From IMG/VR virus record IMGVR_UViG_3300017917_002954, positions 1 through 64,000 of that record: a stretch of DNA of 64,000 nt, one strand, 5' to 3'. The stretch comes from a virus. Below the pieces are notes generated by a model that was not told the origin of the DNA, did not search any database, and saw nothing but the letters and a program-made list of their open reading frames with translations. The position numbers and the translations under genes were made by a program. Positions 1 to 64,000 of this stretch are shown here, in pieces (positions within the stretch are counted from its first letter, which is position 1; every line of letters begins with the position of its first letter).

Positions 1-1611
1 ATTGGGTCATTGACTGGCTTGCCTGCTGGAGTTAACCCTAGCATTGTTCCAGGATTTGGCGGAGGCGGTATACCACTGAGTTCAATCTTGACAGGTCCAG
101 GATTTGGTGCACCTGTTGGCTACGGAACTCCAGGCATTACACCATCCAGTGGATTCAATGTTGGCGGCGCTTTAAATTCAGCTCTGGCTTTTGTCACAGG
201 ATCAGGATCGGCACAGGCACAACCTGTTAGAAATATTAGACCATTGCCTGTTAGTTCAAGCTCATTTGACAATGTCCCAAACATTGACATCACAGGAGTT
301 GGTGTTAACCTTGCTGATACCATTGCTGAAGATCCTACTCGAGCAACTTCTACCGGCGGAAACTTTACAGAATTTTACAACTCTGAAACTGGACTTTACG
401 ATGTGTTCAACAACGACACAGGCGAAACGGTCCAAACTGGATTGAATCAACAGGCAGCTATTTTGGCCGCACAAGATCTCAGCATTGGCAACGCAGGCCA
501 GGATCTCAGTGAACGTGCTGTCAATGTCAACCCTGCTAATTTTCCTGCCTACGATGATGAAGGCAATTTATTGCCAGGCTATGCACTAGATGAAAATGAA
601 GAACCTTATTTTGCAGGTTTTGGCACAATACGAACCAATGCGTCAGATGTAAATCTTTCAAACTTTCCAGCCTATGACGACGATGGCAATTTATTGCCAG
701 GCTATGAATTAGACGAAGACAACAATCCAGTGTTTGTTGGTGCTGGTGCCAGCAATCTCAGCGGTCTGCTTAACAACGCAGCCGGCGCTACTAGAGGACT
801 GCTGGATCAAGCTCGTCAACAACAAACCATTAGAGATCAACGACAGAACAAGGCACAGGCCAGCGATTGGCGAGTGCGTTTGCGTCTTGCTCCAAGATCA
901 ACCTATCTATACAATGCACCCGATGTTGGTCCTGTGTTGCAACCTTTGAGAAACACCGACGGAGTTATATTTCCATATACCCCAACCATTGACACAGCCT
1001 ACAAAGCTGAGTATGATGCATACAATCTAACACACTCAAACTACAGAGGATATTTTTACAAAGGCAGTTATGTTGATGCAATCAACATCAAGGCCATGTT
1101 TACTGCACAAGACACAGCAGAGGCCAATTATTTGTTGGCAGTGATACACTTTTTCCGCAGTGCTACAAAAATGTTCTATGGCCAAGATGCACAACGAGGA
1201 TCTCCGCCACCCTTGGTTTATCTCAGTGGACTTGGTGAGTTTCAGTTCAATGAACATCCATGCGTGATCAGTCAATTCAACTATAACCTACCCGGAGATG
1301 TCGATTACATTCGAGCGCACAGTGCTAGTATCAACGGCACCAATCTGCAAGTAAACAGAAACAGACAAACCATTGCCGGCAATCCCTTGAGCTATTCTAT
1401 CAACAGACTGGCCAGTGTGTTTCTAACCAAAGGAGCACTGGACGCAAGATTGTCATCGGGATCTTTGGCTATTGAAGAGCCAACCTATGTTCCAACAAAA
1501 ATGGACATCAGTCTCACACTGTTCCCAATACAGAGTCGCAGTCAAGTCAGCAAGGAATTCAGTGTCAAGAACTTTGCCAATGGCAACTTACTCAAAGGAG
1601 GATTCTGGTAA
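1..1611 (+). CDS. Tail tube cap / baseplate-associated protein, 5' end missing
   Basis: The reading frame is open to the left edge, so the N-terminus lies outside the window; a TTG at position 10 is in frame but need not be the start. The N-terminal half is Gly/Pro/Ala-rich and low in complexity. It then carries two copies of a 41-residue acidic repeat containing AYDD-GNLLPGY (period 123 bases, about 526-747). The C-terminal 240 residues, from the segment SDWRVRLRLAP onward, form a compact domain with the features FPYTPTI and NYRGYFYKGS. I recall this type from marine T4-like phages next to gp53; position suggests a gp48/gp54-like tube cap or initiator (inference). The stop TAA overlaps the start region of the gp53-like gene, so the two are translationally coupled. 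Confidence 0.6.
   Translation: MGSLTGLPAGVNPSIVPGFGGGGIPLSSILTGPGFGAPVGYGTPGITPSSGFNVGGALNSALAFVTGSGSAQAQPVRNIRPLPVSSSSFDNVPNIDITGVGVNLADTIAEDPTRATSTGGNFTEFYNSETGLYDVFNNDTGETVQTGLNQQAAILAAQDLSIGNAGQDLSERAVNVNPANFPAYDDEGNLLPGYALDENEEPYFAGFGTIRTNASDVNLSNFPAYDDDGNLLPGYELDEDNNPVFVGAGASNLSGLLNNAAGATRGLLDQARQQQTIRDQRQNKAQASDWRVRLRLAPRSTYLYNAPDVGPVLQPLRNTDGVIFPYTPTIDTAYKAEYDAYNLTHSNYRGYFYKGSYVDAINIKAMFTAQDTAEANYLLAVIHFFRSATKMFYGQDAQRGSPPPLVYLSGLGEFQFNEHPCVISQFNYNLPGDVDYIRAHSASINGTNLQVNRNRQTIAGNPLSYSINRLASVFLTKGALDARLSSGSLAIEEPTYVPTKMDISLTLFPIQSRSQVSKEFSVKNFANGNLLKGGFW
526..747 (+). repeat. Two in-frame copies of a 41-aa acidic repeat
   Basis: Two tandem units with a 123-base period lie inside the first gene. 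Both encode NFPAYDD[ED]GNLLPGY followed by an acidic stretch, a Pro-aromatic pair and a Gly. A third, more diverged copy (PYDLENNLLPDWQLNDDN) sits near the N-terminus of the protein encoded at 6748-7533. DNA identity between the two tandem copies is high around the GGCAATTTATTGCCAGGCTA core. Confidence 0.8.
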
Positions 1612-1910
1612 TGAGCAATTACGATACAACCAGTCCGTATTTTACCACTGGATATACTCAGTTCTATCTAGACGTCATGGTCAACAGACCCATACCCAAG
1701 TTGGCCGACGACATAACATTTACAATCAATCAAACATATCAGTATAGACCTGATCTATTGGCCTTTGACTTGTATGACACAGCAACGTTGTGGTGGGTGT
1801 TCTATCAACGCAACCCCAACACATTGGCCAAGCCCCCGTTGGACTTTGCTGAAGGAGTCACAATCTATCTACCAAAAATAACAACTCTACGTTCAGTGTT
1901 GGGATTCTAA
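1611..1910 (+). CDS. gp53: Baseplate wedge protein, gp53-like
   Basis: This 99-residue protein matches the pattern of the T4 gp53 family: an aromatic N-terminus, a basic-acidic middle, then YRPDLLAFDLYDTATLWWVF and a C-terminal LysM-like stretch with P-x-D-F-x-E-G-x-x-I-Y-L-P. In T4, gp53 joins neighbouring baseplate wedges around the hub. It follows the tube-cap gene with the start overlapping the previous stop, and a GGAGG Shine-Dalgarno lies 8 nt upstream. Length is shorter than T4 gp53 (about 196 residues) but typical of the compact versions in marine myoviruses. Identification rests on motif recognition and on the neighbouring gp5, gp25 and gp6 homologues. Confidence 0.75.
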   Translation: MSNYDTTSPYFTTGYTQFYLDVMVNRPIPKLADDITFTINQTYQYRPDLLAFDLYDTATLWWVFYQRNPNTLAKPPLDFAEGVTIYLPKITTLRSVLGF

Positions 1911-1911
1911 C

Positions 1912-4900
1912 ATGGCTCAAAGTCTTACCTATCTATACACTGAACGCAGTCGCCTGTTCCAAGACATTTTTAATATACGACAACAGTTGGCCTATGCTGA
2001 ACAAAATGGCAATCCAGCAGTTGTTTCAGGATTACAAGCTCGATTGCAGGCAGCACAAGAATTACTAGCAGAGGTCAATCGACAAATTCAAATAGAGGAA
2101 AACACACAGCAATTGCCAACAGCCAGTGCTGGTAATCTTGTTGACGACGATGCTCGCGGCAGTGTAGAAAATTCAAGAACACAAAATCCTCAAACAGAAC
2201 CGCAAATTTTACGCAACGGAAGAATTCAACCTGAGCCAGAAACATCCAGCAGTTCAAATGCAACACCCCCGGTGTTGTTGAATTCAGTGGACAGTGGAAC
2301 AGATGACCCACTGAGACCAATCACTGAAACACAGAGTGTGGCACCTGGTGACAACGAACAGGGCGGCCCTTTGTTGTTGAATCCAGAAATTGACGGAAGA
2401 GAAAGCGATTCTGATGTCAACTTTGATGGTGCGCTTAGAATTGACATCAACGGAGTTGGTGCACTGCCGGGTGCAGGTGCTGGCAACGATGACATTGGCA
2501 GTAAAAATCCAACCAAAGTTGAAATTGACAATGTGTTCAACGAAGAAAAAATTATTCCTCAGCCCAATGTGTTGGATCAGTATGCCAGCTATACCTACAG
2601 TGCCAGTTTGTACTTGATGAGTCGAGACGACTATCAAGCAATGATCAAGACCAAGACAAAAACTCTGCGAGGAGCACAACTGTTGATGCAGAGTGGCGGA
2701 GCACCGGTGGGTGATCGCAATCAATTTTTCAGCAACGATTATTACATTGAACGCATTGAATTAAAATCGGCCATCACAGGCAAAGGCACCAATGCTGCAC
2801 ACAATGTCAACAATGTAAAAATGACAGTGGTAGAGCCCAATGGCATCACGTTGATTGGCAATCTTGATCGCGCAGTACAGGCTTACTTGGGATCAGCTGA
2901 AGGGAAAAAGAAAAACTTTGCGGCACAGATGTATCTTCTGGTCATACGATTCTATGGCTATGATGATCAAGGAAATCTAGTGCGTGCTGGTGTGGCATCA
3001 CCGGATGGCATCAGCGATCGCAATGCGTTTGTGGAAAAATGGTATCCATTGGCCATAAACAAAATTGATTTTAAAATTGCCAACAAGTTAGTTGAGTATG
3101 AAATTGAAGCTACAAGTCCTAGCTATCAAGTAGCGGCCGGTGCCAATCGTGGATCTATACCTTACAACATTGAACTCAGTGGAGTCACAGTCAAAGATGT
3201 ATTGAGTGGTCCAGCACAATACACTTCTACAACCACCACAGGTGGCATCACAGTGGATGATGATGGTAATGCATTGTTGCCAGACGATCAAGGTCTAGGC
3301 GGCACCACAACAACAACCAATAGTGCGCCAGCCAAAGCTTCGGCTGCACCATCAAACAAAACTACCATTCGTCAAGGTCTGTTTGCTGCCATGAATGAGT
3401 ATCAACAACAGTTGGTGCGTGACGGAATCTACACATATCCTGATACCTACAGCATTGAATTTGTCAATGCCAGTCTTGAACAGGCCCTGGTCAAAAACAA
3501 AGGAAGCACAGACAAGAGCAAGGTTTCTAATTCAACCAGTCAAAACGCAGGCGATCAAAAACTTGGTGCCAAACAAAGTGCCGACAACAACAGCAAGATT
3601 ACCACAATCACAGCAGGTAGTCAAATAGTACAAGTCATCGATCAAGTGATTAGAAATTCCAGTTATCTTGAGGATCAACAGATTGTGATTTTTGATCCTA
3701 ACACACAAAAAGAAAAACCCAACGGCGCTGCTGCCAACAACCTGGCCTATTTCAAAATTGGTCTTCAAGCAGTGCCCACTCAGTATGATCCCAAGCGCAA
3801 TGACTATGCCTATGACATCAAGTACACTGTCAACATTTATAGAATCAACGAATCGGCCAGCAACTACTTTTACGTACCCACATTCAAGGGTGTACACAAA
3901 CAGTACAACTATTGGTTCACTGGTGAAAACAATGCAGTGTTGAACTATGAACAGTCTATGAACACACTTTATACCAGTGTGCTCAGTGGGGGTTCCAGCA
4001 ATCCTGCTACCATAATCAATGATGCAATCAAGTTTAACTTTGCTCCAAGCTCAGGAGAGAGTCGTCAGGGTGCTGATGGCAAGGTCAACGAACCTAAAGC
4101 CAACCTAGCAGACTATTTGTTCAATCCCGGTGATCTAGCCAACTGCACACTGCAAATTGTGGGAGATCCTGCTTGGTTGCAACAGGGCGAAGCTTTTGCT
4201 GGCCTGAGAAAAAATGATCCTTTTTATTTTAGAAGCTTTTTGGCCGACGGCACAATCAACTTTGACAGTCAACAAATATGTTTTGAAATATTGATCAATT
4301 CACCGCGCGATTACGACATGAGCACTGGATTGATTGATCCCAATGAGCAAACCACTTACTTTTTAAACGGACGACAACCGGGCGCAGCAAGACAGAGCTA
4401 TGTGTATCGAGCCAACGAGTGTGTGAGTGAATTCAATCGCGGAAAATTTACACAAACTCTCAAAGGAACATTGAACACTTACTACCCAGATCAAACATTC
4501 AAGGCCAATCAGCAGATTGCACAAGGCATACAAATCGACACAATCAATTCTTTGATACAAGGTCGTACAAACTTGGCTGGCCTAGCAGGATCATTGGCCG
4601 GAGCATTGAACTTGCCACCATTCTTTAACAGCATAACCGGCTTAACTGGACTAACTAACAGATCAGTGACTGCAGGAGTAAATTCTGTTGGCAATGCTAC
4701 CAATAACATACTAGGAAGTTCACCCACAAGGCCAGCATTGGAAAATACACCACCCACATCGTCAGGGTTGACAGTGGGATCTCCGGGCGGTTTGGTGGTA
4801 CCAGAATCTCAAATTAATCAAGCTGTGGATATTGGACCAGCACCTCCACAACAAATGGTTGCTGGTGATGACGCAGGTCTTGAAACCAACGGACCAGAGC

Positions 4901-4920
4901 TTTTAAATAGAGAAGCATAG
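1912..4920 (+). CDS. Large baseplate hub-like structural protein
   Basis: A 1002-residue virion protein beginning one base after the gp53 stop. Residues 1-60 are predicted helical or coiled coil (heptad-like LQARLQAAQELLAEV). Residues 60-210 are low-complexity and acidic. From about 220 a folded region starts with LDQYASYTYSASLYLM, a signature I associate with hub proteins of contractile tails (gp27-like). The C-terminal 130 residues are Gly/Ser/Thr-rich. It lies directly before the gp5-like spike gene, where the gp27 partner is expected, so a hub role is plausible. No enzymatic motif is visible. It could instead be another tube or baseplate structural protein. Confidence 0.5.
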   Translation: MAQSLTYLYTERSRLFQDIFNIRQQLAYAEQNGNPAVVSGLQARLQAAQELLAEVNRQIQIEENTQQLPTASAGNLVDDDARGSVENSRTQNPQTEPQILRNGRIQPEPETSSSSNATPPVLLNSVDSGTDDPLRPITETQSVAPGDNEQGGPLLLNPEIDGRESDSDVNFDGALRIDINGVGALPGAGAGNDDIGSKNPTKVEIDNVFNEEKIIPQPNVLDQYASYTYSASLYLMSRDDYQAMIKTKTKTLRGAQLLMQSGGAPVGDRNQFFSNDYYIERIELKSAITGKGTNAAHNVNNVKMTVVEPNGITLIGNLDRAVQAYLGSAEGKKKNFAAQMYLLVIRFYGYDDQGNLVRAGVASPDGISDRNAFVEKWYPLAINKIDFKIANKLVEYEIEATSPSYQVAAGANRGSIPYNIELSGVTVKDVLSGPAQYTSTTTTGGITVDDDGNALLPDDQGLGGTTTTTNSAPAKASAAPSNKTTIRQGLFAAMNEYQQQLVRDGIYTYPDTYSIEFVNASLEQALVKNKGSTDKSKVSNSTSQNAGDQKLGAKQSADNNSKITTITAGSQIVQVIDQVIRNSSYLEDQQIVIFDPNTQKEKPNGAAANNLAYFKIGLQAVPTQYDPKRNDYAYDIKYTVNIYRINESASNYFYVPTFKGVHKQYNYWFTGENNAVLNYEQSMNTLYTSVLSGGSSNPATIINDAIKFNFAPSSGESRQGADGKVNEPKANLADYLFNPGDLANCTLQIVGDPAWLQQGEAFAGLRKNDPFYFRSFLADGTINFDSQQICFEILINSPRDYDMSTGLIDPNEQTTYFLNGRQPGAARQSYVYRANECVSEFNRGKFTQTLKGTLNTYYPDQTFKANQQIAQGIQIDTINSLIQGRTNLAGLAGSLAGALNLPPFFNSITGLTGLTNRSVTAGVNSVGNATNNILGSSPTRPALENTPPTSSGLTVGSPGGLVVPESQINQAVDIGPAPPQQMVAGDDAGLETNGPELLNREA

Positions 4921-4935
4921 GATTTAGGATAAGAA

Positions 4936-6741
4936 ATGGCAGAAAATACACAACGCAGTAGAGGTCGTCCGCAGAATTATAAATTTGATCGCGGCGGCGT
5001 TGCTGCAGAAATGGGTCCATATGTTGGCATTGTGGTCAACAATGTTGATGCCATACGATCTGGCCGCTTGCAAGTTTATATTGAAGAATTTGGAGCAACC
5101 AACTCCGACGGCAGTCCCAAACTAAATGATCCAACACTGTGGAGAACAGTGAGTTATTGTCCGCCGTTTTATGGTTCGACTCCCATTGATGTAGGCAGTA
5201 CCAGTGCTGGCGTTGGAACATATCCGGGCAACAGAAACAGCTACGGCATGTGGTTTACTCCTCCGGATCTTGGAGTGCGTGTTGTTTGTTTTTTCATCAA
5301 CGGCGACCCTAGTCAAGGAATTTATTTAGGCTGTGTGCCCGACTCCGGCACCAATCACATGGTTCCGGCCATTGGTGCCACCAACAAGTATGTGCTTGGC
5401 AATGCCAAACAAAAAGAAGTTTTTGCAAACAGTCCAGCCTTGCCTGTGACAGAAATCAACGTACTAAACAATGCCATCAACGAAAATCCAAGATTTTTTG
5501 ATCAGCCCAAGCCTGTTCAAAGTGTTGTGGCTGGTATTTTGTTTCAGCAAGGCCTCAACAAAGATCCTATACGTGGTCCTATTAGATCCAGCAGTCAACG
5601 TGAAAGTCCTAGTTCAGTCTACGGTATATCAACACCGGGTACTGCAATCTATCAAGGCGGCGCAGATCCAAAAACAATTAGAACTCGCCTGGAGAAAGGT
5701 GAAATCAAACCTCAAGACATAGCTGTGATTGGCCGCAAAGGCGGACACACATTCGTTATGGACGACGGCGACCTTGATGGCAAAGATACCTTGGTTAGAA
5801 TTCGCACAGCCAAAGGCCATCAGATTACCATGAGTGACGATGGCGACTGTTTCTTTATCACACACGCCAACGGACAGACTTGGATGGAGTTTGGCAAGCA
5901 AGGCACAGTGGATGTGTACAGCACAAACTCAATTAATCTACGCACACAAGGCACACTTAATTTGCATGCCGACAAAAATATCAACATGTATGCTGGCGGA
6001 TCAATCAAAATGAAATCCAAAGACAAGGTGTTTATTGAATCAACCAAAACAATGGTATTAAATTCCTTGGACAAACTGGTGGTGTCTGCCAAAAAGTATC
6101 TGGGCCTACGCAGCGACGGTCCTGTGGCAGTCAAGAGCAAGATTGGCAGTTGGGACGCATCATCGGCGCTGAATCTCAAAGGCAAAGTCATTAACTTAAA
6201 TGGCGGATCAACAGCAGCGGTTCCTGAAGTCCCAGAGCTTCCAACATTCAAGTTAGCTGGCACTGAATTCAATCCCAACACTGGATGGGAAGTCAAACCA
6301 GGCTTAATAGAAACCATTGTGACACGAGCACCCACACATGAACCTTATCCTTATCATGGCAAAGGAGTCAACAACAGCACAAACTTGAACTCTACCAGCA
6401 GTGCATCAGATCCAACAGAAGCAACAACTGATGCCATAGCCAACGGCACTGTTGAAACTTCTGCTTTGTTAGCACCAGCCACAGTGGCAAAAACAACCTT
6501 GCAAGACAAGGCTGATGCTGCGTTTGTATCAGTTTCTCGTTTGCCAGTGACCAAGCCTATAAGTATTCAAAATTATGTAAGTGAATTCCCGTCGGGATCA
6601 GCCATTGGTCAAGAAGCACAAGAAATTTACAATCTTGGTCAACGATTGTCGACACCGCTGGCAACACCAACACAGGTTTCTACCTTACAACAGCAAATTG
6701 CCAACGTTGCCAATGCCGAAACACAGATTAGAAGGACATAA
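4936..6741 (+). CDS. gp5: Baseplate central spike / hub, gp5-like (OB-fold and beta-helix, no lysozyme)
   Basis: 601 residues. Residues 25-145 form an OB-fold domain of the gp5/VgrG type (YVGIVVNNVDAIRSGRLQVY, then MWFTPPDLGVRVVCFFINGD, which is the classic P-x-x-G-D/V-x-V-x-V-x-F-x-x-G-D ending). The segment GGHTFVMDDGD plus IRTAKGHQITMSDDG near residues 270-300 is VgrG-like. It is followed by short repeated beta-strands rich in N/G/K/I (about 300-420) typical of a trimeric beta-helix needle. T4 gp5 has a lysozyme domain between the OB fold and the helix; none is visible here. The C-terminus (430-601) is Thr/Ala/Ser-rich. An AGGA ribosome site lies 6 nt upstream. Confidence 0.75.
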   Translation: MAENTQRSRGRPQNYKFDRGGVAAEMGPYVGIVVNNVDAIRSGRLQVYIEEFGATNSDGSPKLNDPTLWRTVSYCPPFYGSTPIDVGSTSAGVGTYPGNRNSYGMWFTPPDLGVRVVCFFINGDPSQGIYLGCVPDSGTNHMVPAIGATNKYVLGNAKQKEVFANSPALPVTEINVLNNAINENPRFFDQPKPVQSVVAGILFQQGLNKDPIRGPIRSSSQRESPSSVYGISTPGTAIYQGGADPKTIRTRLEKGEIKPQDIAVIGRKGGHTFVMDDGDLDGKDTLVRIRTAKGHQITMSDDGDCFFITHANGQTWMEFGKQGTVDVYSTNSINLRTQGTLNLHADKNINMYAGGSIKMKSKDKVFIESTKTMVLNSLDKLVVSAKKYLGLRSDGPVAVKSKIGSWDASSALNLKGKVINLNGGSTAAVPEVPELPTFKLAGTEFNPNTGWEVKPGLIETIVTRAPTHEPYPYHGKGVNNSTNLNSTSSASDPTEATTDAIANGTVETSALLAPATVAKTTLQDKADAAFVSVSRLPVTKPISIQNYVSEFPSGSAIGQEAQEIYNLGQRLSTPLATPTQVSTLQQQIANVANAETQIRRT

Positions 6742-6747
6742 GCAAAC

Positions 6748-7533
6748 ATGATCACAGCAGAACAAGTCACCGCACTAACAGCTCAGGCAGCTGCCGATGC
6801 CGCTTACAGTCCCTACGATCTTGAAAACAATTTGTTGCCAGACTGGCAACTCAACGATGACAATGTACCGGTATACACTGGTCCAGAAATTGCCACAAGA
6901 GGGGTAGGACTCTACGGACAGACTCCGGCAGGACTAACGCTGACCGGATATCTCAAACCCGGAACACTGAGTTTGATAACCAGCCCAGAAATGACCTGGA
7001 CAGTGTTGAACACCCCAGCAGTATGGACAGGCCTGCAGGGCATCAACAGCTTGTTGGATTATCTAAACAATCCAATTTTGCAAAATCTTGCACAGATTGA
7101 AATCATGCAAGGAGCATTTCAAGGCTTGTTGGATGCTGGTATTTTGGTTGGAAATGAAAGTGCTCGATATCAAGCAACATTTTTACAACCTGCCACTAGA
7201 TACGGAGTTGACGCAGTGGTCAGCTGGGTGCTGGGAACAGCCAGTTCCGATCTCACTGACAAAGTAAAAATTGCTGCAAGACAAGGGCAGTATGCCATAG
7301 ATTTTGTTGAAGTATATGCGTCGTTGCTAAACGCAGGAGTTGACAGTCCTGGTTTTGTTAACACTGTGGATCGAGTTGAATTGGATCAAGCTCTAACAGA
7401 AATCATTGGCAACGAAAAGGTTCCAGCAGTGGAATACGCAGACATTGTGCCAGAATTACCAAACTTTGCTATTCCTATAGAATCCGACGAAGAAGGCATT
7501 TTCCGCTTTGCACCCGGCAAACCAAAGGCTTAA
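6748..7533 (+). CDS. Baseplate-region structural protein of unknown function
   Basis: 261 residues, located between the spike and gp25 genes. Residues 19-47 carry one copy of the acidic NLLP repeat that also occurs twice in the first gene of the window, followed by a glycine-rich stretch and then a mostly helical region (about 100-215) with conserved-looking Ala/Gln content. The C-terminus is acidic (ESDEEG) and ends with a Pro/Lys tail. The start ATG follows the spike stop by 6 nt. I do not recognise the family. The shared repeat and position suggest a structural part of the tail tip that binds the same partner as the first protein. Confidence 0.65.
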   Translation: MITAEQVTALTAQAAADAAYSPYDLENNLLPDWQLNDDNVPVYTGPEIATRGVGLYGQTPAGLTLTGYLKPGTLSLITSPEMTWTVLNTPAVWTGLQGINSLLDYLNNPILQNLAQIEIMQGAFQGLLDAGILVGNESARYQATFLQPATRYGVDAVVSWVLGTASSDLTDKVKIAARQGQYAIDFVEVYASLLNAGVDSPGFVNTVDRVELDQALTEIIGNEKVPAVEYADIVPELPNFAIPIESDEEGIFRFAPGKPKA

Positions 7534-7536
7534 ATA
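7529..7536 (+). promoter_or_regulatory. Late-promoter-like CTTAAATA element
   Basis: CTTAAATA overlaps the stop codon of the preceding gene and lies 7 nt before the gp25 start ATG, which has no Shine-Dalgarno. It resembles the T4 late promoter TATAAATA (6 of 8). If used, transcription would begin at or next to the ATG. Confidence 0.35.
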
Positions 7537-7543
7537 CTAAACT

Positions 7544-7918
7544 ATGGCTACATTTATTGGCTTCAACACACAAGAGCAGTTTAAGAAATTCACCCTGGTT
7601 GATGACGCATTGATCAAGCGAGATTTTCTTAATGCATTGAACATACGACAAGGGCAGTTGCCAGGTCGTCCTGCCTATGGAACAGTGTTGTGGGACAATT
7701 TGTTTGAAAACCAAACCAGCGAAACTGAGTTGGCAATCACCAGAGAAATACAACGTGTAGCCGGCGGCGATCCTAGATTGCAAATCACTGAAATTGACAT
7801 CTTCCCTCAACAAAACGGCATGCTAATACAGTTGTTATTGACCATTGTTCCCAGCACAGATGCCGAACGTTTGAGCATTTTTTTCGATCAGCAAAACCGC
7901 AGAGCCAGTTATATCTGA
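7544..7918 (+). CDS. gp25: Baseplate wedge protein, gp25-like
   Basis: 124 residues, the usual length for the gp25/lysozyme-like wedge family (PF04965 type) shared by contractile phages and type VI secretion. Visible hallmarks are a short N-terminal strand, ALNIRQGQLPGRPAYGTVLW, a helix with E-L-x-x-x-I-x-x-x-I (TEREIQR-like), and a strand pair around ITEIDIFPQQNG. In T4 gp25 forms the inner wedge core with gp6 and gp53, and both neighbours are present here. The ATG lies 10 nt after the previous stop without a clear ribosome site; a CTTAAATA element sits 7 nt upstream. Confidence 0.88.
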   Translation: MATFIGFNTQEQFKKFTLVDDALIKRDFLNALNIRQGQLPGRPAYGTVLWDNLFENQTSETELAITREIQRVAGGDPRLQITEIDIFPQQNGMLIQLLLTIVPSTDAERLSIFFDQQNRRASYI

Positions 7919-7946
7919 CATCTTAAACTGAGCCGTTTTTCACTGC

Positions 7947-7954
7947 CATAAATA
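7947..7954 (+). promoter_or_regulatory. Late-promoter-like CATAAATA element
   Basis: CATAAATA matches the T4 late promoter TATAAATA at 7 of 8 positions. It lies in the 43-base gap before the gp6 gene, 7 nt upstream of an ATG that lacks a Shine-Dalgarno. The spacing repeats that seen before the gp25 gene. Confidence 0.45.
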
Positions 7955-7961
7955 CAAGACC

Positions 7962-10900
7962 ATGGCAAAGACTACTAGACAGACAGCAATATTTGGCGTT
8001 GAAGATTGGAAGCGAATCTATCAAACCTATCGTGAAGCAGACTTTCAAAGCTACGATTTTGAAACTTTACGCAAGAGTTTTGTAGACTACTTACGTCTTT
8101 ATTATCCAGAAACATTCAATGACTACATTGAATCATCAGAATTCATTGCCATGCTTGATGTCATGGCATTTATGGGCCAGTCATTGGCCTTCCGTACAGA
8201 TTTAAACACACGTGAAAATTATATTGACACAGCCGAACGTAGAGATTCAGTTGTGCGTCTTGCCAATCTAGTAAGTTATACTCCAAAGCGTAATATTTGT
8301 GCCAGTGGTTATCTAAAAGTTTTCAGTGTACAAACCACAGAAAACGTCACAGATTTCAACGGTATTGATCTTGCCAACGTCACAGTAAACTGGGCTGATC
8401 CCACAAACTTCAACTGGCAAGAGCAGTTTACAGCCATTATCAATGCTTCATTGGTCGACAGTCAACGTTTTGGTCGTCCAGCCAATAGAACAACAATTCT
8501 AGGGGTTGATACTTCCGAATATTCTATCAATTTGGTACCAGGCTTCTTGCCAATAATTCCTTACAATGCCACAGTTGATGGTGTCAACATGCCTTTTGAA
8601 GCTGTTAATGCCAGCGCAGTGGGCAAGAGTTTTGTTTACGAACCTAGTCCACAGCCCAACGGAATTTTCAATGTTTTGTATCGCAACGATCAGTTGGGAT
8701 TTAACAGTGCCAACACAGGATATTTCTTCTTGTTCAAGCAAGGCGTACTACAAAATCAAGATTTCAATTTAGCCGATCGTGTTTCAAACAGAACAGTGAA
8801 CATCAACATTGAAGGTGTCAACAACGAAGACCGTTGGTTATATCAGTTGGACAATGTTGGATCAATTGCCAGCGAATGGCAGTTTGTGGAATCAGTTTAT
8901 GCTGCCGCGGCAGAACAAACAGGACCAGATCTACGCAAACTATTTTCAGTGACTTCACGAACCAATGACCAGATCACACTGGCCTTTGGTGACGGTGTGT
9001 TCAGTGAAATTCCAGTGGGCCAGTTCCGTTGCTATGTTCGTGCATCAAACGGACTTGAATACATTATCAATCCTGAAGAAATGCAGAGCGTGATTCTACC
9101 AATCAGCTATGTGAGTCGCACAGGACAGTTAGAAACAATCACATTCACTTGTGGTATCACAACTCCTGTGTCAAATGCTACACCACGTGAAAGCATTGAC
9201 GAAATCAAGCAACGTGCTCCTGCTAGATATTACACACAGAACCGCATGGTCAACGGCGAAGATTACAACAACTTCCCGTTCACAGCCTACAACTCAATTT
9301 TGAAGTCAAAGGCCTTGAACCGCAGTTCAATTGGAACCAGTCGTTATCTTGACTTGGTTGACAACACAGGCAAGTACAGTTCAACCAACACCTTCAGCAG
9401 TGACGGTGCCTTGTACGAAGAATTTAACTTGCCAAGTTTCACTTACACATTCTTGACCAACAACGAAATATCAGACGTTATAACCAATCGTGTTCAACCT
9501 ATTTTGGCTGACACACAGGTTCAACAATTTTATTATGAAAAATTCCCACGTGCAAGTTTATCAGTTCTAAACGTCAGCTGGAACTTGAGCACTTCGTTGG
9601 CCAATACAACCACTGGTTATTTCAAGAACCAACTTGGCGCTCCTGTGCCCGTTGGTCCATTTACCAGCGACAACAAACGCTATATTCAAATTGGATCTTT
9701 GGTTAAATTTGTACCGCCAGCGGGCTATTACTTTGATGCCAACAACAGATTAAAAGTGGGCACACCAACACGTGCTGATGAAAAATTGGTTATCTGGGCC
9801 AGCCCATTAGCAGTTGTGGTTGATGGCACCAGCCAAGGCACAGGAAACTTGCCCGATGGCAGCGGTCCTGTGACTCTAAACAACTATGTGCCAACTGGAG
9901 CACTGGCATCGGAAGTTATTCCGGTGTTTGTCACAGATTTACCATCACAATTTGAACAGTCCATGGCTGAACAAATTAGATTGAATAGAAACTTTGGTAT
10001 TGGCTATGACAGCCTTGGTGGAGTCACTGGTACCCCTGGTACTTGGTATTTGATCACCACTACAAATTTAGATGTTGATGCGGAATGGAGTCAAGCCAAT
10101 GCAGGCAGCAATGCTGGTCTAGGCAACGACGCAAGTTGGTTGGTAGAATTTGTCACTGACGGCGACACCTACACAATCAGTTATCGAGCACTTGATTATT
10201 TCTTTGGATCGGTTCTACAAACAAGATTCTTTTACTACGGAGATCAAAAGATCTACGACAGCAGAACTGGTACAGTGATCAGTGACTTTGTAAAAGTTTT
10301 AAAAACAAACAGTCGTCCTGACAGTTCATTGCCACTGGCCGGCGATCTTGAATTAAAGATTGTGGGACAACCTGTGCAGAGTGATGGCTATGTTGACGAT
10401 TTCCAAGTGTTGGTCAGTTTCCAAGACAGTGATGCTGACGGAGTTCCTGACAATCCAGATTTCTTTTCTGACATTGTGGCCCCAGGAATCAATTCCAGCC
10501 AAAAATTAGTATTCCTACAGAAAACTGTGGACTTTGACAATCTAGAAAGATACTTGTTGGTTGAACCCGGCATTGTGAATTCTGAATATGCTACCCTGGA
10601 TGACATTGAATTGGTCAAGGCCGAGTATGTTGATGGACAAATATTCTACACATATTCAACTGGTTTGTTTTATACATTGGTCATTGATTTTGCCACAGGC
10701 GTTAGAAATCTAAATCCTAGAAATGATTTTATTGCCAGAACTGGTCGTCAAAGTTTGTATTTCCAATACAGACACAATTCACCATTGACTTCTAGAATTG
10801 ACCCAGGAACCACAAACATCATTGATTTGTATGTTGTGACCAACGAATACTATGTTGCATATCAAAACTACATTAGAGATGTCACAGGCACTGTGCCAGA

Positions 10901-11387
10901 ACCCTTGCCACCAACCATTGATCAACTCACAACTACCTATGGTGGTTTACAAGACTACAAGATGATTTCTGATTCTGTGATTCTAAACAGTGTGAATTTC
11001 AAACCCTTGTTTGGAGAAAAAGCCGCAGAAGAATTGCGTGCCACTATCAAAGTCATCAAGGCAGCAAATTCAACTGCTAGTGTAAGTGAAATTAAAAATC
11101 TAGTGGTAGCCAATTTGAATAATTATTTTACACTTGACAAATGGGACTTTGGTGATACTTTCTACTTCTCAGAATTGGCAGCATATTTGCACGCCGAGAT
11201 GGGCGGAATCATCAGTTCCGTGGTGCTAGTACCATTGAATCCTCAAAAATCCTTTGGCGACTTATATGAAATAAGATCAGAACCCAACCAAATATTTGTC
11301 AACGCAGCCAACGTCAACAATGTTGAAGTTATTGAAGCATTGACCAGCACTAACATTAGAACAGCACCAGGAAGTGGAGTAATTTAA
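7962..11387 (+). CDS. gp6: Baseplate wedge protein, gp6-like
   Basis: 1141 residues. The N-terminus (residues 10-130) has the typical gp6/baseplate J pattern: a first helical part with DWKRIYQTYREADFQSYDFETL, then LRLYYPETFNDYIESSEF and MAFMGQSLAFRTDLNTRENY, which aligns with T4 gp6 logic. The middle contains the baseplate-J-like core with FGDGVFSEIPVGQ near residue 343. The C-terminal 130 residues are helix plus strand and end with RTAPGSGVI. gp6 dimers form the iris-like ring of the baseplate wedge. The protein is longer than T4 gp6 (660 residues), as in other marine T4-like phages; the extra mass lies in the middle. Stop and next start are separated by one base. Confidence 0.88.
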   Translation: MAKTTRQTAIFGVEDWKRIYQTYREADFQSYDFETLRKSFVDYLRLYYPETFNDYIESSEFIAMLDVMAFMGQSLAFRTDLNTRENYIDTAERRDSVVRLANLVSYTPKRNICASGYLKVFSVQTTENVTDFNGIDLANVTVNWADPTNFNWQEQFTAIINASLVDSQRFGRPANRTTILGVDTSEYSINLVPGFLPIIPYNATVDGVNMPFEAVNASAVGKSFVYEPSPQPNGIFNVLYRNDQLGFNSANTGYFFLFKQGVLQNQDFNLADRVSNRTVNINIEGVNNEDRWLYQLDNVGSIASEWQFVESVYAAAAEQTGPDLRKLFSVTSRTNDQITLAFGDGVFSEIPVGQFRCYVRASNGLEYIINPEEMQSVILPISYVSRTGQLETITFTCGITTPVSNATPRESIDEIKQRAPARYYTQNRMVNGEDYNNFPFTAYNSILKSKALNRSSIGTSRYLDLVDNTGKYSSTNTFSSDGALYEEFNLPSFTYTFLTNNEISDVITNRVQPILADTQVQQFYYEKFPRASLSVLNVSWNLSTSLANTTTGYFKNQLGAPVPVGPFTSDNKRYIQIGSLVKFVPPAGYYFDANNRLKVGTPTRADEKLVIWASPLAVVVDGTSQGTGNLPDGSGPVTLNNYVPTGALASEVIPVFVTDLPSQFEQSMAEQIRLNRNFGIGYDSLGGVTGTPGTWYLITTTNLDVDAEWSQANAGSNAGLGNDASWLVEFVTDGDTYTISYRALDYFFGSVLQTRFFYYGDQKIYDSRTGTVISDFVKVLKTNSRPDSSLPLAGDLELKIVGQPVQSDGYVDDFQVLVSFQDSDADGVPDNPDFFSDIVAPGINSSQKLVFLQKTVDFDNLERYLLVEPGIVNSEYATLDDIELVKAEYVDGQIFYTYSTGLFYTLVIDFATGVRNLNPRNDFIARTGRQSLYFQYRHNSPLTSRIDPGTTNIIDLYVVTNEYYVAYQNYIRDVTGTVPEPLPPTIDQLTTTYGGLQDYKMISDSVILNSVNFKPLFGEKAAEELRATIKVIKAANSTASVSEIKNLVVANLNNYFTLDKWDFGDTFYFSELAAYLHAEMGGIISSVVLVPLNPQKSFGDLYEIRSEPNQIFVNAANVNNVEVIEALTSTNIRTAPGSGVI

Positions 11388-11388
11388 T

Positions 11389-14300
11389 ATGGCAAGAGTA
11401 CGTACAGTAGATTTTTTACCAGAGATTTTTCAAACATCAACCAATCGTCAGTTTTTAAGTGCGACGCTGGATCAACTGGTACAAGAACCTGCCTACAAAA
11501 GAATACAAGGCTTTGTTGGTCGTAGAACCGGCCCTGGCGTCAATGCCAACGAAAGCTATGTTGCTGAAACTTCTGCTACTCGGGCCAACTATCAACTTGA
11601 GCCCGGCGTAGTTGTCAAAGAAGCAGACAACAACGGCAAAATAAAAAATGCCATAACTTATCCTGGAATAACTGATGCCTTGTCTTTGCAAGGTGCCAAT
11701 GTTGAACGTGCAGATCGTTTGTACACTAGTGACTACTACACTTGGGATCCGTTTGTTGACTTTGATAAATTTGTAAACTTTGGTCAATACTATTGGTTGC
11801 CAGCTGGTCCAGAAAGTGTAAACGTATTTTCGGGCACAGTGCCATTGACTGACAATTTCACAGTCACTAGAGAAAATGGTGTGTACACATTCTCAGGAGT
11901 GGCCGGAGAGAATCCAGCTATAACTTTGGTACGTGGCGGAAACTATACTTTCCAAGTAGCACAGAATCAAAAAGAAACAGTCAATTATCGTGTGACCAAT
12001 CAAGGCACCAGTGCGTACCTTATTGATTATCTGCCCAATCCAACGCTGACATTGGTGCGTGGAAATACCTATGTGTTTGATCTGGTACTCAAAGGCGATT
12101 TTCCTTTCTTTATCAAAACTGAACCATCACTGACCAAGAACAATGTTTACAATGACGGTGTGACCAACAACGGTGCTAGCGAAGGTTTGATCACCTTTAC
12201 TGTTCCCCAAGATGCACCTGACACACTGTACTATGCTAACCCTGTACAGCCAAACATGCAAGGCGTGTTGAATATTATCGACGGTACACCTGGTACTGGT
12301 CCTGGTTTCTGGATTCAGACAGACCCAGGGGTCAATGGTCGTATTCCAAGTACACCAAACATCAGTTCACGTGATGTATTGGGGGTGATCAACAACGGCG
12401 AAGATCTTGGCACAGTGACTTTTAATGTACCATTGGCCACAGCACAAAATTTTTATTACACACTAGAGAACGTTGCTCCGGTTGATTTAATCACAAATCT
12501 CAAGTTCAACCAAATCAACAATCAGTATGTTGAAGTGTTCTTGGCACAGTACGGCGGCATTGATGGCATAGCTGCGTTGGATGGCAAAACAGTTGTATTT
12601 TTAAACGAAACAGTTGATGCACAAGACGGCGGCTGGCAACGTACCACACAGTTTGATCCTGTGTCTCCGGGTGCTGCCAATGCTGGTTTACCAGGTACCT
12701 ATGATACCACACTGTTTGATCAAACCACAGACATTCTTCCAGAGCAGCGTTATACAGTCTGGCAAATTCGCTATGTGACCACCGACGACGGTTCACAGTA
12801 TATCAACTTGGTCAGCGTGAGAAACGTTGAGCAATTACAAAAATTCAGTATCTTGTATGGTACTACCTATTCCAGCACTCAATGGTACAAGACCGCCGAA
12901 GGATATTTTGAACAGATTCCTTTGTTGACTGCTGTAAAAGATGTACTGTATTATCAAGATGGCACAGACCCTGGCATTTTTGGTCGTTTCAAGTTGATCA
13001 ATCAGGATCAAGCCAACACGTTGGATATCAGCGACATCCTGGGCAAAAAGACATATACCAGTCCCAATGGAGTGGTATTCACCAATGGATTAAAGGTACA
13101 ATTTGTTGGACAAGTAAGTCCTGCCAGTTATCAAAATCAAGAATACTATGTTGAAGGCGTGGGTACAGCAATTAGACTGTTGCCAGTTTCAAACTATGTG
13201 ACTCCTGAAACATATACCAAGAGTTCAACAGTGCCCTATGACTCAACAGGCTATGACATTGGCAACTACGATGCCAGTTTGAATCAACCTTTGATTCCAG
13301 ATTACATAACCATTAACAAGGCCAGTCCTGACTTAAATGCCTGGACACGTAGCAATCGTTGGACTCATATTGATGTAATCAATGCCACAGCTGAATACAA
13401 CAACACTGTGGCTGTGATTGACAATGCATTCCGAGCCAAGCGTCCAATTCTAGAATTCCGTGCAGGTCTTCGACTATATGACTTTGGTACACAAGGAAAA
13501 CAACCAGTTGACATTATTGATTTTCAAACAACTGATGCACTCAGCAACATCAACGGCACAGTTGGTTATGGTGTTGACGGCTACAGTTTTATTTCTGGAA
13601 CACGAGTAATATTTGCTGCGGACCAAGATCCGCAGGTCAGAAACAAGATATACACAGTGGAGTTTATTACTCCTGACAGTGTGAATCCATTGATTGCACA
13701 ACCAATTATCAATTTGGTGCCTGCCAGCGATGCTGATGTATCTATTGATCAAACAGTGGTTTGTTTAAGTGGTATAAATCAACAAGGAAAAAGTTTTTAC
13801 TTTGACGGTGTGGCCTGGTTGCCAGCACAGTTAAAGACCGGAGTAAATCAAGCTCCGTTGTTTAACATCTACGATCAAACCGGCGTCAGCCTTGGCAATC
13901 GAGCAAAATATCCAAGTACATCTTTCCGCGGAAACAAGTTGTTCTCCTACAAACAAGGTGTTGGTCCTGTTGATCAAGTCTTGGGATTCCCTCTAAGTTA
14001 TCTCAGTTTAGCCAACGTGGGTGACATTGTTTTTGAAAACAATCTTTACACTGACACTTTTATCTATACCAAAGACAGTGTGAGTACCACAGAAAATGTC
14101 AGCGTGGGTGTGGTTAGAGAATATCTTGATCGAACTGTTTACAGCGATCAGTTGGGTTGGAACCGAGCAATAACCAAGAGCATAACTCGTCAGCAGTTTA
14201 GATTCCAATATGATGGACAACCACTGATTCTAGACGTCAAAGCTCTCGTGGATTTGGAAATTCCTGGTGTACAAATATATGTTGGTTCTAAATTTGTAGA

Positions 14301-17300
14301 GCCAAACTCTTACACAGTTCAAACCACCAGCAACAGTACCACAATAACATTGAACAATGTTTATGTGCCTGGCGACGTTATCGAAGTTGATGTAATCAGC
14401 GATCAAGCCAGCAAAATTGGTTTCTATCAAGTTCCAATCAACTTGGAAAATAATCCACTGAATGAAAACAGTTCAACATTTACACTAGGAACAGTGCGTA
14501 GTCATTATGAAACCATTGGCGAAAATTTAAAAGACATCTCAGGTCCAATCAACGGTGCCAACAACACCAGAGATTTGGGCAACATTGGTCGCTACGGAAC
14601 AAATATTCTACAACAAAGTGCACCGTTGACCATGGCTGGCTATTTCATGCGCAGTACAGACTACAACATTTTCAGCGCACTGGAATACAACAGCAGAGAA
14701 TACGAAAAATTCAAAGCTCAATTGATGGACACTGTGGTTCGTAATGATTATACCAATTACACAATTCCAGACATGTTGACTGCAGCCATATCTGATATAA
14801 CAACAGGTCGTACCAATGTCAATCCTTTCTACTGGACTGACATGTTGCCAGCTAGTTCAGTTTACACTGAATTAAAAACAACCATTACTCCAATTTCAAC
14901 CAATGAGTTTGATCTAACAACAACCTATGATTTCAACAGTTCAAACTATCAAAGCGTATTGGTATACGTCAATGATGTTTTGTTGACCTATGGTTATGAC
15001 TACACTGTAGCCACAGATGCACCACGCTTGACAATCACAGTTCCATTGAGTGTGGGCGACGTGGTTAGAATACAAGAATACGATTTTACCTACGGTAGTT
15101 TTGTACCTAACACACCAACCAAGTTGGGATTGTATCCTGCATTCAAACCCCAGATCTATCTTGACACCACTTATATAAATCCTACCTTGGTTATCCAAGG
15201 ACACGATGGCAGCAAAACTATTGCGTTTGGAGACTTCCGCGATCAACTGTTGTTGGAATTTGAAACAAGAATTTTTAACAATTTAAAAATCAAATCTGAC
15301 ATTCCACTAAAAGTCACCGAAGTGATTCCTGGTCAATTCCGTACCACAGACTACACACTGTCTGAAATCAATGAAATCTTGTCTTTGGATTTCTTGAGCT
15401 GGGTAGGCTGGAACAAGTTGGATTACAAAAATCAAGCCTTTGATGCCAACAACGAATTCACATGGAATTACAGTGCATCTGGCAACAAACTGACCACTGT
15501 TGAGAACAATTCACTGACTGACAAACCATTGACCATTGGTGCTTGGAGAGGTATCTATAGATATTTCTATGACACAGATTATCCTGATACACGTCCTTGG
15601 GAAATGTTGGGATTCAGCCAAGAGCCAACCTGGTGGGAAGATGTATACGGACCTGCACCATACACCAGCGACAACTTGGTGTTGTGGGACGATCTAGCTC
15701 AAGGCCGTGTGGCTGATCCTGCTGGAGAATATTTCCGTCCCGAATTTGCAAGACCAAGATTACAACAAGTTATTCCAACAGGAACCGAAGGACAATTAGT
15801 AAGTCCGTTTGACAGTGTTGTTGGATATTACGATTCAAGTCAGTTCCAAAAGTCATGGGTATTCGGCGATGGCGGCCCTGTTGAAGCCACTTGGTTCAAG
15901 AGTTCTAGCTATCCATTTGCTATCATGCGTTTGTTGGCCCTGACTCGCCCAGCAGAATTTTTCTCATTGTTTGCTGACAGAGATCTTTACAAATTTAATT
16001 CTGAATACAACCAGTATCTATACAACAATAGATACCGACTTGACGCCAGTGGCGTTGAAGTCTACGGCAATGGTATCAGCAAAGCCAGTTTCATTGACTG
16101 GATCATTGACTACAATCAACAACTGGGTAGAAACAGCTCAGAAAGATTGACTGAAGAACTAAAAAATCTTGATGTTCGTTTGTGCTACCGCATGGGAAGT
16201 TTCACAGACAAACAATATCTAAAGATTTACACAGAAAAATCCAGTCCAAACAGTTTGAACTCTAGCTTGCTGTTGCCCGACGAGAGCTACAATTTGTTGG
16301 TGTACAAGAATCAACCGTTTGAGAGAATTGTTTATAGTTCAGTGATTGTTCAACGGGTAGATGACGGATACGCAGTCTACGGATACAGTATAACTCAACC
16401 ATTCTTTAATATTTTGGCCAGCAGAACAGCCGGCACAAAAACCACAATTGAAGCCGGTGGCTCCGTTGTCACGGTGCCTAATGAATATACCACCGACGTT
16501 GTTCAGGTTCCTTATGGATACGTTTTTGCCAACCGCACAGTGGTAGTTGACTTCTTGTTGAGCTACGGTGCTTTATTGGCCAGCCAAGGCTTGGTGTTTG
16601 ACGATAGAGAAAACGGCCGTTCCTTGAACTGGAATCAAATGGCCCAGGAATTTTTATACTGGTCAAATCAAGGTTGGGACACAGGCAGTGTAATCAACTT
16701 GAATCCCACAGCATACTCATTGACAGCAATTAATCCTCAAGCAATTGTTGATACCGTGATAGCACAAACTCCAGAAAATCTAATCTTAGATCAAAACAGA
16801 ACTACATTGCCTGTGCGAGATCTAGTAGTAGATCGCTATGAAAATGTGTTTAAGATTTCTTCATTGAGCAATCAAACTATTTCATACTTGGATTTAAAAT
16901 TTACCAGTTATGAAAGCATGGTGGTGCTAGACAATGTCAGTATCTTCAACGACTTGATCTATGATCCAGTGACTGGTGCTCGTCAAAATCGTATCAACGT
17001 ATCAGCAGCTGTCAGTGCCGACTGGAATGGTCAACTTGATGCCCAAGGCTTTATCCTCAACGACAACAACACTGTTCGAGAGTGGCAACCAAATCAAAAG
17101 TATGCCAAGGGCGAAATTGTACTTTACAAAAACAACTACTGGTCTGCACAAACCATTGTTCAACCCAGTGTTGAATTTAGATACAGTGACTGGGTAAAGA
17201 GTGACTACACCAAGATACAAAGAGGATTGTTGGAGAATATACCTAACAAAGCCGATCAGTTGGCCAACAGCTACAGCACTGACTCAGCAAATCTTGAAAG

Positions 17301-20300
17301 CGATCAAGATCTATTGAGCTATGGTTTGATTGGATTCCGTCCTCGCGAATACATGAGTGCTTTGAATCTCGATGATGTTAGTCAGGTCAACGTATACAAA
17401 CAGTTTTTAAAGAACAAGGGAACCATACAAAGTATTCAGTTGTTGGGCAATGCCAATCTTGGCAAAGAAGTTGCAGAATATGATGTATTTGAAAACTGGG
17501 CTGTTCAACGAGCCACTTACGGTGCAAATGCTAATCGCAGTTTCTTTGAATTGCGATTAAACGAAGCATTGTTGCAGAGTGATCCGGCTGTGGTACAAAT
17601 TGTTCAACCACAGCAGATCAGTGATGCTGATCAAAAAATATTGTTGAGTGATATCTGGAGACAAAGCTATAAACTGCCAAACACAGATATTTTACCAACC
17701 ACAAATACAACACCTACAGACACTGCACTGCCAAGTGCTGGCTATGTTAACATAGATGATGTTGATCTCACTGTGTTTTCTTTGACTGGAAATCTAGGTA
17801 TTACTCCGGCTGTGCTTGACACAATTGGAACAGGAACAACTATCTGGGCTGCAAAAAGCAACAGCTATGATTGGAATATCTACAGATGCAGCAACGTACC
17901 TGGATTTGTGCGCTCAGTGAGTTCAAATCTCAATACTACCAGTACTGTGACTTTCAGTGTGGCACACAACCTTTCAGTGGACAACATCATTGTTATTCGT
18001 TTGTTTGACCCTCGAGTAGATGGTGTTTATCGTGTGATTGGCGTGCCTGATCTTACCAGCGTTGTAATTGAATTATCGCTTGGCAATGCCAACGGCGGAT
18101 CTATTGTTGGCAATGGTGTAGCATACTTCTTGCAGACCATGCGAGTTGCACAGGCCAGCGATGCAGCCAACTTGCCTTACGTTAACGAGTTGACATCAGG
18201 TGCCAGAGTTTGGGTAGACAACGACGGCACTGGCCACTGGCAGGTTATTGAAAAACAACAACCGTTTACGGCCAACTATACAATCAACCCCTCTGCTCCA
18301 ATTGTTAATTCTCAATACGGTGCAAGTGTAGCACAGGGTCAAAACAATATCATAGCATTGGTCGGCAGTCCTGGATACAACTCCACTGGTGCTGTTTACC
18401 CATATGTACGAAATGTTGACAATCAATATGCACAAAGTTCAATTTTAACTTTGAATTCTACTGCTGTTGTTGGTTTTGGAAATGCAGTTGACATTGGCAG
18501 TCAAAATTGGTGCGTGGCTGGAGCAAGTCAAAGTAATAGCAATCAAGGCTATGCCAGCATAATTTACCGAGCTGAAAACAGCAATGCGTTTGAACAATCA
18601 CAGTTGTTGGTTTCACCTGATGCAGACTTTGGAACTGAAAGATTTGGTTCAGCAGTATCAATCAGCCAGGATGAAAGATGGCTGTATGTTGGCGCACCTG
18701 GCAAAAACAAAGTGCATGCCTATGGAAGAATTGACATACCAGAAGAATCAGTAAGATACACCACTGATGGATTGAATAGAATTTTCTCCTACAATCAGAA
18801 CATTGAAATCAGCAGTGATCAACAGATCAATGTGGTTTTAAACAACAGACTGTTGACATACATTGTGGATTACACAGTCACTGGAGTCAGTGTGGTATTG
18901 ACTGATGTACCTCCACCTGGACAGACCCTGATTATTTCTCGTAAAACTGGACAAAAACTTGATTCCGAGGTCTACTATAATGTTGTTCAAAACTCAACAT
19001 CTGGCACTGGCACTGGCGCAAAATTCACAGTGGACAGAACTCGAGGAACTTATTCAGTTTCGCTGACTGCTCCTGGTATCAACTACAGTGTTGGAAACAC
19101 CTTGACTATCGATGCTGCAACCATTGGTGGAGGAACTAGTCCAGCCAACGACTTGGTCATAACAGTGACTGGTGTGACCAGCGGCGGAATCACATCATTT
19201 ACCTATGCTGGTAGTGGAGTCAGCAACACTTCAACATTTGATCTTGCTCCATATTTGTACTCTGCGACCAATATTTTCTCATTTACAGTCACAGTAGACG
19301 GGGTGTTGCAACGTCCATTTATTGACTACAGTTTTGCTGGAACCACGTTGACATTTATAAACAACCCAGCAGCTGGTGCAAGCATTTCTGTGTTTGCCAA
19401 GACCTATTTCAAGTATGTGGCCACACTTCAAGTTGCTGGATTACCTAGCACTGCAAATTTTGGAGCCAGCATAGCTTCATCCACTGACGGACGTCAGATA
19501 GCAATTGGAGCTCCTAACAACACAGTCAACGGCAATACCAATGCAGGATCAATATACGTCTTTGATCGCAGTGTGACCAGATACGTAGTTGACAATGTCA
19601 ACCAATTGACCTATTCGATTCCTACTGCGGCTGTTAATCCAGTGGCAGTATTGGTCAATGGAACATTCTTGACTGACCAAGATGAATATCTCAACGGTCA
19701 ATACAGTGTTGATCTGGGCAATCATACTATAACTTTAAATTCCAGCGCGACATTGCAAGTTGGAGATATCATTGAAATTGAAAGCAACATCTTTAGATTG
19801 ATACAACAGATCGATGCCAATGCACCATTTGGAGCAGCCAACTTTGGTTCAGCTGTTGATATGTGTTCAAACAATTGCAGTGTTTATGTAGGAGCCCCCA
19901 ACGATGGCACAGTAATGTCGGGTGCTGGCTCAGTGGAACGTCGAGTAAATCAAGCTAGAGTTTATGGAATTATTTCTTCCACAAATGTCAATCCTTCACT
20001 GACTGCCGGTAATACAATACGCATCAACAACACCGAAGTAGCAGTTCCAAATTCTCCTAACAACAATGTGGCTGGACTGGCTTCGGCCATTGTGGCAGCT
20101 GGAATACCAAACGTCACAGCCACAGTTTCAGACGGCAAAATCACTATATCTGTGCTCAATGTTGAAGCAGCCAACGAATTCAATCGACTAACTGTATTAC
20201 CTGGAGTATCTGGCACAGCATTTAGTGATCTTGGATTTGATTCCTACGCATACACACAAACAATTACCAGCCCTAACCCAGTGGTATCAGCAGGGTTTGG

Positions 20301-23300
20301 TAGCGCAGTGTTTGTTGACAGCGAAGCTGACAACCTAGTGGTTGGAGCACCGCGTGGAGATGTATATCAGCCAGTGACCTTCGACCTCAATAGAACATAC
20401 TTTGATGATCGAAGCACTGTGTTCTCTTCTACTGAAGTTCAAAGTGGTGTGGTTTATACCTTTGATTACTTGCCAAGTGCCGAGGACTCAATTGCCTCAC
20501 CGGGACAATTCATATTTGGTCAGCAGATCTACGATGACAATGTCAAGCCGTTGGATCAGTGGGGTACCTCAGTTAGCTATGTCAATGGAAGACTTTTGGT
20601 AGGTAGCCCAGGCAGCGATCTTGAAGACAGCACCTTGAGCAACTTCAACTATGGTCGTGTGGCAGTGTTCAATAACTTTGAAAGAAAACCAGCCTGGTCA
20701 GTGATTCATCAACAACAGCCAGTGGTAGACATCTATCTGTTGAATTCAGTGTACATGTACAACCAATTGTTGTCCAACAAGACTTACTTCTTTGATTTCT
20801 TCAATCCTTTGCAAGGAAAAATCCTTGGAGTTGCTCGTCAAAACATCAACTATATCAGCACAGTTGATCCTGCCAAGTACAATGTTGGCACAGTAAACAA
20901 CAATGGTAATTTCTGGGCCGACAACAATGTTGGAGAAATTTGGTGGGATATCACCAGTGTGAGATTCATTGATCCAAATCAAGACGACATTACCTATGCC
21001 AGCCGTCGCTGGGGACAAGTTTTCCCTGGAAGTCGTGTTGAAATATATCAGTGGGTCAAGAGTGATGTTCCTCCTGCACAGTACGCAGGTCCTGGCACAC
21101 CATACAGCTTTGACAGCTACACAGTCAACACAAGCCTAACTTCACAAGGAATTTTTGCCACACAATATTATTTCTGGGTCACTGGCATTGACACCATTGC
21201 CACAGAGTCTGGAAAAACTCTCAGCACCACAGGAATTGCTAGATACATTGAAAGTCCAAGAAGCAGTGGAGTGCCTTATATTGCGCCTCTCAATGCAAAT
21301 ACCATAGCAATTTACAATGGTCTAGAATATATCTCAGCTCAGGACACGATCATTCACGTTGAATACGACAGAGAGTTTACAACTGACAACATTCACGTTG
21401 AATATGAATTGATTGCACAAAATCGTCCAGACAGTTTCTTGAGCAGTGGCCTGTATAGAAAATTACAAGACAGTTTCTGCGGAGTCAACTCCACTGGTGC
21501 TCTAGTTCCAGACCCAACTTTGAGTCCCCCAGAACGTTATGGAGTACAGTTCCGCCCAAGACAAAGCATGTTTGCAGATCGTTTTGCGGCGTTGGAAAAC
21601 TATTTGGTTAGAGCAAACAACATATTGAAAAACTTCCCTATAGTGGAAACACGTAGATTCAATCTGTTGAACAGCCAAGAGCCAGAGCCAACAGTTTCCA
21701 GCGGTGAATGGAACATGCGTTTGGCAAATATTGAACAGCTTGGCTATCAAGATCTAGCAGAAGTCCCAGTGGGCTACAAGTACCTTGTTGTCAGCGACAG
21801 CACCAACAACGGTCTATGGACAATTTACACTGTAGTCACATCTGTACTACCAGGATCCCCAAAGACCACTCAGTTGAGTCGAGTACAAACCTACGATACC
21901 AGAAGATATTGGTATCACATTGACTGGTATGAGCCTGGATACAACAGTAGTATTGTTCCAATCACTGAAGTTCCAGTGTACTCGTTGTTGGATACGTTGA
22001 CTTTGGATCAAGCTCCTATAGGCAGCAGTGTCAAAGTCACTAGAAACGCACAAGGCAAATTTGAAATTTATCTACGCACAGACACAGGCTGGAACAGAGT
22101 TGGTTTGCAAGACGGAACAATTCAGTTCAGTGAAGATTTGTGGAACTATGCTGTTGGAAGATTTGGTTTTGACGTTGAAGTATTTGACGCTCAGTATTTT
22201 GACCAAGAGCCCACAATTGAAACACGCAAAATTATTCAAGCCATCAACGAAGAATTGTTTGTTGAAGAACTTCAAATTGAACGCAATAGAACTTTGATAT
22301 TGATGTTTAATTTTATTCTCAGTGAATTTACCAACCCAGAGTGGTTGGTCAAGACCAGCTTGATCGACGTTGAGCACAAAATTCGTGAACTGGTTCCATT
22401 CCAGGTATTTAGACAAGACAATCAAGAATTTGTATTGGATTACATTCAAGAGGTCAAGCCTTATCACGTGCAGATTCGCGAGTTCAATCTAGCATACAAC
22501 GGCTTTGATATCTATCAAGGCACAATGACTGACTTTGACAATCCAGCATATTACAATACCAATCTGTTGATTCCTCAATTTGTAAGTCCAATACTGTTGC
22601 CTTACACACAAAGTACTGCGGTTGGAACAGGAACACCGAGCTCTATCAGCGACACGCCGGCCAATGCCGACATATGGGATCAATTGCCATGGAACCAGTG
22701 GTACAACAATTACCTGTTGACAGTTCAAGAAGTTATTGTGATTGACGGTGGCCAGGGTTATACTGAGCCTCCAGAAATTGTGATCAGTGGTACTTGTATT
22801 GTAGAACCAACTATGCGAGCTGTAATAAACTCAGCAGGACAAGTTATTGGAGTAGATGTTATTGATCCAGGTGAAGGATTCTCTACTGAATGTGTGATTT
22901 CCTTTGAAGCTGGCAATGGCTCAGGTGCAAGAGCAGTTGCTGTCATGGGCAACGGTTTGGTTAGAGCAATAAAAACTGTGATCAAGTATGACAGATATCA
23001 ATATACCAGCGATGTAGTAGATTGGCAAGCAAACGTTGTTTACAACACTGGCGAAATGGTTCGTTATTTTGACCAGGTATGGTCGGCCAACAGCAATGTA
23101 CAAGGACCTGTGTTTGATCCACAACAATGGACCTTGGTAAATCCAGCATCATTGAGCGGAGTTGACAGAACCTTTGGTTTGTATGCTCCAACACCCAATG
23201 AACCTGGCAGAGATTTGCCATTGTTAATTGACGGTATAGACTATCCGGGAGTTCAAGTATTTGGACCATTGTTCAGTCAAAACACTGGTTATGACGTGGG

Positions 23301-25935
23301 CAACTATGATATCAATCCATACGATAACATCAGTTATGGTCCAGAAGGTCGTCCAACATATGATCCAAAGATTTTAAATGCTATCTACGAAAGTTCATAT
23401 CTTGACATCTATCTTGGAACAAGACCCACAGATGTCAATGTAGACGGTGGAGAATATGTTGACACTTATAGCAGTCATGCACCGCAAGAACTGATTCCTG
23501 GTGCAGAGTTTGATACCTTGGACTTGCGTGTTTACACAAGACCTGGCAGTGACTGGTCTGGTGACGGCCATGGTTTTGCTGAGTACAGTCAAAATGTCAT
23601 AGTAGATCAAGTGCCAGCAGTGTATGATTTTAGTTCTTGGTACAACTTTGTTCCGTACTTTGTGACCATGACATTGTTCAACCAAACCACAGGAGTAGAA
23701 CTACTGCCTGATGTAAACTACACAGTTGATTGGGTGGCTCAAACATTCACTGTACAATCTGGTATAAATGTTGGTGACACTCTGTCTGGCACAGGCTATG
23801 CACTAGGTGGCGGCAATCAGTTGTTCAGAGAAAAGTACACTGGCAACGGTGGTCTCAACTCTGTTGTGATTCCTGTTCAATACAATCAAATATCTGAAGT
23901 TGTGGTCTGGGTCAACGGACAACCCTACACTGGTGTAAACTATGTTGCTTCACCAAGCAACACTACCACTGTGACATTTGATACCACATTTACAAGCAAC
24001 GATGCAATTGTGTTGTATGCGCTTGGACCAACCACAATCGGCAATACCACTGTGAATTACAGTTGGAGTGCTCCGGTCACTCAATACATTGTTGGCGACG
24101 GAAACTTGTCGTTTACATTGGAAAACAGTTTGGAATACACCAATCCTGTGAACTTGATTGTAAACGTAAACGGAGTTAGAGCTAGAACAGCTGCCGGAAG
24201 AAAACACATTGGCGATGGAAGCTCTGCTTACTTGTTGCCAGAACGTTTGGGATTCTCTCAAGCTATTATAGCAGACCCAGAAGTATTGGTATACGTTGAT
24301 GATATTCCTCAAACTTTGGGTGTTGATTATTTTGTTGAACCGTTTGACGGAACTCCGCGAGCAGTTGAATTTGCAGTTCCTCCTGCTATTGGACAACACA
24401 TTTTGGTTGCTGTGACAACTCGCACACAATGTTATATCAACGGAGATCAACTGGTGTTTAACCCAACACAGGGCCTAATTCCAGTGGATGGCGATATTAT
24501 CACTGTTATAACATGGAATGATACACGTCAGCAAGACATTTTAACTGAAGTATTTGTTGGTCCTATATCCACTGGTGCCACAGTAGTTGAAGGCTATGAC
24601 ACCACTGATTTTGATGCTGGCAATGTTTCAGAAGAACCTGGATCATTTGACTATGCTGAAGGTGTGATTGTGACTGTGAACGATTTGCAATTGAACCGCG
24701 TGATCACTGATCCAAGTAGACTGTGGGTGACTCTCAACGGAGATAGATTGTTCTACGGCAATGGATTTACTATTTCTAATGAAGAATTGATATTGGCATC
24801 TGGTACACTAGGTCCATTAGACGTGGTTATGATCACAGAATTTACCAATTCTACAGTGCCTGATGCTATGGCATTCCGCATATTCCAAGACATGCGTGGT
24901 GTACAAGCTACCTACAGAATCACAGCAAAGACCACAACAACATTGACTCAACAGTTGCGTCAGTACGATGACATAGCTTATGTTGACAATGCTTCTGCAC
25001 TTGATATTCCTGATCTAGAGAAAAATATCTGGGGAGTATTCACAGTCAACGGTGAAAGAATCATGTACCGAGAGATTGATTACACATTGAACACAGTGAG
25101 TGGTCTGCGCAGAGGCACTGCTGGTACAGGTGCAGCTGAACATGCCGCTGGTTCCTTTGTGTACAATCTTGGACGTGGAAATCTAATGCCAGAAGAATTC
25201 CAAAATTATGTCGATGGCAATACATTTGTAGGAGATGGATCTAGTACTGAATTTACAACAGATATCATGATTGACAATCGTCCATTGGTATATGTTGGCG
25301 GATCAGTTGAAGTTAGACTCAACGGAGTGCTTCAAGACTCCAATACCTACGCAGTGACTTCAGTGGAGCCAGTGAGTGTGGAGTTCACCGACAGTATTCC
25401 AACTGCTGGAACAATTGTTCGAATCACTGTGATTGATACCATGAGTGTGTCAACAACACAAACATTCACAGCCACAGGATCAACCAGTCGATTCTCAACC
25501 ACAATTGATATTGGGTTGGTTGAGCAACCAACTTCGAACTATGTGGTAGACAATTTTGAGCCAGTGACTGTGACATTCAATACTCCAGTACCAACAGGAC
25601 AAGTGGTTTACATAACCACAACTGACAATACTACCAAATTCAACTACTCATTCAGTGACGGAGTAGATGCCACATTTACCAGCGACATTGATTTGGCACA
25701 ACCAATTCGTGTGTTTGTAGCTGGAATACAAAAGACAAACAATGTGGACTACACTGTGACAGCACTGGACCCAGTGGCTGTTGTGTTTGTTGATCCTGTA
25801 CCTAGCGGACAAGAAGTTGAAATTTTGGTAAGAAAAGGAGTTAATTGGTACCAGCCCGGAATTGATACTCCTAGCAACGGTGTAGCTCTTCAGGATACAA
25901 ATACTCAGGCCGCAAGGTTCTTGAGGGGGCTTTAA
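11389..25935 (+). CDS. Giant multidomain baseplate/fibre protein (4848 aa)
   Basis: A single uninterrupted frame of 14.5 kb in the T4 gp7 position, directly after gp6. N-terminal residues 1-140 (RTVDFLPEIFQT, YYTWDPFVDFDKFVNFGQYYWLP) probably anchor it to the wedge. Around residues 160-300 lie strand-rich modules; one (LVRGNTYVFDL to PVQPNMQGVLNI) looks like a cupredoxin-type fold that has lost its Cys/His ligands. Residues about 2300-3100 contain at least six FG-GAP-like units (FGSAVSISQDERWLYVGAPG and variants), as in a beta-propeller. Several V-x-V-N-G-x-x-(8)-Y-x-V units occur across the second half and C-terminus, like T7-type fibre repeats. A GGAG site lies 9 nt upstream. It likely reaches the host surface; receptor-binding role inferred. 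Confidence 0.8.
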   Translation: MARVRTVDFLPEIFQTSTNRQFLSATLDQLVQEPAYKRIQGFVGRRTGPGVNANESYVAETSATRANYQLEPGVVVKEADNNGKIKNAITYPGITDALSLQGANVERADRLYTSDYYTWDPFVDFDKFVNFGQYYWLPAGPESVNVFSGTVPLTDNFTVTRENGVYTFSGVAGENPAITLVRGGNYTFQVAQNQKETVNYRVTNQGTSAYLIDYLPNPTLTLVRGNTYVFDLVLKGDFPFFIKTEPSLTKNNVYNDGVTNNGASEGLITFTVPQDAPDTLYYANPVQPNMQGVLNIIDGTPGTGPGFWIQTDPGVNGRIPSTPNISSRDVLGVINNGEDLGTVTFNVPLATAQNFYYTLENVAPVDLITNLKFNQINNQYVEVFLAQYGGIDGIAALDGKTVVFLNETVDAQDGGWQRTTQFDPVSPGAANAGLPGTYDTTLFDQTTDILPEQRYTVWQIRYVTTDDGSQYINLVSVRNVEQLQKFSILYGTTYSSTQWYKTAEGYFEQIPLLTAVKDVLYYQDGTDPGIFGRFKLINQDQANTLDISDILGKKTYTSPNGVVFTNGLKVQFVGQVSPASYQNQEYYVEGVGTAIRLLPVSNYVTPETYTKSSTVPYDSTGYDIGNYDASLNQPLIPDYITINKASPDLNAWTRSNRWTHIDVINATAEYNNTVAVIDNAFRAKRPILEFRAGLRLYDFGTQGKQPVDIIDFQTTDALSNINGTVGYGVDGYSFISGTRVIFAADQDPQVRNKIYTVEFITPDSVNPLIAQPIINLVPASDADVSIDQTVVCLSGINQQGKSFYFDGVAWLPAQLKTGVNQAPLFNIYDQTGVSLGNRAKYPSTSFRGNKLFSYKQGVGPVDQVLGFPLSYLSLANVGDIVFENNLYTDTFIYTKDSVSTTENVSVGVVREYLDRTVYSDQLGWNRAITKSITRQQFRFQYDGQPLILDVKALVDLEIPGVQIYVGSKFVEPNSYTVQTTSNSTTITLNNVYVPGDVIEVDVISDQASKIGFYQVPINLENNPLNENSSTFTLGTVRSHYETIGENLKDISGPINGANNTRDLGNIGRYGTNILQQSAPLTMAGYFMRSTDYNIFSALEYNSREYEKFKAQLMDTVVRNDYTNYTIPDMLTAAISDITTGRTNVNPFYWTDMLPASSVYTELKTTITPISTNEFDLTTTYDFNSSNYQSVLVYVNDVLLTYGYDYTVATDAPRLTITVPLSVGDVVRIQEYDFTYGSFVPNTPTKLGLYPAFKPQIYLDTTYINPTLVIQGHDGSKTIAFGDFRDQLLLEFETRIFNNLKIKSDIPLKVTEVIPGQFRTTDYTLSEINEILSLDFLSWVGWNKLDYKNQAFDANNEFTWNYSASGNKLTTVENNSLTDKPLTIGAWRGIYRYFYDTDYPDTRPWEMLGFSQEPTWWEDVYGPAPYTSDNLVLWDDLAQGRVADPAGEYFRPEFARPRLQQVIPTGTEGQLVSPFDSVVGYYDSSQFQKSWVFGDGGPVEATWFKSSSYPFAIMRLLALTRPAEFFSLFADRDLYKFNSEYNQYLYNNRYRLDASGVEVYGNGISKASFIDWIIDYNQQLGRNSSERLTEELKNLDVRLCYRMGSFTDKQYLKIYTEKSSPNSLNSSLLLPDESYNLLVYKNQPFERIVYSSVIVQRVDDGYAVYGYSITQPFFNILASRTAGTKTTIEAGGSVVTVPNEYTTDVVQVPYGYVFANRTVVVDFLLSYGALLASQGLVFDDRENGRSLNWNQMAQEFLYWSNQGWDTGSVINLNPTAYSLTAINPQAIVDTVIAQTPENLILDQNRTTLPVRDLVVDRYENVFKISSLSNQTISYLDLKFTSYESMVVLDNVSIFNDLIYDPVTGARQNRINVSAAVSADWNGQLDAQGFILNDNNTVREWQPNQKYAKGEIVLYKNNYWSAQTIVQPSVEFRYSDWVKSDYTKIQRGLLENIPNKADQLANSYSTDSANLESDQDLLSYGLIGFRPREYMSALNLDDVSQVNVYKQFLKNKGTIQSIQLLGNANLGKEVAEYDVFENWAVQRATYGANANRSFFELRLNEALLQSDPAVVQIVQPQQISDADQKILLSDIWRQSYKLPNTDILPTTNTTPTDTALPSAGYVNIDDVDLTVFSLTGNLGITPAVLDTIGTGTTIWAAKSNSYDWNIYRCSNVPGFVRSVSSNLNTTSTVTFSVAHNLSVDNIIVIRLFDPRVDGVYRVIGVPDLTSVVIELSLGNANGGSIVGNGVAYFLQTMRVAQASDAANLPYVNELTSGARVWVDNDGTGHWQVIEKQQPFTANYTINPSAPIVNSQYGASVAQGQNNIIALVGSPGYNSTGAVYPYVRNVDNQYAQSSILTLNSTAVVGFGNAVDIGSQNWCVAGASQSNSNQGYASIIYRAENSNAFEQSQLLVSPDADFGTERFGSAVSISQDERWLYVGAPGKNKVHAYGRIDIPEESVRYTTDGLNRIFSYNQNIEISSDQQINVVLNNRLLTYIVDYTVTGVSVVLTDVPPPGQTLIISRKTGQKLDSEVYYNVVQNSTSGTGTGAKFTVDRTRGTYSVSLTAPGINYSVGNTLTIDAATIGGGTSPANDLVITVTGVTSGGITSFTYAGSGVSNTSTFDLAPYLYSATNIFSFTVTVDGVLQRPFIDYSFAGTTLTFINNPAAGASISVFAKTYFKYVATLQVAGLPSTANFGASIASSTDGRQIAIGAPNNTVNGNTNAGSIYVFDRSVTRYVVDNVNQLTYSIPTAAVNPVAVLVNGTFLTDQDEYLNGQYSVDLGNHTITLNSSATLQVGDIIEIESNIFRLIQQIDANAPFGAANFGSAVDMCSNNCSVYVGAPNDGTVMSGAGSVERRVNQARVYGIISSTNVNPSLTAGNTIRINNTEVAVPNSPNNNVAGLASAIVAAGIPNVTATVSDGKITISVLNVEAANEFNRLTVLPGVSGTAFSDLGFDSYAYTQTITSPNPVVSAGFGSAVFVDSEADNLVVGAPRGDVYQPVTFDLNRTYFDDRSTVFSSTEVQSGVVYTFDYLPSAEDSIASPGQFIFGQQIYDDNVKPLDQWGTSVSYVNGRLLVGSPGSDLEDSTLSNFNYGRVAVFNNFERKPAWSVIHQQQPVVDIYLLNSVYMYNQLLSNKTYFFDFFNPLQGKILGVARQNINYISTVDPAKYNVGTVNNNGNFWADNNVGEIWWDITSVRFIDPNQDDITYASRRWGQVFPGSRVEIYQWVKSDVPPAQYAGPGTPYSFDSYTVNTSLTSQGIFATQYYFWVTGIDTIATESGKTLSTTGIARYIESPRSSGVPYIAPLNANTIAIYNGLEYISAQDTIIHVEYDREFTTDNIHVEYELIAQNRPDSFLSSGLYRKLQDSFCGVNSTGALVPDPTLSPPERYGVQFRPRQSMFADRFAALENYLVRANNILKNFPIVETRRFNLLNSQEPEPTVSSGEWNMRLANIEQLGYQDLAEVPVGYKYLVVSDSTNNGLWTIYTVVTSVLPGSPKTTQLSRVQTYDTRRYWYHIDWYEPGYNSSIVPITEVPVYSLLDTLTLDQAPIGSSVKVTRNAQGKFEIYLRTDTGWNRVGLQDGTIQFSEDLWNYAVGRFGFDVEVFDAQYFDQEPTIETRKIIQAINEELFVEELQIERNRTLILMFNFILSEFTNPEWLVKTSLIDVEHKIRELVPFQVFRQDNQEFVLDYIQEVKPYHVQIREFNLAYNGFDIYQGTMTDFDNPAYYNTNLLIPQFVSPILLPYTQSTAVGTGTPSSISDTPANADIWDQLPWNQWYNNYLLTVQEVIVIDGGQGYTEPPEIVISGTCIVEPTMRAVINSAGQVIGVDVIDPGEGFSTECVISFEAGNGSGARAVAVMGNGLVRAIKTVIKYDRYQYTSDVVDWQANVVYNTGEMVRYFDQVWSANSNVQGPVFDPQQWTLVNPASLSGVDRTFGLYAPTPNEPGRDLPLLIDGIDYPGVQVFGPLFSQNTGYDVGNYDINPYDNISYGPEGRPTYDPKILNAIYESSYLDIYLGTRPTDVNVDGGEYVDTYSSHAPQELIPGAEFDTLDLRVYTRPGSDWSGDGHGFAEYSQNVIVDQVPAVYDFSSWYNFVPYFVTMTLFNQTTGVELLPDVNYTVDWVAQTFTVQSGINVGDTLSGTGYALGGGNQLFREKYTGNGGLNSVVIPVQYNQISEVVVWVNGQPYTGVNYVASPSNTTTVTFDTTFTSNDAIVLYALGPTTIGNTTVNYSWSAPVTQYIVGDGNLSFTLENSLEYTNPVNLIVNVNGVRARTAAGRKHIGDGSSAYLLPERLGFSQAIIADPEVLVYVDDIPQTLGVDYFVEPFDGTPRAVEFAVPPAIGQHILVAVTTRTQCYINGDQLVFNPTQGLIPVDGDIITVITWNDTRQQDILTEVFVGPISTGATVVEGYDTTDFDAGNVSEEPGSFDYAEGVIVTVNDLQLNRVITDPSRLWVTLNGDRLFYGNGFTISNEELILASGTLGPLDVVMITEFTNSTVPDAMAFRIFQDMRGVQATYRITAKTTTTLTQQLRQYDDIAYVDNASALDIPDLEKNIWGVFTVNGERIMYREIDYTLNTVSGLRRGTAGTGAAEHAAGSFVYNLGRGNLMPEEFQNYVDGNTFVGDGSSTEFTTDIMIDNRPLVYVGGSVEVRLNGVLQDSNTYAVTSVEPVSVEFTDSIPTAGTIVRITVIDTMSVSTTQTFTATGSTSRFSTTIDIGLVEQPTSNYVVDNFEPVTVTFNTPVPTGQVVYITTTDNTTKFNYSFSDGVDATFTSDIDLAQPIRVFVAGIQKTNNVDYTVTALDPVAVVFVDPVPSGQEVEILVRKGVNWYQPGIDTPSNGVALQDTNTQAARFLRGL

Positions 25936-25952
25936 ACTAAGGTAAATAACGT

Positions 25953-26099
25953 ATGACACAAAATACCACACAGAACCAGCCGGCACCGCAACAGCCGGCT
26001 CCAAAAAAACCCAACGAAACTGGATCAGTATCGGTGGAAGGATTTGTACGTATTTTTGACCCAGTAAACAAAGAAGTATTTGTGGAGAAAAGAGCATGA
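25953..26099 (+). CDS. 48-aa protein sharing the IFDP motif of the next gene
   Basis: Short gene not previously obvious because of its size. It encodes a Gln/Pro/Ala-rich head (about 20 residues) and then VEGFVRIFDPVNKEVFVEKR, which closely resembles residues 8-29 of the next protein (IEGFVKIFDPVSGEVLVDKK). Its TGA overlaps the ATG of that gene (ATGA), so the two are coupled. A weak AAGG site lies upstream, after the giant gene. It may be an isolated N-terminal domain that binds the same site on the tail as its neighbour (inference). Confidence 0.7.
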   Translation: MTQNTTQNQPAPQQPAPKKPNETGSVSVEGFVRIFDPVNKEVFVEKRA

Positions 26100-26701
26100 T
26101 TCAGCCGGGCTTGGCAAAAATTGAAGGATTTGTTAAAATCTTTGACCCTGTATCGGGCGAGGTTTTAGTAGATAAAAAGAACGCTATTCATTATGAGAAT
26201 ATTTCAATCTCAATGGCACAGACTTTGGCCAACAGAGATCTAGGCTGGATTTACGTTATGGCATTTGGCAATGGTGGATCCAGTGTGGACCCAACCGGAG
26301 TTATTACATATTTGCCTCCCAACGTCACTGGTCAAAACGCTGACTTGTACAACGAAACCTATGAAAAGGTAGTTGACGACAATTCAGCATCAAACACTGA
26401 TCCTGCAAACAACAATCTAACAGTATTGCATACCACTGGTAAAGTTTATACTGATATTTTGGTCAGCTGTTTGTTGGACTACGGTGAGCCACCGGGGCAA
26501 CAAGCATTTGATAACAGCACAAACTTCAATGGTGAATTTGTGTTTGACGAATTAGGACTAAAAACGTGGAATGGTAGTGCAACAGATCTACGTTTAATTA
26601 CACATGTGATATTTCATCCAGTGCAAAAAAGTTTGAATAGACAGATACAAATAGATTATACTTTGCGTATCCAAACCTTGACCAACTTGAGTGCTGCATA
26701 A
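26096..26701 (+). CDS. Conserved tail structural protein, unknown
   Basis: 201 residues. The N-terminus holds the EGFVKIFDP motif also found in the 48-residue neighbour; the remainder is mixed alpha/beta with IAMAQTLANRDLG-like helix then MAFGNGGSSVDPTG, and a C-terminal strand-rich part ending LRIQTLTNL. I recall similar proteins downstream of the giant gene in marine T4-like phages but no named T4 counterpart. No enzymatic motif. The TAA stop forms part of a CATAAATA sequence. Likely a virion component such as a fibre-attachment or neck element (inference from place). Confidence 0.65.
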   Translation: MIQPGLAKIEGFVKIFDPVSGEVLVDKKNAIHYENISISMAQTLANRDLGWIYVMAFGNGGSSVDPTGVITYLPPNVTGQNADLYNETYEKVVDDNSASNTDPANNNLTVLHTTGKVYTDILVSCLLDYGEPPGQQAFDNSTNFNGEFVFDELGLKTWNGSATDLRLITHVIFHPVQKSLNRQIQIDYTLRIQTLTNLSAA

Positions 26702-26729
26702 ATATGTACATATTATTGCTGAATAAATA
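26697..26729 (+). promoter_or_regulatory. Two late-promoter-like elements before the fibre gene
   Basis: CATAAATA at 26697-26704 and AATAAATA at 26722-26729 lie in the 50-base gap before the next gene. The second is 22 nt upstream of the ATG and leaves room for the GGAG ribosome site, as a normal T4-type late promoter would. Confidence 0.4.
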
Positions 26730-26751
26730 AAGATAGGACGGAGTAAACAAC

Positions 26752-28035
26752 ATGGCATATACAATTAACTTAACTGATGGAACCATATTTGCTACTATTG
26801 CAGATGGTACTATCAACACCCAATCAAGCATGGTTTTAGTAGGTAAAAACTATGCGGGCTACGGTGAATTTTTAGATGAAAACTTTATCCACTTGTTGGA
26901 AAATTCATCTAATACCACGGCACCTAGTGCTCCTTTAGAAGGACAATTGTGGTGGGATTCAGGCAATAGCTTACTCAAAGTTTATAACGGTTCAACCTTT
27001 AAAACTATCAGTGCTGCCACAGCCAGTTCAACAGCTCCGTCAAACAACGTGACTGGCGATTTGTGGTACGACACTGTGAACCAACAGTTAAAAGTTTGGA
27101 CTGGCAGTGCATTCTTATTGGTTGGTCCAGCGTTTACCGCAGGTACAGGCACAACAGGCGCCATTGTTGATACTATTGTTGACAACACCAGTGTAAGCCA
27201 CGTCGTGATCAAATTCTTCGTTGAAGATGATGTAGTGGGTATCATGAGTAAAGATGCCACATTCACACCACAAGCAGGTATCTCTGGTTTTACTACAGTA
27301 CGTCCTGGTTTCCAGTTGGCCACAACAGTGGGCGCACAGACACCATTGTTCCAAGGTACAGCTACAGACGCACAGACATTGGATGGTGTTGACTCTACAG
27401 GATTCTTAAGCGCAATTTCAAACGACACTACTAGTGGCACACTAGGCATTTTGAATGATGGTGGTCTATCAGTTGGTGTTGATCAAGACTTGAGATTGAG
27501 CGTTGTTGGAACAACAGCAACCATTTCTAATCAAACCTCCAATGGTAATATTGCATTCAGCGTAAACATTGGTGGAACTCCAACTACAGTTATGACAATC
27601 AATGGTGCCAATGGTACCATCAGCGGTAATCAAATCAACGCCAACTATGCTGACGTTGCAGAACGTTTTGAAGCCGATGTAGTTGACTTACCAGCCGGAA
27701 CTGTTGTAGAATTAGGCGGAGCCAAAGAAATTACCAAAGTCACTGCTGAATTGAGTGATAATGTGTTTGGTGTGATAAGTACACAAGCAGCTTATTTGAT
27801 GAACAGCCGAGCTGGTACAGATTCCACACATCCACCTGTTGCAATGACAGGACGTGTGCCTGTTAATACCGTTGGCACAGTTCGCAAAGGAGATCGATTG
27901 GTATCAGCCGGTAATGGTCTAGCAAGAGCTGCCAAGCCCGGTGAAGCCACAGCGTTTAACGTAATCGGCCGTGCTCTAGCAGATAAAACTAGTGCAGAAG
28001 AAGGCACCGTTGAAGCAATTGTGACGATCAAATAA
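26752..28035 (+). CDS. Tail fibre-like protein with C-terminal autoprocessing-type domain
   Basis: 427 residues. The N-terminal 130 residues contain repeated EGQLWWDSGNSLLKVYNGS and GDLWYDTVNQQLKVWTGSAF units, common in marine phage fibre proteins. The C-terminal 125 residues start with NYADVAERFEAD and run through AGTVVELGG, GVISTQAAYLMNS and GRVPVNTVG; this resembles the peptidase G2 / intramolecular chaperone autoproteolytic domain at fibre and endosialidase C-termini. A fibre that trimerises with this chaperone is the likely role. A clear GGAG site is 7 nt upstream. Whether the protein really cleaves itself cannot be seen. Confidence 0.7.
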   Translation: MAYTINLTDGTIFATIADGTINTQSSMVLVGKNYAGYGEFLDENFIHLLENSSNTTAPSAPLEGQLWWDSGNSLLKVYNGSTFKTISAATASSTAPSNNVTGDLWYDTVNQQLKVWTGSAFLLVGPAFTAGTGTTGAIVDTIVDNTSVSHVVIKFFVEDDVVGIMSKDATFTPQAGISGFTTVRPGFQLATTVGAQTPLFQGTATDAQTLDGVDSTGFLSAISNDTTSGTLGILNDGGLSVGVDQDLRLSVVGTTATISNQTSNGNIAFSVNIGGTPTTVMTINGANGTISGNQINANYADVAERFEADVVDLPAGTVVELGGAKEITKVTAELSDNVFGVISTQAAYLMNSRAGTDSTHPPVAMTGRVPVNTVGTVRKGDRLVSAGNGLARAAKPGEATAFNVIGRALADKTSAEEGTVEAIVTIK

Positions 28036-28048
28036 TTAGGAATAAAAA

Positions 28049-29050
28049 ATGACATATTCAGTAGGCGGATTAATACAAGCAACAGACTACAACGGTTTCG
28101 CAAGCACAACCTCAGGGGCCAACGTAAACAGTATATGGGGAGCTGGAACCGGCGATGCAGGATATGGTCAATCAACTACCCTGGCAACTGTAAGTACTGG
28201 CGGAACAGTGACAGCAACACAGTGGGCTAGTTTGGTTAATAGAATTAGCAGTATGGCCAGCCATCAAGGAACCACAATAACATCAAGAACAGCTCCAGTG
28301 GCTGGTAATTTGATTCAGGTGTTGGCAGCAGTGAACACTGACTTGACAGCAATTACCAATGCTCGCGGAAATGCTGCGGCCAATGGCACACAATACGGCA
28401 CATTTACAGGATCAGTTTCTAAAACAACAGCAACTGGTAGTGGTAGTACTTCATGGACTATTACATTTACACATACAATTACTTTTGCCAGCGCCGATGC
28501 AGCACGTTATTTCTTTAACGCAGGCGGTCGTATCAAGTGGGAAACATCAAAAACTTCAACTGGCAACGTAGCTGACGGTGAGTGGAACGATTTGGCCAAT
28601 ACTTTGGTTGGTGATATTTTTATTACCGGCGGTACAGGCACACAAACAATTGCAGGCACTGCATACACAGGTACAACCAAAGTTGGTGGTACAGGCACAC
28701 CAACAACATTGTTGACCACAACTGGTTGGTATGATTTGACTACTACTGATACCAATATCTATCGTCAGTTCGCTGACACAGCACCTTACACAGGTCAGTA
28801 CATCAATCTTGCTGCTAGAACAGCAGGTACTGGCACACAGTTGGTGTTGACTACTACCTGGGTTGATCCAGGTGGTTCTCCAGTGGGATCATCGGACGTG
28901 ATCAACGGTGGTACCGCAGTCACAAGTCCAGCAACCTCAATTGGTGCTGCCACAGCTCCAACTACTTTGGTCACATATTTCCCACCAAGCACAACATATC
29001 TAACAGAAGCTACCTGGGGAACTCCAACAATTGCAGCCACAGTAGCTTAA
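28049..29050 (+). CDS. Tail fibre-like structural protein
   Basis: 333 residues, Thr/Gly/Ser-rich. The N-terminus MTYSVGGLIQATDYNGFA and the helix with QWASLVNRISSMASHQG fit a family of small virion proteins found after fibre genes in marine myoviruses. The middle has RYFFNAGGRIKWE, and the rest is strand-rich with TGTGTQ-type low-complexity repeats. The last gene of the structural run: a terminator follows 20 bases after its stop. AGGAA ribosome site. Exact role unknown. Confidence 0.65.
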   Translation: MTYSVGGLIQATDYNGFASTTSGANVNSIWGAGTGDAGYGQSTTLATVSTGGTVTATQWASLVNRISSMASHQGTTITSRTAPVAGNLIQVLAAVNTDLTAITNARGNAAANGTQYGTFTGSVSKTTATGSGSTSWTITFTHTITFASADAARYFFNAGGRIKWETSKTSTGNVADGEWNDLANTLVGDIFITGGTGTQTIAGTAYTGTTKVGGTGTPTTLLTTTGWYDLTTTDTNIYRQFADTAPYTGQYINLAARTAGTGTQLVLTTTWVDPGGSPVGSSDVINGGTAVTSPATSIGAATAPTTLVTYFPPSTTYLTEATWGTPTIAATVA

Positions 29051-29069
29051 TATCTCAAACGTTTTACCA

Positions 29070-29096
29070 AAAGGGTCTTCGGACCCTTTACTTTTA
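29070..29096 (+). terminator. Rho-independent terminator of the structural operon
   Basis: Perfect 8-bp stem AAAGGGTC/GACCCTTT closed by a TTCG loop (UUCG tetraloop in RNA), followed by ACTTTTAT. It lies 20 bases past the last structural gene and reads as a terminator on the plus strand. Confidence 0.92.
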
Positions 29097-29115
29097 TCAT
29101 TTTCTGTAGTACAAT
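29087..29115 (+). promoter_or_regulatory. Sigma-70-like promoter overlapping terminator tail
   Basis: TTTACT (29087-29092), a 17-base spacer and TACAAT (29110-29115). The -35 element uses the last bases of the terminator stem and tail. The -10 element is 6 nt before an ATG that has no Shine-Dalgarno, so the transcript would be leaderless. Confidence 0.45.
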
Positions 29116-29121
29116 AATTCA

Positions 29122-29430
29122 ATGAATACTGAACAAATGATCTCCCATGCCCGTGCTCGTTTTGATCACGCACAAGCTCGCCGAGTGCTCAAAGAAAAGT
29201 ATCAAGCCAAAATGACATTTGCACACGCCGGCGGAATGTGGCGTGCCGGGCCAGAGCTTAACAACATGATATTCACCTGTGGACGCATGGGAGAAATTGT
29301 GTTGCCTGATTTGTATGAAAACCCCGTCAAGGTTGATTCCAAAGAATTATTGGCACTGAGTCAAGAGCGATGGAACGAACAAATGAACGCCTGGCATATT
29401 GAATACGAAGAACTAAACAAAAAACGATGA
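29122..29430 (+). CDS. Small conserved phage protein, unknown
   Basis: 102 residues, hydrophilic, mostly helical at both ends (MISHARARFDHAQARRVLKEKYQAK and LLALSQERWNEQMNAWHIEYEELNKK) around a short strand-rich centre with AGGMWRAGP and a single Cys. I do not recognise a domain. It is the first gene after the terminator and overlaps the next start by 4 bases (ATGA), so it begins a new operon with the glycosyltransferase-like genes. No ribosome site is visible before its ATG. Confidence 0.65.
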   Translation: MNTEQMISHARARFDHAQARRVLKEKYQAKMTFAHAGGMWRAGPELNNMIFTCGRMGEIVLPDLYENPVKVDSKELLALSQERWNEQMNAWHIEYEELNKKR

Positions 29431-30224
29431 CCACTGGTGCTGTAATCTTTGCCTACAACAATGAAAAAATAGACTATGTGGCCATGGCTGCATGGTCCGC
29501 CAGCAACATTCGCAGGCACCTGGGCATACCAGTTTGTTTGATCACAAATCAATTGGAATCTCATGATTCATTTGATCAAGTTATATGCACAGAAACCGGG
29601 CACAGTACAAACACTCGTCACTTTTCTGATGTAGGATCAGTGACCTGGCACAATCTCAACAGAATGAGTGTGTATGATCTCACACCTTGGAATCAAACCC
29701 TAGTACTGGATGCAGACTATGTTGTGGCCAGTGATCAACTAAAAGTATTGTTAGACAGCCCAGAAAATTTTATGTGCCATAGAACAGCTTACGATATCAC
29801 TGGTTTGCAAACATTTGACGATCTCAATGTGTTTGGTCGCCATTGTTTTCCTATGTGGTGGGCCACTGTGATGATGTTTAGAAAAAGCACACAAGCACAG
29901 TTGATATTTGAGGCCATGTCTATGATACGTGACAACTGGACACATTACAGAAACTTGTATGCCAATTCTCGCAGTACCTATCGCAACGATCATGCACTGA
30001 GCATAGCACTCAATATTGAAAACGGACACACACTTGAAACCACAGACATACCCTGGGCGCTGGCCAGCTTGACTCCAGAACATCAATTGACTCAATTGGA
30101 TCAAGATCGATACAGAGTAGATTTTGTCACAGCAGATCAACGCCCACGCTGGATTGAATTGACCACAGATTTTCATGCCATGGGCAAACAACAACTGGGA
30201 GACATAGTTGCCAATAACTCATGA
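29427..30224 (+). CDS. Glycosyltransferase-like protein (GT-A fold, DxD)
   Basis: 265 residues. The start GAVIFAYNNEKIDYVAMAAWSA forms a GT-A first strand and helix, and TLVLDADYVVASDQL near residues 91-106 supplies a D-x-D metal and nucleotide-sugar site (D95, D97). The region WWATVMMFRKSTQAQLIFEAM and the later NDHALSIALN resemble GT8-type acceptor-side motifs (D in NDxALS). It would act in the host cytoplasm. It is coupled to the preceding and following genes. Donor and acceptor cannot be told from sequence. Confidence 0.65.
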   Translation: MTTGAVIFAYNNEKIDYVAMAAWSASNIRRHLGIPVCLITNQLESHDSFDQVICTETGHSTNTRHFSDVGSVTWHNLNRMSVYDLTPWNQTLVLDADYVVASDQLKVLLDSPENFMCHRTAYDITGLQTFDDLNVFGRHCFPMWWATVMMFRKSTQAQLIFEAMSMIRDNWTHYRNLYANSRSTYRNDHALSIALNIENGHTLETTDIPWALASLTPEHQLTQLDQDRYRVDFVTADQRPRWIELTTDFHAMGKQQLGDIVANNS

Positions 30225-30942
30225 GCGTGGATATCTAATCCCGGCAATCAACACCGACGCTGTGGATTATGTTTCGTGTGCTGAACGTTTGAAGCACAGT
30301 ATCTTGTCTTGGCACCCTGATGCCAATATAACCATTGTGACCAAGGACATGTTGCCACACGGTGATCAAGGTGGCTATGCCAACGATTGGCAGATGTTTT
30401 ATATCAGCCCTTACAGAGAAACTATTAAACTAGAAGCAGACATGATTGTTGCCAGTCCTGTGGACCATTGGTGGACCATGTTTGAACACCGCGATGTTGT
30501 GATCAGTCAGGGTTGTAGAGATTTTTACAACCGTGTCAGCAATGACCGATCATATAGAAAAATTTTTGATGACAACAATTTTCCTGATGTGTACAATGCC
30601 ATAACCTATTGGAGATTGAGTAAAACTGCTCAGGAATTTTTTCAATTGGTTAGACAAATATTTGAACATTGGACAGACTATCGAACCTTGTTGAAATTCC
30701 CTGACGAAGTTGCCAGCACTGACGTAGTGTATGCCATGGCAGCTGTTGAGTTAGGAGTTGAAAACTGCACATTGCCACCTGGCATTGGACCACAGATTGT
30801 TCACATGAAACGCAAAATAATTGGAACACAAACTGAGGATTGGACCAAAGAACTAGTATGGGAATTGCTAGATCCAGGACTGCGTATTCAAACAGTAGCA
30901 CAACATGGTATGATTCATTATCACGTCAAGGATTGGTCATGA
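30208..30942 (+). CDS. Glycosyltransferase-like protein, second copy
   Basis: 244 residues, related to the previous protein in layout: GYLIPAINTDAVDYVSCAERL, then the E-x-D variant of the metal site TIKLEADMIVASP (E76, D78), and ASTDVVYAMAAVELG at the C-terminal side. The start is TTG at 30208 with GGGAG 6 nt upstream; the in-phase ATG is absent and the ATG at 30221 is in another frame. The 17-base overlap with the previous gene suggests coupled translation. Glu in place of the first Asp of D-x-D may alter metal use. Confidence 0.65.
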   Translation: MPITHERGYLIPAINTDAVDYVSCAERLKHSILSWHPDANITIVTKDMLPHGDQGGYANDWQMFYISPYRETIKLEADMIVASPVDHWWTMFEHRDVVISQGCRDFYNRVSNDRSYRKIFDDNNFPDVYNAITYWRLSKTAQEFFQLVRQIFEHWTDYRTLLKFPDEVASTDVVYAMAAVELGVENCTLPPGIGPQIVHMKRKIIGTQTEDWTKELVWELLDPGLRIQTVAQHGMIHYHVKDWS

Positions 30943-31292
30943 ATGAAACCACACAAAATTTTTTAGAAATCTGGAACAGCCTTGAACCATGGGCTCCTCC
31001 AGTGGTGCTGTTTAGATTGTACTACGATGAGTCTGGTGCGCCAATAGAATACAGTCATGAAGACAAACCCGGTAATTACATTGATGTTGATCCAGAGACT
31101 TTTGTGAGGCAATCACAGCACGTCCGTGTGGTAAACGGACAACTGATCAAAGTTTTACCAAAAATCGCAATTGATAAACTGGTTCCAGACTCAGACACAG
31201 GAACAACTTGCTCAGTCAAGGATGTTTGTATTGTAGTCAGCAACAATGAGCCACACATTAAATGGAGTTTGAAACGCAATGAAACAAATTGA
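30939..31292 (+). CDS. Small conserved protein, unknown
   Basis: 117 residues when started at the ATG that overlaps the previous stop (ATGA); an upstream in-frame extension exists but would lie inside the previous gene. Sequence features: an aromatic N-terminal helix, then PPVVLFRLYYDESGAPIEYS, GNYIDVDPETF, and a C-terminal strand part with two Cys and IVVSNNEPHIKWSLK. It may be a small binding domain. I do not recognise it. It sits between glycosyltransferase-like genes and overlaps the next start by 14 bases. Confidence 0.6.
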   Translation: MNETTQNFLEIWNSLEPWAPPVVLFRLYYDESGAPIEYSHEDKPGNYIDVDPETFVRQSQHVRVVNGQLIKVLPKIAIDKLVPDSDTGTTCSVKDVCIVVSNNEPHIKWSLKRNETN

Positions 31293-32205
31293 TATAGCAG
31301 ACTTAGACTGCATCTATCTCAGCTACGACGAACCTCAGAAAGAAGAATTCTGGGTAAAAATACGCAACATGGTTCCTTGGGCCAAACGTGTGGATGGAGT
31401 CAAAGGTAGTGACGCCGCACACAAAGCAGCTGCGGCTGCCAGTGACACTGAACGTTTTGTTCTCATCGATGGTGATAATTTACCCGATGACAAATTTTTT
31501 AATCTGACATTGGAATTGGCTGACGAAACTTGGGAGTCCGCAGTGTTCCGTTGGCGTGCTAAAAATCACATCAATGGACTCATGTACGGCAATGGTGGAC
31601 TCAGTTCGTGGACACGCACATTTGTTAACAACATGCGTACACACGAAGCCACGGATGGTCGTACAGAAACTCAAGTAGAATTTTGTTTTGATCCGTTGTA
31701 TTGGGCGATGCACGACTGCTATTCAACTACCTATCCCAATGGCGATGCTTTTCATGCCTGGCGTGCAGGATTTCGTGAAGGTGTCAAGATGTGCCTGAAC
31801 AAAGGTGCTAGGCCCACTGTGACAGAATTTAGAGATCGTGTACATCAACGCAACTTGGATCATTTGACTGTGTGGCACAACATAGGCAGTGATGTAGAAT
31901 ATGGACAGTGGGCCATAGCCGGCTCAAGAATGGGCACATACATGACCATGCTCACAGAATGGGATCATCAACAAGTACAAAATTTTGATGCTTTACAAGA
32001 GCTTTGGGCCACTGTGGCTGATCAAGATCCAGAACTTGTGGCCAATCGAGTTGCAGAGGATTTGACCACACAGTTGGATCTTCCTATGATGTCAATGTTT
32101 GCAGAACACAGCCGTTTTTTCAAACAGCACTATAGATCAAACTGGCACAATCAAGGAATTATGATCAGAGAGATTGACGTTATACGTCAGCAAGAAGGTT
32201 GGTAA
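31279..32205 (+). CDS. Glycosyltransferase-like protein (DGDN motif)
   Basis: 308 residues. After a first strand CIYLSYDEP, the segment KRVDGVKGSDAAHKAAAA leads to RFVLIDGDNLPDD, with D64 and D66 in a D-x-D position, as in GT-A enzymes. Downstream are INGLMYGNGGLSSW and HAWRAGFREGVKM. The same series of blocks recurs in the C-terminal 200 residues of the protein encoded at 49249-51228, so the two share a domain. The C-terminal 100 residues are mostly helical. Substrate unknown. The 3' end overlaps the convergent gene by 26 bases. Confidence 0.6.
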   Translation: MKQIDIADLDCIYLSYDEPQKEEFWVKIRNMVPWAKRVDGVKGSDAAHKAAAAASDTERFVLIDGDNLPDDKFFNLTLELADETWESAVFRWRAKNHINGLMYGNGGLSSWTRTFVNNMRTHEATDGRTETQVEFCFDPLYWAMHDCYSTTYPNGDAFHAWRAGFREGVKMCLNKGARPTVTEFRDRVHQRNLDHLTVWHNIGSDVEYGQWAIAGSRMGTYMTMLTEWDHQQVQNFDALQELWATVADQDPELVANRVAEDLTTQLDLPMMSMFAEHSRFFKQHYRSNWHNQGIMIREIDVIRQQEGW

Positions 32206-32878
32206 TTTGTTTAGCTAGAGCTAGATGAGTTTGAACACCGTAGTGAAAACCGTCGCGAGCAAAATCAATTTGTTTGATTGGTTGAATTAAGTTAGACGAA
32301 TTATATTCAACTGGCTGAGGGTGCCAGTTTGGAATAAAACTGTGTATCACGGGCACAGACAAGTTTTCAATCGTTTCAAAATTGGTTTTCCAGTTAGCTA
32401 AATTTTGTTCGTCTGTGTATATAGGCTCACATTCAGTTCTTTCATCGTCGTGCCAGTTAGGAAATGGACGCTCTCGACGATGACTGAATGTATAATGTAC
32501 TATCACAGCTTTGGGATTAAAAAATTCCAATAACTCTTGGACTCTTCTGGCAATCCAGTCGTTGCTGGCACCATTGAGACTGAAGTTCAGCACAGGATAG
32601 TTTAACAACGTGGATAACTGTGCAGGCCAAGTTTGGTCAGCATTGACTCCGAGCCCTAGAGTAAAGCTGTCGCCCACTGCCAGTATTTCGTTGCCAGTGT
32701 ATTGTTCTTTTTCTCGATAGCCCATGGAATTAAATTTGTAGTGAATTTGTTCAGGGTAAGAATGATAGTGTGCTGAATTCAAACAATGAGCGGGACTGTC
32801 TAAACCAATGGTATCGCATACCATATTGGCATAATAGGGAATAGTGACAGTTTGTGCTAGGGTCCGGAGCTGGTCCAT
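32180..32878 (-). CDS. SGNH/GDSL hydrolase-like protein
   Basis: 232 residues. Residues about 65-75 read ILAVGDSFTLGLGV, the GDS nucleophile block. LNFSLNGASNDW gives the Gly/Asn blocks II-III, and DFARDGFHYGVQTH near the C-terminus supplies the D-x-x-H pair. SGNH enzymes deacylate or transfer acyl groups on sugars and lipids. It is the only minus-strand gene among plus-strand neighbours, convergent with the DGDN glycosyltransferase gene and 11 bases from the divergent sulfotransferase gene. Two other SGNH-like genes lie in the window (42583, 56043). Confidence 0.75.
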   Translation of the reverse strand: MDQLRTLAQTVTIPYYANMVCDTIGLDSPAHCLNSAHYHSYPEQIHYKFNSMGYREKEQYTGNEILAVGDSFTLGLGVNADQTWPAQLSTLLNYPVLNFSLNGASNDWIARRVQELLEFFNPKAVIVHYTFSHRRERPFPNWHDDERTECEPIYTDEQNLANWKTNFETIENLSVPVIHSFIPNWHPQPVEYNSSNLIQPIKQIDFARDGFHYGVQTHLALAKQITNLLADV

Positions 32879-32883
32879 AAATA
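32876..32883 (+). promoter_or_regulatory. Late-promoter-like CATAAATA in divergent gap
   Basis: CATAAATA overlaps the minus-strand start codon and lies 6 nt before the plus-strand ATG at 32890, which has no ribosome site. Same arrangement as before gp25 and gp6. Confidence 0.4.
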
Positions 32884-32889
32884 TTTGAT

Positions 32890-33987
32890 ATGAATGTTCT
32901 CATACTTACCCCTGATCGGGTTGGCTCCACATTATTGCAAAGATTAATAACGGTTTACGCCAATATCAATGAAAATGGTCAACCGTTGTCTATTAACCTG
33001 CATGAGTTGACCAATGGATTGACCAAATACCACAGCACAGAGTTTGATCGAGAGGTACTGGGTAAAAAATCTGATGGTTGGGGCTATCATCAAAGTCTGG
33101 TCGAAATTGCGTCAATGATTGACAGTGTTGATCATGACATCGTTAGTCGTTTGGCACACTATCATATCAAAAATAGAAAAGATAACATTGCTGAACAGTT
33201 GGAGTTTTATCGATATCTAAATGAAAATTTTTATATCATTGCTGCTCGTCGTAAAAATTTGTTTGAACATGCAATGAGTTGGTGTATAGCAACAGAATCT
33301 AAAAAACTCAACGTGTATAATTTTGATGAGAAATACGAAACTTATCAACGCATAGCCAAACATGGAGTAAATGTTCAGTCCGAATCCATTGAAAAATATC
33401 TCAATCAATATCATGAATATCTGGATTGGGTTGACAGACACTTTCATGTCAACAGTTATTTTGAATATGAAAGAGATCTGCCCAACATTGAAAACTATAT
33501 TTTGAATCTTGGAACATTCAAAGACTTTGAACACACGCAAAATTGGCTTGACCATTTTGGTATTTCATGGGACTCCTGGAACAGAATGCATTATCTGTTG
33601 AGTTTGGTACCATGGCAGTACTATTTCAGTGATGAAGAAAAAGACTTTATAAAAACCAATATCGATCTGTATTCAGCTACTCGTGTAAAAATACAGGACC
33701 TTCAGGACAGCGGAGTGTTGGTCAGCGGGATACCCATCAAGTTGCACACACTCAAGCAAAAGGCAGAATTGATCACAAATATTTCTCAATGTTTGGAACA
33801 CTATAACCATTGGATAGGAGTCAATAGACCTTCCTACGCATTGGCCTACAAACCAGAAACATTGAGCCAAACTGCACTGTTGGAGCACAGCCAGTGGTCT
33901 ACAGCACCCGGAAATATTGTATCACAATTGACATCGGCAGACGTTTCGGAACAGAAACTTTTGATGTCGGACCTCCGTCTTTCTTGA
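32890..33987 (+). CDS. Sulfotransferase-like protein
   Basis: 365 residues. The N-terminus LILTPDRVGSTLLQRLI (residues 4-20) is a PAPS 5'-phosphosulfate loop of the sulfotransferase type, and FYIIAARRKNLFEHAMSWC (residues 114-132) gives the 3'-phosphate part with R120/R121 and S130 at the expected spacing. The remainder is helical. Cytosolic sulfotransferases move a sulfo group from PAPS to sugars or small molecules. Phage sulfotransferases are uncommon. It lies with glycosyltransferase-like genes, so a surface glycan is a likely acceptor (inference). The ATG has no Shine-Dalgarno; a CATAAATA element is 6 nt upstream. Confidence 0.7.
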   Translation: MNVLILTPDRVGSTLLQRLITVYANINENGQPLSINLHELTNGLTKYHSTEFDREVLGKKSDGWGYHQSLVEIASMIDSVDHDIVSRLAHYHIKNRKDNIAEQLEFYRYLNENFYIIAARRKNLFEHAMSWCIATESKKLNVYNFDEKYETYQRIAKHGVNVQSESIEKYLNQYHEYLDWVDRHFHVNSYFEYERDLPNIENYILNLGTFKDFEHTQNWLDHFGISWDSWNRMHYLLSLVPWQYYFSDEEKDFIKTNIDLYSATRVKIQDLQDSGVLVSGIPIKLHTLKQKAELITNISQCLEHYNHWIGVNRPSYALAYKPETLSQTALLEHSQWSTAPGNIVSQLTSADVSEQKLLMSDLRLS

Positions 33988-34012
33988 CCTTTACAAATAA
34001 AAAAGTTATAAT
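33984..34012 (+). promoter_or_regulatory. Sigma-70 promoter TTGACC-N17-TATAAT
   Basis: TTGACC (33984-33989) overlaps the stop of the sulfotransferase gene; spacer of exactly 17; TATAAT at 34007-34012. The ATG of the next gene is 5 nt after the -10 box and has no ribosome site, so the start point would fall on the start codon. Confidence 0.75.
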
Positions 34013-34017
34013 AAAAG

Positions 34018-34704
34018 ATGATTATTGCATTCTATCCTGGCGGCTGTGGCAACAGATACTTACAGTATCTATTGGGCAACGAGTGGTCCACACATCGCAG
34101 AAGCTATGACAACGCTGCCTTTCAGTTGTTTGAGCATCGTTATCTATTGAGTTCAGTTCCTCCTGCTGTGCAAGAGCACACGCTGACACACAGCGTGAAT
34201 TCTGAACAAATCAGTCGTGCGTTTCCGGATCAGCCCATTGTGTTTATCAAAACTGATCTTCAACAGAGCCTGCGCCGAGAATGGATGTTGCACGGGCATG
34301 AGAGATTCATGACCAAGAAAGCCAAAACAGACCCATCTCGTCTTGAACACTATAATGCAATCAAAGACAGCTCTTGGCCCAACATTGACAGTGCTGAACT
34401 GCTGGACAGTTTACCAGAGCACATTTTGAAAGAAGTCAATGACAACTATGTACAAACAACAGCCACAACTGGTATAATCTCAAACATGATAGTCGAATAC
34501 TCAAACAAAATTGAGTCAGCCTATGAAAATATTCAATGGCACCTTGATTATTATAAAACCTATCCTGAAGACTTTTCTAAAGCTACAACAGTGATTGATG
34601 TTGCATCGTCAGACACTAAATTTGCTCAAACAATTAGAAACGAACTTGGGTTGTATTCCAGTGAAGTATTTGATAACGTATGGAACAAAATTCATGAGCA
34701 ATAA
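34018..34704 (+). CDS. P-loop sulfotransferase-fold-like protein, unknown
   Basis: 228 residues. It starts MIIAFYPGGCGNRYLQYLLG, a Gly-rich loop like the 5' PAPS or nucleotide loop of sulfotransferases, and IVFIKTDLQQSLRREWMLHG resembles the R/S part of the 3' site. The rest is helical and acidic. A second sulfotransferase-like enzyme is the best guess but the motifs are weaker than in the preceding gene; another P-loop kinase-like fold is possible. It has its own promoter and starts the long radical SAM operon. Its end overlaps the next gene by 11 bases. Confidence 0.5.
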   Translation: MIIAFYPGGCGNRYLQYLLGNEWSTHRRSYDNAAFQLFEHRYLLSSVPPAVQEHTLTHSVNSEQISRAFPDQPIVFIKTDLQQSLRREWMLHGHERFMTKKAKTDPSRLEHYNAIKDSSWPNIDSAELLDSLPEHILKEVNDNYVQTTATTGIISNMIVEYSNKIESAYENIQWHLDYYKTYPEDFSKATTVIDVASSDTKFAQTIRNELGLYSSEVFDNVWNKIHEQ

Positions 34705-36103
34705 CAAAGGCGACGAATCAGTCAATAACAAGAGCAAATTTCTTAGCAGTGCTGAACAAATGAAACAGGCACTAGGAGAAGGTTTGTGCTTGGCCAAATG
34801 GAAACAGGTCAGCTTGCATTTGCCCACAGGATTAAACAACAGTTGCTATCATCCGCCCTTGCATGAGATACCTGCAGAACTATTGATCTCTAATCCCAGT
34901 GCGCTACACAATACTCCACACAAAAAAGAGCAACGTAAGATTATGTTGCGCCAAGAACGACCCACGGAGTGCAGTTATTGTTGGGCCATGGAAGACAATG
35001 GCAAGCTGAGTGATCGACACTATAGATCAGGAGAACCCTGGGCTGCCAAAGATTTTGATGTCATAGTAAATTCAAACGGAGATGAAGATGTTATTCCCAG
35101 TTATGTTGAAGTTAATTTTAATAATGCCTGCAATCTTTCTTGTAGTTATTGTAGCCCACAATTTAGCAGTACCTGGGCACAAGAGGTGGAACGTTGGGGC
35201 GGGTATCCTACAACAACTATTCATAATGATCCTGGCCATTTTGTGGGTCGTAATCGTCCTATCCCTGCAAGAGAGGACAACCCCTATGTTGACGCATTCT
35301 GGCAGTGGTGGCCCACCCTGTACCCAGAACTAGAACATTTCCGTATGACCGGTGGCGAGCCACTACTAGACAAAAATACCTATCGAGTGTTTGACTATGT
35401 GTTGGCCAATCCCAAACCCAATCTACATCTCAATGTGACTTCAAACTTTAGTGTAGATGAAAAGTCATGGAACAAATATCTGGGTTATGTCAAGCAATTA
35501 TGTGAAGGTGAACGGATTGAACACTTTATGCAATACGTTAGTTTGGATGCCTGGGGTGATCAAGCAGAATACATCAGACACGGACTAGACTTTAATTTGT
35601 TATGGGATCGTGTGAATCAATTCTTGACCGAGATACCTGGACGTAATAGTATTACATTTATTGTGACCATGAACAATCTTTCAGTCACTAGCTTGGGTAG
35701 TTTAATGGCTGGCATACTGGGACTAAGACACATATACTCCAAGACCTATCAGCGTATCTGGTTTGATACTCCTGTGTTGCGTACTCCTACCTGGCAGAGT
35801 TTACAGTTATTGCCTGAAAGCTATGTGGATCATCTGGAACAAACCTGGACCTGGATGATGAAAAATTTAGAAAAACCCGAAGATCCATTTCACGGATTCA
35901 AAGACTATGAATTGGCTAGATTGGATCGAGACATTGCCTGGATGCGTGATGGTCAACGATTGGATGCTGACTATGTGGCTCGAAACAAAGCAGACTTCTA
36001 TAGATTCTTCACTGAACACGATCGTCGCCGCGGCACCAACTTCCTAAAGACTTTCCCAGAAATGAGTGCTTGGTGGTCAGAATGTGAGTACCATGCTAGG
36101 TAA
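34694..36103 (+). CDS. Radical SAM protein with N-terminal twitch-like domain (1 of 6)
   Basis: 469 residues from the ATG at 34694, chosen because it lies at the end of the previous gene; the upstream frame extension would be wholly inside it. The radical SAM cluster is C146-x3-C150-x2-C153 (CNLSCSYC), with the GGE block MTGGEPLLD about 90 residues later. Before it come LCLAKW, NNSCYHPP and ECSYCWAMEDNG, giving Cys/His positions that suggest an extra iron-sulfur cluster N-terminal to the barrel. The C-terminus has DRRRGTNFLKTFPEMSAW, shared in variant form with the other members. Closest relative in the window: the gene at 37222. Substrate unknown. Confidence 0.8.
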   Translation: MSNNKGDESVNNKSKFLSSAEQMKQALGEGLCLAKWKQVSLHLPTGLNNSCYHPPLHEIPAELLISNPSALHNTPHKKEQRKIMLRQERPTECSYCWAMEDNGKLSDRHYRSGEPWAAKDFDVIVNSNGDEDVIPSYVEVNFNNACNLSCSYCSPQFSSTWAQEVERWGGYPTTTIHNDPGHFVGRNRPIPAREDNPYVDAFWQWWPTLYPELEHFRMTGGEPLLDKNTYRVFDYVLANPKPNLHLNVTSNFSVDEKSWNKYLGYVKQLCEGERIEHFMQYVSLDAWGDQAEYIRHGLDFNLLWDRVNQFLTEIPGRNSITFIVTMNNLSVTSLGSLMAGILGLRHIYSKTYQRIWFDTPVLRTPTWQSLQLLPESYVDHLEQTWTWMMKNLEKPEDPFHGFKDYELARLDRDIAWMRDGQRLDADYVARNKADFYRFFTEHDRRRGTNFLKTFPEMSAWWSECEYHAR

Positions 36104-37229
36104 TCGCCAGCTGGTTGTAGACTCGGCCTGCGGCATTGCTCAATTACTACAACCCTGGACTGACAGCCAGTTCTCTACATTTCAATCAGTGGAGTCAGTG
36201 CCGGGCAACATTTACTTGTTTGGTCGCCAACAGCTGATTGACAACAAGCAACGCATAATAGAAATGGCCGAGTCTGGTCACTACACTGTGATATTTTGTG
36301 ATGTGTGTGAAGGATCTTGGACTCTGCAGAGTCAGGTACAGATGCTGGGTATTGAACCGTTGATTCAGCAACACAAGATATTGTTGATATCCGGTGGAGA
36401 ACAACAAACAGATTATCCTTACATACAGTATGATCATTTTTTGATTGAGATATTAAACTATGAAACAAATCTCACTGAAATGAGTCGCATCAATGAGATC
36501 TTTGATTGCAAACAAAAACCTTATAAATTTTTATTTCTAAATGGGCGTGCCAGACCTCACAGAAAATATTTGTACGAACGTTTCAAGCAGTTAAATTTGT
36601 TGGATCAAAGTCTGTGGACCATGTTGGAAAGTCGTCCTTGCTTTACACAAAGTTTTGAACTCATGGATAACAATATCAACTTAATGGCCACTGTTAGCGA
36701 ACTAAAATGGCTACCAAAAAACTATGAAGTTGACCGCTATCAAAATTCAACCATTGAGCCAGGGCCAGCAAAACGCACCATGGTCAAACAAGAACTATTC
36801 AATCATACCTGGGGTGAAATTTATCTAAGGGCCGAGCCATACATTGATACCTATTTTTCTTTGGTCACCGAAACAGTGTTTGAGCAACCGTGGCCCTTTA
36901 GAACAGAAAAGATAGCCAAACCTTTGATGATGGGTCATCCTTTTGTAGTGGCCAGTGGCCCGGGCTTTTATCGAGACTTACATAGATTGGGTTTTCAAAC
37001 ATTTGGACACGTGATCGACGAATCATTTGATTCAATTGACAATCATCGAGACAGAATAGAACGGATTATAGCAGTGGTCTCTGATCTTTGTCAACAGGAT
37101 CTTGACTCTTTCCTAGCAGAATGCTATACTGTGTGTAAATACAATCAGCAACATCTTCAAGACATCGCTCCCCGATTAAAAGCTGAATTTCCAGAAAGAT
37201 TTATTAACTTTATGTCTCAACATGAATGA
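36093..37229 (+). CDS. Putative glycosyltransferase-like protein, TEK/DESFD family (1 of 3)
   Basis: 378 residues from the ATG overlapping the previous stop by 11 bases. The N-terminal half is Rossmann-like (LVVDSACGIAQLL; YTVIFCDVCEGSW; HKILLISGGEQQ). The C-terminal half contains SLVTETVF, RTEKIAKPLMMGHPFVVASG, then LHRLGFQTFGHVIDESFDSI. The same ordered blocks occur in the proteins at 46993-48165 and 48162-49250. The E-T-x-F...TEK arrangement recalls the donor-site region of GT-B fucosyltransferases, hence the tentative call; no proof. It separates two radical SAM genes in the same operon. Confidence 0.5.
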   Translation: MLGNRQLVVDSACGIAQLLQPWTDSQFSTFQSVESVPGNIYLFGRQQLIDNKQRIIEMAESGHYTVIFCDVCEGSWTLQSQVQMLGIEPLIQQHKILLISGGEQQTDYPYIQYDHFLIEILNYETNLTEMSRINEIFDCKQKPYKFLFLNGRARPHRKYLYERFKQLNLLDQSLWTMLESRPCFTQSFELMDNNINLMATVSELKWLPKNYEVDRYQNSTIEPGPAKRTMVKQELFNHTWGEIYLRAEPYIDTYFSLVTETVFEQPWPFRTEKIAKPLMMGHPFVVASGPGFYRDLHRLGFQTFGHVIDESFDSIDNHRDRIERIIAVVSDLCQQDLDSFLAECYTVCKYNQQHLQDIAPRLKAEFPERFINFMSQHE

Positions 37230-38559
37230 TTTAGAATTTCGACAACAAATACTAGATACAAAAAGCGCCAGCTTTTGTGCAGCCAAATGGTACAATGCTA
37301 CCATATGGTTAGGTTCTGGCATGACCACCAGTTGCCATCATCCGCCAGCACACCTAGTGGATCGTGAAGCTGTGCAACAAAATCCTCGACTGCTACACAA
37401 CACACCTCAAAAAAAGAACGATCGAGAGTTGATGTTGCGTGGCGAACGTCCAGCGGGTTGTGAATACTGCTGGAAGATTGAAGACATGGGTCGTGACGCT
37501 ATAAGTGATCGTGTTTACAAATCAAAAATTTATCCCATAAAGGCCTTAGATGAAGCATATAACACACCTAGTGACCAAGACGTTAACCTACGTACACTCG
37601 AGATTGCTTTCGATCGCACTTGCCAGTTCGCTTGTTCTTATTGTAATCCAGCCTTTAGCTCAACCTGGGTCAAGGACATCCGTAATAATGGCCCTTACAC
37701 TGCTCTTGTCAGTGACGGTCGCAATCATTTTACACATACACACGACAGTAGTCAATTATATAAATTTGGTGAAACGAATCCCTATGTCGACGCTTTCTTT
37801 GCCTGGTGGGAATCAGACCTACACAAGACGCTGGAAGAACTCCGTATTACAGGTGGAGAACCACTTATGTCGGGCGAAACGTGGAAACTGCTCGATTGGT
37901 TTAAAGCCAACCGGGGTAAGAGTACCACACGCCTTGCGATCAATTCCAACCTGGGTGCAGAAGTAGACGTAGATAGATTGTTAGACTCAATTGACGGCTT
38001 GGAAGTAGACATCTACACATCAAATGAATCAGTGGGTCCGCAGGCCGAGTACATTCGAGACGGACTAGATTGGCGAGCTTGGATCACCAACGTGAATAAA
38101 ATAGCCACATCAGGACGTGTTCGTAGAATACACATAATGAACACCATCAATGCCTTGTGCTTGGATAGCTTGCCAGAGTTTTTGGATCTAGTTATTTGGT
38201 TCAAAAACATACACGGCACAGACAAGATCAGTTTTACGTTAAATATATTAAGATTTCCAAGTTTTCAAAGTCCACTGGTACTCAGTGAAGATCTACGCAC
38301 ATACTATCGAGATCGTTTGACAGAATTTTATGTGCGTACCAAAGACACTGGCGCTCTACAAGAACACGAATGCAATCACATACAACGCTTGATTGACTAT
38401 TTGGATGTTGTAAAAACTCCACACAGCGAAGCATTTGACATGCCCAAGTTGTTGAATGATTTCCGACAGTTCTACACGCAATATGATCAACGTCGAGGAA
38501 AAGACTTTGCAAAAACATTTCCACATCTAGCAGAATGGTACAATGACATATCAATATAA
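37222..38559 (+). CDS. Radical SAM protein with N-terminal twitch-like domain (2 of 6)
   Basis: 445 residues. Radical SAM cluster C134-x3-C138-x2-C141 (CQFACSYC), GGE block RITGGEPLMSGE. The N-terminal Cys/His part (FCAAKW, TSCHHPPAH, GCEYCWKIEDMG) matches the protein at 34694 block by block, so these two form a subfamily. The C-terminal YDQRRGKDFAKTFPHLAEW is also shared. Overlaps the previous gene by 8 bases. Codon use in the middle (about 37540-37960) differs by eye from the flanks, which could mark recombination. The reaction is not predictable; sugar or peptide substrates are both seen in this superfamily. Confidence 0.8.
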   Translation: MNDLEFRQQILDTKSASFCAAKWYNATIWLGSGMTTSCHHPPAHLVDREAVQQNPRLLHNTPQKKNDRELMLRGERPAGCEYCWKIEDMGRDAISDRVYKSKIYPIKALDEAYNTPSDQDVNLRTLEIAFDRTCQFACSYCNPAFSSTWVKDIRNNGPYTALVSDGRNHFTHTHDSSQLYKFGETNPYVDAFFAWWESDLHKTLEELRITGGEPLMSGETWKLLDWFKANRGKSTTRLAINSNLGAEVDVDRLLDSIDGLEVDIYTSNESVGPQAEYIRDGLDWRAWITNVNKIATSGRVRRIHIMNTINALCLDSLPEFLDLVIWFKNIHGTDKISFTLNILRFPSFQSPLVLSEDLRTYYRDRLTEFYVRTKDTGALQEHECNHIQRLIDYLDVVKTPHSEAFDMPKLLNDFRQFYTQYDQRRGKDFAKTFPHLAEWYNDISI

Positions 38560-39823
38560 CAGCACAGACCTGGTAAAGAAAGTTGCGTTGACCGAACGCG
38601 AAGAATTTTTATTAAAAGATTCTAAAACATTTTGTATCTATCCTTGGATACACTTACATGCTTACCCCACTGGTGAAGCATATCCTTGCTGTCATGCCGA
38701 AATGGGCGTGGGTCAAGTTGGAAACTGTAGAGAAAATACACTCAAAGAAATTTGGAACAGTGACGCACAGAAAAAACTCAGAACAGACATGCTGACAGAA
38801 ACACCCAATCCTGCTTGTGCTCGTTGCTATGAACAAGAAGAGTCAGGATTCTTTTCGGGTCGTAGATCAGCCAACAAACATCATGGACATCATGTTGGGC
38901 GTGTGGTCATGACAGAGCCAGATGGTCATGTAAATCACTTTGGCATGACCTATTGGGACATACGTTTTAGCAATTTGTGTAATTTAAGTTGTAGAAGTTG
39001 TGGACACATCTTTAGTAGTTCGTGGTATCAAGATCAAGCTCAATTGGCAGGTCCAACCTGGGCATTGAACAATTCTGCTCTGAACATTGCTGGTCGTGAT
39101 AAAAATGACATGTGGGAACAGTTGTTGCCGCACCTTGACTATGTAGAGCAAATATACTTTGCTGGTGGCGAACCTTTGATGATGGAAGAACACTACAACA
39201 TATTGGACGAGCTAGAACGACGTGGACGTTTTGATGTGCGTTTGATCTACAACACAAACTTTACACAGACCAAGCTCAAAGATCGAGAAGTGTTTGACTA
39301 CTGGCGCAAGTTCAAAAGTGTAGCAGTGGGAGCCAGCCTAGATGCCCAGGGTCCACGTGCTGAATACATTAGACGTGGCACTGATTGGGCTCGTGTGGAA
39401 CGCAATCGCAAAGAAATGATGCGAGTGTGTCCTGAAGTAGATTTTTACATCAGTCCAACACTGAGCATTTTAAATGCCTGGCACTTGCCTGATTTTCACC
39501 GTGACTGGGTCAATCGAGGTCTGTTAAAACCTCAAGACTTGAATGTAAACATACTTCAAGATCCTGCTTACTTGCGCATTGATATTGCAACAACAGAATA
39601 CAAAGAACGACTCAATGCTCGTTATCAAGAACACTTGGATTGGTTGCGTCCACAGGATCGACTCAACAGAGCCACTGTGGGTTTTGAATCAGCCGTTAAC
39701 TTTATGATGGCCACTGATAACACTCACTTGATTGACACGTTCTGGCGCAAGACACACGAGTTGGATACAATAAGAAAAGAAAACGTACTGGATGTAATTC
39801 CGGAATTAAAAATACTGCAATGA
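38543..39823 (+). CDS. Radical SAM protein with N-terminal SPASM/twitch-like domain (3 of 6)
   Basis: 426 residues. Residues 30-100 read like a SPASM module: FCIYPWIHLHAYPTGEAYPCC, then GNCRENTLKEIWNS and CARCYEQEESG, but placed before rather than after the barrel. The radical SAM cluster is C146-x3-C150-x2-C153 (CNLSCRSC), with YFAGGEPLMMEEHY. It shares very long nearly identical stretches with the next protein (YNTNFTQTKLKDREVFDYW in both), so it is a recent duplicate. The C-terminus is LDTIRKENVLDVIPELKIL. Overlaps the preceding gene by 17 bases and the next by 4. Confidence 0.82.
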   Translation: MTYQYNSTDLVKKVALTEREEFLLKDSKTFCIYPWIHLHAYPTGEAYPCCHAEMGVGQVGNCRENTLKEIWNSDAQKKLRTDMLTETPNPACARCYEQEESGFFSGRRSANKHHGHHVGRVVMTEPDGHVNHFGMTYWDIRFSNLCNLSCRSCGHIFSSSWYQDQAQLAGPTWALNNSALNIAGRDKNDMWEQLLPHLDYVEQIYFAGGEPLMMEEHYNILDELERRGRFDVRLIYNTNFTQTKLKDREVFDYWRKFKSVAVGASLDAQGPRAEYIRRGTDWARVERNRKEMMRVCPEVDFYISPTLSILNAWHLPDFHRDWVNRGLLKPQDLNVNILQDPAYLRIDIATTEYKERLNARYQEHLDWLRPQDRLNRATVGFESAVNFMMATDNTHLIDTFWRKTHELDTIRKENVLDVIPELKILQ

Positions 39824-41394
39824 ATATCAACGAGAAACTCAACTACTATCAACAAAACTTTGATGTAGTCGGTGTATTCTTTTTGTCAGGATGGTCTGTG
39901 GAATCTTGGATTTCACAGTGGAAGAAATTTGAAATTGAATTGGCATCTGCTAGAAAATCGTCCTTTGCTGACCGCGATAGAATTGTATTTGTATTTGATC
40001 CACAGGAATACGATGCACTAACGTTTCAAAGTTTTTTTAAAAAGTTCATACAAAAATTATTTGAAATAGACATCAGTAATTTTTTTGCTGTGTTGCTAAC
40101 CAGTGATGATCCTGCGGTGCTGTTGGAATATTTCAAACAGTACAGCCCTGATCCAGTACTGCCAACAGTTGATACCTACAGTGCTGTAATCAACCACAAA
40201 GAATCTCAACCCACTGATACCTTTTGTATTTTGCCCTGGAATCATTTGATGGTGACTCCTTATCAAACAATCAAAACTTGCTGTATGGGACAAAGTGTGT
40301 TGGGTCAAGTTGACAAAAACACTCTGGCAGAAGTATGGAACAATGATACCATGACGGAGATCAGACAAAGTTTGCTTCAAAACAAGCATCATCCAAACTG
40401 TTCTGATTGTTATACCAACGAAAAACACGGCAATCAAAGTTTGAGACAGAAACTCAACAGTGCGTTTGAACAACAAGTTGCCAAGGTCAAACAAAGCAAC
40501 AATGCAGTTGCGGAAACTTTTGAATTAAAATATTTTGATTTGCGATTTACAAACTTGTGCAACATTAGATGTAGAACATGCAATCATCACTCAAGTTCAA
40601 AATGGTATCAAGACACTGTCAAACTTGATCCCTTGTACGCCAAGCCAGTGCTAATGAAAGCCGGAAGACACGAAACTGACATTTGGGAACAACTAGAATC
40701 TCATTTGGACTGTGTTGAACAGATATACTTTGCTGGCGGCGAACCCTTGATCATGGAAGAACACTACAAGTTGTTGGATGAACTTGAACACCGTGGCAGA
40801 TTTGATGTACGACTGGTTTACAATACCAATTTCACGCAGACCAAACTCAAAGATCGCGAAGTATTTGATTACTGGCGTAAATTCAAAACAGTCAGAGTTG
40901 GTGCCAGTTTAGATGCCATGGGTGATCGAGCTGACTACATTAGAAAAGACAGCAAATGGGCAGTGATTGAATCCAATCGTCGAGCAATGATGGAAATTTG
41001 TCCTGAGGTGCATTTTGAAATCACACCAACTGTGAGCATCATGAATGTCATGCACTTGCCTGATTTTCATCAGCACTGGGTTGAACTAGGACTTATTCGA
41101 CCGCAAGACGTAAAACTAAATATTCTTCAAGATCCGCACTACTATAGAATTGACATTGCCTCCGACCGATACAAACAATCTGTGGAAAAAAGAGTGCAAG
41201 AACACTGTGAGTGGTTGAAACAATATCCTAACACAGAAACAATTCAACAAAGCTATATGTCCGTTATAAATTATATGTTTGCCAATGATAACACACAATG
41301 GTTGCCAGAATTTTGGCAACGTACTCGAGTGTTGGACTCACTACGCAATGAAGAAGTTTTGCAAATACTACCTGAGCTATGGGATTTACTATGA
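39820..41394 (+). CDS. Radical SAM protein with extra N-terminal domain (4 of 6)
   Basis: 524 residues, about 100 longer than its paralogue at 38543 because of an N-terminal Rossmann-like extension (residues 1-125, DVVGVFFLSGWSVESW, DRIVFVFDPQEYDAL, FFAVLLTSDDP). Then come the SPASM-like block (FCILPWNHL, TCCMGQSVLGQ, CSDCYTNEKHG), the cluster C247-x3-C251-x2-C254 (CNIRCRTC) and YFAGGEPLIMEEHY. The C-terminus LDSLRNEEVLQILPELWDL matches the family. The start is the ATG in the ATGA overlap. The extension could bind a carrier or substrate. Confidence 0.8.
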   Translation: MNINEKLNYYQQNFDVVGVFFLSGWSVESWISQWKKFEIELASARKSSFADRDRIVFVFDPQEYDALTFQSFFKKFIQKLFEIDISNFFAVLLTSDDPAVLLEYFKQYSPDPVLPTVDTYSAVINHKESQPTDTFCILPWNHLMVTPYQTIKTCCMGQSVLGQVDKNTLAEVWNNDTMTEIRQSLLQNKHHPNCSDCYTNEKHGNQSLRQKLNSAFEQQVAKVKQSNNAVAETFELKYFDLRFTNLCNIRCRTCNHHSSSKWYQDTVKLDPLYAKPVLMKAGRHETDIWEQLESHLDCVEQIYFAGGEPLIMEEHYKLLDELEHRGRFDVRLVYNTNFTQTKLKDREVFDYWRKFKTVRVGASLDAMGDRADYIRKDSKWAVIESNRRAMMEICPEVHFEITPTVSIMNVMHLPDFHQHWVELGLIRPQDVKLNILQDPHYYRIDIASDRYKQSVEKRVQEHCEWLKQYPNTETIQQSYMSVINYMFANDNTQWLPEFWQRTRVLDSLRNEEVLQILPELWDLL

Positions 41395-42596
41395 AACTAC
41401 CACACGATAAATTTTGTGTACTACCGTGGATCAGCCTAGAAGCCAGCCCAATTGGCACAGTGCGTCCTTGTTGTTTGGCCGATGACGAAATAGTAGACAA
41501 CACTGGCAACAAATTCAAACTGTTGACCAGCACATTTGCTGACATACAGTCCAGCAATCACATGCAAACTCTACGACAGGAATTCCTGGATGGCAAACAA
41601 CCCAAAACTTGCCGCCGTTGTTGGGCCGAAGAAGATGCTGGACGCACCAGCAAACGCATGCACACACTCAACAGATTGAAACACATGGGCATCACACCTG
41701 ATTGGACAGCAGATGCCAAACCTCTGATGTTTTTGGATCTCAAACTGGGCAACATATGTAATTTGAAATGTCGTATCTGTGGATCATGGTCGAGCAGTCA
41801 GTTTGCAGCCGAAGAGTTGAAATTTGTAGACAACAAAAAACAATCCTTTCATTATGTCATGCTTCGTGAAGGTGCCTGGCCCAGAGAAAACAGTCAGTTC
41901 TGGACAGAATTAAACAACTCATTGGCAGACATACGCTACTTGGAATTCACCGGCGGTGAACCTTTTCTAATAGAAGAACATTTTGAGTTATTGCAAACGC
42001 TGGTCAATCAAGGTGTGGCTCATCAAGTTGAAATACACTACAACACCAATGGTACACAGTATCCTGAACATGCAGAAGAAATTTGGCAATATTTCAAACA
42101 TGTTGAAATTGCCTTTAGCATTGACGATGTGGGCAAACGATTTGAATATCAACGAAGCAATGCTGTATGGTCTGAAGTGTGTGAAAACATTGAACGATTC
42201 CGAGGCATGCGAGAACGCAATCTAAACATGACTCTGCAGGTATGTTGCACTGTTAATATTTTTAACATTATGTCTCTAGAGGCTGTGGCCAATTGGATCG
42301 ACACACAAGATTTTGATTTTGTATATTGGAATATGTTGCACGATGCGCCGTGGTTGAGCATTGCACATTTACCAGCAACAGCCAAAACCGCTATAACTCA
42401 GCATTTGAATGACAGTATGTTCCCTGTACACTACGAAGATGAAATACAAAAAATCATTGAATTTATGAACATGGGAGAGTCAACTGACGGTGTAGAATTG
42501 CTAAAAAATATACGTCAACTTGATCAGCGACGCGATCAAAATTTAAAGTTGGTTGCTCCGGAACTGGCAGAAATACTAAACTATGATCAAGGCTAG
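41391..42596 (+). CDS. Radical SAM protein with N-terminal SPASM/twitch-like domain (5 of 6)
   Basis: 401 residues starting at the ATG in the ATGA overlap (an in-frame ATG 12 bases upstream is inside the previous gene). N-terminal block: FCVLPWISLEASPIGTVRPCCLADDE, then CRRCWAEEDAG. Radical SAM cluster C123-x3-C127-x2-C130 (CNLKCRIC), followed by YLEFTGGEPFLIEEHFELL. C-terminal LDQRRDQNLKLVAPELAEIL. It is more diverged than the pair before it, so it stands as its own subtype. No precursor peptide accompanies it. Confidence 0.82.
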   Translation: MKLPHDKFCVLPWISLEASPIGTVRPCCLADDEIVDNTGNKFKLLTSTFADIQSSNHMQTLRQEFLDGKQPKTCRRCWAEEDAGRTSKRMHTLNRLKHMGITPDWTADAKPLMFLDLKLGNICNLKCRICGSWSSSQFAAEELKFVDNKKQSFHYVMLREGAWPRENSQFWTELNNSLADIRYLEFTGGEPFLIEEHFELLQTLVNQGVAHQVEIHYNTNGTQYPEHAEEIWQYFKHVEIAFSIDDVGKRFEYQRSNAVWSEVCENIERFRGMRERNLNMTLQVCCTVNIFNIMSLEAVANWIDTQDFDFVYWNMLHDAPWLSIAHLPATAKTAITQHLNDSMFPVHYEDEIQKIIEFMNMGESTDGVELLKNIRQLDQRRDQNLKLVAPELAEILNYDQG

Positions 42597-43113
42597 AGAT
42601 GATCGTTCTGGCCACAATGCACTGGCTTTTGGTTGCAGTCACACATACGGCATAGGAGTAGAATCCAATGAAGCTTGGCCTTATTTGTTAAATGCCGCTA
42701 ACTTTGGACAGCCAGGTGTCAGTGCTGATTTTATAGTTCGCACAGCACCTGCTGTGATAGAAAAATATCAGCCTCAAACAATTTACATTTTATGGCCGGA
42801 CTGGACTAGATTTGAATATATACAAGACGCCAAGTATCAGCAAAGTCTAGTCACAGACAGCAATCGTGTACAGTTTATGCAAAGTCACCCCGAGTCTTGG
42901 TTGTTGTCTAATTTTCAAACACAACTAAAGAAAATGCAGGATCTTTGCAACATTCTTAACATTAGATTGGTTGGTATGACTCTAGATGATTTGATTCCAT
43001 ACATAGATCATGCTGATCGTTGGCCCGTTAGTAAGCTGGGTCATCATTACAGCCCTGAGTGGCATCAATGGGTAGCAGATATATTTAGAAAAAAACACAA
43101 TGAACAAACCTGA
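42583..43113 (+). CDS. Small SGNH hydrolase-like protein
   Basis: 176 residues. The nucleophile block reads ALAFGCSHTYGIGV, with GCS in place of GDS; FGQPGVSADFI gives the Gly block, and HHYSPEWHQWVAD at the C-terminus could supply the catalytic His. The enzyme would act on acyl or other ester groups; loss of the usual Asp after Gly may mean altered activity, though GxS with a following His also occurs in the 56043 copy (GDSHT). It lies between two radical SAM genes, overlapping each by about 14 bases. Confidence 0.65.
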   Translation: MIKARDDRSGHNALAFGCSHTYGIGVESNEAWPYLLNAANFGQPGVSADFIVRTAPAVIEKYQPQTIYILWPDWTRFEYIQDAKYQQSLVTDSNRVQFMQSHPESWLLSNFQTQLKKMQDLCNILNIRLVGMTLDDLIPYIDHADRWPVSKLGHHYSPEWHQWVADIFRKKHNEQT

Positions 43114-44392
43114 TACATTATGCATGGCACCCTGGACTCATACCTACTTGAGTCCACAAACAGAGCGACGTATGTGCTGTGCCAGCCGTGAACCTGCACA
43201 GAGTTTTCAACAGTATATTGATACCGAATCAGGCACTGGGGTATATGCACCACAGACTCTGGAAGAGTGGTGGAACGGTGAACACATGCGAAGTGTGCGT
43301 CGTAGAATGTTGGCTGGAGAAACCTTGTCAGAGTGCGATGTATGCAATAACAAACTGTTGAACACAGATGTTTATCGCGACTATTTTACACACTTGTTTC
43401 GACACAAATTGCCAGAAGTGTTTGCGTCAACCAGCGATGATGGTACAACCACAATGAAGCCTGTGAGTTGGGATTATCGTTTCTCAAACCTGTGTAATTT
43501 CAAATGTCGCATGTGCGGAGACATGTTAAGCTCAAGTTGGGAAACCGAACAACGACAACACAACATGATCAACTGGGCTGATAGCAAAAACAACTGGCAA
43601 CTTCCTGCTGTGCGTGAACAAATTACCAAATTTCAAGAGCAACAGATTGAAGCAGAGTTTGCTCAAGCAGTTGAAGAACACCGTGTGGAAGAAATATATT
43701 GGGTAGGTGGTGAGCCACTGATGTACGAACAACACTGGCGCTACATGCGTCGTATAATTGAACTAGGAGACGGAAAACAAGTATATGCAAGATACAACAC
43801 AAATCTATCGCGGGTGGACTACAAGGGTATTAATTTGTTTAGCGACATTTTGGATCATGTTCGTGATTATCAAATCTGTGCAAGTCTCGATGGCACAGGC
43901 GCAATTGGCGAATATATCCGAACAGGTCTCAACTACGAATCTTGGTTGGCCAACTACCGACAAGCTGTACAGCATCGTCGATACAGTCGCCAGTGTAGAA
44001 TTGACTTCACGCTCACCTTACCCGGATTGTTTGAAGTTGAAAATATTGTGCGCCTAGCTGAAGAAACCGACAGTGAAATCCTGGCCAAGGTAGTGTTCAG
44101 CTTCAGTCCAGACATTATATTAAGTCCATTGGCACTGCCACGAGAATTACTAGACAGCACTGTGGACAGTCTAACAACAAAAATACCTCATGGTGCATTA
44201 CGAGATACCTTATTACAATTAAAAACACGTCCAACTTTTGCAGAGCAATGGCCTGATTCTTATCAACAAGGTCTTGCACGAGGAAAACAACGTGTGCTAC
44301 AATTAGAATCTATTAGAAAGGATACAGTCACCCTTGACTCTATTTTACAACCATATCGACACATCCATGACTGGTACCAATCAATTGCTTGA
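43100..44392 (+). CDS. Radical SAM protein with N-terminal SPASM/twitch-like domain (6 of 6)
   Basis: 430 residues. N-terminal block LCMAPWTHTYLSP, RRMCCASREP, TLEEWWNGEHMRSVRR and CDVCNNKLLN match the SPASM-like order. Radical SAM cluster C132-x3-C136-x2-C139 (CNFKCRMC), then a 70-residue insertion with a helical segment (FQEQQIEAEFAQAVEEH) before IYWVGGEPLMYEQHW. The C-terminal RxxxLxxxxPEL signature is weaker than in other members. Last of the six radical SAM genes; overlaps the next gene by 26 bases if that gene starts at 44367. Confidence 0.82.
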   Translation: MNKPDTLCMAPWTHTYLSPQTERRMCCASREPAQSFQQYIDTESGTGVYAPQTLEEWWNGEHMRSVRRRMLAGETLSECDVCNNKLLNTDVYRDYFTHLFRHKLPEVFASTSDDGTTTMKPVSWDYRFSNLCNFKCRMCGDMLSSSWETEQRQHNMINWADSKNNWQLPAVREQITKFQEQQIEAEFAQAVEEHRVEEIYWVGGEPLMYEQHWRYMRRIIELGDGKQVYARYNTNLSRVDYKGINLFSDILDHVRDYQICASLDGTGAIGEYIRTGLNYESWLANYRQAVQHRRYSRQCRIDFTLTLPGLFEVENIVRLAEETDSEILAKVVFSFSPDIILSPLALPRELLDSTVDSLTTKIPHGALRDTLLQLKTRPTFAEQWPDSYQQGLARGKQRVLQLESIRKDTVTLDSILQPYRHIHDWYQSIA

Positions 44393-45413
44393 TCAAATAA
44401 CAATCACACTGGACAATAAATTAAAAGTGCAGGTCAATGTCTACGACAGTAGTCTCAGTAGAAAATGGCTCAGTGCCTTGAATGACTTGTTGAAAAACAA
44501 CTATCATTTGGAAAAAAACTATTGCTGGTTTGGATTTGCTGATGGCCCAAGAAATGGTGCATATCTGTTGAGAGAAATCAACAACAGCATTGCTGAAATT
44601 AATCTAGCCAACATTGGCTACACCATCAACGACTACTTTACCATGGAAAACAGTGTGGATGATCAGGATGGAGTCAATCACGATCATTTCAATCAACTGC
44701 ACAGATACTTTGAAGATCTGCAAGGTGTACATGGACACATAAGTCCTTACTACACACAAGCAGATTCTCGTACTCGTTGGCATATACGACAGTTAAATCT
44801 ACTGTGTCACGAATTTGAATCATGGCAACTGAGCTGGAGAAAAAAGCACACAGCTCCAGAGTGGCAACGTCCCAGTCAACTTATGTGTTGGTTAAATGCT
44901 CCACGCTTTGAACTAACTCCAGAAGACTATGAACTATTTGGCATTGAAACTATCAATAGAAGTCTTGGTGGAGTTTATGTAGGTGTAAACAAAGCCATTG
45001 GCAAGCACCATTGGGAAGTGTTTCAAGACGAAGGCAGAGACAGTCGTGTACATGAACTGACCACTACTACGCTAAGAGCACAGACCCTGGCCGCCGGAGA
45101 CTTTGACATAGAGTGGGCCAACAATCCGGGTGAATTTCCTTGGCAGATCAAACAACTAGCAGAGTTTAGACAGTGGTTGATTGACAACAATTTTGATCCC
45201 AACGACAAGAGCTTGACCATTGGGCATCCACAAGTGGGTCAAGTGGACTTGATTGCCAGCTTTGGCACAGAAGATTACCAAGAGATTTGGAGCCAGTTAA
45301 ATACTCATTTAAATGTCACAGCAATCAAAACCAGTGATGCCAGTGCAGAATATCCGTACAACTGGACTGACCGTGATTACATAGAGCAACAAATAAAGAT
45401 ACTAGGAAACTGA
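44367..45413 (+). CDS. Conserved protein of unknown function in radical SAM operon
   Basis: 348 residues from the ATG at 44367, which overlaps the previous gene by 26 bases. Features: an N-terminal strand pair (ITITLDNKLKVQVNVYD), a helical part with HDHFNQLHRYFEDLQG and RWHIRQLNLLCHEFESW, and a strand-rich C-terminal half with NRSLGGVYVGVNKAIGKHHWEVFQDEGRD. Several conserved-looking His and Asp could bind a metal, but no known motif is clear. I recall similar proteins beside radical SAM genes in marine phages without assigned role. Confidence 0.6.
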   Translation: MTGTNQLLDQITITLDNKLKVQVNVYDSSLSRKWLSALNDLLKNNYHLEKNYCWFGFADGPRNGAYLLREINNSIAEINLANIGYTINDYFTMENSVDDQDGVNHDHFNQLHRYFEDLQGVHGHISPYYTQADSRTRWHIRQLNLLCHEFESWQLSWRKKHTAPEWQRPSQLMCWLNAPRFELTPEDYELFGIETINRSLGGVYVGVNKAIGKHHWEVFQDEGRDSRVHELTTTTLRAQTLAAGDFDIEWANNPGEFPWQIKQLAEFRQWLIDNNFDPNDKSLTIGHPQVGQVDLIASFGTEDYQEIWSQLNTHLNVTAIKTSDASAEYPYNWTDRDYIEQQIKILGN

Positions 45414-45414
45414 T

Positions 45415-45516
45415 ATGAAATGGTTCAAACAACTATATGAGCGTGTGAAACTTGAAATACGCTACAGAAAAAAACTCAAAGAACTTCGCAAAAGAGATCC
45501 GTTTATCTATAAATGA
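45415..45516 (+). CDS. 33-aa basic microprotein upstream of carbamoyltransferase
   Basis: Short gene: ATG one base after the previous stop, TGA overlapping the next ATG (ATGA at 45513). The product is 33 residues, very basic and helical (MKWFKQLYERVKLEIRYRKK then LKELRKRDPFIYK). Aromatic and leucine positions suggest an amphipathic helix. The tight coupling to the carbamoyltransferase suggests a partner subunit or membrane tether (inference). Too short for family assignment. Confidence 0.6.
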   Translation: MKWFKQLYERVKLEIRYRKKLKELRKRDPFIYK

Positions 45517-47009
45517 AATTACAACATATATTAGGTATCAGTGCCGGCTTTCATGATGCGGCAGCCACAGTGATTGACAGTCGCGGCGAAATTCTGTTTG
45601 CTGGACACAGTGAACGCTATAGCAAAAAGAAAAATGATGCTGACCTTTGTCCTGGCTTGATTGCTGAGTTGGTTAATTATCGCATCGAGCATGTTGCGTA
45701 TTATGAGAGACCTTGGATGAAACAACTGCGTAATCTACGTGCCGGTCAAGGTGTTGAGTGGAACAAATTGACAGTGATGCAAATACTCAAACAACAGATT
45801 GGATCTGAGTTTGGGGCATTTCCTGGAAAAATTACCTCACACAATCATCATCTCAGTCATGCGGCAGCAGGTTTTCAGACAAGTCCATACGATCGTGCCA
45901 CAGTAGTTGTGATAGATGCCATTGGTGAGTTTGATACAATATCAATCTGGGGAGCAGAATATGATCGCACAGGTCGTGCAACTTATAAAAAACTTTGGGG
46001 TCAAACATACCCGCACAGCATCGGACTGTTTTATAGTGCGATTACTAAGCGAGTTGGCCTACACCCACTAGACGAAGAATACATAACCATGGGCATGGCC
46101 GGGTGGGGTCGACCCAACTGGTATCAACGCATGTATAGAGATCTTGTTGCCAGTGTGGATGAAGTTCAATTCACACAAAATTTACACATAGGTATTGAAG
46201 AAGAATACTTGGACATGGCTACCAATGAAGATTTGGCAGCATCAGCACAATTATTGGCCGAAACCTTGATAGGTGAAGTCATGGCCCGTGCTCGTGGCCT
46301 GGGTTGGAGTCGTAATCTTGTGTACATGGGCGGTGTGGCTCTTAACTGCTTGGCCAATCGCAACTTAGGCAACTATTTTGAAAACATCTGGATCATGCCT
46401 TGCCCTGGTGATGCCGGGTCAAGTCTAGGTGCGGCTGCGTTGGCCTTGGGCAAAAAAATACATTGGCAAGATGCTTACTTGGGACACAACATTGCAGGTC
46501 CTTATCCTACCAACGCCTTGTTGGATGAGTTAGTTGTAAACAAAATAGTAGGTGTTGCCAGCGGACGTGCAGAGTTTGGTCCTCGAGCACTGGGCAATCG
46601 TAGCCTGTTGGCGGATCCACGTGGTCTAGAAATTAAGGACAAAGTAAATGACATTAAACGAAGACAAAAGTTTCGACCTTTCGCTCCAGTCATTCTTGCT
46701 GAGCATGTTCATGAGTACTTTGACATGCCTGCCGGTTGGAGTAATTCTGACTATATGCAGTGTGTCGCCCGTTGTCGCTACCCTGATCAGTATCCTGCTA
46801 TCGTTCATGTTGACGGTACTAGTCGTGTACAAACCGTACCGAAGACTAGCCGAAGCGGAATACGTGAACTCCTTGAAAAATGGTATGTGATGACCGGTTG
46901 CCCTATGTTGCTTAATACAAGTTTAAACATACGTGGCGAACCCATGGTCAATGATCGTGCGGATGCAGATCGTTTTGAACGAGAATACAGCGTCAAGGTT
47001 TGTAGCTAA
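45513..47009 (+). CDS. NodU/CmcH-type carbamoyltransferase
   Basis: 498 residues. The N-terminal kinase-like domain starts ILGISAGFHDAAATVID; the metal and carbamoyl-phosphate region has HNHHLSHAAAGF (residues 110-121) and VVIDAIGEFDT; GGVALNCLANRNL and PGDAGSSLGAAALA follow; the C-terminal YrdC-like part has GRAEFGPRALGNRSLLADP and KFRPFAPVIL. These enzymes use carbamoyl phosphate and ATP to carbamoylate a hydroxyl on a sugar or antibiotic. The length is below the usual 550-600 residues but all core motifs are present. Codon use in the last 400 bases differs by eye from the rest. The 3' end overlaps the convergent gene by 17 bases. Confidence 0.85.
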   Translation: MKLQHILGISAGFHDAAATVIDSRGEILFAGHSERYSKKKNDADLCPGLIAELVNYRIEHVAYYERPWMKQLRNLRAGQGVEWNKLTVMQILKQQIGSEFGAFPGKITSHNHHLSHAAAGFQTSPYDRATVVVIDAIGEFDTISIWGAEYDRTGRATYKKLWGQTYPHSIGLFYSAITKRVGLHPLDEEYITMGMAGWGRPNWYQRMYRDLVASVDEVQFTQNLHIGIEEEYLDMATNEDLAASAQLLAETLIGEVMARARGLGWSRNLVYMGGVALNCLANRNLGNYFENIWIMPCPGDAGSSLGAAALALGKKIHWQDAYLGHNIAGPYPTNALLDELVVNKIVGVASGRAEFGPRALGNRSLLADPRGLEIKDKVNDIKRRQKFRPFAPVILAEHVHEYFDMPAGWSNSDYMQCVARCRYPDQYPAIVHVDGTSRVQTVPKTSRSGIRELLEKWYVMTGCPMLLNTSLNIRGEPMVNDRADADRFEREYSVKVCS

Positions 47010-48165
47010 GACGTTGAATTAGCCTGTCTAGGGTGGGCTTGGTTCTTTGTATATACAACTGTTGATTGTGAATTAGATCAGGAATGCATTTCAAATACCA
47101 CAAATGCATGTCCTGATTTTTTATTTTGGCAATAGCATTTTTAACTGCAAACCATCGTTGTGTATTGTCAACAATGTTGTCGTAGCTGTTGTCAATTAAT
47201 CCATCAAACACTCGATAACCAGCATTGCGCAGAGCCTGCAAACTTCCTACAGCTCCAGCAATAACAAATGGCTGTCCAAATTTCAAACACTTGTAGGTTT
47301 TCTCAGTTAGAAAAGCTCCACCTGATTGATCTACATCAAACAATGTTTCGATTGAAATGTGGCAATAGCTTTTCAAATACAAATCAGTGTTGATCAATCT
47401 ATGATCGTTGTGAGCCGCATCGTTTGGACCATCACAAAAATATGGACCGTTGGATAAAAATTCATTGAGTCTTTGTGTCCATCCAGGTACACTGTGTATG
47501 CTGATAGGATTGTCTTCAGGTCTGTCGCCGTCGGTGACTGTGGTATTATAACTCCATTGGCTGTTTGTCAACAGACCATCTGCGTAGAGGTCACTCATTA
47601 TACTGCCACGCCACCATTTGTGTATGCGATTCAATGCTGTAAAATCATAGGGTCTAGGCAAGTCAGTCACGGGTGTATAACCTTGTCTACGATTTACATA
47701 CAGTAAAAAGTGTTCGTGATCTGGAAAGTAATAGAACTTGTCCACTTGATCGGCAGCAGTGTTGGCACTCAAAAACAAATAACAGTCTAGCGGCAATCCA
47801 TGCTTGACACAACAACTGTCAAGTCTTTGTTGTATGCGTTGGGGATTGTCACCTTCGTGATAATAAAACAGCACACGTATGTCGCCGGACTTCAAGCGAT
47901 CAATCACATTGGGCTTCATTAATTCAAAATAATCACAGTCAAAGTCGTGCCAGGCAATGGCTACAGGATACCAAGAACCGCGCGGTGCCGAGTCTACCAA
48001 GCCACTGGTCCACGTGGCTCGAGCATAGCCCAAGTACACCAATAATCTAAATGCAATGGCTCTGGGCCATGTGACGTCAAAGTCGTCGGGTCCCAGGCCT
48101 AATTTTGCTAGATTAGGATAACCCAACTCTGGGTCGCTCATGGTATCATAACAAAAATGTATCAT
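46993..48165 (-). CDS. Putative glycosyltransferase-like protein, TEK/DESFD family (2 of 3)
   Basis: 390 residues from the ATG at 48165, which overlaps the previous minus-strand stop (ATGA). The C-terminal half has ISIETLFDVDQSGGAFLTEKTYKCLKFGQPFVIAG then LRNAGYRVFDGLIDNSYDNI, matching the blocks of the genes at 36093 and 48162. The N-terminal half is Rossmann-like (IRVLFYYHEGDNPQRIQQR, DCYLFLSANTAADQVD). Likely a GT-B-type transferase, acting in the same pathway as its neighbours. No transmembrane part. Confidence 0.5.
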   Translation of the reverse strand: MIHFCYDTMSDPELGYPNLAKLGLGPDDFDVTWPRAIAFRLLVYLGYARATWTSGLVDSAPRGSWYPVAIAWHDFDCDYFELMKPNVIDRLKSGDIRVLFYYHEGDNPQRIQQRLDSCCVKHGLPLDCYLFLSANTAADQVDKFYYFPDHEHFLLYVNRRQGYTPVTDLPRPYDFTALNRIHKWWRGSIMSDLYADGLLTNSQWSYNTTVTDGDRPEDNPISIHSVPGWTQRLNEFLSNGPYFCDGPNDAAHNDHRLINTDLYLKSYCHISIETLFDVDQSGGAFLTEKTYKCLKFGQPFVIAGAVGSLQALRNAGYRVFDGLIDNSYDNIVDNTQRWFAVKNAIAKIKNQDMHLWYLKCIPDLIHNQQLYIQRTKPTLDRLIQRLSYKP

Positions 48166-49250
48166 GATTGTAATCCTTTGAGCATGTTTAATAGTTCTGG
48201 CCAAAGTATGTTGGTTAATCCGCCGTGATAGAAATGATTATAGTTGTGCTCTACAATAGGCAAACAGGCTTGATGTATTTGTTGTCGTTCTTTCACTGTG
48301 AGATTGTCTAGGTCTTTTAAAAGTTTAGCAACAAGTTCTATTCGTTTGATATCGTCGGTTTCTTCATCATAACTTTCGTCAAACACACTGCTAAATGTTT
48401 GGAATCCATATTCGCGCATGTATTCTAAACTGTGTGCCGGTGCCACTAGAACAAAAGGCATTTCTAGAGCAATGGCTTTGAATGTTTTTTCGGTGATGTG
48501 TTGTCTACGACCAAAATACACAGTTTCAGTTGGAACATAAACCAAACTATCCTGGGCTTCTTTAAAATTGGTCAGCCAACAACTGGCCATCTCTTGTTGA
48601 TCTTCGCCCTCAAACAATCTGGGCAAGTCAGCACAATCAAACACATCGGTGATGTCCTGGTATACATTGATATACTTTTGTGCTATACTAGATATATCTA
48701 CATTTTCATATTGGCACATTTTAGGTGCACTGATATGATTGTGTTCTAACTTGCTTTTGAATATGTTATAAAGAAACAATACTCGATGATCACGCTTGCC
48801 AGCCACAATTCGATTGGGACTCATAAATGTTTGAGTGGGCTCACGATCTCGGGCACGTGGAATTAAAAATGCTTTGTCGTAGCCACGAAACCAATCCTGA
48901 CAGGCCCAACCGTGATAGAAATAGTAATGTGATTGCCAACCGTATTGATTGCACATTTCCTCAACATATTGACCACGTTCACTTACAACAACATGTCCAC
49001 GTGGATCAGTCATATCCTTGTTTCGTTTTATTACATCATCAAACAAAGGTTGATGAAGATCCATCCACACTGGTTCCTGGTCATGAAAGAACACATAGTC
49101 AGTTTCTATGATATCATCACAGCCTAGATTAAATAATGCATCTGGATCAGTTCTTCCTGGTGGATCACAAAAAAACATTCTTGTACCAGGCACGTTTTTA
49201 CCAAGCCAAGGCCAAAATGTATGGTTGTAAATTTCATCTATTCTAATCAT
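48162..49250 (-). CDS. Putative glycosyltransferase-like protein, TEK/DESFD family (3 of 3)
   Basis: 362 residues. The C-terminal blocks are YVPTETVYFGRRQHITEKTFKA, LEMPFVLVAPAHSLEYMREYGFQTFSSVFDESYDEE, the clearest example of the family signature. The N-terminal half includes DYVFFHDQEPVWMD, HVVVSERGQYVEEM and HRVLFLYNIFKS. Its start codon overlaps the plus-strand start codon of the next gene within one CATG (49248-49251), so neither gene has its own upstream region. A weak AT-rich TATAAAATA lies about 11 nt upstream on the minus strand. Confidence 0.5.
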   Translation of the reverse strand: MIRIDEIYNHTFWPWLGKNVPGTRMFFCDPPGRTDPDALFNLGCDDIIETDYVFFHDQEPVWMDLHQPLFDDVIKRNKDMTDPRGHVVVSERGQYVEEMCNQYGWQSHYYFYHGWACQDWFRGYDKAFLIPRARDREPTQTFMSPNRIVAGKRDHRVLFLYNIFKSKLEHNHISAPKMCQYENVDISSIAQKYINVYQDITDVFDCADLPRLFEGEDQQEMASCWLTNFKEAQDSLVYVPTETVYFGRRQHITEKTFKAIALEMPFVLVAPAHSLEYMREYGFQTFSSVFDESYDEETDDIKRIELVAKLLKDLDNLTVKERQQIHQACLPIVEHNYNHFYHGGLTNILWPELLNMLKGLQS

Positions 49251-51228
49251 GTTTGACGTATTTTATATCGGGAATAAGCCTTGTTTGTTTGCGCATGAGT
49301 GTGCTGTTAGTTCTATTGAGCAAGCACAACAGCAGAGTCGTACTCGTTATTTCTGGTTGATAAACTATTTAACTGACTACACTGGGTTTGATTTTTTATG
49401 GGAACCAGTGCCTTGGCAGAGTCACCAGCGGCATGCTTGGGCCAGTCAATGGCAAAAAGATTCAGGAACATATTTAATACCCAAGCAAGGTTATACAGAA
49501 ACAAACTATAGAACCGATTGTGTACTAACAAGACTACCTGACACCAGTTTATGGCAAGTACCCAATCCAGTAGAAAATTTTGATTACTCTTGGCATCCAG
49601 ATTTTACTGATCCTCCACTGACCTATTACTTTGGTACACAATGGCAACGCACCGGGGGTCCAGTATATTGCAACGGCAGTGACACAGTAAAAATTGTTGA
49701 CTCGCCCAGAGCTGTGGCATTGCCAACACAAGAACATTGGACCAATGTCAACGGCGAGTTTGACTGTAGTTGGCACCCAGATTTGTTGGACAATGCCTAC
49801 ATATATCAGTTTGGTACACAACATCAACGCACAGGTGGACCACAGTATCGTGTGCCTGGCGCGGTTGATGTCAAGTATGTGGATCAAATAAAAATAAAAA
49901 CCAATCGTGTGGCCACAGCCATATATGAAATAGATCACATGGATGGCAATGCAGGACAGATTCCAGGTACCACAAAAACTTCAAGATACTTTGACAACTA
50001 CTTGGATACTCTACGACGCATTGCCAAAGGCATACCCGAAGAACACGAATTTGTTTGGATTTGTAGTTCCATCTGTGACTACAGCAAGTTTGATTTTAGC
50101 TGGCATCCAGAACAATGGCAAGCCACAATGTTGCATGTGTTTGCATCAGACGGAGAAAAGTTTGGAGACACATTCTTCATGCATGTGCCAACATTTCAAT
50201 CAAGAGCAGATCGTTGTCAGTTGTTGGATTGGTATGATTTGAATTTTGTGGGTATGTCTGTGCCACGTAGGCCTTTGCCAGTGATAGAACACAACTATGA
50301 TACACATGTTGAAGCTATCAAGACTATAGATTGGCCAGGTCCTTTGGCAGTGTTTACCACACACAATACTCCAGCCAGTGTGCCTTGTGTGCCATTGTGG
50401 AGAGAAAAGACCAAGACAGTGGTGCCTATGAGTGCAGGTTCATCCAGTGTTATTGTGCCTAAGGTAGCAGTGCCTTATATCAAAAAACAAATTTACGATT
50501 ATCCTTATATTGAGAAAAAGCAAAGACATCTACGCAACGATCAACCCTTGGACATTGTGTTTATTTCAAACGGAGAAGTTGTTGCTGACTATCACTATGA
50601 GAAACTGGGCTTCTATGTAGGAGATAGAAATCGTATAAGACGTGTAGATGGCATCAACGGTCGTGTGGCCGCATATCATGCTGCCGCTGAACAAAGCACA
50701 ACACCGTGGTTCTTTGCTGTGTTTGCTAAACTGCTAGTAGATGAACGTTTTGATTGGTCGTGGCAACCTGATCGTTTACAAGAACCCAAGCACTATATCT
50801 TTCATGCCAAGAATCCCTGCAACGGACTGATATATGGACATCAGGCCATGATTGCCTACAACAAAAAGCTAGTGTTAGGGAACATGGGTCAAGGGTTAGA
50901 CTTTACTCTAGATTCAGCACACGAAGTTGTACCTATCTTGAGTGGCATAGCTCAATACAATGCAACACCTTGGTCTGCCTGGCGTACTGCATTCCGCGAA
51001 GTTCTAAAACTTCAAGCCAGCTTGCCTGATGTAGAAAACGAATATCGAATCAGTCGTTGGTGTAGCACAAGCGAAAGTAAAAATGCCAACTGGAGCAGTC
51101 AAGGCGCACACGATGCTCTTGATTATTACAATGAAGTCAACGGAGATTTTGACGCACTGAAGAAAAGCTATGAGTGGGCATGGTTGGCCAGTTATGCTTT
51201 TTTAAAGCACGGTCTGGCTCCAGATTGA
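49249..51228 (+). CDS. Repeat protein with FDxSWHP units and GT-like C-terminal domain
   Basis: 659 residues. Five units beginning FD[FYCW]xW[HEQ]P occur at residues about 47, 111, 171, 281 and 501; units 2 and 3 continue with FGTQ[WH]QRTGGP. From residue 465 the sequence RVDGINGRVAAYHAAAEQST through CNGLIYGHQAMIAY to WSAWRTAFREVLKL parallels the glycosyltransferase-like protein at 31279, but the DGDN catalytic block is replaced by FAKL, so this domain may bind rather than catalyse. Divergent from, and start-codon-overlapped with, the minus-strand gene. Function unknown; perhaps a glycan-binding scaffold. Confidence 0.6.
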   Translation: MFDVFYIGNKPCLFAHECAVSSIEQAQQQSRTRYFWLINYLTDYTGFDFLWEPVPWQSHQRHAWASQWQKDSGTYLIPKQGYTETNYRTDCVLTRLPDTSLWQVPNPVENFDYSWHPDFTDPPLTYYFGTQWQRTGGPVYCNGSDTVKIVDSPRAVALPTQEHWTNVNGEFDCSWHPDLLDNAYIYQFGTQHQRTGGPQYRVPGAVDVKYVDQIKIKTNRVATAIYEIDHMDGNAGQIPGTTKTSRYFDNYLDTLRRIAKGIPEEHEFVWICSSICDYSKFDFSWHPEQWQATMLHVFASDGEKFGDTFFMHVPTFQSRADRCQLLDWYDLNFVGMSVPRRPLPVIEHNYDTHVEAIKTIDWPGPLAVFTTHNTPASVPCVPLWREKTKTVVPMSAGSSSVIVPKVAVPYIKKQIYDYPYIEKKQRHLRNDQPLDIVFISNGEVVADYHYEKLGFYVGDRNRIRRVDGINGRVAAYHAAAEQSTTPWFFAVFAKLLVDERFDWSWQPDRLQEPKHYIFHAKNPCNGLIYGHQAMIAYNKKLVLGNMGQGLDFTLDSAHEVVPILSGIAQYNATPWSAWRTAFREVLKLQASLPDVENEYRISRWCSTSESKNANWSSQGAHDALDYYNEVNGDFDALKKSYEWAWLASYAFLKHGLAPD

Positions 51229-51246
51229 TTGTAATAAAATTGTAAT
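51229..51246 (+). promoter_or_regulatory. PHO-box-like element upstream of pstS
   Basis: TTGTAATAAAATTGTAAT is two direct 7-base units at 11-base spacing. It matches the E. coli PHO-box consensus CTGTCATAAAACTGTCAT at 14 of 18 positions, with the same four changes in both units (C to T at 1, C to A at 5). It starts immediately after the previous stop. A TTAAAT -10-like hexamer follows at 51257-51262, 10 bases after the box, which is where PhoB-activated promoters place it. Confidence 0.7.
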
Positions 51247-51255
51247 ATTTCTTTC

Positions 51256-51263
51256 CTTAAATA
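51256..51263 (+). promoter_or_regulatory. CTTAAATA element, possible -10 or late promoter
   Basis: CTTAAATA, 44 bases before the pstS start. It can be read as the -10 region of the PHO-box promoter or as a late-promoter-like element identical to the one before gp25. Confidence 0.35.
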
Positions 51264-51265
51264 AA

Positions 51266-51283
51266 GTTGTGCAGATGCACAAC
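51266..51283 (+). other. Hairpin in pstS leader
   Basis: Inverted repeat GTTGTGC-AGAT-GCACAAC (7-bp stem) in the pstS leader followed by ATCTTATTAT. It may shield the 5' end of the mRNA or act as a weak terminator for the upstream gene; no long T-run. Confidence 0.45.
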
Positions 51284-51307
51284 ATCTTATTATCCTAGGG
51301 AGATTTC

Positions 51308-52285
51308 ATGAAACGAATTTTAGCATTGTTATGCATGACTGTGGCAGTATCTGCACAGGCGCAGGTCAACGGAGCAGGTGCTACATTTCCGGCACCAGTG
51401 TATGCCAAGTGGGCAGAACAATATCACAAAGAAACTGGCAAAAGAATAAACTATGCAGCCATCGGTAGTGCAGGTGGTATCAAACAGATTGATAGTAAAA
51501 CAGTAGACTTTGGTGCCACTGATGATCCTGTGGCCAATGACACATTAAAAAGCAAAGGCCAATATCAGTTTCCTACAGTGATCGGTGGTGTAGTTCCAGT
51601 GGTCCACATTCGTGGCATTGAACCTGGTAAACTAGTATTAGATGGACGTACTTTGGCCGACATCTATGAAGGCAAGATCAAGACTTGGAATGATCCCGCC
51701 ATAGTCAAACTAAATCCTGGATTAACATTGCCAGCTCAAACAATCAGTTTGGTAGTACGTGCTGATGGATCTGGCACTACAGCAGTGTTTACTAACTATC
51801 TAAGTCAGGTCAGCGCCAGCTTCAAACAATCACATGGAGAAGGCAAAGTCGTTGCCTGGAAATCAACTATCACGGCCGGCAAAGGCAATGCAGGCGTTGC
51901 GGCATTTGTCAAACAGTTGAATGGAGCCATTGGCTATGTTGAATATGCCTATGTCAAACAAAATAAAATGACCTATGTGGCTATGAAAAATCGCAAAGGA
52001 CAAACAGTACATCCAGATGACACTACCTTTGCTGAAGCTGCCAAGTCAGCCAATTGGTCAGTGCCGGGCATGGCAGTTAACTTGAACAATCGAGATGGTT
52101 GGCCTATAACAGCCGCTACCTTTGTGTTGATCTATCGCGGCAGTGACAAGTCTCGACCTGTTGCAGAGTTTTTTAATTGGGCATTTGCCAAAGGCAATCA
52201 ATCAGCATTGGAACTAGATTATGTTCCTTTGCCTGACTCAGTGAAGAATCAAATACGTAGTGAATGGAAACAACTGGGTTTCTAA
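51308..52285 (+). CDS. pstS: Phosphate-binding protein PstS (periplasmic)
   Basis: 325 residues. A Sec signal peptide (MKRILALLCMTVAVSAQA, cleavage probably after residue 18) precedes the mature start VNGAGATFPAPVYAKWAEQY, a typical PstS phosphate-site opening. AAIGSAGGIKQI, VDFGATDDPV and RADGSGTTAVFTNYLSQV supply the remaining phosphate-binding loops (the GSGTT loop is intact). It would capture phosphate in the host periplasm and feed the host PstCAB transporter; the phage has no transporter genes here. A GGGAG site is 6 nt upstream. A PHO box upstream suggests induction by the host PhoB under phosphate starvation, as known in some cyanophages. Confidence 0.93.
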   Translation: MKRILALLCMTVAVSAQAQVNGAGATFPAPVYAKWAEQYHKETGKRINYAAIGSAGGIKQIDSKTVDFGATDDPVANDTLKSKGQYQFPTVIGGVVPVVHIRGIEPGKLVLDGRTLADIYEGKIKTWNDPAIVKLNPGLTLPAQTISLVVRADGSGTTAVFTNYLSQVSASFKQSHGEGKVVAWKSTITAGKGNAGVAAFVKQLNGAIGYVEYAYVKQNKMTYVAMKNRKGQTVHPDDTTFAEAAKSANWSVPGMAVNLNNRDGWPITAATFVLIYRGSDKSRPVAEFFNWAFAKGNQSALELDYVPLPDSVKNQIRSEWKQLGF

Positions 52286-53382
52286 TACACGCAATCGAGC
52301 ACTTGATCAATCACGTACTCAACTTCTAAATCAGTTAGCTCTGGATAAAACGGCAGACTCAAAACTCTACGTGCCAGAGCTGAACTGTTGCACAGGATAT
52401 TGGGTCCTGGATATTGACGAAAAACTCCTAATTCGTGTAGAGGTTCCTTGTAGTGTATACGAGTTTCAATTTTCTTTAGTGCAAGATTCTGTTGTAAGAG
52501 ATCTCTATTGTCTACTTCTATCACAAACTTGTGAAATGCGTGTCCTTCAAACGTTTTATCATCAATCAAACAACGCACACGACTTTTCTCCAAACGTTCA
52601 ATCCAATAAGTAGCAATCTCTTGTCTACGCTGTTGCCACTGATCAAGGTAGCGTGTTTTGACCAACATCTGCGCACAATCAACTTCACTCATGCGACTGT
52701 TAGTACCTGTGTGTTGATGTTGACTTTTGCCGTTGTCTCTCCAGGCTCTGGCATATTCTAGCAAGTTAATGTCATCTGTGACCACAGCACCGCCGTTGCC
52801 ATAGGCATTGAGATTCTTCATAGGATCAAATGAAATAGCAGTTCCATTGCCACAGCGTTGACAGCCATCACTGAGCCAGTGTTGTGCGGCATCTTCAATC
52901 CACACAGTGCTGGTATCAATGCTTTTCATGGGCCAACGTCGATACTGTTCTATCAAGGTATCTATTTTTGTGCCATACAAACCTACTAGCACTAGAGCTT
53001 GATAACTGACATCGGGTATGTTTTCTGGATTCAATATGCCATAGCGATCTGTGTCAATGAAATGTATGTCCCAACCAGCACGTGCAAACGCATTGGCTGT
53101 GGCCGCATAGGTCAGAGTAGGAATCAACACACGAGGTGGGTGCATTGGAAATGCCTCGGCGTAGTAGCTGGCAATGATTTCTAGAGCATGTGTACCTGAA
53201 TGACAGGTCACTGCATATTTTGAATGATTCTTTTTGGCCAACCAGTTCTCAAACTCGGCTGTGTGATTGCCGTTCATGAGTTGGCCCGATCGCAGGACCT
53301 CGTCGGTGGCGTCTAAGATTTCTTGACGTAGGGTGTTATACTGTTTTTTTAGACCAGTAAACGGAATTGTTAAGCCACTCAT
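52282..53382 (-). CDS. DegT/DnrJ/EryC1-type sugar aminotransferase
   Basis: 366 residues, normal length for the family. Motifs: opening IPFTGLKKQYNTLRQEI, CHSGTHALEI near residue 60 (phosphate site), IEDAAQHW at 162-169 with D164 for the PLP ring nitrogen, and SFDPMKNLNAYGNGGAVV with the Schiff-base Lys at about 189. These enzymes make amino sugars on nucleotide-linked keto-sugars. The adjacent epimerase/dehydratase gene overlaps it by 47 bases, so the two likely work together. Convergent with pstS with a 4-base overlap. Confidence 0.88.
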   Translation of the reverse strand: MSGLTIPFTGLKKQYNTLRQEILDATDEVLRSGQLMNGNHTAEFENWLAKKNHSKYAVTCHSGTHALEIIASYYAEAFPMHPPRVLIPTLTYAATANAFARAGWDIHFIDTDRYGILNPENIPDVSYQALVLVGLYGTKIDTLIEQYRRWPMKSIDTSTVWIEDAAQHWLSDGCQRCGNGTAISFDPMKNLNAYGNGGAVVTDDINLLEYARAWRDNGKSQHQHTGTNSRMSEVDCAQMLVKTRYLDQWQQRRQEIATYWIERLEKSRVRCLIDDKTFEGHAFHKFVIEVDNRDLLQQNLALKKIETRIHYKEPLHELGVFRQYPGPNILCNSSALARRVLSLPFYPELTDLEVEYVIDQVLDCVY

Positions 53383-54313
53383 AGTATGCTTGGAATCCTT
53401 CTTCTACATCAACTGTTGGATAAAAATTAAAATCTTTGCGTGCCGCATCAATATTTAATGCGCCGCGACTGGGAAAGTCTGCATCTTTGTCTCGTACTTC
53501 AATGGTTCCTCGACCCACAATTTTAACAGCTAGTTCAGCGGCATCCAACAAACTACGACTGTGACTCTTGGTGATATTGTAAGTTTTATTATTGGTATTA
53601 GAACTCAATGCCGCTGCTACAATACCATCTGCGGCGTCATCTACATAGGTAAAGTCCAAGGTTTCGCCGGCACCGTTGACCTTTAGCACACCACCACGCA
53701 TGGCTGTGAGCATGAACTTGGCAATCACACGATCTTCAACATCAAGTGGACCGTACACAGCACTGGGTCGAATAATAGTATGTGCCATGCCTGTGCTACG
53801 AGTGTAGTCTTTGACCAACCACTCTCCAGCCAGCTTCATAATACCATATTGTCCCTGCGGTCTACAAACAGCATCTTCGCGTACTTGATCTTCAAAGTCA
53901 CCGTAGACCATGCTGGAGCTGATGTAAACAAACTTGCATACCTTGTGTTTTTTACTGGCTTCTAGCAAGTTCAGTAGACCTTCGCTCATGGCACGTGATC
54001 CTAACTGTGGATTGGCATTCACAACTTTCTGTCTAGGGAAGCTGGCCATGTGTATAATAGTATCCGGTTGATGTTTGCCTATCAACCAATCAATGCCATC
54101 ACGATCAGCAATGTCAATTCGGAATATTCTATCTGTGGTGATCTTTTTACGACGCTCAGTCATCAAATAATCAAGCTCCTCCTGTGGCACTAGTCCATAG
54201 TTGGTCAGTGTATCTGTTATGATCACACGATGTCCTTGACGTTCTAATCGAGACACTACATTGTGCCCAATAAGGCCCAAGCCGCCTGTGACTAAGATTG
54301 TTCTTGTTTCCAT
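53336..54313 (-). CDS. NAD-dependent sugar epimerase/dehydratase (extended SDR)
   Basis: 325 residues from the ATG at 54313; a TTG 12 bases upstream is a weaker choice. The NAD site is ILVTGGLGLIGHNV (G10, G13, G16). VYISSSMVYGDF gives the Ser and QYGIMKLAGEW the Y156-x3-K160 pair. IRPSAVYGPLD, FTYVDDAADGI and NITKSHSRSL are standard for GalE/RmlB-type enzymes. It acts on nucleotide sugars and probably supplies the substrate of the neighbouring aminotransferase. Exact sugar unclear. Confidence 0.88.
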   Translation of the reverse strand: METRTILVTGGLGLIGHNVVSRLERQGHRVIITDTLTNYGLVPQEELDYLMTERRKKITTDRIFRIDIADRDGIDWLIGKHQPDTIIHMASFPRQKVVNANPQLGSRAMSEGLLNLLEASKKHKVCKFVYISSSMVYGDFEDQVREDAVCRPQGQYGIMKLAGEWLVKDYTRSTGMAHTIIRPSAVYGPLDVEDRVIAKFMLTAMRGGVLKVNGAGETLDFTYVDDAADGIVAAALSSNTNNKTYNITKSHSRSLLDAAELAVKIVGRGTIEVRDKDADFPSRGALNIDAARKDFNFYPTVDVEEGFQAYYEWLNNSVYWSKKTV

Positions 54314-54624
54314 TTTAATGTCCAATAAATTTGATCAGGTTCTTTGAGTCTAGCAATAACACGATACCTGTGTCCCATTGACCAAGGTACCATTTCGCGA
54401 TGCCAGAATGGTTTTTCTACTGCGTGTTCCATAACCCACTTGCCGGCTTCAGTTTGTTGCCATTGCCATATGGGTTCGGCAGCATACAAATCAGGATCAT
54501 CTACATCACCTACAATAAAACTAGCAACAACAACATCTGAAATTTTTACTGCTTGATCGTTGATAAGACGCCACTCGGGCGCCTTGAACAACTTTTCTGA
54601 TTCGGGTGATCTATATCTGGCCAT
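54292..54624 (-). CDS. Small conserved phage protein, unknown
   Basis: 110 residues. Ordered features: an N-terminal basic segment, VVVASFIVGDVDDPDLYAAEP, WQWQQTEAGKWVMEHAV, PFWHREMVPWSMGHRYRVIA and IYWTLKWK. Rich in Trp, with a strand-helix pattern. I recall similar proteins in marine T4-like phages with no assigned role. Its ATG lies 5 nt after a TATAAT box and has no ribosome site. Overlaps the epimerase gene by 22 bases, so it may be the first gene of that operon. Confidence 0.6.
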   Translation of the reverse strand: MARYRSPESEKLFKAPEWRLINDQAVKISDVVVASFIVGDVDDPDLYAAEPIWQWQQTEAGKWVMEHAVEKPFWHREMVPWSMGHRYRVIARLKEPDQIYWTLKWKQEQS

Positions 54625-54629
54625 ACTGT

Positions 54630-54658
54630 ATTATAACAGTATTATTGATCTTTTGCAA
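54630..54658 (-). promoter_or_regulatory. Sigma-70-like promoter TTGCAA-N17-TATAAT
   Basis: On the minus strand, TTGCAA (54658-54653), 17-base spacer, TATAAT (54635-54630), then 5 nt to the ATG. It lies over the 3' end of thyX. The same 5-nt spacing is seen at 34018. Confidence 0.55.
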
Positions 54659-55328
54659 CTAGATCTTGTGCCATTGGAAATATAGCAGAAATAACTCTGG
54701 CACATTCCACAGCAATCTGTTGATGTTCTTTTTGGGTACCATTGGCTGATCTCAATTCAATAAAGTGAATCCAGCTACGCAAGGTACCGTTCATGTACAA
54801 TCGACTGATTGTGAGACCTTCGGGCAATACTGCTCGAGCTTGTTCTTTGGCAATGCCGTTTTTGATAGCCCACTCATATTCTCTTTGAACAGCAAACAAC
54901 ACTCGTTTCTGAGCACGTTCCCATTCATTGGCCAACTGTTGTTGATCATCAGTGAGTTCGATTGAGTTTTGACGGTTCTTTGTGTCTTGTAATCGAGCTT
55001 CACGTAAAACAAATGCCTGGCTTAGTTCTGCGGTAGGGTCAGCATAACGCTGACTGAATTCTTGGAAACTAAAACTACGATGGCGTAGTATTTGTCGGGC
55101 AATGTCCCTGGTTGTTTCGATCTCAATACAAGCATTAACCATCTCAAGTGGCGACCAGTGTTGGTGCCGGACGAGGTAACGAATGAGTTTTTCACTAGTC
55201 TCCGTATTAAGTTGATTTGCAGGATTGCTTACTCTTGCACAGTAAGCAATGAGTTCTTGTGCATCGTCAATGCCCGCCGCAGAAAATTCTTCAGTGGGTT
55301 GACTATAACTTACTAACTTTACTTTCAT
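54642..55328 (-). CDS. thyX: Flavin-dependent thymidylate synthase ThyX
   Basis: 228 residues. The ThyX signature RHR-x7-S is present as R82-H83-R84 with S92 in RHRSFSFQEFSQRY. ARVSNP near residue 31 and HQHWSPLEM near 55 are further family marks, and QARAVLPEGL and NGTLRSWIHFIELR complete the active site. It makes dTMP from dUMP with methylene-tetrahydrofolate and FAD/NADPH, supplying DNA synthesis during infection. Common in large phages. It overlaps the preceding SGNH-like gene by 26 bases. Confidence 0.95.
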   Translation of the reverse strand: MKVKLVSYSQPTEEFSAAGIDDAQELIAYCARVSNPANQLNTETSEKLIRYLVRHQHWSPLEMVNACIEIETTRDIARQILRHRSFSFQEFSQRYADPTAELSQAFVLREARLQDTKNRQNSIELTDDQQQLANEWERAQKRVLFAVQREYEWAIKNGIAKEQARAVLPEGLTISRLYMNGTLRSWIHFIELRSANGTQKEHQQIAVECARVISAIFPMAQDLVAKDQ

Positions 55329-56043
55329 CTTGACCTTCTTGTTGATTTGAATCTAAATACTTTTTTATATATGGTTCTAAATAATCAGCCCAGTAATTGT
55401 GAGCATCTTGTCCAAAATGTGCTCGGTTGTCGGTGGGTTGACATCCTTGACCTTCAACATAGTGGCTGAAACTTTCTATGTGCCTTTGATTATCAGCATC
55501 AACTTGTACATAAGGATCATGTACCCATACACCGTTGTGCCACGGCAACTCAAAGTTTTGATCTTGTTGCGGACAACCATCAAAGAAAAACGTTCGACAT
55601 CCTTGATAAAACAACATTGAATAACCCAGTTGTTTTAGGAGATTATGAAATACCCATATACTGTTGTGCTGATCAGCTTGCCGACGCCAGCATTCGTGAT
55701 TGTCATCAGTCCACCATGAATCTAAATGTTGTTGCCACAGCACTTGGAGATCTGAATCAATGTTGTAGTGTGAATCACCACAGATTTGATGCCATTGATT
55801 GTTGTAGTACCACTCTGTTCTTTCGAAACTGCTCCATCCAATAACAATTAAAGTACTGGCAGGATTCAGTGTTGGTAATCTTTCAAGCGTGGTTCGTATG
55901 ATTCTTTGATTGGAACCACCGGGCAATGCATCGTTGATATAGTTGAAATGATATTTGTCTGCCAACAATCTAGTAGCAGTCACACCATCCTTGCTGTAAA
56001 CTTGGGCAGTGTGACTGTCACCATTGACGTACATGGTAATCAT
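55303..56043 (-). CDS. SGNH hydrolase-like protein
   Basis: 246 residues. MYVNGDSHTAQVY gives GDS with a following His, ALPGGSNQRII matches the Gly and Asn blocks, TLIVIGWSSFERTEW is the third strand, and AHFGQDAHNYWADYL near the C-terminus contains a D-x-x-H-like pair. Third such protein in the window. Nucleophile and final His are both intact, so it is probably catalytic; acyl or sulfo-ester substrates on glycans are possible. Coupled to thyX and follows the small gene at 56045 by one base. Confidence 0.7.
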   Translation of the reverse strand: MITMYVNGDSHTAQVYSKDGVTATRLLADKYHFNYINDALPGGSNQRIIRTTLERLPTLNPASTLIVIGWSSFERTEWYYNNQWHQICGDSHYNIDSDLQVLWQQHLDSWWTDDNHECWRRQADQHNSIWVFHNLLKQLGYSMLFYQGCRTFFFDGCPQQDQNFELPWHNGVWVHDPYVQVDADNQRHIESFSHYVEGQGCQPTDNRAHFGQDAHNYWADYLEPYIKKYLDSNQQEGQDESKVSKL

Positions 56044-56044
56044 G

Positions 56045-56350
56045 CTACTTGATTTTGTCTAACAGTTTGTCAGTTTCAGGTTGAACAAGATCAGCCACGG
56101 CTTCAACATCTACTACAAAATCTACATCGTGAATTTCGTGGTCCATCTCATTAAATGTTCTAGTGAGCATGGCTTCCATTTCTTCTAACTCCAACCCTTG
56201 TTTCTTTAGAGTATGTAGATTGATAGTTTTTTGTCTACCACCTTTGAGCTTGATCACTACTTTTTTAATACACTCGAGGGGAATGTCAGTTTTGTTTACA
56301 TCTGCAATAATACGTTCCCAACGATCCAAGAAATCATCACTGAGCTGCAT
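56045..56350 (-). CDS. Small acidic/basic helical protein, unknown
   Basis: 101 residues, helical at both ends (DDFLDRWERIIADVN and ELEEMEAMLTRTFNEMDHE) with a short basic strand part KKVVIKLKGGRQKTINL. The C-terminus is acidic with VVDVEAVADLVQPETDKLL. No domain recognised. Its ATG lies inside the end of the preceding gene (14-base overlap). Confidence 0.6.
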   Translation of the reverse strand: MQLSDDFLDRWERIIADVNKTDIPLECIKKVVIKLKGGRQKTINLHTLKKQGLELEEMEAMLTRTFNEMDHEIHDVDFVVDVEAVADLVQPETDKLLDKIK

Positions 56351-57050
56351 CCGCCGCCACCTTAGCTTTTGATGGACGACCGCGTTTTGGCGCAGTTGTC
56401 GAAGTTGAGGTAGCTGGTGAAGACTCAGAAGTGACTACACCTGGGTGCATGCGCTCGGCATCTTTTTTCATTCTTGCAGCTTCTGCAAGCAACCCTTTGG
56501 CTTCGGATTCCATGCGTTGAGCTTGTGTCAACATGTTGGCTGCTAATGTTCTATCATCAAGTGCACCGTCATTAGATGGTGCTTGATAACCAGGTTGTTG
56601 AGTGGCTTTGTATGCGGCTTCAGCTGAACGTTTGACTTCAGGAGCAACCATACCACGGCTGGCATCAGACTCAGCCAATCGTTTAATAGCAGCCTCTCCC
56701 TGTTTCATTTCGTTCAACATTACATTGAGTTCATCGAGTCTAATTTTTGCTGTTGAAGTTGGAGTCACTGTGACATCTGCTGTGCGAACTTTCTTGATCA
56801 TTTTTTCAATGTGCAATGTTTCAAGAATTGGTCGACCGTCCGGCAATAAATTGCGATGTAATGCGTTGGCCAACTCATCTGCTTGTTGTCCAATGTCACT
56901 TTCAATTACTTTCATAATTGCATCGTGCCATGGCGCAGGTAATACTTCTGGATACACAACCAAGCACATATGATCTTCGTTGGGAACTTGTCTGTATAAA
57001 ATTGCTACATTACGGCCGCTGTGTTTGCCGATGTGTTTTAAAAATGCCAT
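56337..57050 (-). CDS. Protein with C-terminal AT-hook-like tail
   Basis: 237 residues. N-terminal alpha/beta domain (FLKHIGKHSGRNVAILYRQV, HMCLVVYPEVLPAPWHDAIM), a long helical middle (LDELNVMLNEMKQGEAAIKRLAES; MLTQAQRMESEAKGLLAEAA), then a Ser/Thr/Pro linker and KRGRPSK at residues 222-228. The last is an AT-hook core (RGRP). The protein could bind AT-rich DNA with its tail. I recall homologues in marine myoviruses without known function. GGAG site. Confidence 0.6.
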   Translation of the reverse strand: MAFLKHIGKHSGRNVAILYRQVPNEDHMCLVVYPEVLPAPWHDAIMKVIESDIGQQADELANALHRNLLPDGRPILETLHIEKMIKKVRTADVTVTPTSTAKIRLDELNVMLNEMKQGEAAIKRLAESDASRGMVAPEVKRSAEAAYKATQQPGYQAPSNDGALDDRTLAANMLTQAQRMESEAKGLLAEAARMKKDAERMHPGVVTSESSPATSTSTTAPKRGRPSKAKVAADAAQ

Positions 57051-57051
57051 A

Positions 57052-57249
57052 TTACTCTCCTTTGTTTTCCTCAGACTGAGCTTGAGCCTGAGCGTGTGCT
57101 ACAATTGCTTCTAAAAAATTATTGAGTTTGTTGTACAACTCGCCAACTTGTTGCATTTCATCTGCACGAAATGCTCCGCGGGTACATGCAAGATCAATGA
57201 TGTTCTTGAGTGCACCAAGATCAGTGACTGTGATTGTTTGATTTTCCAT
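57052..57249 (-). CDS. Small helical protein, unknown
   Basis: 65 residues from the ATG at 57249 (the longer in-frame start lies in the terminator hairpin). Sequence MENQTITVTDLGALKNIID, then RGAFRADEMQQVGELYNKLNNFLEAI and an Ala/Gln/Glu tail. The helical pattern and length suggest an oligomeric accessory protein. It starts just past a terminator and has an ATTAAATA element 5 nt upstream. Two bases separate it from the next gene. Confidence 0.6.
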   Translation of the reverse strand: MENQTITVTDLGALKNIIDLACTRGAFRADEMQQVGELYNKLNNFLEAIVAHAQAQAQSEENKGE

Positions 57250-57254
57250 GTAGA

Positions 57255-57262
57255 TATTTAAT
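57255..57262 (-). promoter_or_regulatory. ATTAAATA late-promoter-like element
   Basis: Minus-strand ATTAAATA, 5 nt before the ATG at 57249, with no ribosome site between. Follows directly after the terminator, so new transcription is needed here. Confidence 0.4.
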
Positions 57263-57266
57263 GATA

Positions 57267-57301
57267 AAAAATGCTGTGACAAAATAATTCACAGCATTTT
57301 T
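57267..57301 (-). terminator. Strong intrinsic terminator, minus strand
   Basis: A perfect 13-bp inverted repeat AAAAATGCTGTGA / TCACAGCATTTTT with a 9-base loop. On the minus strand it ends in a T-run (TTTTTATCAT), closing the transcript of the small genes at 57324-59413. It may work in both directions. It ends 17 bases before the start of the next gene. Confidence 0.88.
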
Positions 57302-57323
57302 GGGGTGTTTTGGCAAAATTGAC

Positions 57324-57497
57324 CTAGGTCTTTTTCACAAATATATAATTGATCACAGCAATACCCCAGAACAGAAGCATTCCAACATAGTCGCCCTGTG
57401 CAAAATCAATCAAGCCTGCATGGACTAAAAAACCAATTAGGAACCAAGTGATTTGAACTTGATTGCTCAGGTACCACGCTCTAAATTTATTCATCAT
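57324..57497 (-). CDS. Small membrane protein (two TM segments)
   Basis: 57 residues from an ATGATG with a strong GGAGG site 7 nt upstream. After a short basic N-terminus, two hydrophobic spans (ITWFLIGFLVHAGLIDF and VGMLLFWGIAVINYIFV) are joined by a short acidic loop. It would insert in the host inner membrane. No family recognised. Overlaps the preceding gene by ATGA. Confidence 0.7.
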   Translation of the reverse strand: MMNKFRAWYLSNQVQITWFLIGFLVHAGLIDFAQGDYVGMLLFWGIAVINYIFVKKT

Positions 57498-57679
57498 TTT
57501 GAAACCTCCACACATGTGTATTTGATTACTTTGGTTGTTGCTGAAGCCATCTTTTTGGCTTCTTCTCCAGCGGCACGACATTCTTGTTGTGTTCTAAAAC
57601 CCGCAACATTGGTCAATGCCATTGAGTCCTTGTCGCTCATGATACCAGCATGAGCAAATAATATCAGTGTCCAAATCAT
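57494..57679 (-). CDS. Small secreted-type protein
   Basis: 61 residues from an ATG with GGAG 7 nt upstream. A short hydrophobic N-terminus (MIWTLILFAHAGIM) could act as a signal peptide or membrane anchor, then NVAGFRTQQECRAAGEEAKK and IKYTCVEV with two Cys that might form a disulfide. The F-x-T-x-x-x-C pattern resembles small secreted proteins of unknown role in marine phages. Lies in a run of small genes with a membrane theme. Confidence 0.65.
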   Translation of the reverse strand: MIWTLILFAHAGIMSDKDSMALTNVAGFRTQQECRAAGEEAKKMASATTKVIKYTCVEVSK

Positions 57680-57924
57680 TGTTCTACTCCAAATCGTTCT
57701 TGTATTTGATATCCAATGTCTTCGATCGAAGCCTTGAGCCACGTCTCATTGGTATATTTTGATGCCGCAATGTTGATGCATCTCACACATTCTTCCACAA
57801 TCAATCCGGCAAAAATATCTAGACCTTCTTGATCAGGATTGTCTTGTATACCGGCCTGTTGTTTGAGTTGATGTAAAAACTTGTTCATGTACTCGCCTGC
57901 TGTGGTAAATTTGAGATCGGTCAT
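57676..57924 (-). CDS. Small conserved phage protein, unknown
   Basis: 82 residues. EYMNKFLHQLKQQAGIQDN then FAGLIVEECVRCINIAASKY and IEDIGYQIQERFGVE; a helical protein with the common T4-like phage pattern of an E-C helix followed by a conserved acidic C-terminus. Seen in many marine myoviruses without function. Starts 4 bases inside the previous gene. Confidence 0.65.
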   Translation of the reverse strand: MTDLKFTTAGEYMNKFLHQLKQQAGIQDNPDQEGLDIFAGLIVEECVRCINIAASKYTNETWLKASIEDIGYQIQERFGVEQ

Positions 57925-58124
57925 TGTAGTCTACCCCACTTGATGTTTGTCCAAATTCTATCGTACAAATAGTAAGAGACCATCCAAATAAAATTGATTA
58001 CAATGGTTGGACCCAGAGCTTGCGACATACTTTGTCCTGTGACCAACAGCATTATATAAGTGGTCAGCACAACCCAGCACCTATAGATCAAAGTTTTGAC
58101 CAGCGTTCTAGTTTTTGTTTCCAT
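57921..58124 (-). CDS. DUF2061-type membrane protein
   Basis: 67 residues from the ATG at 58124 (TGATG with the previous stop). METKTRTLVKTLIYRCWVV, TTYIMLLVTGQSMSQALG, INFIWMVSYYLYDRIW match the DUF2061 pattern of two transmembrane spans with a conserved R/K-rich N-terminus and Y-x-x-[HY][DE]R-x-W at the end. The role of the family is unknown; common in aquatic bacteria and phages. Confidence 0.75.
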   Translation of the reverse strand: METKTRTLVKTLIYRCWVVLTTYIMLLVTGQSMSQALGPTIVINFIWMVSYYLYDRIWTNIKWGRLQ

Positions 58125-59413
58125 CAGTTCTTGCTTTCTTCTTCGTAGTAGGCATACTGACCCCAAGGTGGCTCAACAGTTGTAGTACCGTGCAAAATAA
58201 ACACAGTGTCACAGTAGTTTTCATCACCCCACGAACCAAACGGATAACCGTCTGTGAACATGATATGACGTTTGGGTTCAATTTCGTTTTCTTTGAAGTA
58301 TTCAAACACACAATCAAAGTCTGTACCTCCACCGCCTTGTATTTCATAGTCAGTAATTGAATCCAAGTTCTCACTGTCAAACTGCTGTGGATTGTAAACC
58401 TGTGTATCAAATGATATCACATGAATACGGTATGCTGAGAACTGCTCCATGATACCAGCAGTTTCACTCAAAATGTCTTTGAGTATCCGCTCGCTCATCG
58501 AACCTGAAGCATCAATACTGATAGCAATATCAATCATTTCATCGTTCTTCATGCCTGGCATCACAGCATCCATGTGCCAACCACGTCTGCTGGCTCGCAT
58601 CCAGGTAAAGTCACTCTTGATAGTGCTCTCCAACTGCATACGCAATAATTCACGCCAGTTCATCTTAGGCTCAGTCATGTCCTGAATAATGCGTTTGACA
58701 CCAGCTGGCAAATTGCCTGCACCATCTGACGCTTGAGCCGCGGCTAAAACAGCTTCTTTGATCTCATCGCGGATCTTGGCTTTTTCTGCCGCTGACATCT
58801 TTGGACGACCGGAACCCTTGCCATCTTGTTCGCCCTTGCCACCACCATCTTGCTCATCGTCTCCGTCCATGTGCTCGTCTAACAACTTGTCAATCAGCTG
58901 ACTGATATCAATCTTTTCAGCGTTTTCGTACAAGATGTCATAGATTTCTTCAGAGCTCTTGCCTTCGTATTTTTGATCATACAAACAAGGCACTGATGTA
59001 ATGAACTCACCCACACGATGTTTCTTTAAGTCTGCGTTCACACAGTAGTCATTGGCAATGTTCCAAAGCTGTGGATCTCTATCACCTCTACGGCCAAAGT
59101 GATCATACACACAATGAAGCACTTCATGACCAAACAAGAATTCAATTTCTTTGGGTTTGAGCATTTCTACAAAACGAGTGTTATAGTAAAAATTACGTCC
59201 GTCTGTTGCGGCAGTAGGACACCACTCGTCGGCGTTCACCAACTTCAACCTAGTGGCCAAATTACCAAAGAATGAAGCACGGAGTAGGAGTCCTACCCGA
59301 GCAGTGATCAACTTTTCACGTACCTGACGATCCAATGCTGGATCAGTGGCACCCAATAGATTGGCAAACTTGTCTGCGTCTTTGCTATCTGCTGTGGTTC
59401 CTTTTGTGCTCAT
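58124..59413 (-). CDS. Metallopeptidase with VWA-like domain (HEVLH plus MIDAS)
   Basis: 429 residues. N-terminal putative metallopeptidase domain with F-G-H-E-V-L-H (H96-E97-x-x-H100) and a later NDYCVNADLKKH. After an acidic Gly-rich linker (180-205), the C-terminal VWA-like domain has a complete MIDAS: DASGS at 301-305, GGGGTDFD and MFTDGYP. The architecture is that of the DUF2201 family (bacterial VWA-metallopeptidase proteins, often next to MoxR ATPases). No MoxR gene is seen in this window. It could act as a chaperone-linked protease in infection. It has a strong promoter upstream and GGAG site. Confidence 0.82.
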   Translation of the reverse strand: MSTKGTTADSKDADKFANLLGATDPALDRQVREKLITARVGLLLRASFFGNLATRLKLVNADEWCPTAATDGRNFYYNTRFVEMLKPKEIEFLFGHEVLHCVYDHFGRRGDRDPQLWNIANDYCVNADLKKHRVGEFITSVPCLYDQKYEGKSSEEIYDILYENAEKIDISQLIDKLLDEHMDGDDEQDGGGKGEQDGKGSGRPKMSAAEKAKIRDEIKEAVLAAAQASDGAGNLPAGVKRIIQDMTEPKMNWRELLRMQLESTIKSDFTWMRASRRGWHMDAVMPGMKNDEMIDIAISIDASGSMSERILKDILSETAGIMEQFSAYRIHVISFDTQVYNPQQFDSENLDSITDYEIQGGGGTDFDCVFEYFKENEIEPKRHIMFTDGYPFGSWGDENYCDTVFILHGTTTVEPPWGQYAYYEEESKN

Positions 59414-59440
59414 ATGACTCCTAATTTTTCAGTATGTATT

Positions 59441-59469
59441 ATTATAGCACTTCAACCATTACTGGTCAA
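59441..59469 (-). promoter_or_regulatory. Sigma-70 promoter TTGACC-N17-TATAAT
   Basis: Minus-strand TTGACC (59469-59464), spacer of 17, TATAAT (59446-59441). The ATG of the metallopeptidase gene is 27 bases downstream with a GGAG site, leaving a normal leader. It lies in the 97-base gap between the small-gene array and that gene. Confidence 0.75.
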
Positions 59470-59510
59470 GTAGCCGCTAAGTTGTTGATTTTTAACAAGA
59501 AAAAGCACTG

Positions 59511-59777
59511 CTAACCACTGGCAATTAGCAGAGCCATGCTTATATCTGCTTGATTTTTAACGTAAATTCTACGACGCTTTTTGTCCGTACGCCACATAGG
59601 ATTGATTATGTGCCGAGGCGGGCTTTGATTATGGTCCCAATAGTCTGCGGAACCATAGGTATTTTTTAACCACTCAATGACGCGGTCGGCTTGGTTATGC
59701 TCTAAGAAATTATAACGCAGAGCTTGGTCAAAGTCGGGATAGTACCTAAACCGACGGTCAAGTTTGATTATCTTCAT
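59511..59777 (-). CDS. Array protein 1 (last gene, MFxLRW family-like)
   Basis: 88 residues. MKIIKLDRRFRYYPDF opens it and the same KLDRR-x(5)-DF pattern is seen at the far end of the array (gene at 63674). A helix with DRVIEWLKNTYG and the C-terminal strand-helix RRIYVKNQADISMALLIAS follow the plan of the array, although the final LRW is lost. It is the last gene of the minus-strand run before a promoter region. Confidence 0.6.
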   Translation of the reverse strand: MKIIKLDRRFRYYPDFDQALRYNFLEHNQADRVIEWLKNTYGSADYWDHNQSPPRHIINPMWRTDKKRRRIYVKNQADISMALLIASG

Positions 59778-59988
59778 GGGTATATCTATTGGGTATCTTC
59801 TTTAAGGTTTTACGAGCATACTGACCTCCGGCGGAATCAGCATACATACGAGCTATGTCATCCAGGGCAGTCCACATGATTTCATGTTCATCTTGAAGCT
59901 CATAAACACGGTTGCGTAGATTGGTTGCATCCATTATGCTCATGGTTGCAATTATCAATCGTGCCAGTAGTTGAGCCCAAAATTGCAT
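59758..59988 (-). CDS. Array region protein, helical, unknown
   Basis: 76 residues from an ATG in TGATG overlap with the previous gene, or 61 if started at the internal ATG at 59943. Central LRNRVYELQDEHEIMWTALDDIARMYADS is a long helix and the C-terminus is basic. It does not carry the LRW ending, so it is a separate family inside the array. Overlaps the next gene by 20 bases. Confidence 0.5.
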   Translation of the reverse strand: MQFWAQLLARLIIATMSIMDATNLRNRVYELQDEHEIMWTALDDIARMYADSAGGQYARKTLKKIPNRYTHEDNQT

Positions 59989-60335
59989 CAGTAGTCAAAC
60001 TCCAAAGTTGCTATGCCCAGTGGTTGTGACTTGCCATTGCTGTTGCTGGGTCGAATCCATAGTTGTCCTTGATGGTCACACCACACACGCCATTCGTTGT
60101 AGCGAGGATTATACAACACAGCGTCACTGTGTCGTATGAATGCTTGATGCCATGAAAATTCCACAGCCCAAGGAGACTGCTCACCACTTAGAACTGCCCA
60201 AGCATTTTCTTTTTCAATGTCTGCTCGATTCAGCGGTGTCCATTCAACTCGACTGTAAAGTCGTTGAGCATCAGGCCGCATTTTTGTAAGCCAATCTTTT
60301 TCACGTATCAACACACGACGTCGAACTGTTTTCAT
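59988..60335 (-). CDS. Array region protein, unknown
   Basis: 115 residues. Basic N-terminus KTVRRRVLIREKDWLTKMRPDAQRLY, then WAVEFSWHQAFIRHSD and RVWCDHQGQLWIRPSN; Trp-rich. It lacks the array C-terminal motif. Starts in ATGA overlap with the preceding gene. Unknown. Confidence 0.5.
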   Translation of the reverse strand: MKTVRRRVLIREKDWLTKMRPDAQRLYSRVEWTPLNRADIEKENAWAVLSGEQSPWAVEFSWHQAFIRHSDAVLYNPRYNEWRVWCDHQGQLWIRPSNSNGKSQPLGIATLEFDY

Positions 60336-60637
60336 TGTTCAGTTAGGTATTTTAATTGAAACCAGCTCTGTGCTGATTCGTTAAAAAAGTCCAAATGTAC
60401 TTGGTCCTCATAATGATATCGATGACGAAATTCTTCTTGCAACCATTCACCGTCATCGTTGTATTCATTTGGTGCCAGTCCACGATGATGCCTAATAGTA
60501 AACCCTAGTTCTTTTTTGAGCTTCCAGGATATCATGGTCATGCTTCGGCCATATTCGTCATCTATTCTACGATGTATTTCGTACCACTCGTGTAGCTTGT
60601 GAAATATGATCAAGTTTTTTCTAACAGTGATCTTCAT
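60332..60637 (-). CDS. Array protein 2, LRW-family-like
   Basis: 101 residues. N-terminal strand KITVRKNLIIFHKLHEWYEI, a helix ISWKLKKELGFTIRHH, then DGEWLQEEFRHRYHYED and C-terminal VHLDFFNESAQSWFQLKYL, which matches the ending x-F-x-L-[RK]-[WY] of the array. Single-base junction with the next gene (TAATG). Confidence 0.55.
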   Translation of the reverse strand: MKITVRKNLIIFHKLHEWYEIHRRIDDEYGRSMTMISWKLKKELGFTIRHHRGLAPNEYNDDGEWLQEEFRHRYHYEDQVHLDFFNESAQSWFQLKYLTEQ

Positions 60638-60900
60638 TACAGTTCCTTGGCCTGTAGTTTAATCCAGGTCATTTCTTGTGGATGGCACGGTTTATGTACA
60701 TCACGCCCGTGTTCTCTAACTAGTGTAAGCCCATTGGCATTTTCCAACCAAACACGACTGGCCATTTGAAAACAGGCATTGTGTAGAATTTTCTGCCCTT
60801 TGCTACAGTCTTCAGGATGATAACCACGTTGAAACGCATAACGCACTGGTTCGTTGAACAACTTGGTACCAACAGGAAATTCGTAGTAGTAATCAATCAT
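60637..60900 (-). CDS. Array region protein, unknown
   Basis: 87 residues from the ATG in ATGA overlap at 60900; a six-residue longer start exists. MIDYYYEFPVGTKLFNEPV, then CSKGQKILHNACFQMASRVWLENANG and a C-terminal WIKLQAK. Lacks the array motif but has the same size and Trp content. Confidence 0.5.
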   Translation of the reverse strand: MIDYYYEFPVGTKLFNEPVRYAFQRGYHPEDCSKGQKILHNACFQMASRVWLENANGLTLVREHGRDVHKPCHPQEMTWIKLQAKEL

Positions 60901-61169
60901 TCTGGTTTGGCCAAACAATAGTGTAGGTAAATCTTTTCTCCCATGACCAATCGATCAAAGGTAATGTTCCATCCGGCGGGCCCTGCATTATATTGATCTT
61001 TGTAGTTTTCTTTCAACCAATATTCTGTCTCCATGCGACGCCTTACACGATACATCCAAGTGTTCTTCCAACAATGAGCATCTGAATCCCAATAGGTTTT
61101 ATAAGTTTTATCCACATCTTTAGGAACAATTTCTACTTCGTCTATGGGTTGATACGGTTGCCAGGTCAT
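60897..61169 (-). CDS. Array region protein, diverged member
   Basis: 90 residues from the ATG at 61169 (ATGA overlap). VEIVPKDVDKTYKTYWDSDAH, WMYRVRRRMETEYWLKENYKD, NITFDRLVMGEKIYLHYCLAKP. The W-[LF]-x-x-N helix and a strand-rich end resemble other array members but the final LRW is missing. Confidence 0.5.
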   Translation of the reverse strand: MTWQPYQPIDEVEIVPKDVDKTYKTYWDSDAHCWKNTWMYRVRRRMETEYWLKENYKDQYNAGPAGWNITFDRLVMGEKIYLHYCLAKPE

Positions 61170-61438
61170 TGTCGGATCTTCCACTTTAAAGCAAACATTG
61201 TAGCATCTTTAGCGTTTTCAATCAACCATGTACCTCGGTGTTCACGGTGCTCTCCGGTAAAGTTATCATCCGCCCAATTCTTCACAGTGTTCCAGCCTTG
61301 CCCAGAATCAGGATCATAATCAACGTTAAGCACTGTCCACCCAAAGCCTTGTAAGACATCGCACAGAATCACAAAGTCCATGCTTTGCTCCATGCCTTTG
61401 GCTAGATCATTCAATACTTGTTCTTGTAGATCACTCAT
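61166..61438 (-). CDS. Array protein 3, LRW-family-like
   Basis: 90 residues. Helical start SDLQEQVLNDLAKGMEQSMDFVILC, a middle strand TVLNVDYDPDSGQGW, and the C-terminal GTWLIENAKDATMFALKWK, clearly the array ending. Starts in ATGA overlap. Confidence 0.6.
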   Translation of the reverse strand: MSDLQEQVLNDLAKGMEQSMDFVILCDVLQGFGWTVLNVDYDPDSGQGWNTVKNWADDNFTGEHREHRGTWLIENAKDATMFALKWKIRQ

Positions 61439-61737
61439 GCAAACCTCAACAAATCAAATTCATCTGCATAGTGATACCAACTCCAGTCGTCATGATCAAC
61501 ATAGTCATTGCCTACAGTTCTATACACAGTGGTCCACCACGCAACTTGATCGGACACAGTACGAATTGGTCTCCAAGCAAACCACGGTTGCCATTGATGA
61601 ATTGTGCGTTTTGAGACCCATCGAGCTCGTCGCCAACTTGGACGTTGATAATCCAGTATCCAGCGCCAACCCACTACCCCTAAAAACAAGCTGGCCACAA
61701 CAATACCAGACAATGCAAACATAACCGCTCGTTCCAT
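61435..61737 (-). CDS. Array protein 4, TM plus WxPWFAW subtype
   Basis: 100 residues. N-terminal transmembrane span (MFALSGIVVASLFLGVVGW), then RRARWVSKRTIHQWQPWFAWRPIR, WWTTVYRTV and HYADEFDLLRFA. The W-x-P-x-FAW-[KR]-P segment aligns with the short protein at 63087, so these two form a second subfamily; the present one has a membrane anchor. TAATG junction. Confidence 0.6.
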   Translation of the reverse strand: MERAVMFALSGIVVASLFLGVVGWRWILDYQRPSWRRARWVSKRTIHQWQPWFAWRPIRTVSDQVAWWTTVYRTVGNDYVDHDDWSWYHYADEFDLLRFA

Positions 61738-61955
61738 TACGCAAAACTCAACTGAAACATCACAGCATCGCGTTCATGCTCAAACCAAAAATCCCAGTTA
61801 AATTCAACCCAAGAATCCCATGCACAGTTCTTTCTACACCATTTTCTTGCTTGCTCTCGTTTGGGAGTAATTGATCCGGGTGCGGCGATCTTTATACGAT
61901 ACCAATCAGCTTCGTGTAGGCTTTCCAGAGTATAAGTTTGCAATGCCAAGCCCAT
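61737..61955 (-). CDS. Array protein 5, CRKNC / FQLSF ending
   Basis: 72 residues from the ATG at 61955 (TAATG). Helix LHEADWYRIKIAAP, then EQARKWCRKNCAWDSWVEFN, and ending DFWFEHERDAVMFQLSFA. Both the W-C-R-x-x-[CN] helix and the MF-x-L ending match the proteins at 62203 and 63493. Confidence 0.65.
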   Translation of the reverse strand: MGLALQTYTLESLHEADWYRIKIAAPGSITPKREQARKWCRKNCAWDSWVEFNWDFWFEHERDAVMFQLSFA

Positions 61956-62206
61956 TATGACCACCGTAATTGAAATAACATCATATCCGCTTCATTTTTA
62001 AAATGCCAACGATAGTTGTTTGATAGTTTGCCGTGGCTGTCGTGCCCTATCCACAGCACAGTCCACGTTCCTAAACGTGATTGGTGCTGACTTTCTACTA
62101 GTCCCCAACGTGGTCCAAATTGCTGATAACACCATTCCTTGGGTGACCATATGGTGTGATTATTGATGCGTTCAATGATCGCGGTATAAGGTAAAGTACG
62201 GCTCAT
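61955..62206 (-). CDS. Array protein 6, LRW-family
   Basis: 83 residues from the ATG at 62206 (ATGA overlap). A first strand RTLPYTAIIERINNH, WSPKEWCYQQFGPRWGLV, and the ending YRWHFKNEADMMLFQLRWS. A typical member with the full MLFxLRW motif. Confidence 0.65.
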   Translation of the reverse strand: MSRTLPYTAIIERINNHTIWSPKEWCYQQFGPRWGLVESQHQSRLGTWTVLWIGHDSHGKLSNNYRWHFKNEADMMLFQLRWS

Positions 62207-62436
62207 GCCCACCTCAACTTAAACATGGTCATTTGTTCATCTGTGTCAAAAAAGAACTTGTTGTAGCCCGAACGTTGACCGCAACTGTGTTCTCTGCACC
62301 ATGCGTCCACAGTCTGCATGTCAGCATCGTTGGCTATGTCAAAATATCCAGGTTCTGTCACTGGCTCAAGTCGAACATAACCCGGAAAGTGGTCAACATC
62401 CGACACTGTATATTTGGTGCCGTTGATTGTGGCCAT
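62203..62436 (-). CDS. Array protein 7, LRW-family
   Basis: 77 residues. Strand-rich start TINGTKYTVSDVDHFPGYV, helix with MQTVDAWCREHSCGQRSG, ending FFFDTDEQMTMFKLRWA. A clear member; the WCREHSC segment pairs with WCRKNCA and WCRDNCT in other members. Confidence 0.68.
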   Translation of the reverse strand: MATINGTKYTVSDVDHFPGYVRLEPVTEPGYFDIANDADMQTVDAWCREHSCGQRSGYNKFFFDTDEQMTMFKLRWA

Positions 62437-62645
62437 TAGGCGAACCTCAACAAGAACATTGTGTACTTTTGTTCGTCGTCGATATTGATGTAATTAAATC
62501 TGTGATCAATACCCCAAGTGTGTAGCATCCAATCTTGAAAGTGCTCATTGCTAGATGCTGGTCCAAACTCAGATCTATAGTGTTCACGAACACGGTTATA
62601 GGCATCCCAGCTGATCTTGGTTCGATCCATCATTACTACTGTCAT
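62436..62645 (-). CDS. Array protein 8, LRF-family
   Basis: 69 residues. KISWDAYNRVREHYRSEFG, HFQDWMLHTWGIDHRFN and ending NIDDEQKYTMFLLRFA. Member with Phe instead of Trp at the end. TAATG junction with the next gene. Confidence 0.65.
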   Translation of the reverse strand: MTVVMMDRTKISWDAYNRVREHYRSEFGPASSNEHFQDWMLHTWGIDHRFNYINIDDEQKYTMFLLRFA

Positions 62646-62866
62646 GCAAACCTCAACATAAAAGCAGTGTAGTCACTGTCGTTGGGAAACTCAATCCAGT
62701 ATTCAGTGTCATTCCAAAAGTATTGCCTGTGATGCTTGTGATGTAGACCAAAATGCTCGCGCCATAGCGCACCCATCACGGTGGGTGTCACAGGATTCAT
62801 GTCCATTATCTCTCGACTGGCACGGTTGTATGCTTCGCCTAGTTCTTTCTGTGTGGTTCTAATCAT
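62642..62866 (-). CDS. Array protein 9, LRF-family
   Basis: 74 residues from the ATG at 62866 (ATGA overlap); longer in-frame starts fall inside the previous gene. TTQKELGEAYNRASREIM, ALWREHFGLHHKHHRQYF and ending EFPNDSDYTAFMLRFA. His-rich centre. Confidence 0.62.
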   Translation of the reverse strand: MIRTTQKELGEAYNRASREIMDMNPVTPTVMGALWREHFGLHHKHHRQYFWNDTEYWIEFPNDSDYTAFMLRFA

Positions 62867-63090
62867 TCGGTGCCCCAACGCAATACAAAAAACATGTAAT
62901 CTTGTTCGTTGTGAAACTGATAGCATGTAGGACTCCATCCAGCCCAACAGTATCTACGACCTTTTTCGTTGCGGCCAAAGTTTTTTTCCAACCATTCGCA
63001 ACGTTCAATAGATTGACTCCAATGCGTTTCCTGAGGACACACACTGTATTTCCAATACCTAATGCTACGTCTTCTTTGTTTTGCGTTCAT
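62863..63090 (-). CDS. Array protein 10, LRW-family
   Basis: 75 residues. Basic start NAKQRRRSIRYWKYSVCPQ, helix IERCEWLEKNFGRNEKG, YCWAGWSPTCYQF, ending HNEQDYMFFVLRWGTE. Cys-rich with four Cys that could bind metal. Confidence 0.65.
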   Translation of the reverse strand: MNAKQRRRSIRYWKYSVCPQETHWSQSIERCEWLEKNFGRNEKGRRYCWAGWSPTCYQFHNEQDYMFFVLRWGTE

Positions 63091-63278
63091 GCGTCTTTTA
63101 ATACATCAAATACGTTGCCATACTCCCAACCCTGATCGGGATATACCATTCTGTTTCGACTGCGACGATACACACGTCGCAACCAATGCCACGAACCGTG
63201 AATGTCCTGTACTGGCTTCCAAGCAAATACCGGTTCCCAAGGTCCTTGCGGTCCACGAAATTTGATCAATTCTGCCAC
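63087..63278 (-). CDS. Array protein 11, WxPxFAW subtype
   Basis: 63 residues from a GTG at 63278; a TTG at 63269 that overlaps the previous stop is equally possible. FRGPQGPWEPVFAWKPVQ, WHWLRRVYRRSRNRM and ending GNVFDVLKD. Aligns with the C-terminal two-thirds of the protein at 61435 without its membrane span. Confidence 0.6.
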   Translation of the reverse strand: MAELIKFRGPQGPWEPVFAWKPVQDIHGSWHWLRRVYRRSRNRMVYPDQGWEYGNVFDVLKDA

Positions 63279-63490
63279 CTTAACATAAACATCATCAAGT
63301 CCTGCTCAGTATCCAGTGTTATGACCATGCCCATTTGATGATCACGACCACGTGGTAAATTGGTGTCCATCCACTCTAGTATTGCTGTTTCGTTATCGGC
63401 CCACCACATGTAGTCTGCAATCATTACCAGCTGTGCCTTAGATGCAGGACTATGGGCCGGAATAAATCGTTGATGATGTACAGTTGACAT
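63266..63490 (-). CDS. Array protein 12, LRW-family
   Basis: 74 residues from ATG 63490, or 78 from ATG 63502, which overlaps the previous gene. KAQLVMIADYMWWADNETA, ILEWMDTNLPRGRDHQMGM, ending VITLDTEQDLMMFMLRWQN. A clear member with the MMFxLRW ending. Confidence 0.62.
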   Translation of the reverse strand: MSTVHHQRFIPAHSPASKAQLVMIADYMWWADNETAILEWMDTNLPRGRDHQMGMVITLDTEQDLMMFMLRWQN

Positions 63491-63492
63491 GT

Positions 63493-63690
63493 CTATGACC
63501 ATCGTAGACTGAATAACAATGCGTCATCTACTGATTCAAACTGTGCTCTACGAACAGCAGTACCAGGTATGCCCCAAATACGATAATCGCCTGTGCAATT
63601 ATCTCTGCACCAGGCATGTATGAGTTCAATGTCCTCATAGCTTTTCAACCGAGCTCGAACTTCAGTCCAAGGTTTAGAAGAGGGGGTCAT
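63493..63690 (-). CDS. Array protein 13, LRW-family
   Basis: 65 residues from ATG 63690 (a GTG three bases upstream is also in frame). TEVRARLKSYEDIELIHAW, CRDNCTGDYRIWG and ending FESVDDALLFSLRWS. Carries WCRDNC, aligned with WCREHSC and WCRKNC in two other members. It overlaps the previous gene by 17 bases. Confidence 0.65.
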   Translation of the reverse strand: MTPSSKPWTEVRARLKSYEDIELIHAWCRDNCTGDYRIWGIPGTAVRRAQFESVDDALLFSLRWS

Positions 63691-64000
63691 CACTGATATC
63701 CCGGGGAAAACTTAACGTAAACCAGTTCAGTGTAGCATCATCTTTGACATACAATCTATATTCATCATATTTTATTGAATACGCCCAGTGTTTGTTGTAT
63801 TCCCCCACTGCTGAACTTTCCTTAATTATCTCCTCGCGAGTTTCTACATCTGTACTCCACCCAAACTTTTCGTTGAACCAACGTCGGCATTTGTCAAACT
63901 CCAACACACCCGATCTTAGATTTGGAGCATAACTCTTGGGACGCTTGAATTCAATCATCCACTGAAAGTCGTGATGCCAACTGTGCCTACGGTCTAATTT
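63674..64000 (-). CDS. Array protein 14, 5' end outside window
   Basis: At least 108 residues visible; the frame is open to the right edge. An ATG at 63958 is in frame, but the upstream residues KLDRRHSWHHDF match the start of the protein at 59511 (KLDRRFRYYPDF), so the real start is probably beyond the window. DKCRRWFNEKFGWS and ending RLYVKDDATLNWFTLSFPRD fit the family plan, followed by an acidic tail. It overlaps the next gene by 17 bases. Confidence 0.6.
   Translation of the reverse strand, partial: KLDRRHSWHHDFQWMIEFKRPKSYAPNLRSGVLEFDKCRRWFNEKFGWSTDVETREEIIKESSAVGEYNKHWAYSIKYDEYRLYVKDDATLNWFTLSFPRDISDDPLF

Follow-up and report, generated by a model that had tools for sequence, protein, structure and literature searches.

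Six radical SAM (rSAM) genes form an overlapping operon at positions 34694-44392 of the window, a 64,000-nucleotide stretch from a giant aquatic phage. Six verified open reading frames, exactly six PF04055 matches in a scan of the 72-kb record, and a CxxxCxxC motif at the noted position in every protein bore out the original prediction of six tandem rSAM genes. Numbering of the motif Cys in R6 depends on the start codon: C127 with the ATG at 41379, C123 with the in-frame ATG that follows. The operon is part of a cassette between tail-fibre genes and sugar-decorating genes, with the following features (occurrence per 80 loci).

29427..30942 (+): two probable GT-A glycosyltransferases, GTa/GTb (29427-30224 and 30223-30942); 64-65/80 loci
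31279..32205 (+): strongly conserved protein upstream of a variable slot, DGD motif, GT-A-like by eye; 76/80 loci, 75% identity
32180-32878 (-): SGNH/GDSL hydrolase, accessory insert between the preceding gene and R1; PF00657 1e-5; 7/80 loci
32890-33987 and 34018-34704 (+): two P-loop sulfotransferase-like proteins by eye, same insert (32180..34704); 2/80 and 5/80 loci
34694..36103 (+): R1, N-terminal-twitch rSAM, CYHPP subtype, core; NF033640 312 bits
36066..37229 (+): GTB1, uncharacterised transferase-like protein, core position, variable sequence; 74/80 loci, ~41% identity
37222..38559 (+): R3, N-terminal-twitch rSAM, CHHPP subtype, core; NF033640 299 bits
38543..39823 (+): R4, N-terminal-twitch rSAM, core, most conserved; NF033640 401 bits; SPASM PF13186 at residues 31-96
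39820..41394 (+): R5, accessory N-terminal-twitch rSAM with an extra domain of ~130 aa, rare; NF033640 384 bits
41379..42596 (+): R6, N-terminal-twitch rSAM, core; NF033640 340 bits
42583..43113 (+): SGNHb, SGNH-hydrolase-like by eye, accessory; 3/80 loci, weak matches
43100..44392 (+): R8, N-terminal-twitch rSAM, core; NF033640 297 bits
44334..45413 (+): conserved protein 3' of R8; 67/80 R4-selected and 38/80 R8-selected loci
45513..47009 (+): NodU/TobZ-type O-carbamoyltransferase, core; PF16861 2e-50, PF02543 9e-35; phrog_1601 1e-91
46993..49250 (-): GTB1 relatives GTB2 (46993-48204) and GTB3 (48162-49250); 43/80 and 58/80 loci
49249..51228 (+): repeat protein, FD/SWHPD motifs, conserved downstream; 29/80 R4-selected and 66/80 R8-selected loci
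52282..54325 (-): DegT/DnrJ-like sugar aminotransferase (52282-53382) and NAD-dependent epimerase/dehydratase (53336-54325), motifs by eye

Five of the rSAMs and the carbamoyltransferase constitute a conserved core. R1, R3, R4, R6, R8 and the NodU-type gene kept their order and strand in 80/80 R4-selected loci, and hundreds of jumbo-phage contigs from the environment share the syntenic locus, most of them with a single gene order. R3 orthologues occur in all 80 of these loci and R1 and R6 orthologues in 79 each (~70% and ~62% identity), with R4 at 72-79% identity. In viral_contigs at least 599 stretches match R8, and 80 loci selected by R8 contain R1 in 71, R3 in 76, R4 in 76, R6 in 71 and NodU in 73. 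The expected co-occurrence with a carbamoyltransferase held, with exactly one copy per genome, in the same cassette, in 20/20 large contigs. Mean pairwise amino-acid distances are 0.24-0.33 for the rSAM core versus 0.44-0.53 for the transferase-like genes, and distances among the five core rSAMs correlate at r = 0.56-0.76.

The six rSAMs are not equivalent, and the proposal of six equal members of one pathway was not supported. In the tree, each of the five orthologue groups forms one clade at 100/99 or better. R5 has only one close relative in the viral_contigs scan, and together with both SGNH genes it is a rare addition to the cassette. We considered R5 as a recent local duplicate and rejected this, as it falls outside the R4 clade (100/100 without R5) and is sister to all of it.

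All six rSAMs belong to a named family, N_Twi_rSAM (NCBIfam NF033640), which each matched over nearly the full profile at 297-401 bits (E = 4e-88 to 6e-120), far above the curated whole-protein cut-off of 170 bits. Pfam SPASM (PF13186) also matched N-terminal to the barrel in four of the six (R4, R5, R6 and R8; E = 2e-12 to 2e-4). Four cysteines, C31, C50, C92 and C95 in R4 numbering, are invariant across the paralogues. These results uphold a SPASM/twitch-like domain preceding the barrel and correct the view of the CHHPP/CYHPP pair, R3 and R1, as a variant outside the Cys set, since both carry the same four residues. Every one of these four cysteines, and of the three in the barrel, is kept in 53-65 distinct orthologues per core gene, for example C32, C51, C93, C96 and C146, C150, C153 in 63 distinct R1 sequences, and all seven likewise among R3 orthologues. 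The CxxxCxxC and GGEP motifs do not vary, either among the six paralogues or across the orthologues that were examined.

The N-terminal cysteines may be ligands of an auxiliary Fe-S cluster near the active site. Their pattern, C-x18-C-x41to51-C-x2-C, is one that we take to resemble the BtrN twitch. The cassette enzymes share this four-Cys pattern and SPASM profile matches with twitch/SPASM enzymes (BtrN, MoaA, anSME, CteB), but carry the module before the barrel and have no conserved Cys set after it. Orthologue alignments lack the classical C-terminal seven-Cys SPASM module with its two auxiliary clusters, R1 C464 being the sole conserved Cys beyond the barrel. One more Cys is invariant in each core group: R1 C270, R3 C313, R4 C296, R6 C289 and R8 C260. 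A catalytic H-donor Cys in every enzyme, as in rSAM epimerases, was considered and discarded: R4 C296 and R1 C270 are placed by predicted secondary structure before strands, on the side opposite the active site. Such a donor is thus possible in R3, R6 and R8 only, and we left it out of the explanation.

Fold comparisons reached the barrel alone. AF2 models had pLDDT values of 92.8 (R1) and 86.8 (R4). A PDB search with the single R4 sequence gave no match, and an R4 profile matched only barrels (viperin, BlsE, SkfB and others). Foldseek barrel neighbours included the sugar/nucleoside enzymes BlsE, DesII and AprD4 beside the peptide enzymes CteB, SkfB, anSME and EpeE. Whole-chain TM-scores normalised to the query were at most 0.40, so folds leave the choice between sugar and peptide substrates undecided.

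In the carbamoyltransferase, both Carbam_trans domains are present, H14, H112, H113, H116 and D135 are invariant in 44 sequences, and solved relatives include GdmN, the novobiocin carbamoyltransferase and TobZ. These His/Asp residues are presumably catalytic, as we assume from TobZ. The surrounding transferase-like genes are less readily classified. GTB1-3 had no Pfam or PDB match; we take GTB1 to be GT-B-like, and the transferase assignment of all three presumes that the motifs we associate with such enzymes hold here. GTB2 and GTB3 align to GTB1 at 14-20% identity and share its invariant residues. PDB profile searches with GTa/GTb gave 18 matches, all weak (best E=0.28) and all to the glycosyltransferases glycogenin or NleB, and the protein at 31279..32205 weakly matched Glyco_tranf_2_3 (E=0.07). 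Family-library scans gave no match for SGNHb, no significant family match for the two sulfotransferase-like proteins and no family match for the repeat protein. The protein at 44334..45413 had no PDB match; its gene, seemingly ubiquitous when loci were selected by R4, is absent from about half of those selected by R8. Across the unknown core proteins, PDB profile searches yielded nothing useful, and core transferases lacked Pfam matches.

Variable slots exchange their contents between genomes. They hold NDP-sugar dehydratases/epimerases, sugar aminotransferases, sulfotransferases, extra rSAMs and, in some cases, AMP-binding enzymes. Among 100 representative slot proteins, 21 matched Radical_SAM, 5 GDP_Man_Dehyd/Epimerase, 3 DegT/DnrJ/EryC1 and 3 Stf0 sulfotransferase. 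MetK scored above its equivalog cut-off inside the cassette in 6 loci of one sub-lineage, and an MTA/SAH-type nucleosidase lies inside the cassette in 10 loci, including those 6; the pair fits SAM supply and by-product removal. The same genomes encode Fe-S biogenesis genes (A-type carrier in 16/20, IscU in 13/20).

The phage setting was supported by a baseplate wedge protein matching those of Rak2/CBB-like jumbo myoviruses over its whole length at ~34% identity. A Rak2/CBB-like baseplate gene lies 24-31 kb upstream of the core on the same strand in 20/20 large contigs. With R4 as query, no N_Twi_rSAM relative was found in cultured Rak2/CBB-like phages. Vibrio phage K566, an isolate, independently encodes five distantly related rSAMs (~22-25% identity), with two GT8 genes and one GT4-like gene lying in between. 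Genomes with the cassette also carry N_Twi_rSAM copies outside it (6-21 matches per contig), some of them between replication genes. Cellular members occur singly, in most cases away from any sugar locus, and no shared pathway emerged from their neighbourhoods. The family as such is therefore not tied to glycans, and searches of the literature by family name found no functional study of it in phages.

We interpret the locus as a phage glycan biosynthesis cassette with five N-terminal-twitch rSAMs and an O-carbamoyltransferase as its conserved core, and put the chance of this at about even. Glycosyltransferase-like proteins would build a sugar chain, and the rSAMs would act successively on its sugar carbons, for example by epimerisation, deoxygenation or oxidation, in an order that we can only infer. 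NodU would add a carbamoyl group to a hydroxyl. NDP-sugar dehydratases/epimerases, aminotransferases, sulfotransferases, hydrolases and extra rSAMs, swapped through fixed slots, would vary the decoration. Baseplate and fibre genes lie upstream of the cassette, a position that suggests display on tail fibres; the host surface could also carry the product. The original proposal of a glycan pathway with successive radical steps keeps its glycan setting, through the K566 GT8 genes, MetK/nucleosidase and the slot contents, and loses its six equal members. In reaching this estimate we counted for it the fixed order, rSAM conservation, single NodU, slot contents, K566, MetK/nucleosidase, Fe-S genes, baseplate and barrel neighbours. 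Against it we counted the assumed motifs of GTB1-3, the weak GT-A matches, a family not tied to glycans and the indecisive folds.

Peptides are frequent substrates of SPASM/twitch rSAMs, and the enzymes might instead alter side chains or backbones of tail-fibre or other structural proteins (epimerisation, thioether or C-C links), which the transferases would glycosylate. CteB, SkfB, anSME and EpeE among the fold matches, the position downstream of fibre genes, and Aeromonas phage 332-Vera, whose tail-fibre cluster includes eight rSAM genes (PMC12390700), favour this. The genes from R1 to R8, however, overlap, leaving no gap between them in which a distinct precursor could be encoded; a search of the ten proteins at 34694-47009 found no peptide-recognition (PqqD-like) domain; and slot genes that match a family encode, for the most part, rSAMs and sugar or small-molecule enzymes. 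We regard protein modification as fairly unlikely. A carbamoylated secondary metabolite made during infection seems somewhat less probable. It would parallel the sugar- or amino-acid-derived metabolite proposed for the carbamoyltransferase cluster of jumbo cyanophage S-SSM6a (Iyer et al., PMC7824862), and AMP-binding enzymes in some slots and antibiotic enzymes among NodU relatives agree with it. Several transferase-like genes are constant neighbours, however, and halogenase, export and carrier-protein genes were not seen among the hits.

DNA modification and selfish spread fare worse. Phage carbamoyltransferases and rSAMs are known from DNA hypermodification pathways, and DNA can be a glycosyltransferase substrate, so the enzymes might act on hydroxymethylated bases of phage DNA. 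Yet the cassette sits in the tail/baseplate region, and PF00303 (thymidylate-synthase/hydroxymethylase) occurred in 0/20 large R4-selected contigs, whose records may be incomplete, a pathway free of PF00303 being conceivable too. It occurred in 4/9 of a second set and is thus not required with the cassette; we consider this explanation very improbable. Scattered N_Twi_rSAM copies in the same genomes and extra rSAMs in slots could reflect unrelated insertions, a selfish expansion of a mobile family with no joint pathway. Five clades, an order fixed in 80/80 loci, correlated distances and invariant cysteines contradict this. R4- and R8-selected loci alike keep the genes together in related phages, which excludes insertions that do not co-occur, and we give the idea almost no credence.

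The conserved assembly, rather than rSAM multiplicity, sets this cassette apart. Many rSAM genes in one phage are already known: the T4-like TARA_ERS488813_N000010 has 12 (PMC5332604) and 332-Vera, of the Chimalliviridae, has its 8 in a similar tail-fibre position. In their available parts, the two reports neither propose a pathway nor describe five such enzymes in conserved order beside a carbamoyltransferase. The capsular-polysaccharide and S-SSM6a clusters of jumbo phages (Iyer et al. 2021, PMC7824862) share paralogous glycosyltransferases, sugar modifiers, carbamoyltransferases and polymorphic content. The paper itself, however, makes no mention of rSAM enzymes, here the most conserved part. 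Until now NF033640 has been no more than a family name; in this cassette five of its orthologue groups, diverged from one another, make one conserved operon.

A bolder version, possible but less likely, is that the five enzymes work as a dedicated assembly line of several radical steps that differs from known sugar pathways. Its starting material would be a common sugar and its product a novel, carbamoylated tail-fibre glycan, with some phages supplying SAM through MetK and removing radical by-products through the nucleosidase. If true, it would represent a new substrate class and a new use of N-terminal clusters. The neighbours point to glycans and so give a family with no known substrate a class of substrates that can be tested; the cultured phage K566, in which rSAM and glycosyltransferase genes are intermingled, is a starting point for laboratory work. 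The cassette suggests that phages run their own multi-step radical chemistry, and phage genes for a SAM synthetase, a nucleosidase and the assembly of Fe-S clusters support this.

All six tandem radical SAM (rSAM) proteins carry a SPASM/twitch module N-terminal to the barrel, as originally predicted. Each matched NCBIfam NF033640, "twitch domain-containing radical SAM protein", at 297–401 bits in profile searches (cut-off 170 bits), and the Pfam SPASM profile matched the region preceding the barrel in R4, R5, R6 and R8. Four N-terminal cysteines (C31, C50, C92 and C95, R4 numbering) are invariant across the paralogues. R1 and R3 therefore have the full set too: the CYHPP/CHHPP motif predicted for them is present, but it does not mark a variant without these cysteines. 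AlphaFold2 models were confident (mean pLDDT 86.8 for R4, 92.8 for R1). In the five core rSAMs (R1, R3, R4, R6 and R8), the four N-terminal and three barrel cysteines are all kept in 53–65 distinct orthologues per gene. The same orthologue alignments contain no conserved cysteine set C-terminal to the barrel, which rules out classical SPASM enzymes.

The core rSAMs are old, differentiated enzymes. Each is recovered as a single clade (support at least 100/99), and the deep separation of these clades excludes local duplication. R5 is not part of the R4 clade, and a collection scan gave one relative for it.

The source of the contig, 72,040 bases in its full record, is a large tailed phage. End-to-end alignments of its baseplate wedge protein with those of jumbo myoviruses, among them Pectobacterium phage CBB and Cronobacter phage GAP32, show ~34% identity. 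A giant ORF is followed by two putative fibre genes and then a long series of transferase-like genes; the rSAM genes (34694-44392) lie inside this series, nearly every one sharing a few bases with the adjacent genes.

Features around the cassette, with in-cassette examples from other phages
10-11387: baseplate and virion genes
11389-25935: one ORF of 4848 codons, after the baseplate wedge gene and before the fibre genes; its probable product is a giant tail protein
49249-51228: 659-aa protein with repeated FD/SWHPD motifs, its C-terminal part resembling the gene product of 31279-32205; conserved 3' of the cassette in 66/80 R8-selected loci; no match in a family search
51308-52285: PstS-like phosphate-binding protein (phrog_5385)
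54642-55328: ThyX-like protein (by eye)
Remainder of the record (by eye): TctC-like binding protein, solute symporter, TerC-like protein, MoxR-like ATPase
L087:15526-16626 and L076:13859-14434: phage methionine adenosyltransferase (MetK) and MTA/SAH-type nucleosidase

The rSAMs travel with the O-carbamoyltransferase NodU in related phage contigs, in line with the original prediction. An R4 scan found 190 viral stretches; the best 80 of these contained R1 (79/80), R3 (80/80), R6 (79/80), R8 (73/80) and NodU (64/80); the length of flank retrieved limits the counts of the later genes. All 80 preserve the order and strand g31279-R1-GTB1-R3-R4-R6-R8-g44334-NodU, where GTB1 is transferase-like and g31279 and g44334 are the genes at 31279 and 44334. 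A separate R8 scan found at least 599 viral stretches, and the 80 loci examined gave the same gene set (R1 71, R3 76, R4 76, R6 71, NodU 73), so co-occurrence is no artefact of the R4 query. About half of these R8-selected loci lack g44334. Twenty large contigs (104–349 kb) each hold 6–21 N_Twi_rSAM matches and exactly one NodU, with a baseplate gene 24–31 kb upstream on the same strand.

We hold, at roughly even confidence, that this is a phage glycan locus. The rSAM core is steadier than its surroundings, with mean pairwise amino-acid distances of 0.24–0.33 versus 0.44–0.53 for the transferase-like genes. Insertions sit in fixed slots; a family search of 100 representative slot proteins gave matches to Radical_SAM (21), GDP-mannose dehydratase/epimerase families (5), DegT/DnrJ/EryC1 aminotransferases (3), Stf0 sulfotransferases (3), and hexapeptide and methyl transferases. 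The isolated Vibrio phage K566 interleaves five distantly related rSAMs (~22–25% identity to those of the window) with one GT4-like gene and two GT8 genes whose matches exceed the Pfam cut-off. Finally, the closest solved relatives of NodU carbamoylate antibiotic hydroxyls, some on sugars. Pfam searches gave no match for the core transferases, and PDB profile matches for the two putative GT-A glycosyltransferase genes GTa and GTb were weak but uniform, all to GT-A enzymes. From position alone, we infer display on tail fibres. One slot upstream of R1 (L072:4394-5806) holds a B12-binding-type, methyltransferase-like radical SAM protein.

Accessory genes lend support to active SAM chemistry. MetK, over its equivalog cut-off, lies inside the cassette at 6 loci of one sub-lineage; an MTA/SAH-type nucleosidase does so at 10 loci of that sub-lineage, including those 6. 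Such nucleosidases remove 5'-deoxyadenosine. Neither gene was found in the window's own record, a 72,040-base fragment. Among the 20 large contigs, 16 encode an A-type Fe-S carrier and 13 IscU, agreeing with Fe-S genes previously described in T4-like ocean phages (PMC5332604).

The N_Twi_rSAM family is not glycan-specific: in Bacteroidota, Alphaproteobacteria and Paenibacillus it occurs as a solitary chromosomal gene, and the cassette-bearing phages have further copies between replication genes. Eight bacterial stand-alone copies (L103, L109, L125, L127, L129, L150, L157 and L160) group near R8 in the tree and share no common neighbourhood. In cassette-bearing phages, single genes (L168-L173) are flanked by replication, repair and ClpP-like genes, including UvsX-like and clamp-loader-like genes by eye. 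A single-cell marine virus fragment (L256, MH319727.1, 5979-7953) encodes a NodU that shares 50.5% identity with the one in the window; an N_Twi_rSAM relative comes immediately after it, the reverse of the cassette order.

Earlier work describes polysaccharide clusters in jumbo phages, a carbamoyltransferase cluster (PMC7824862) and multiple rSAM genes per phage (PMC5332604; PMC12390700). Our literature searches turned up no account of a conserved core of five rSAMs together with NodU. The enzyme family was already named (NF033640); what appears to be new is the gene arrangement, a five-rSAM core joined to NodU.
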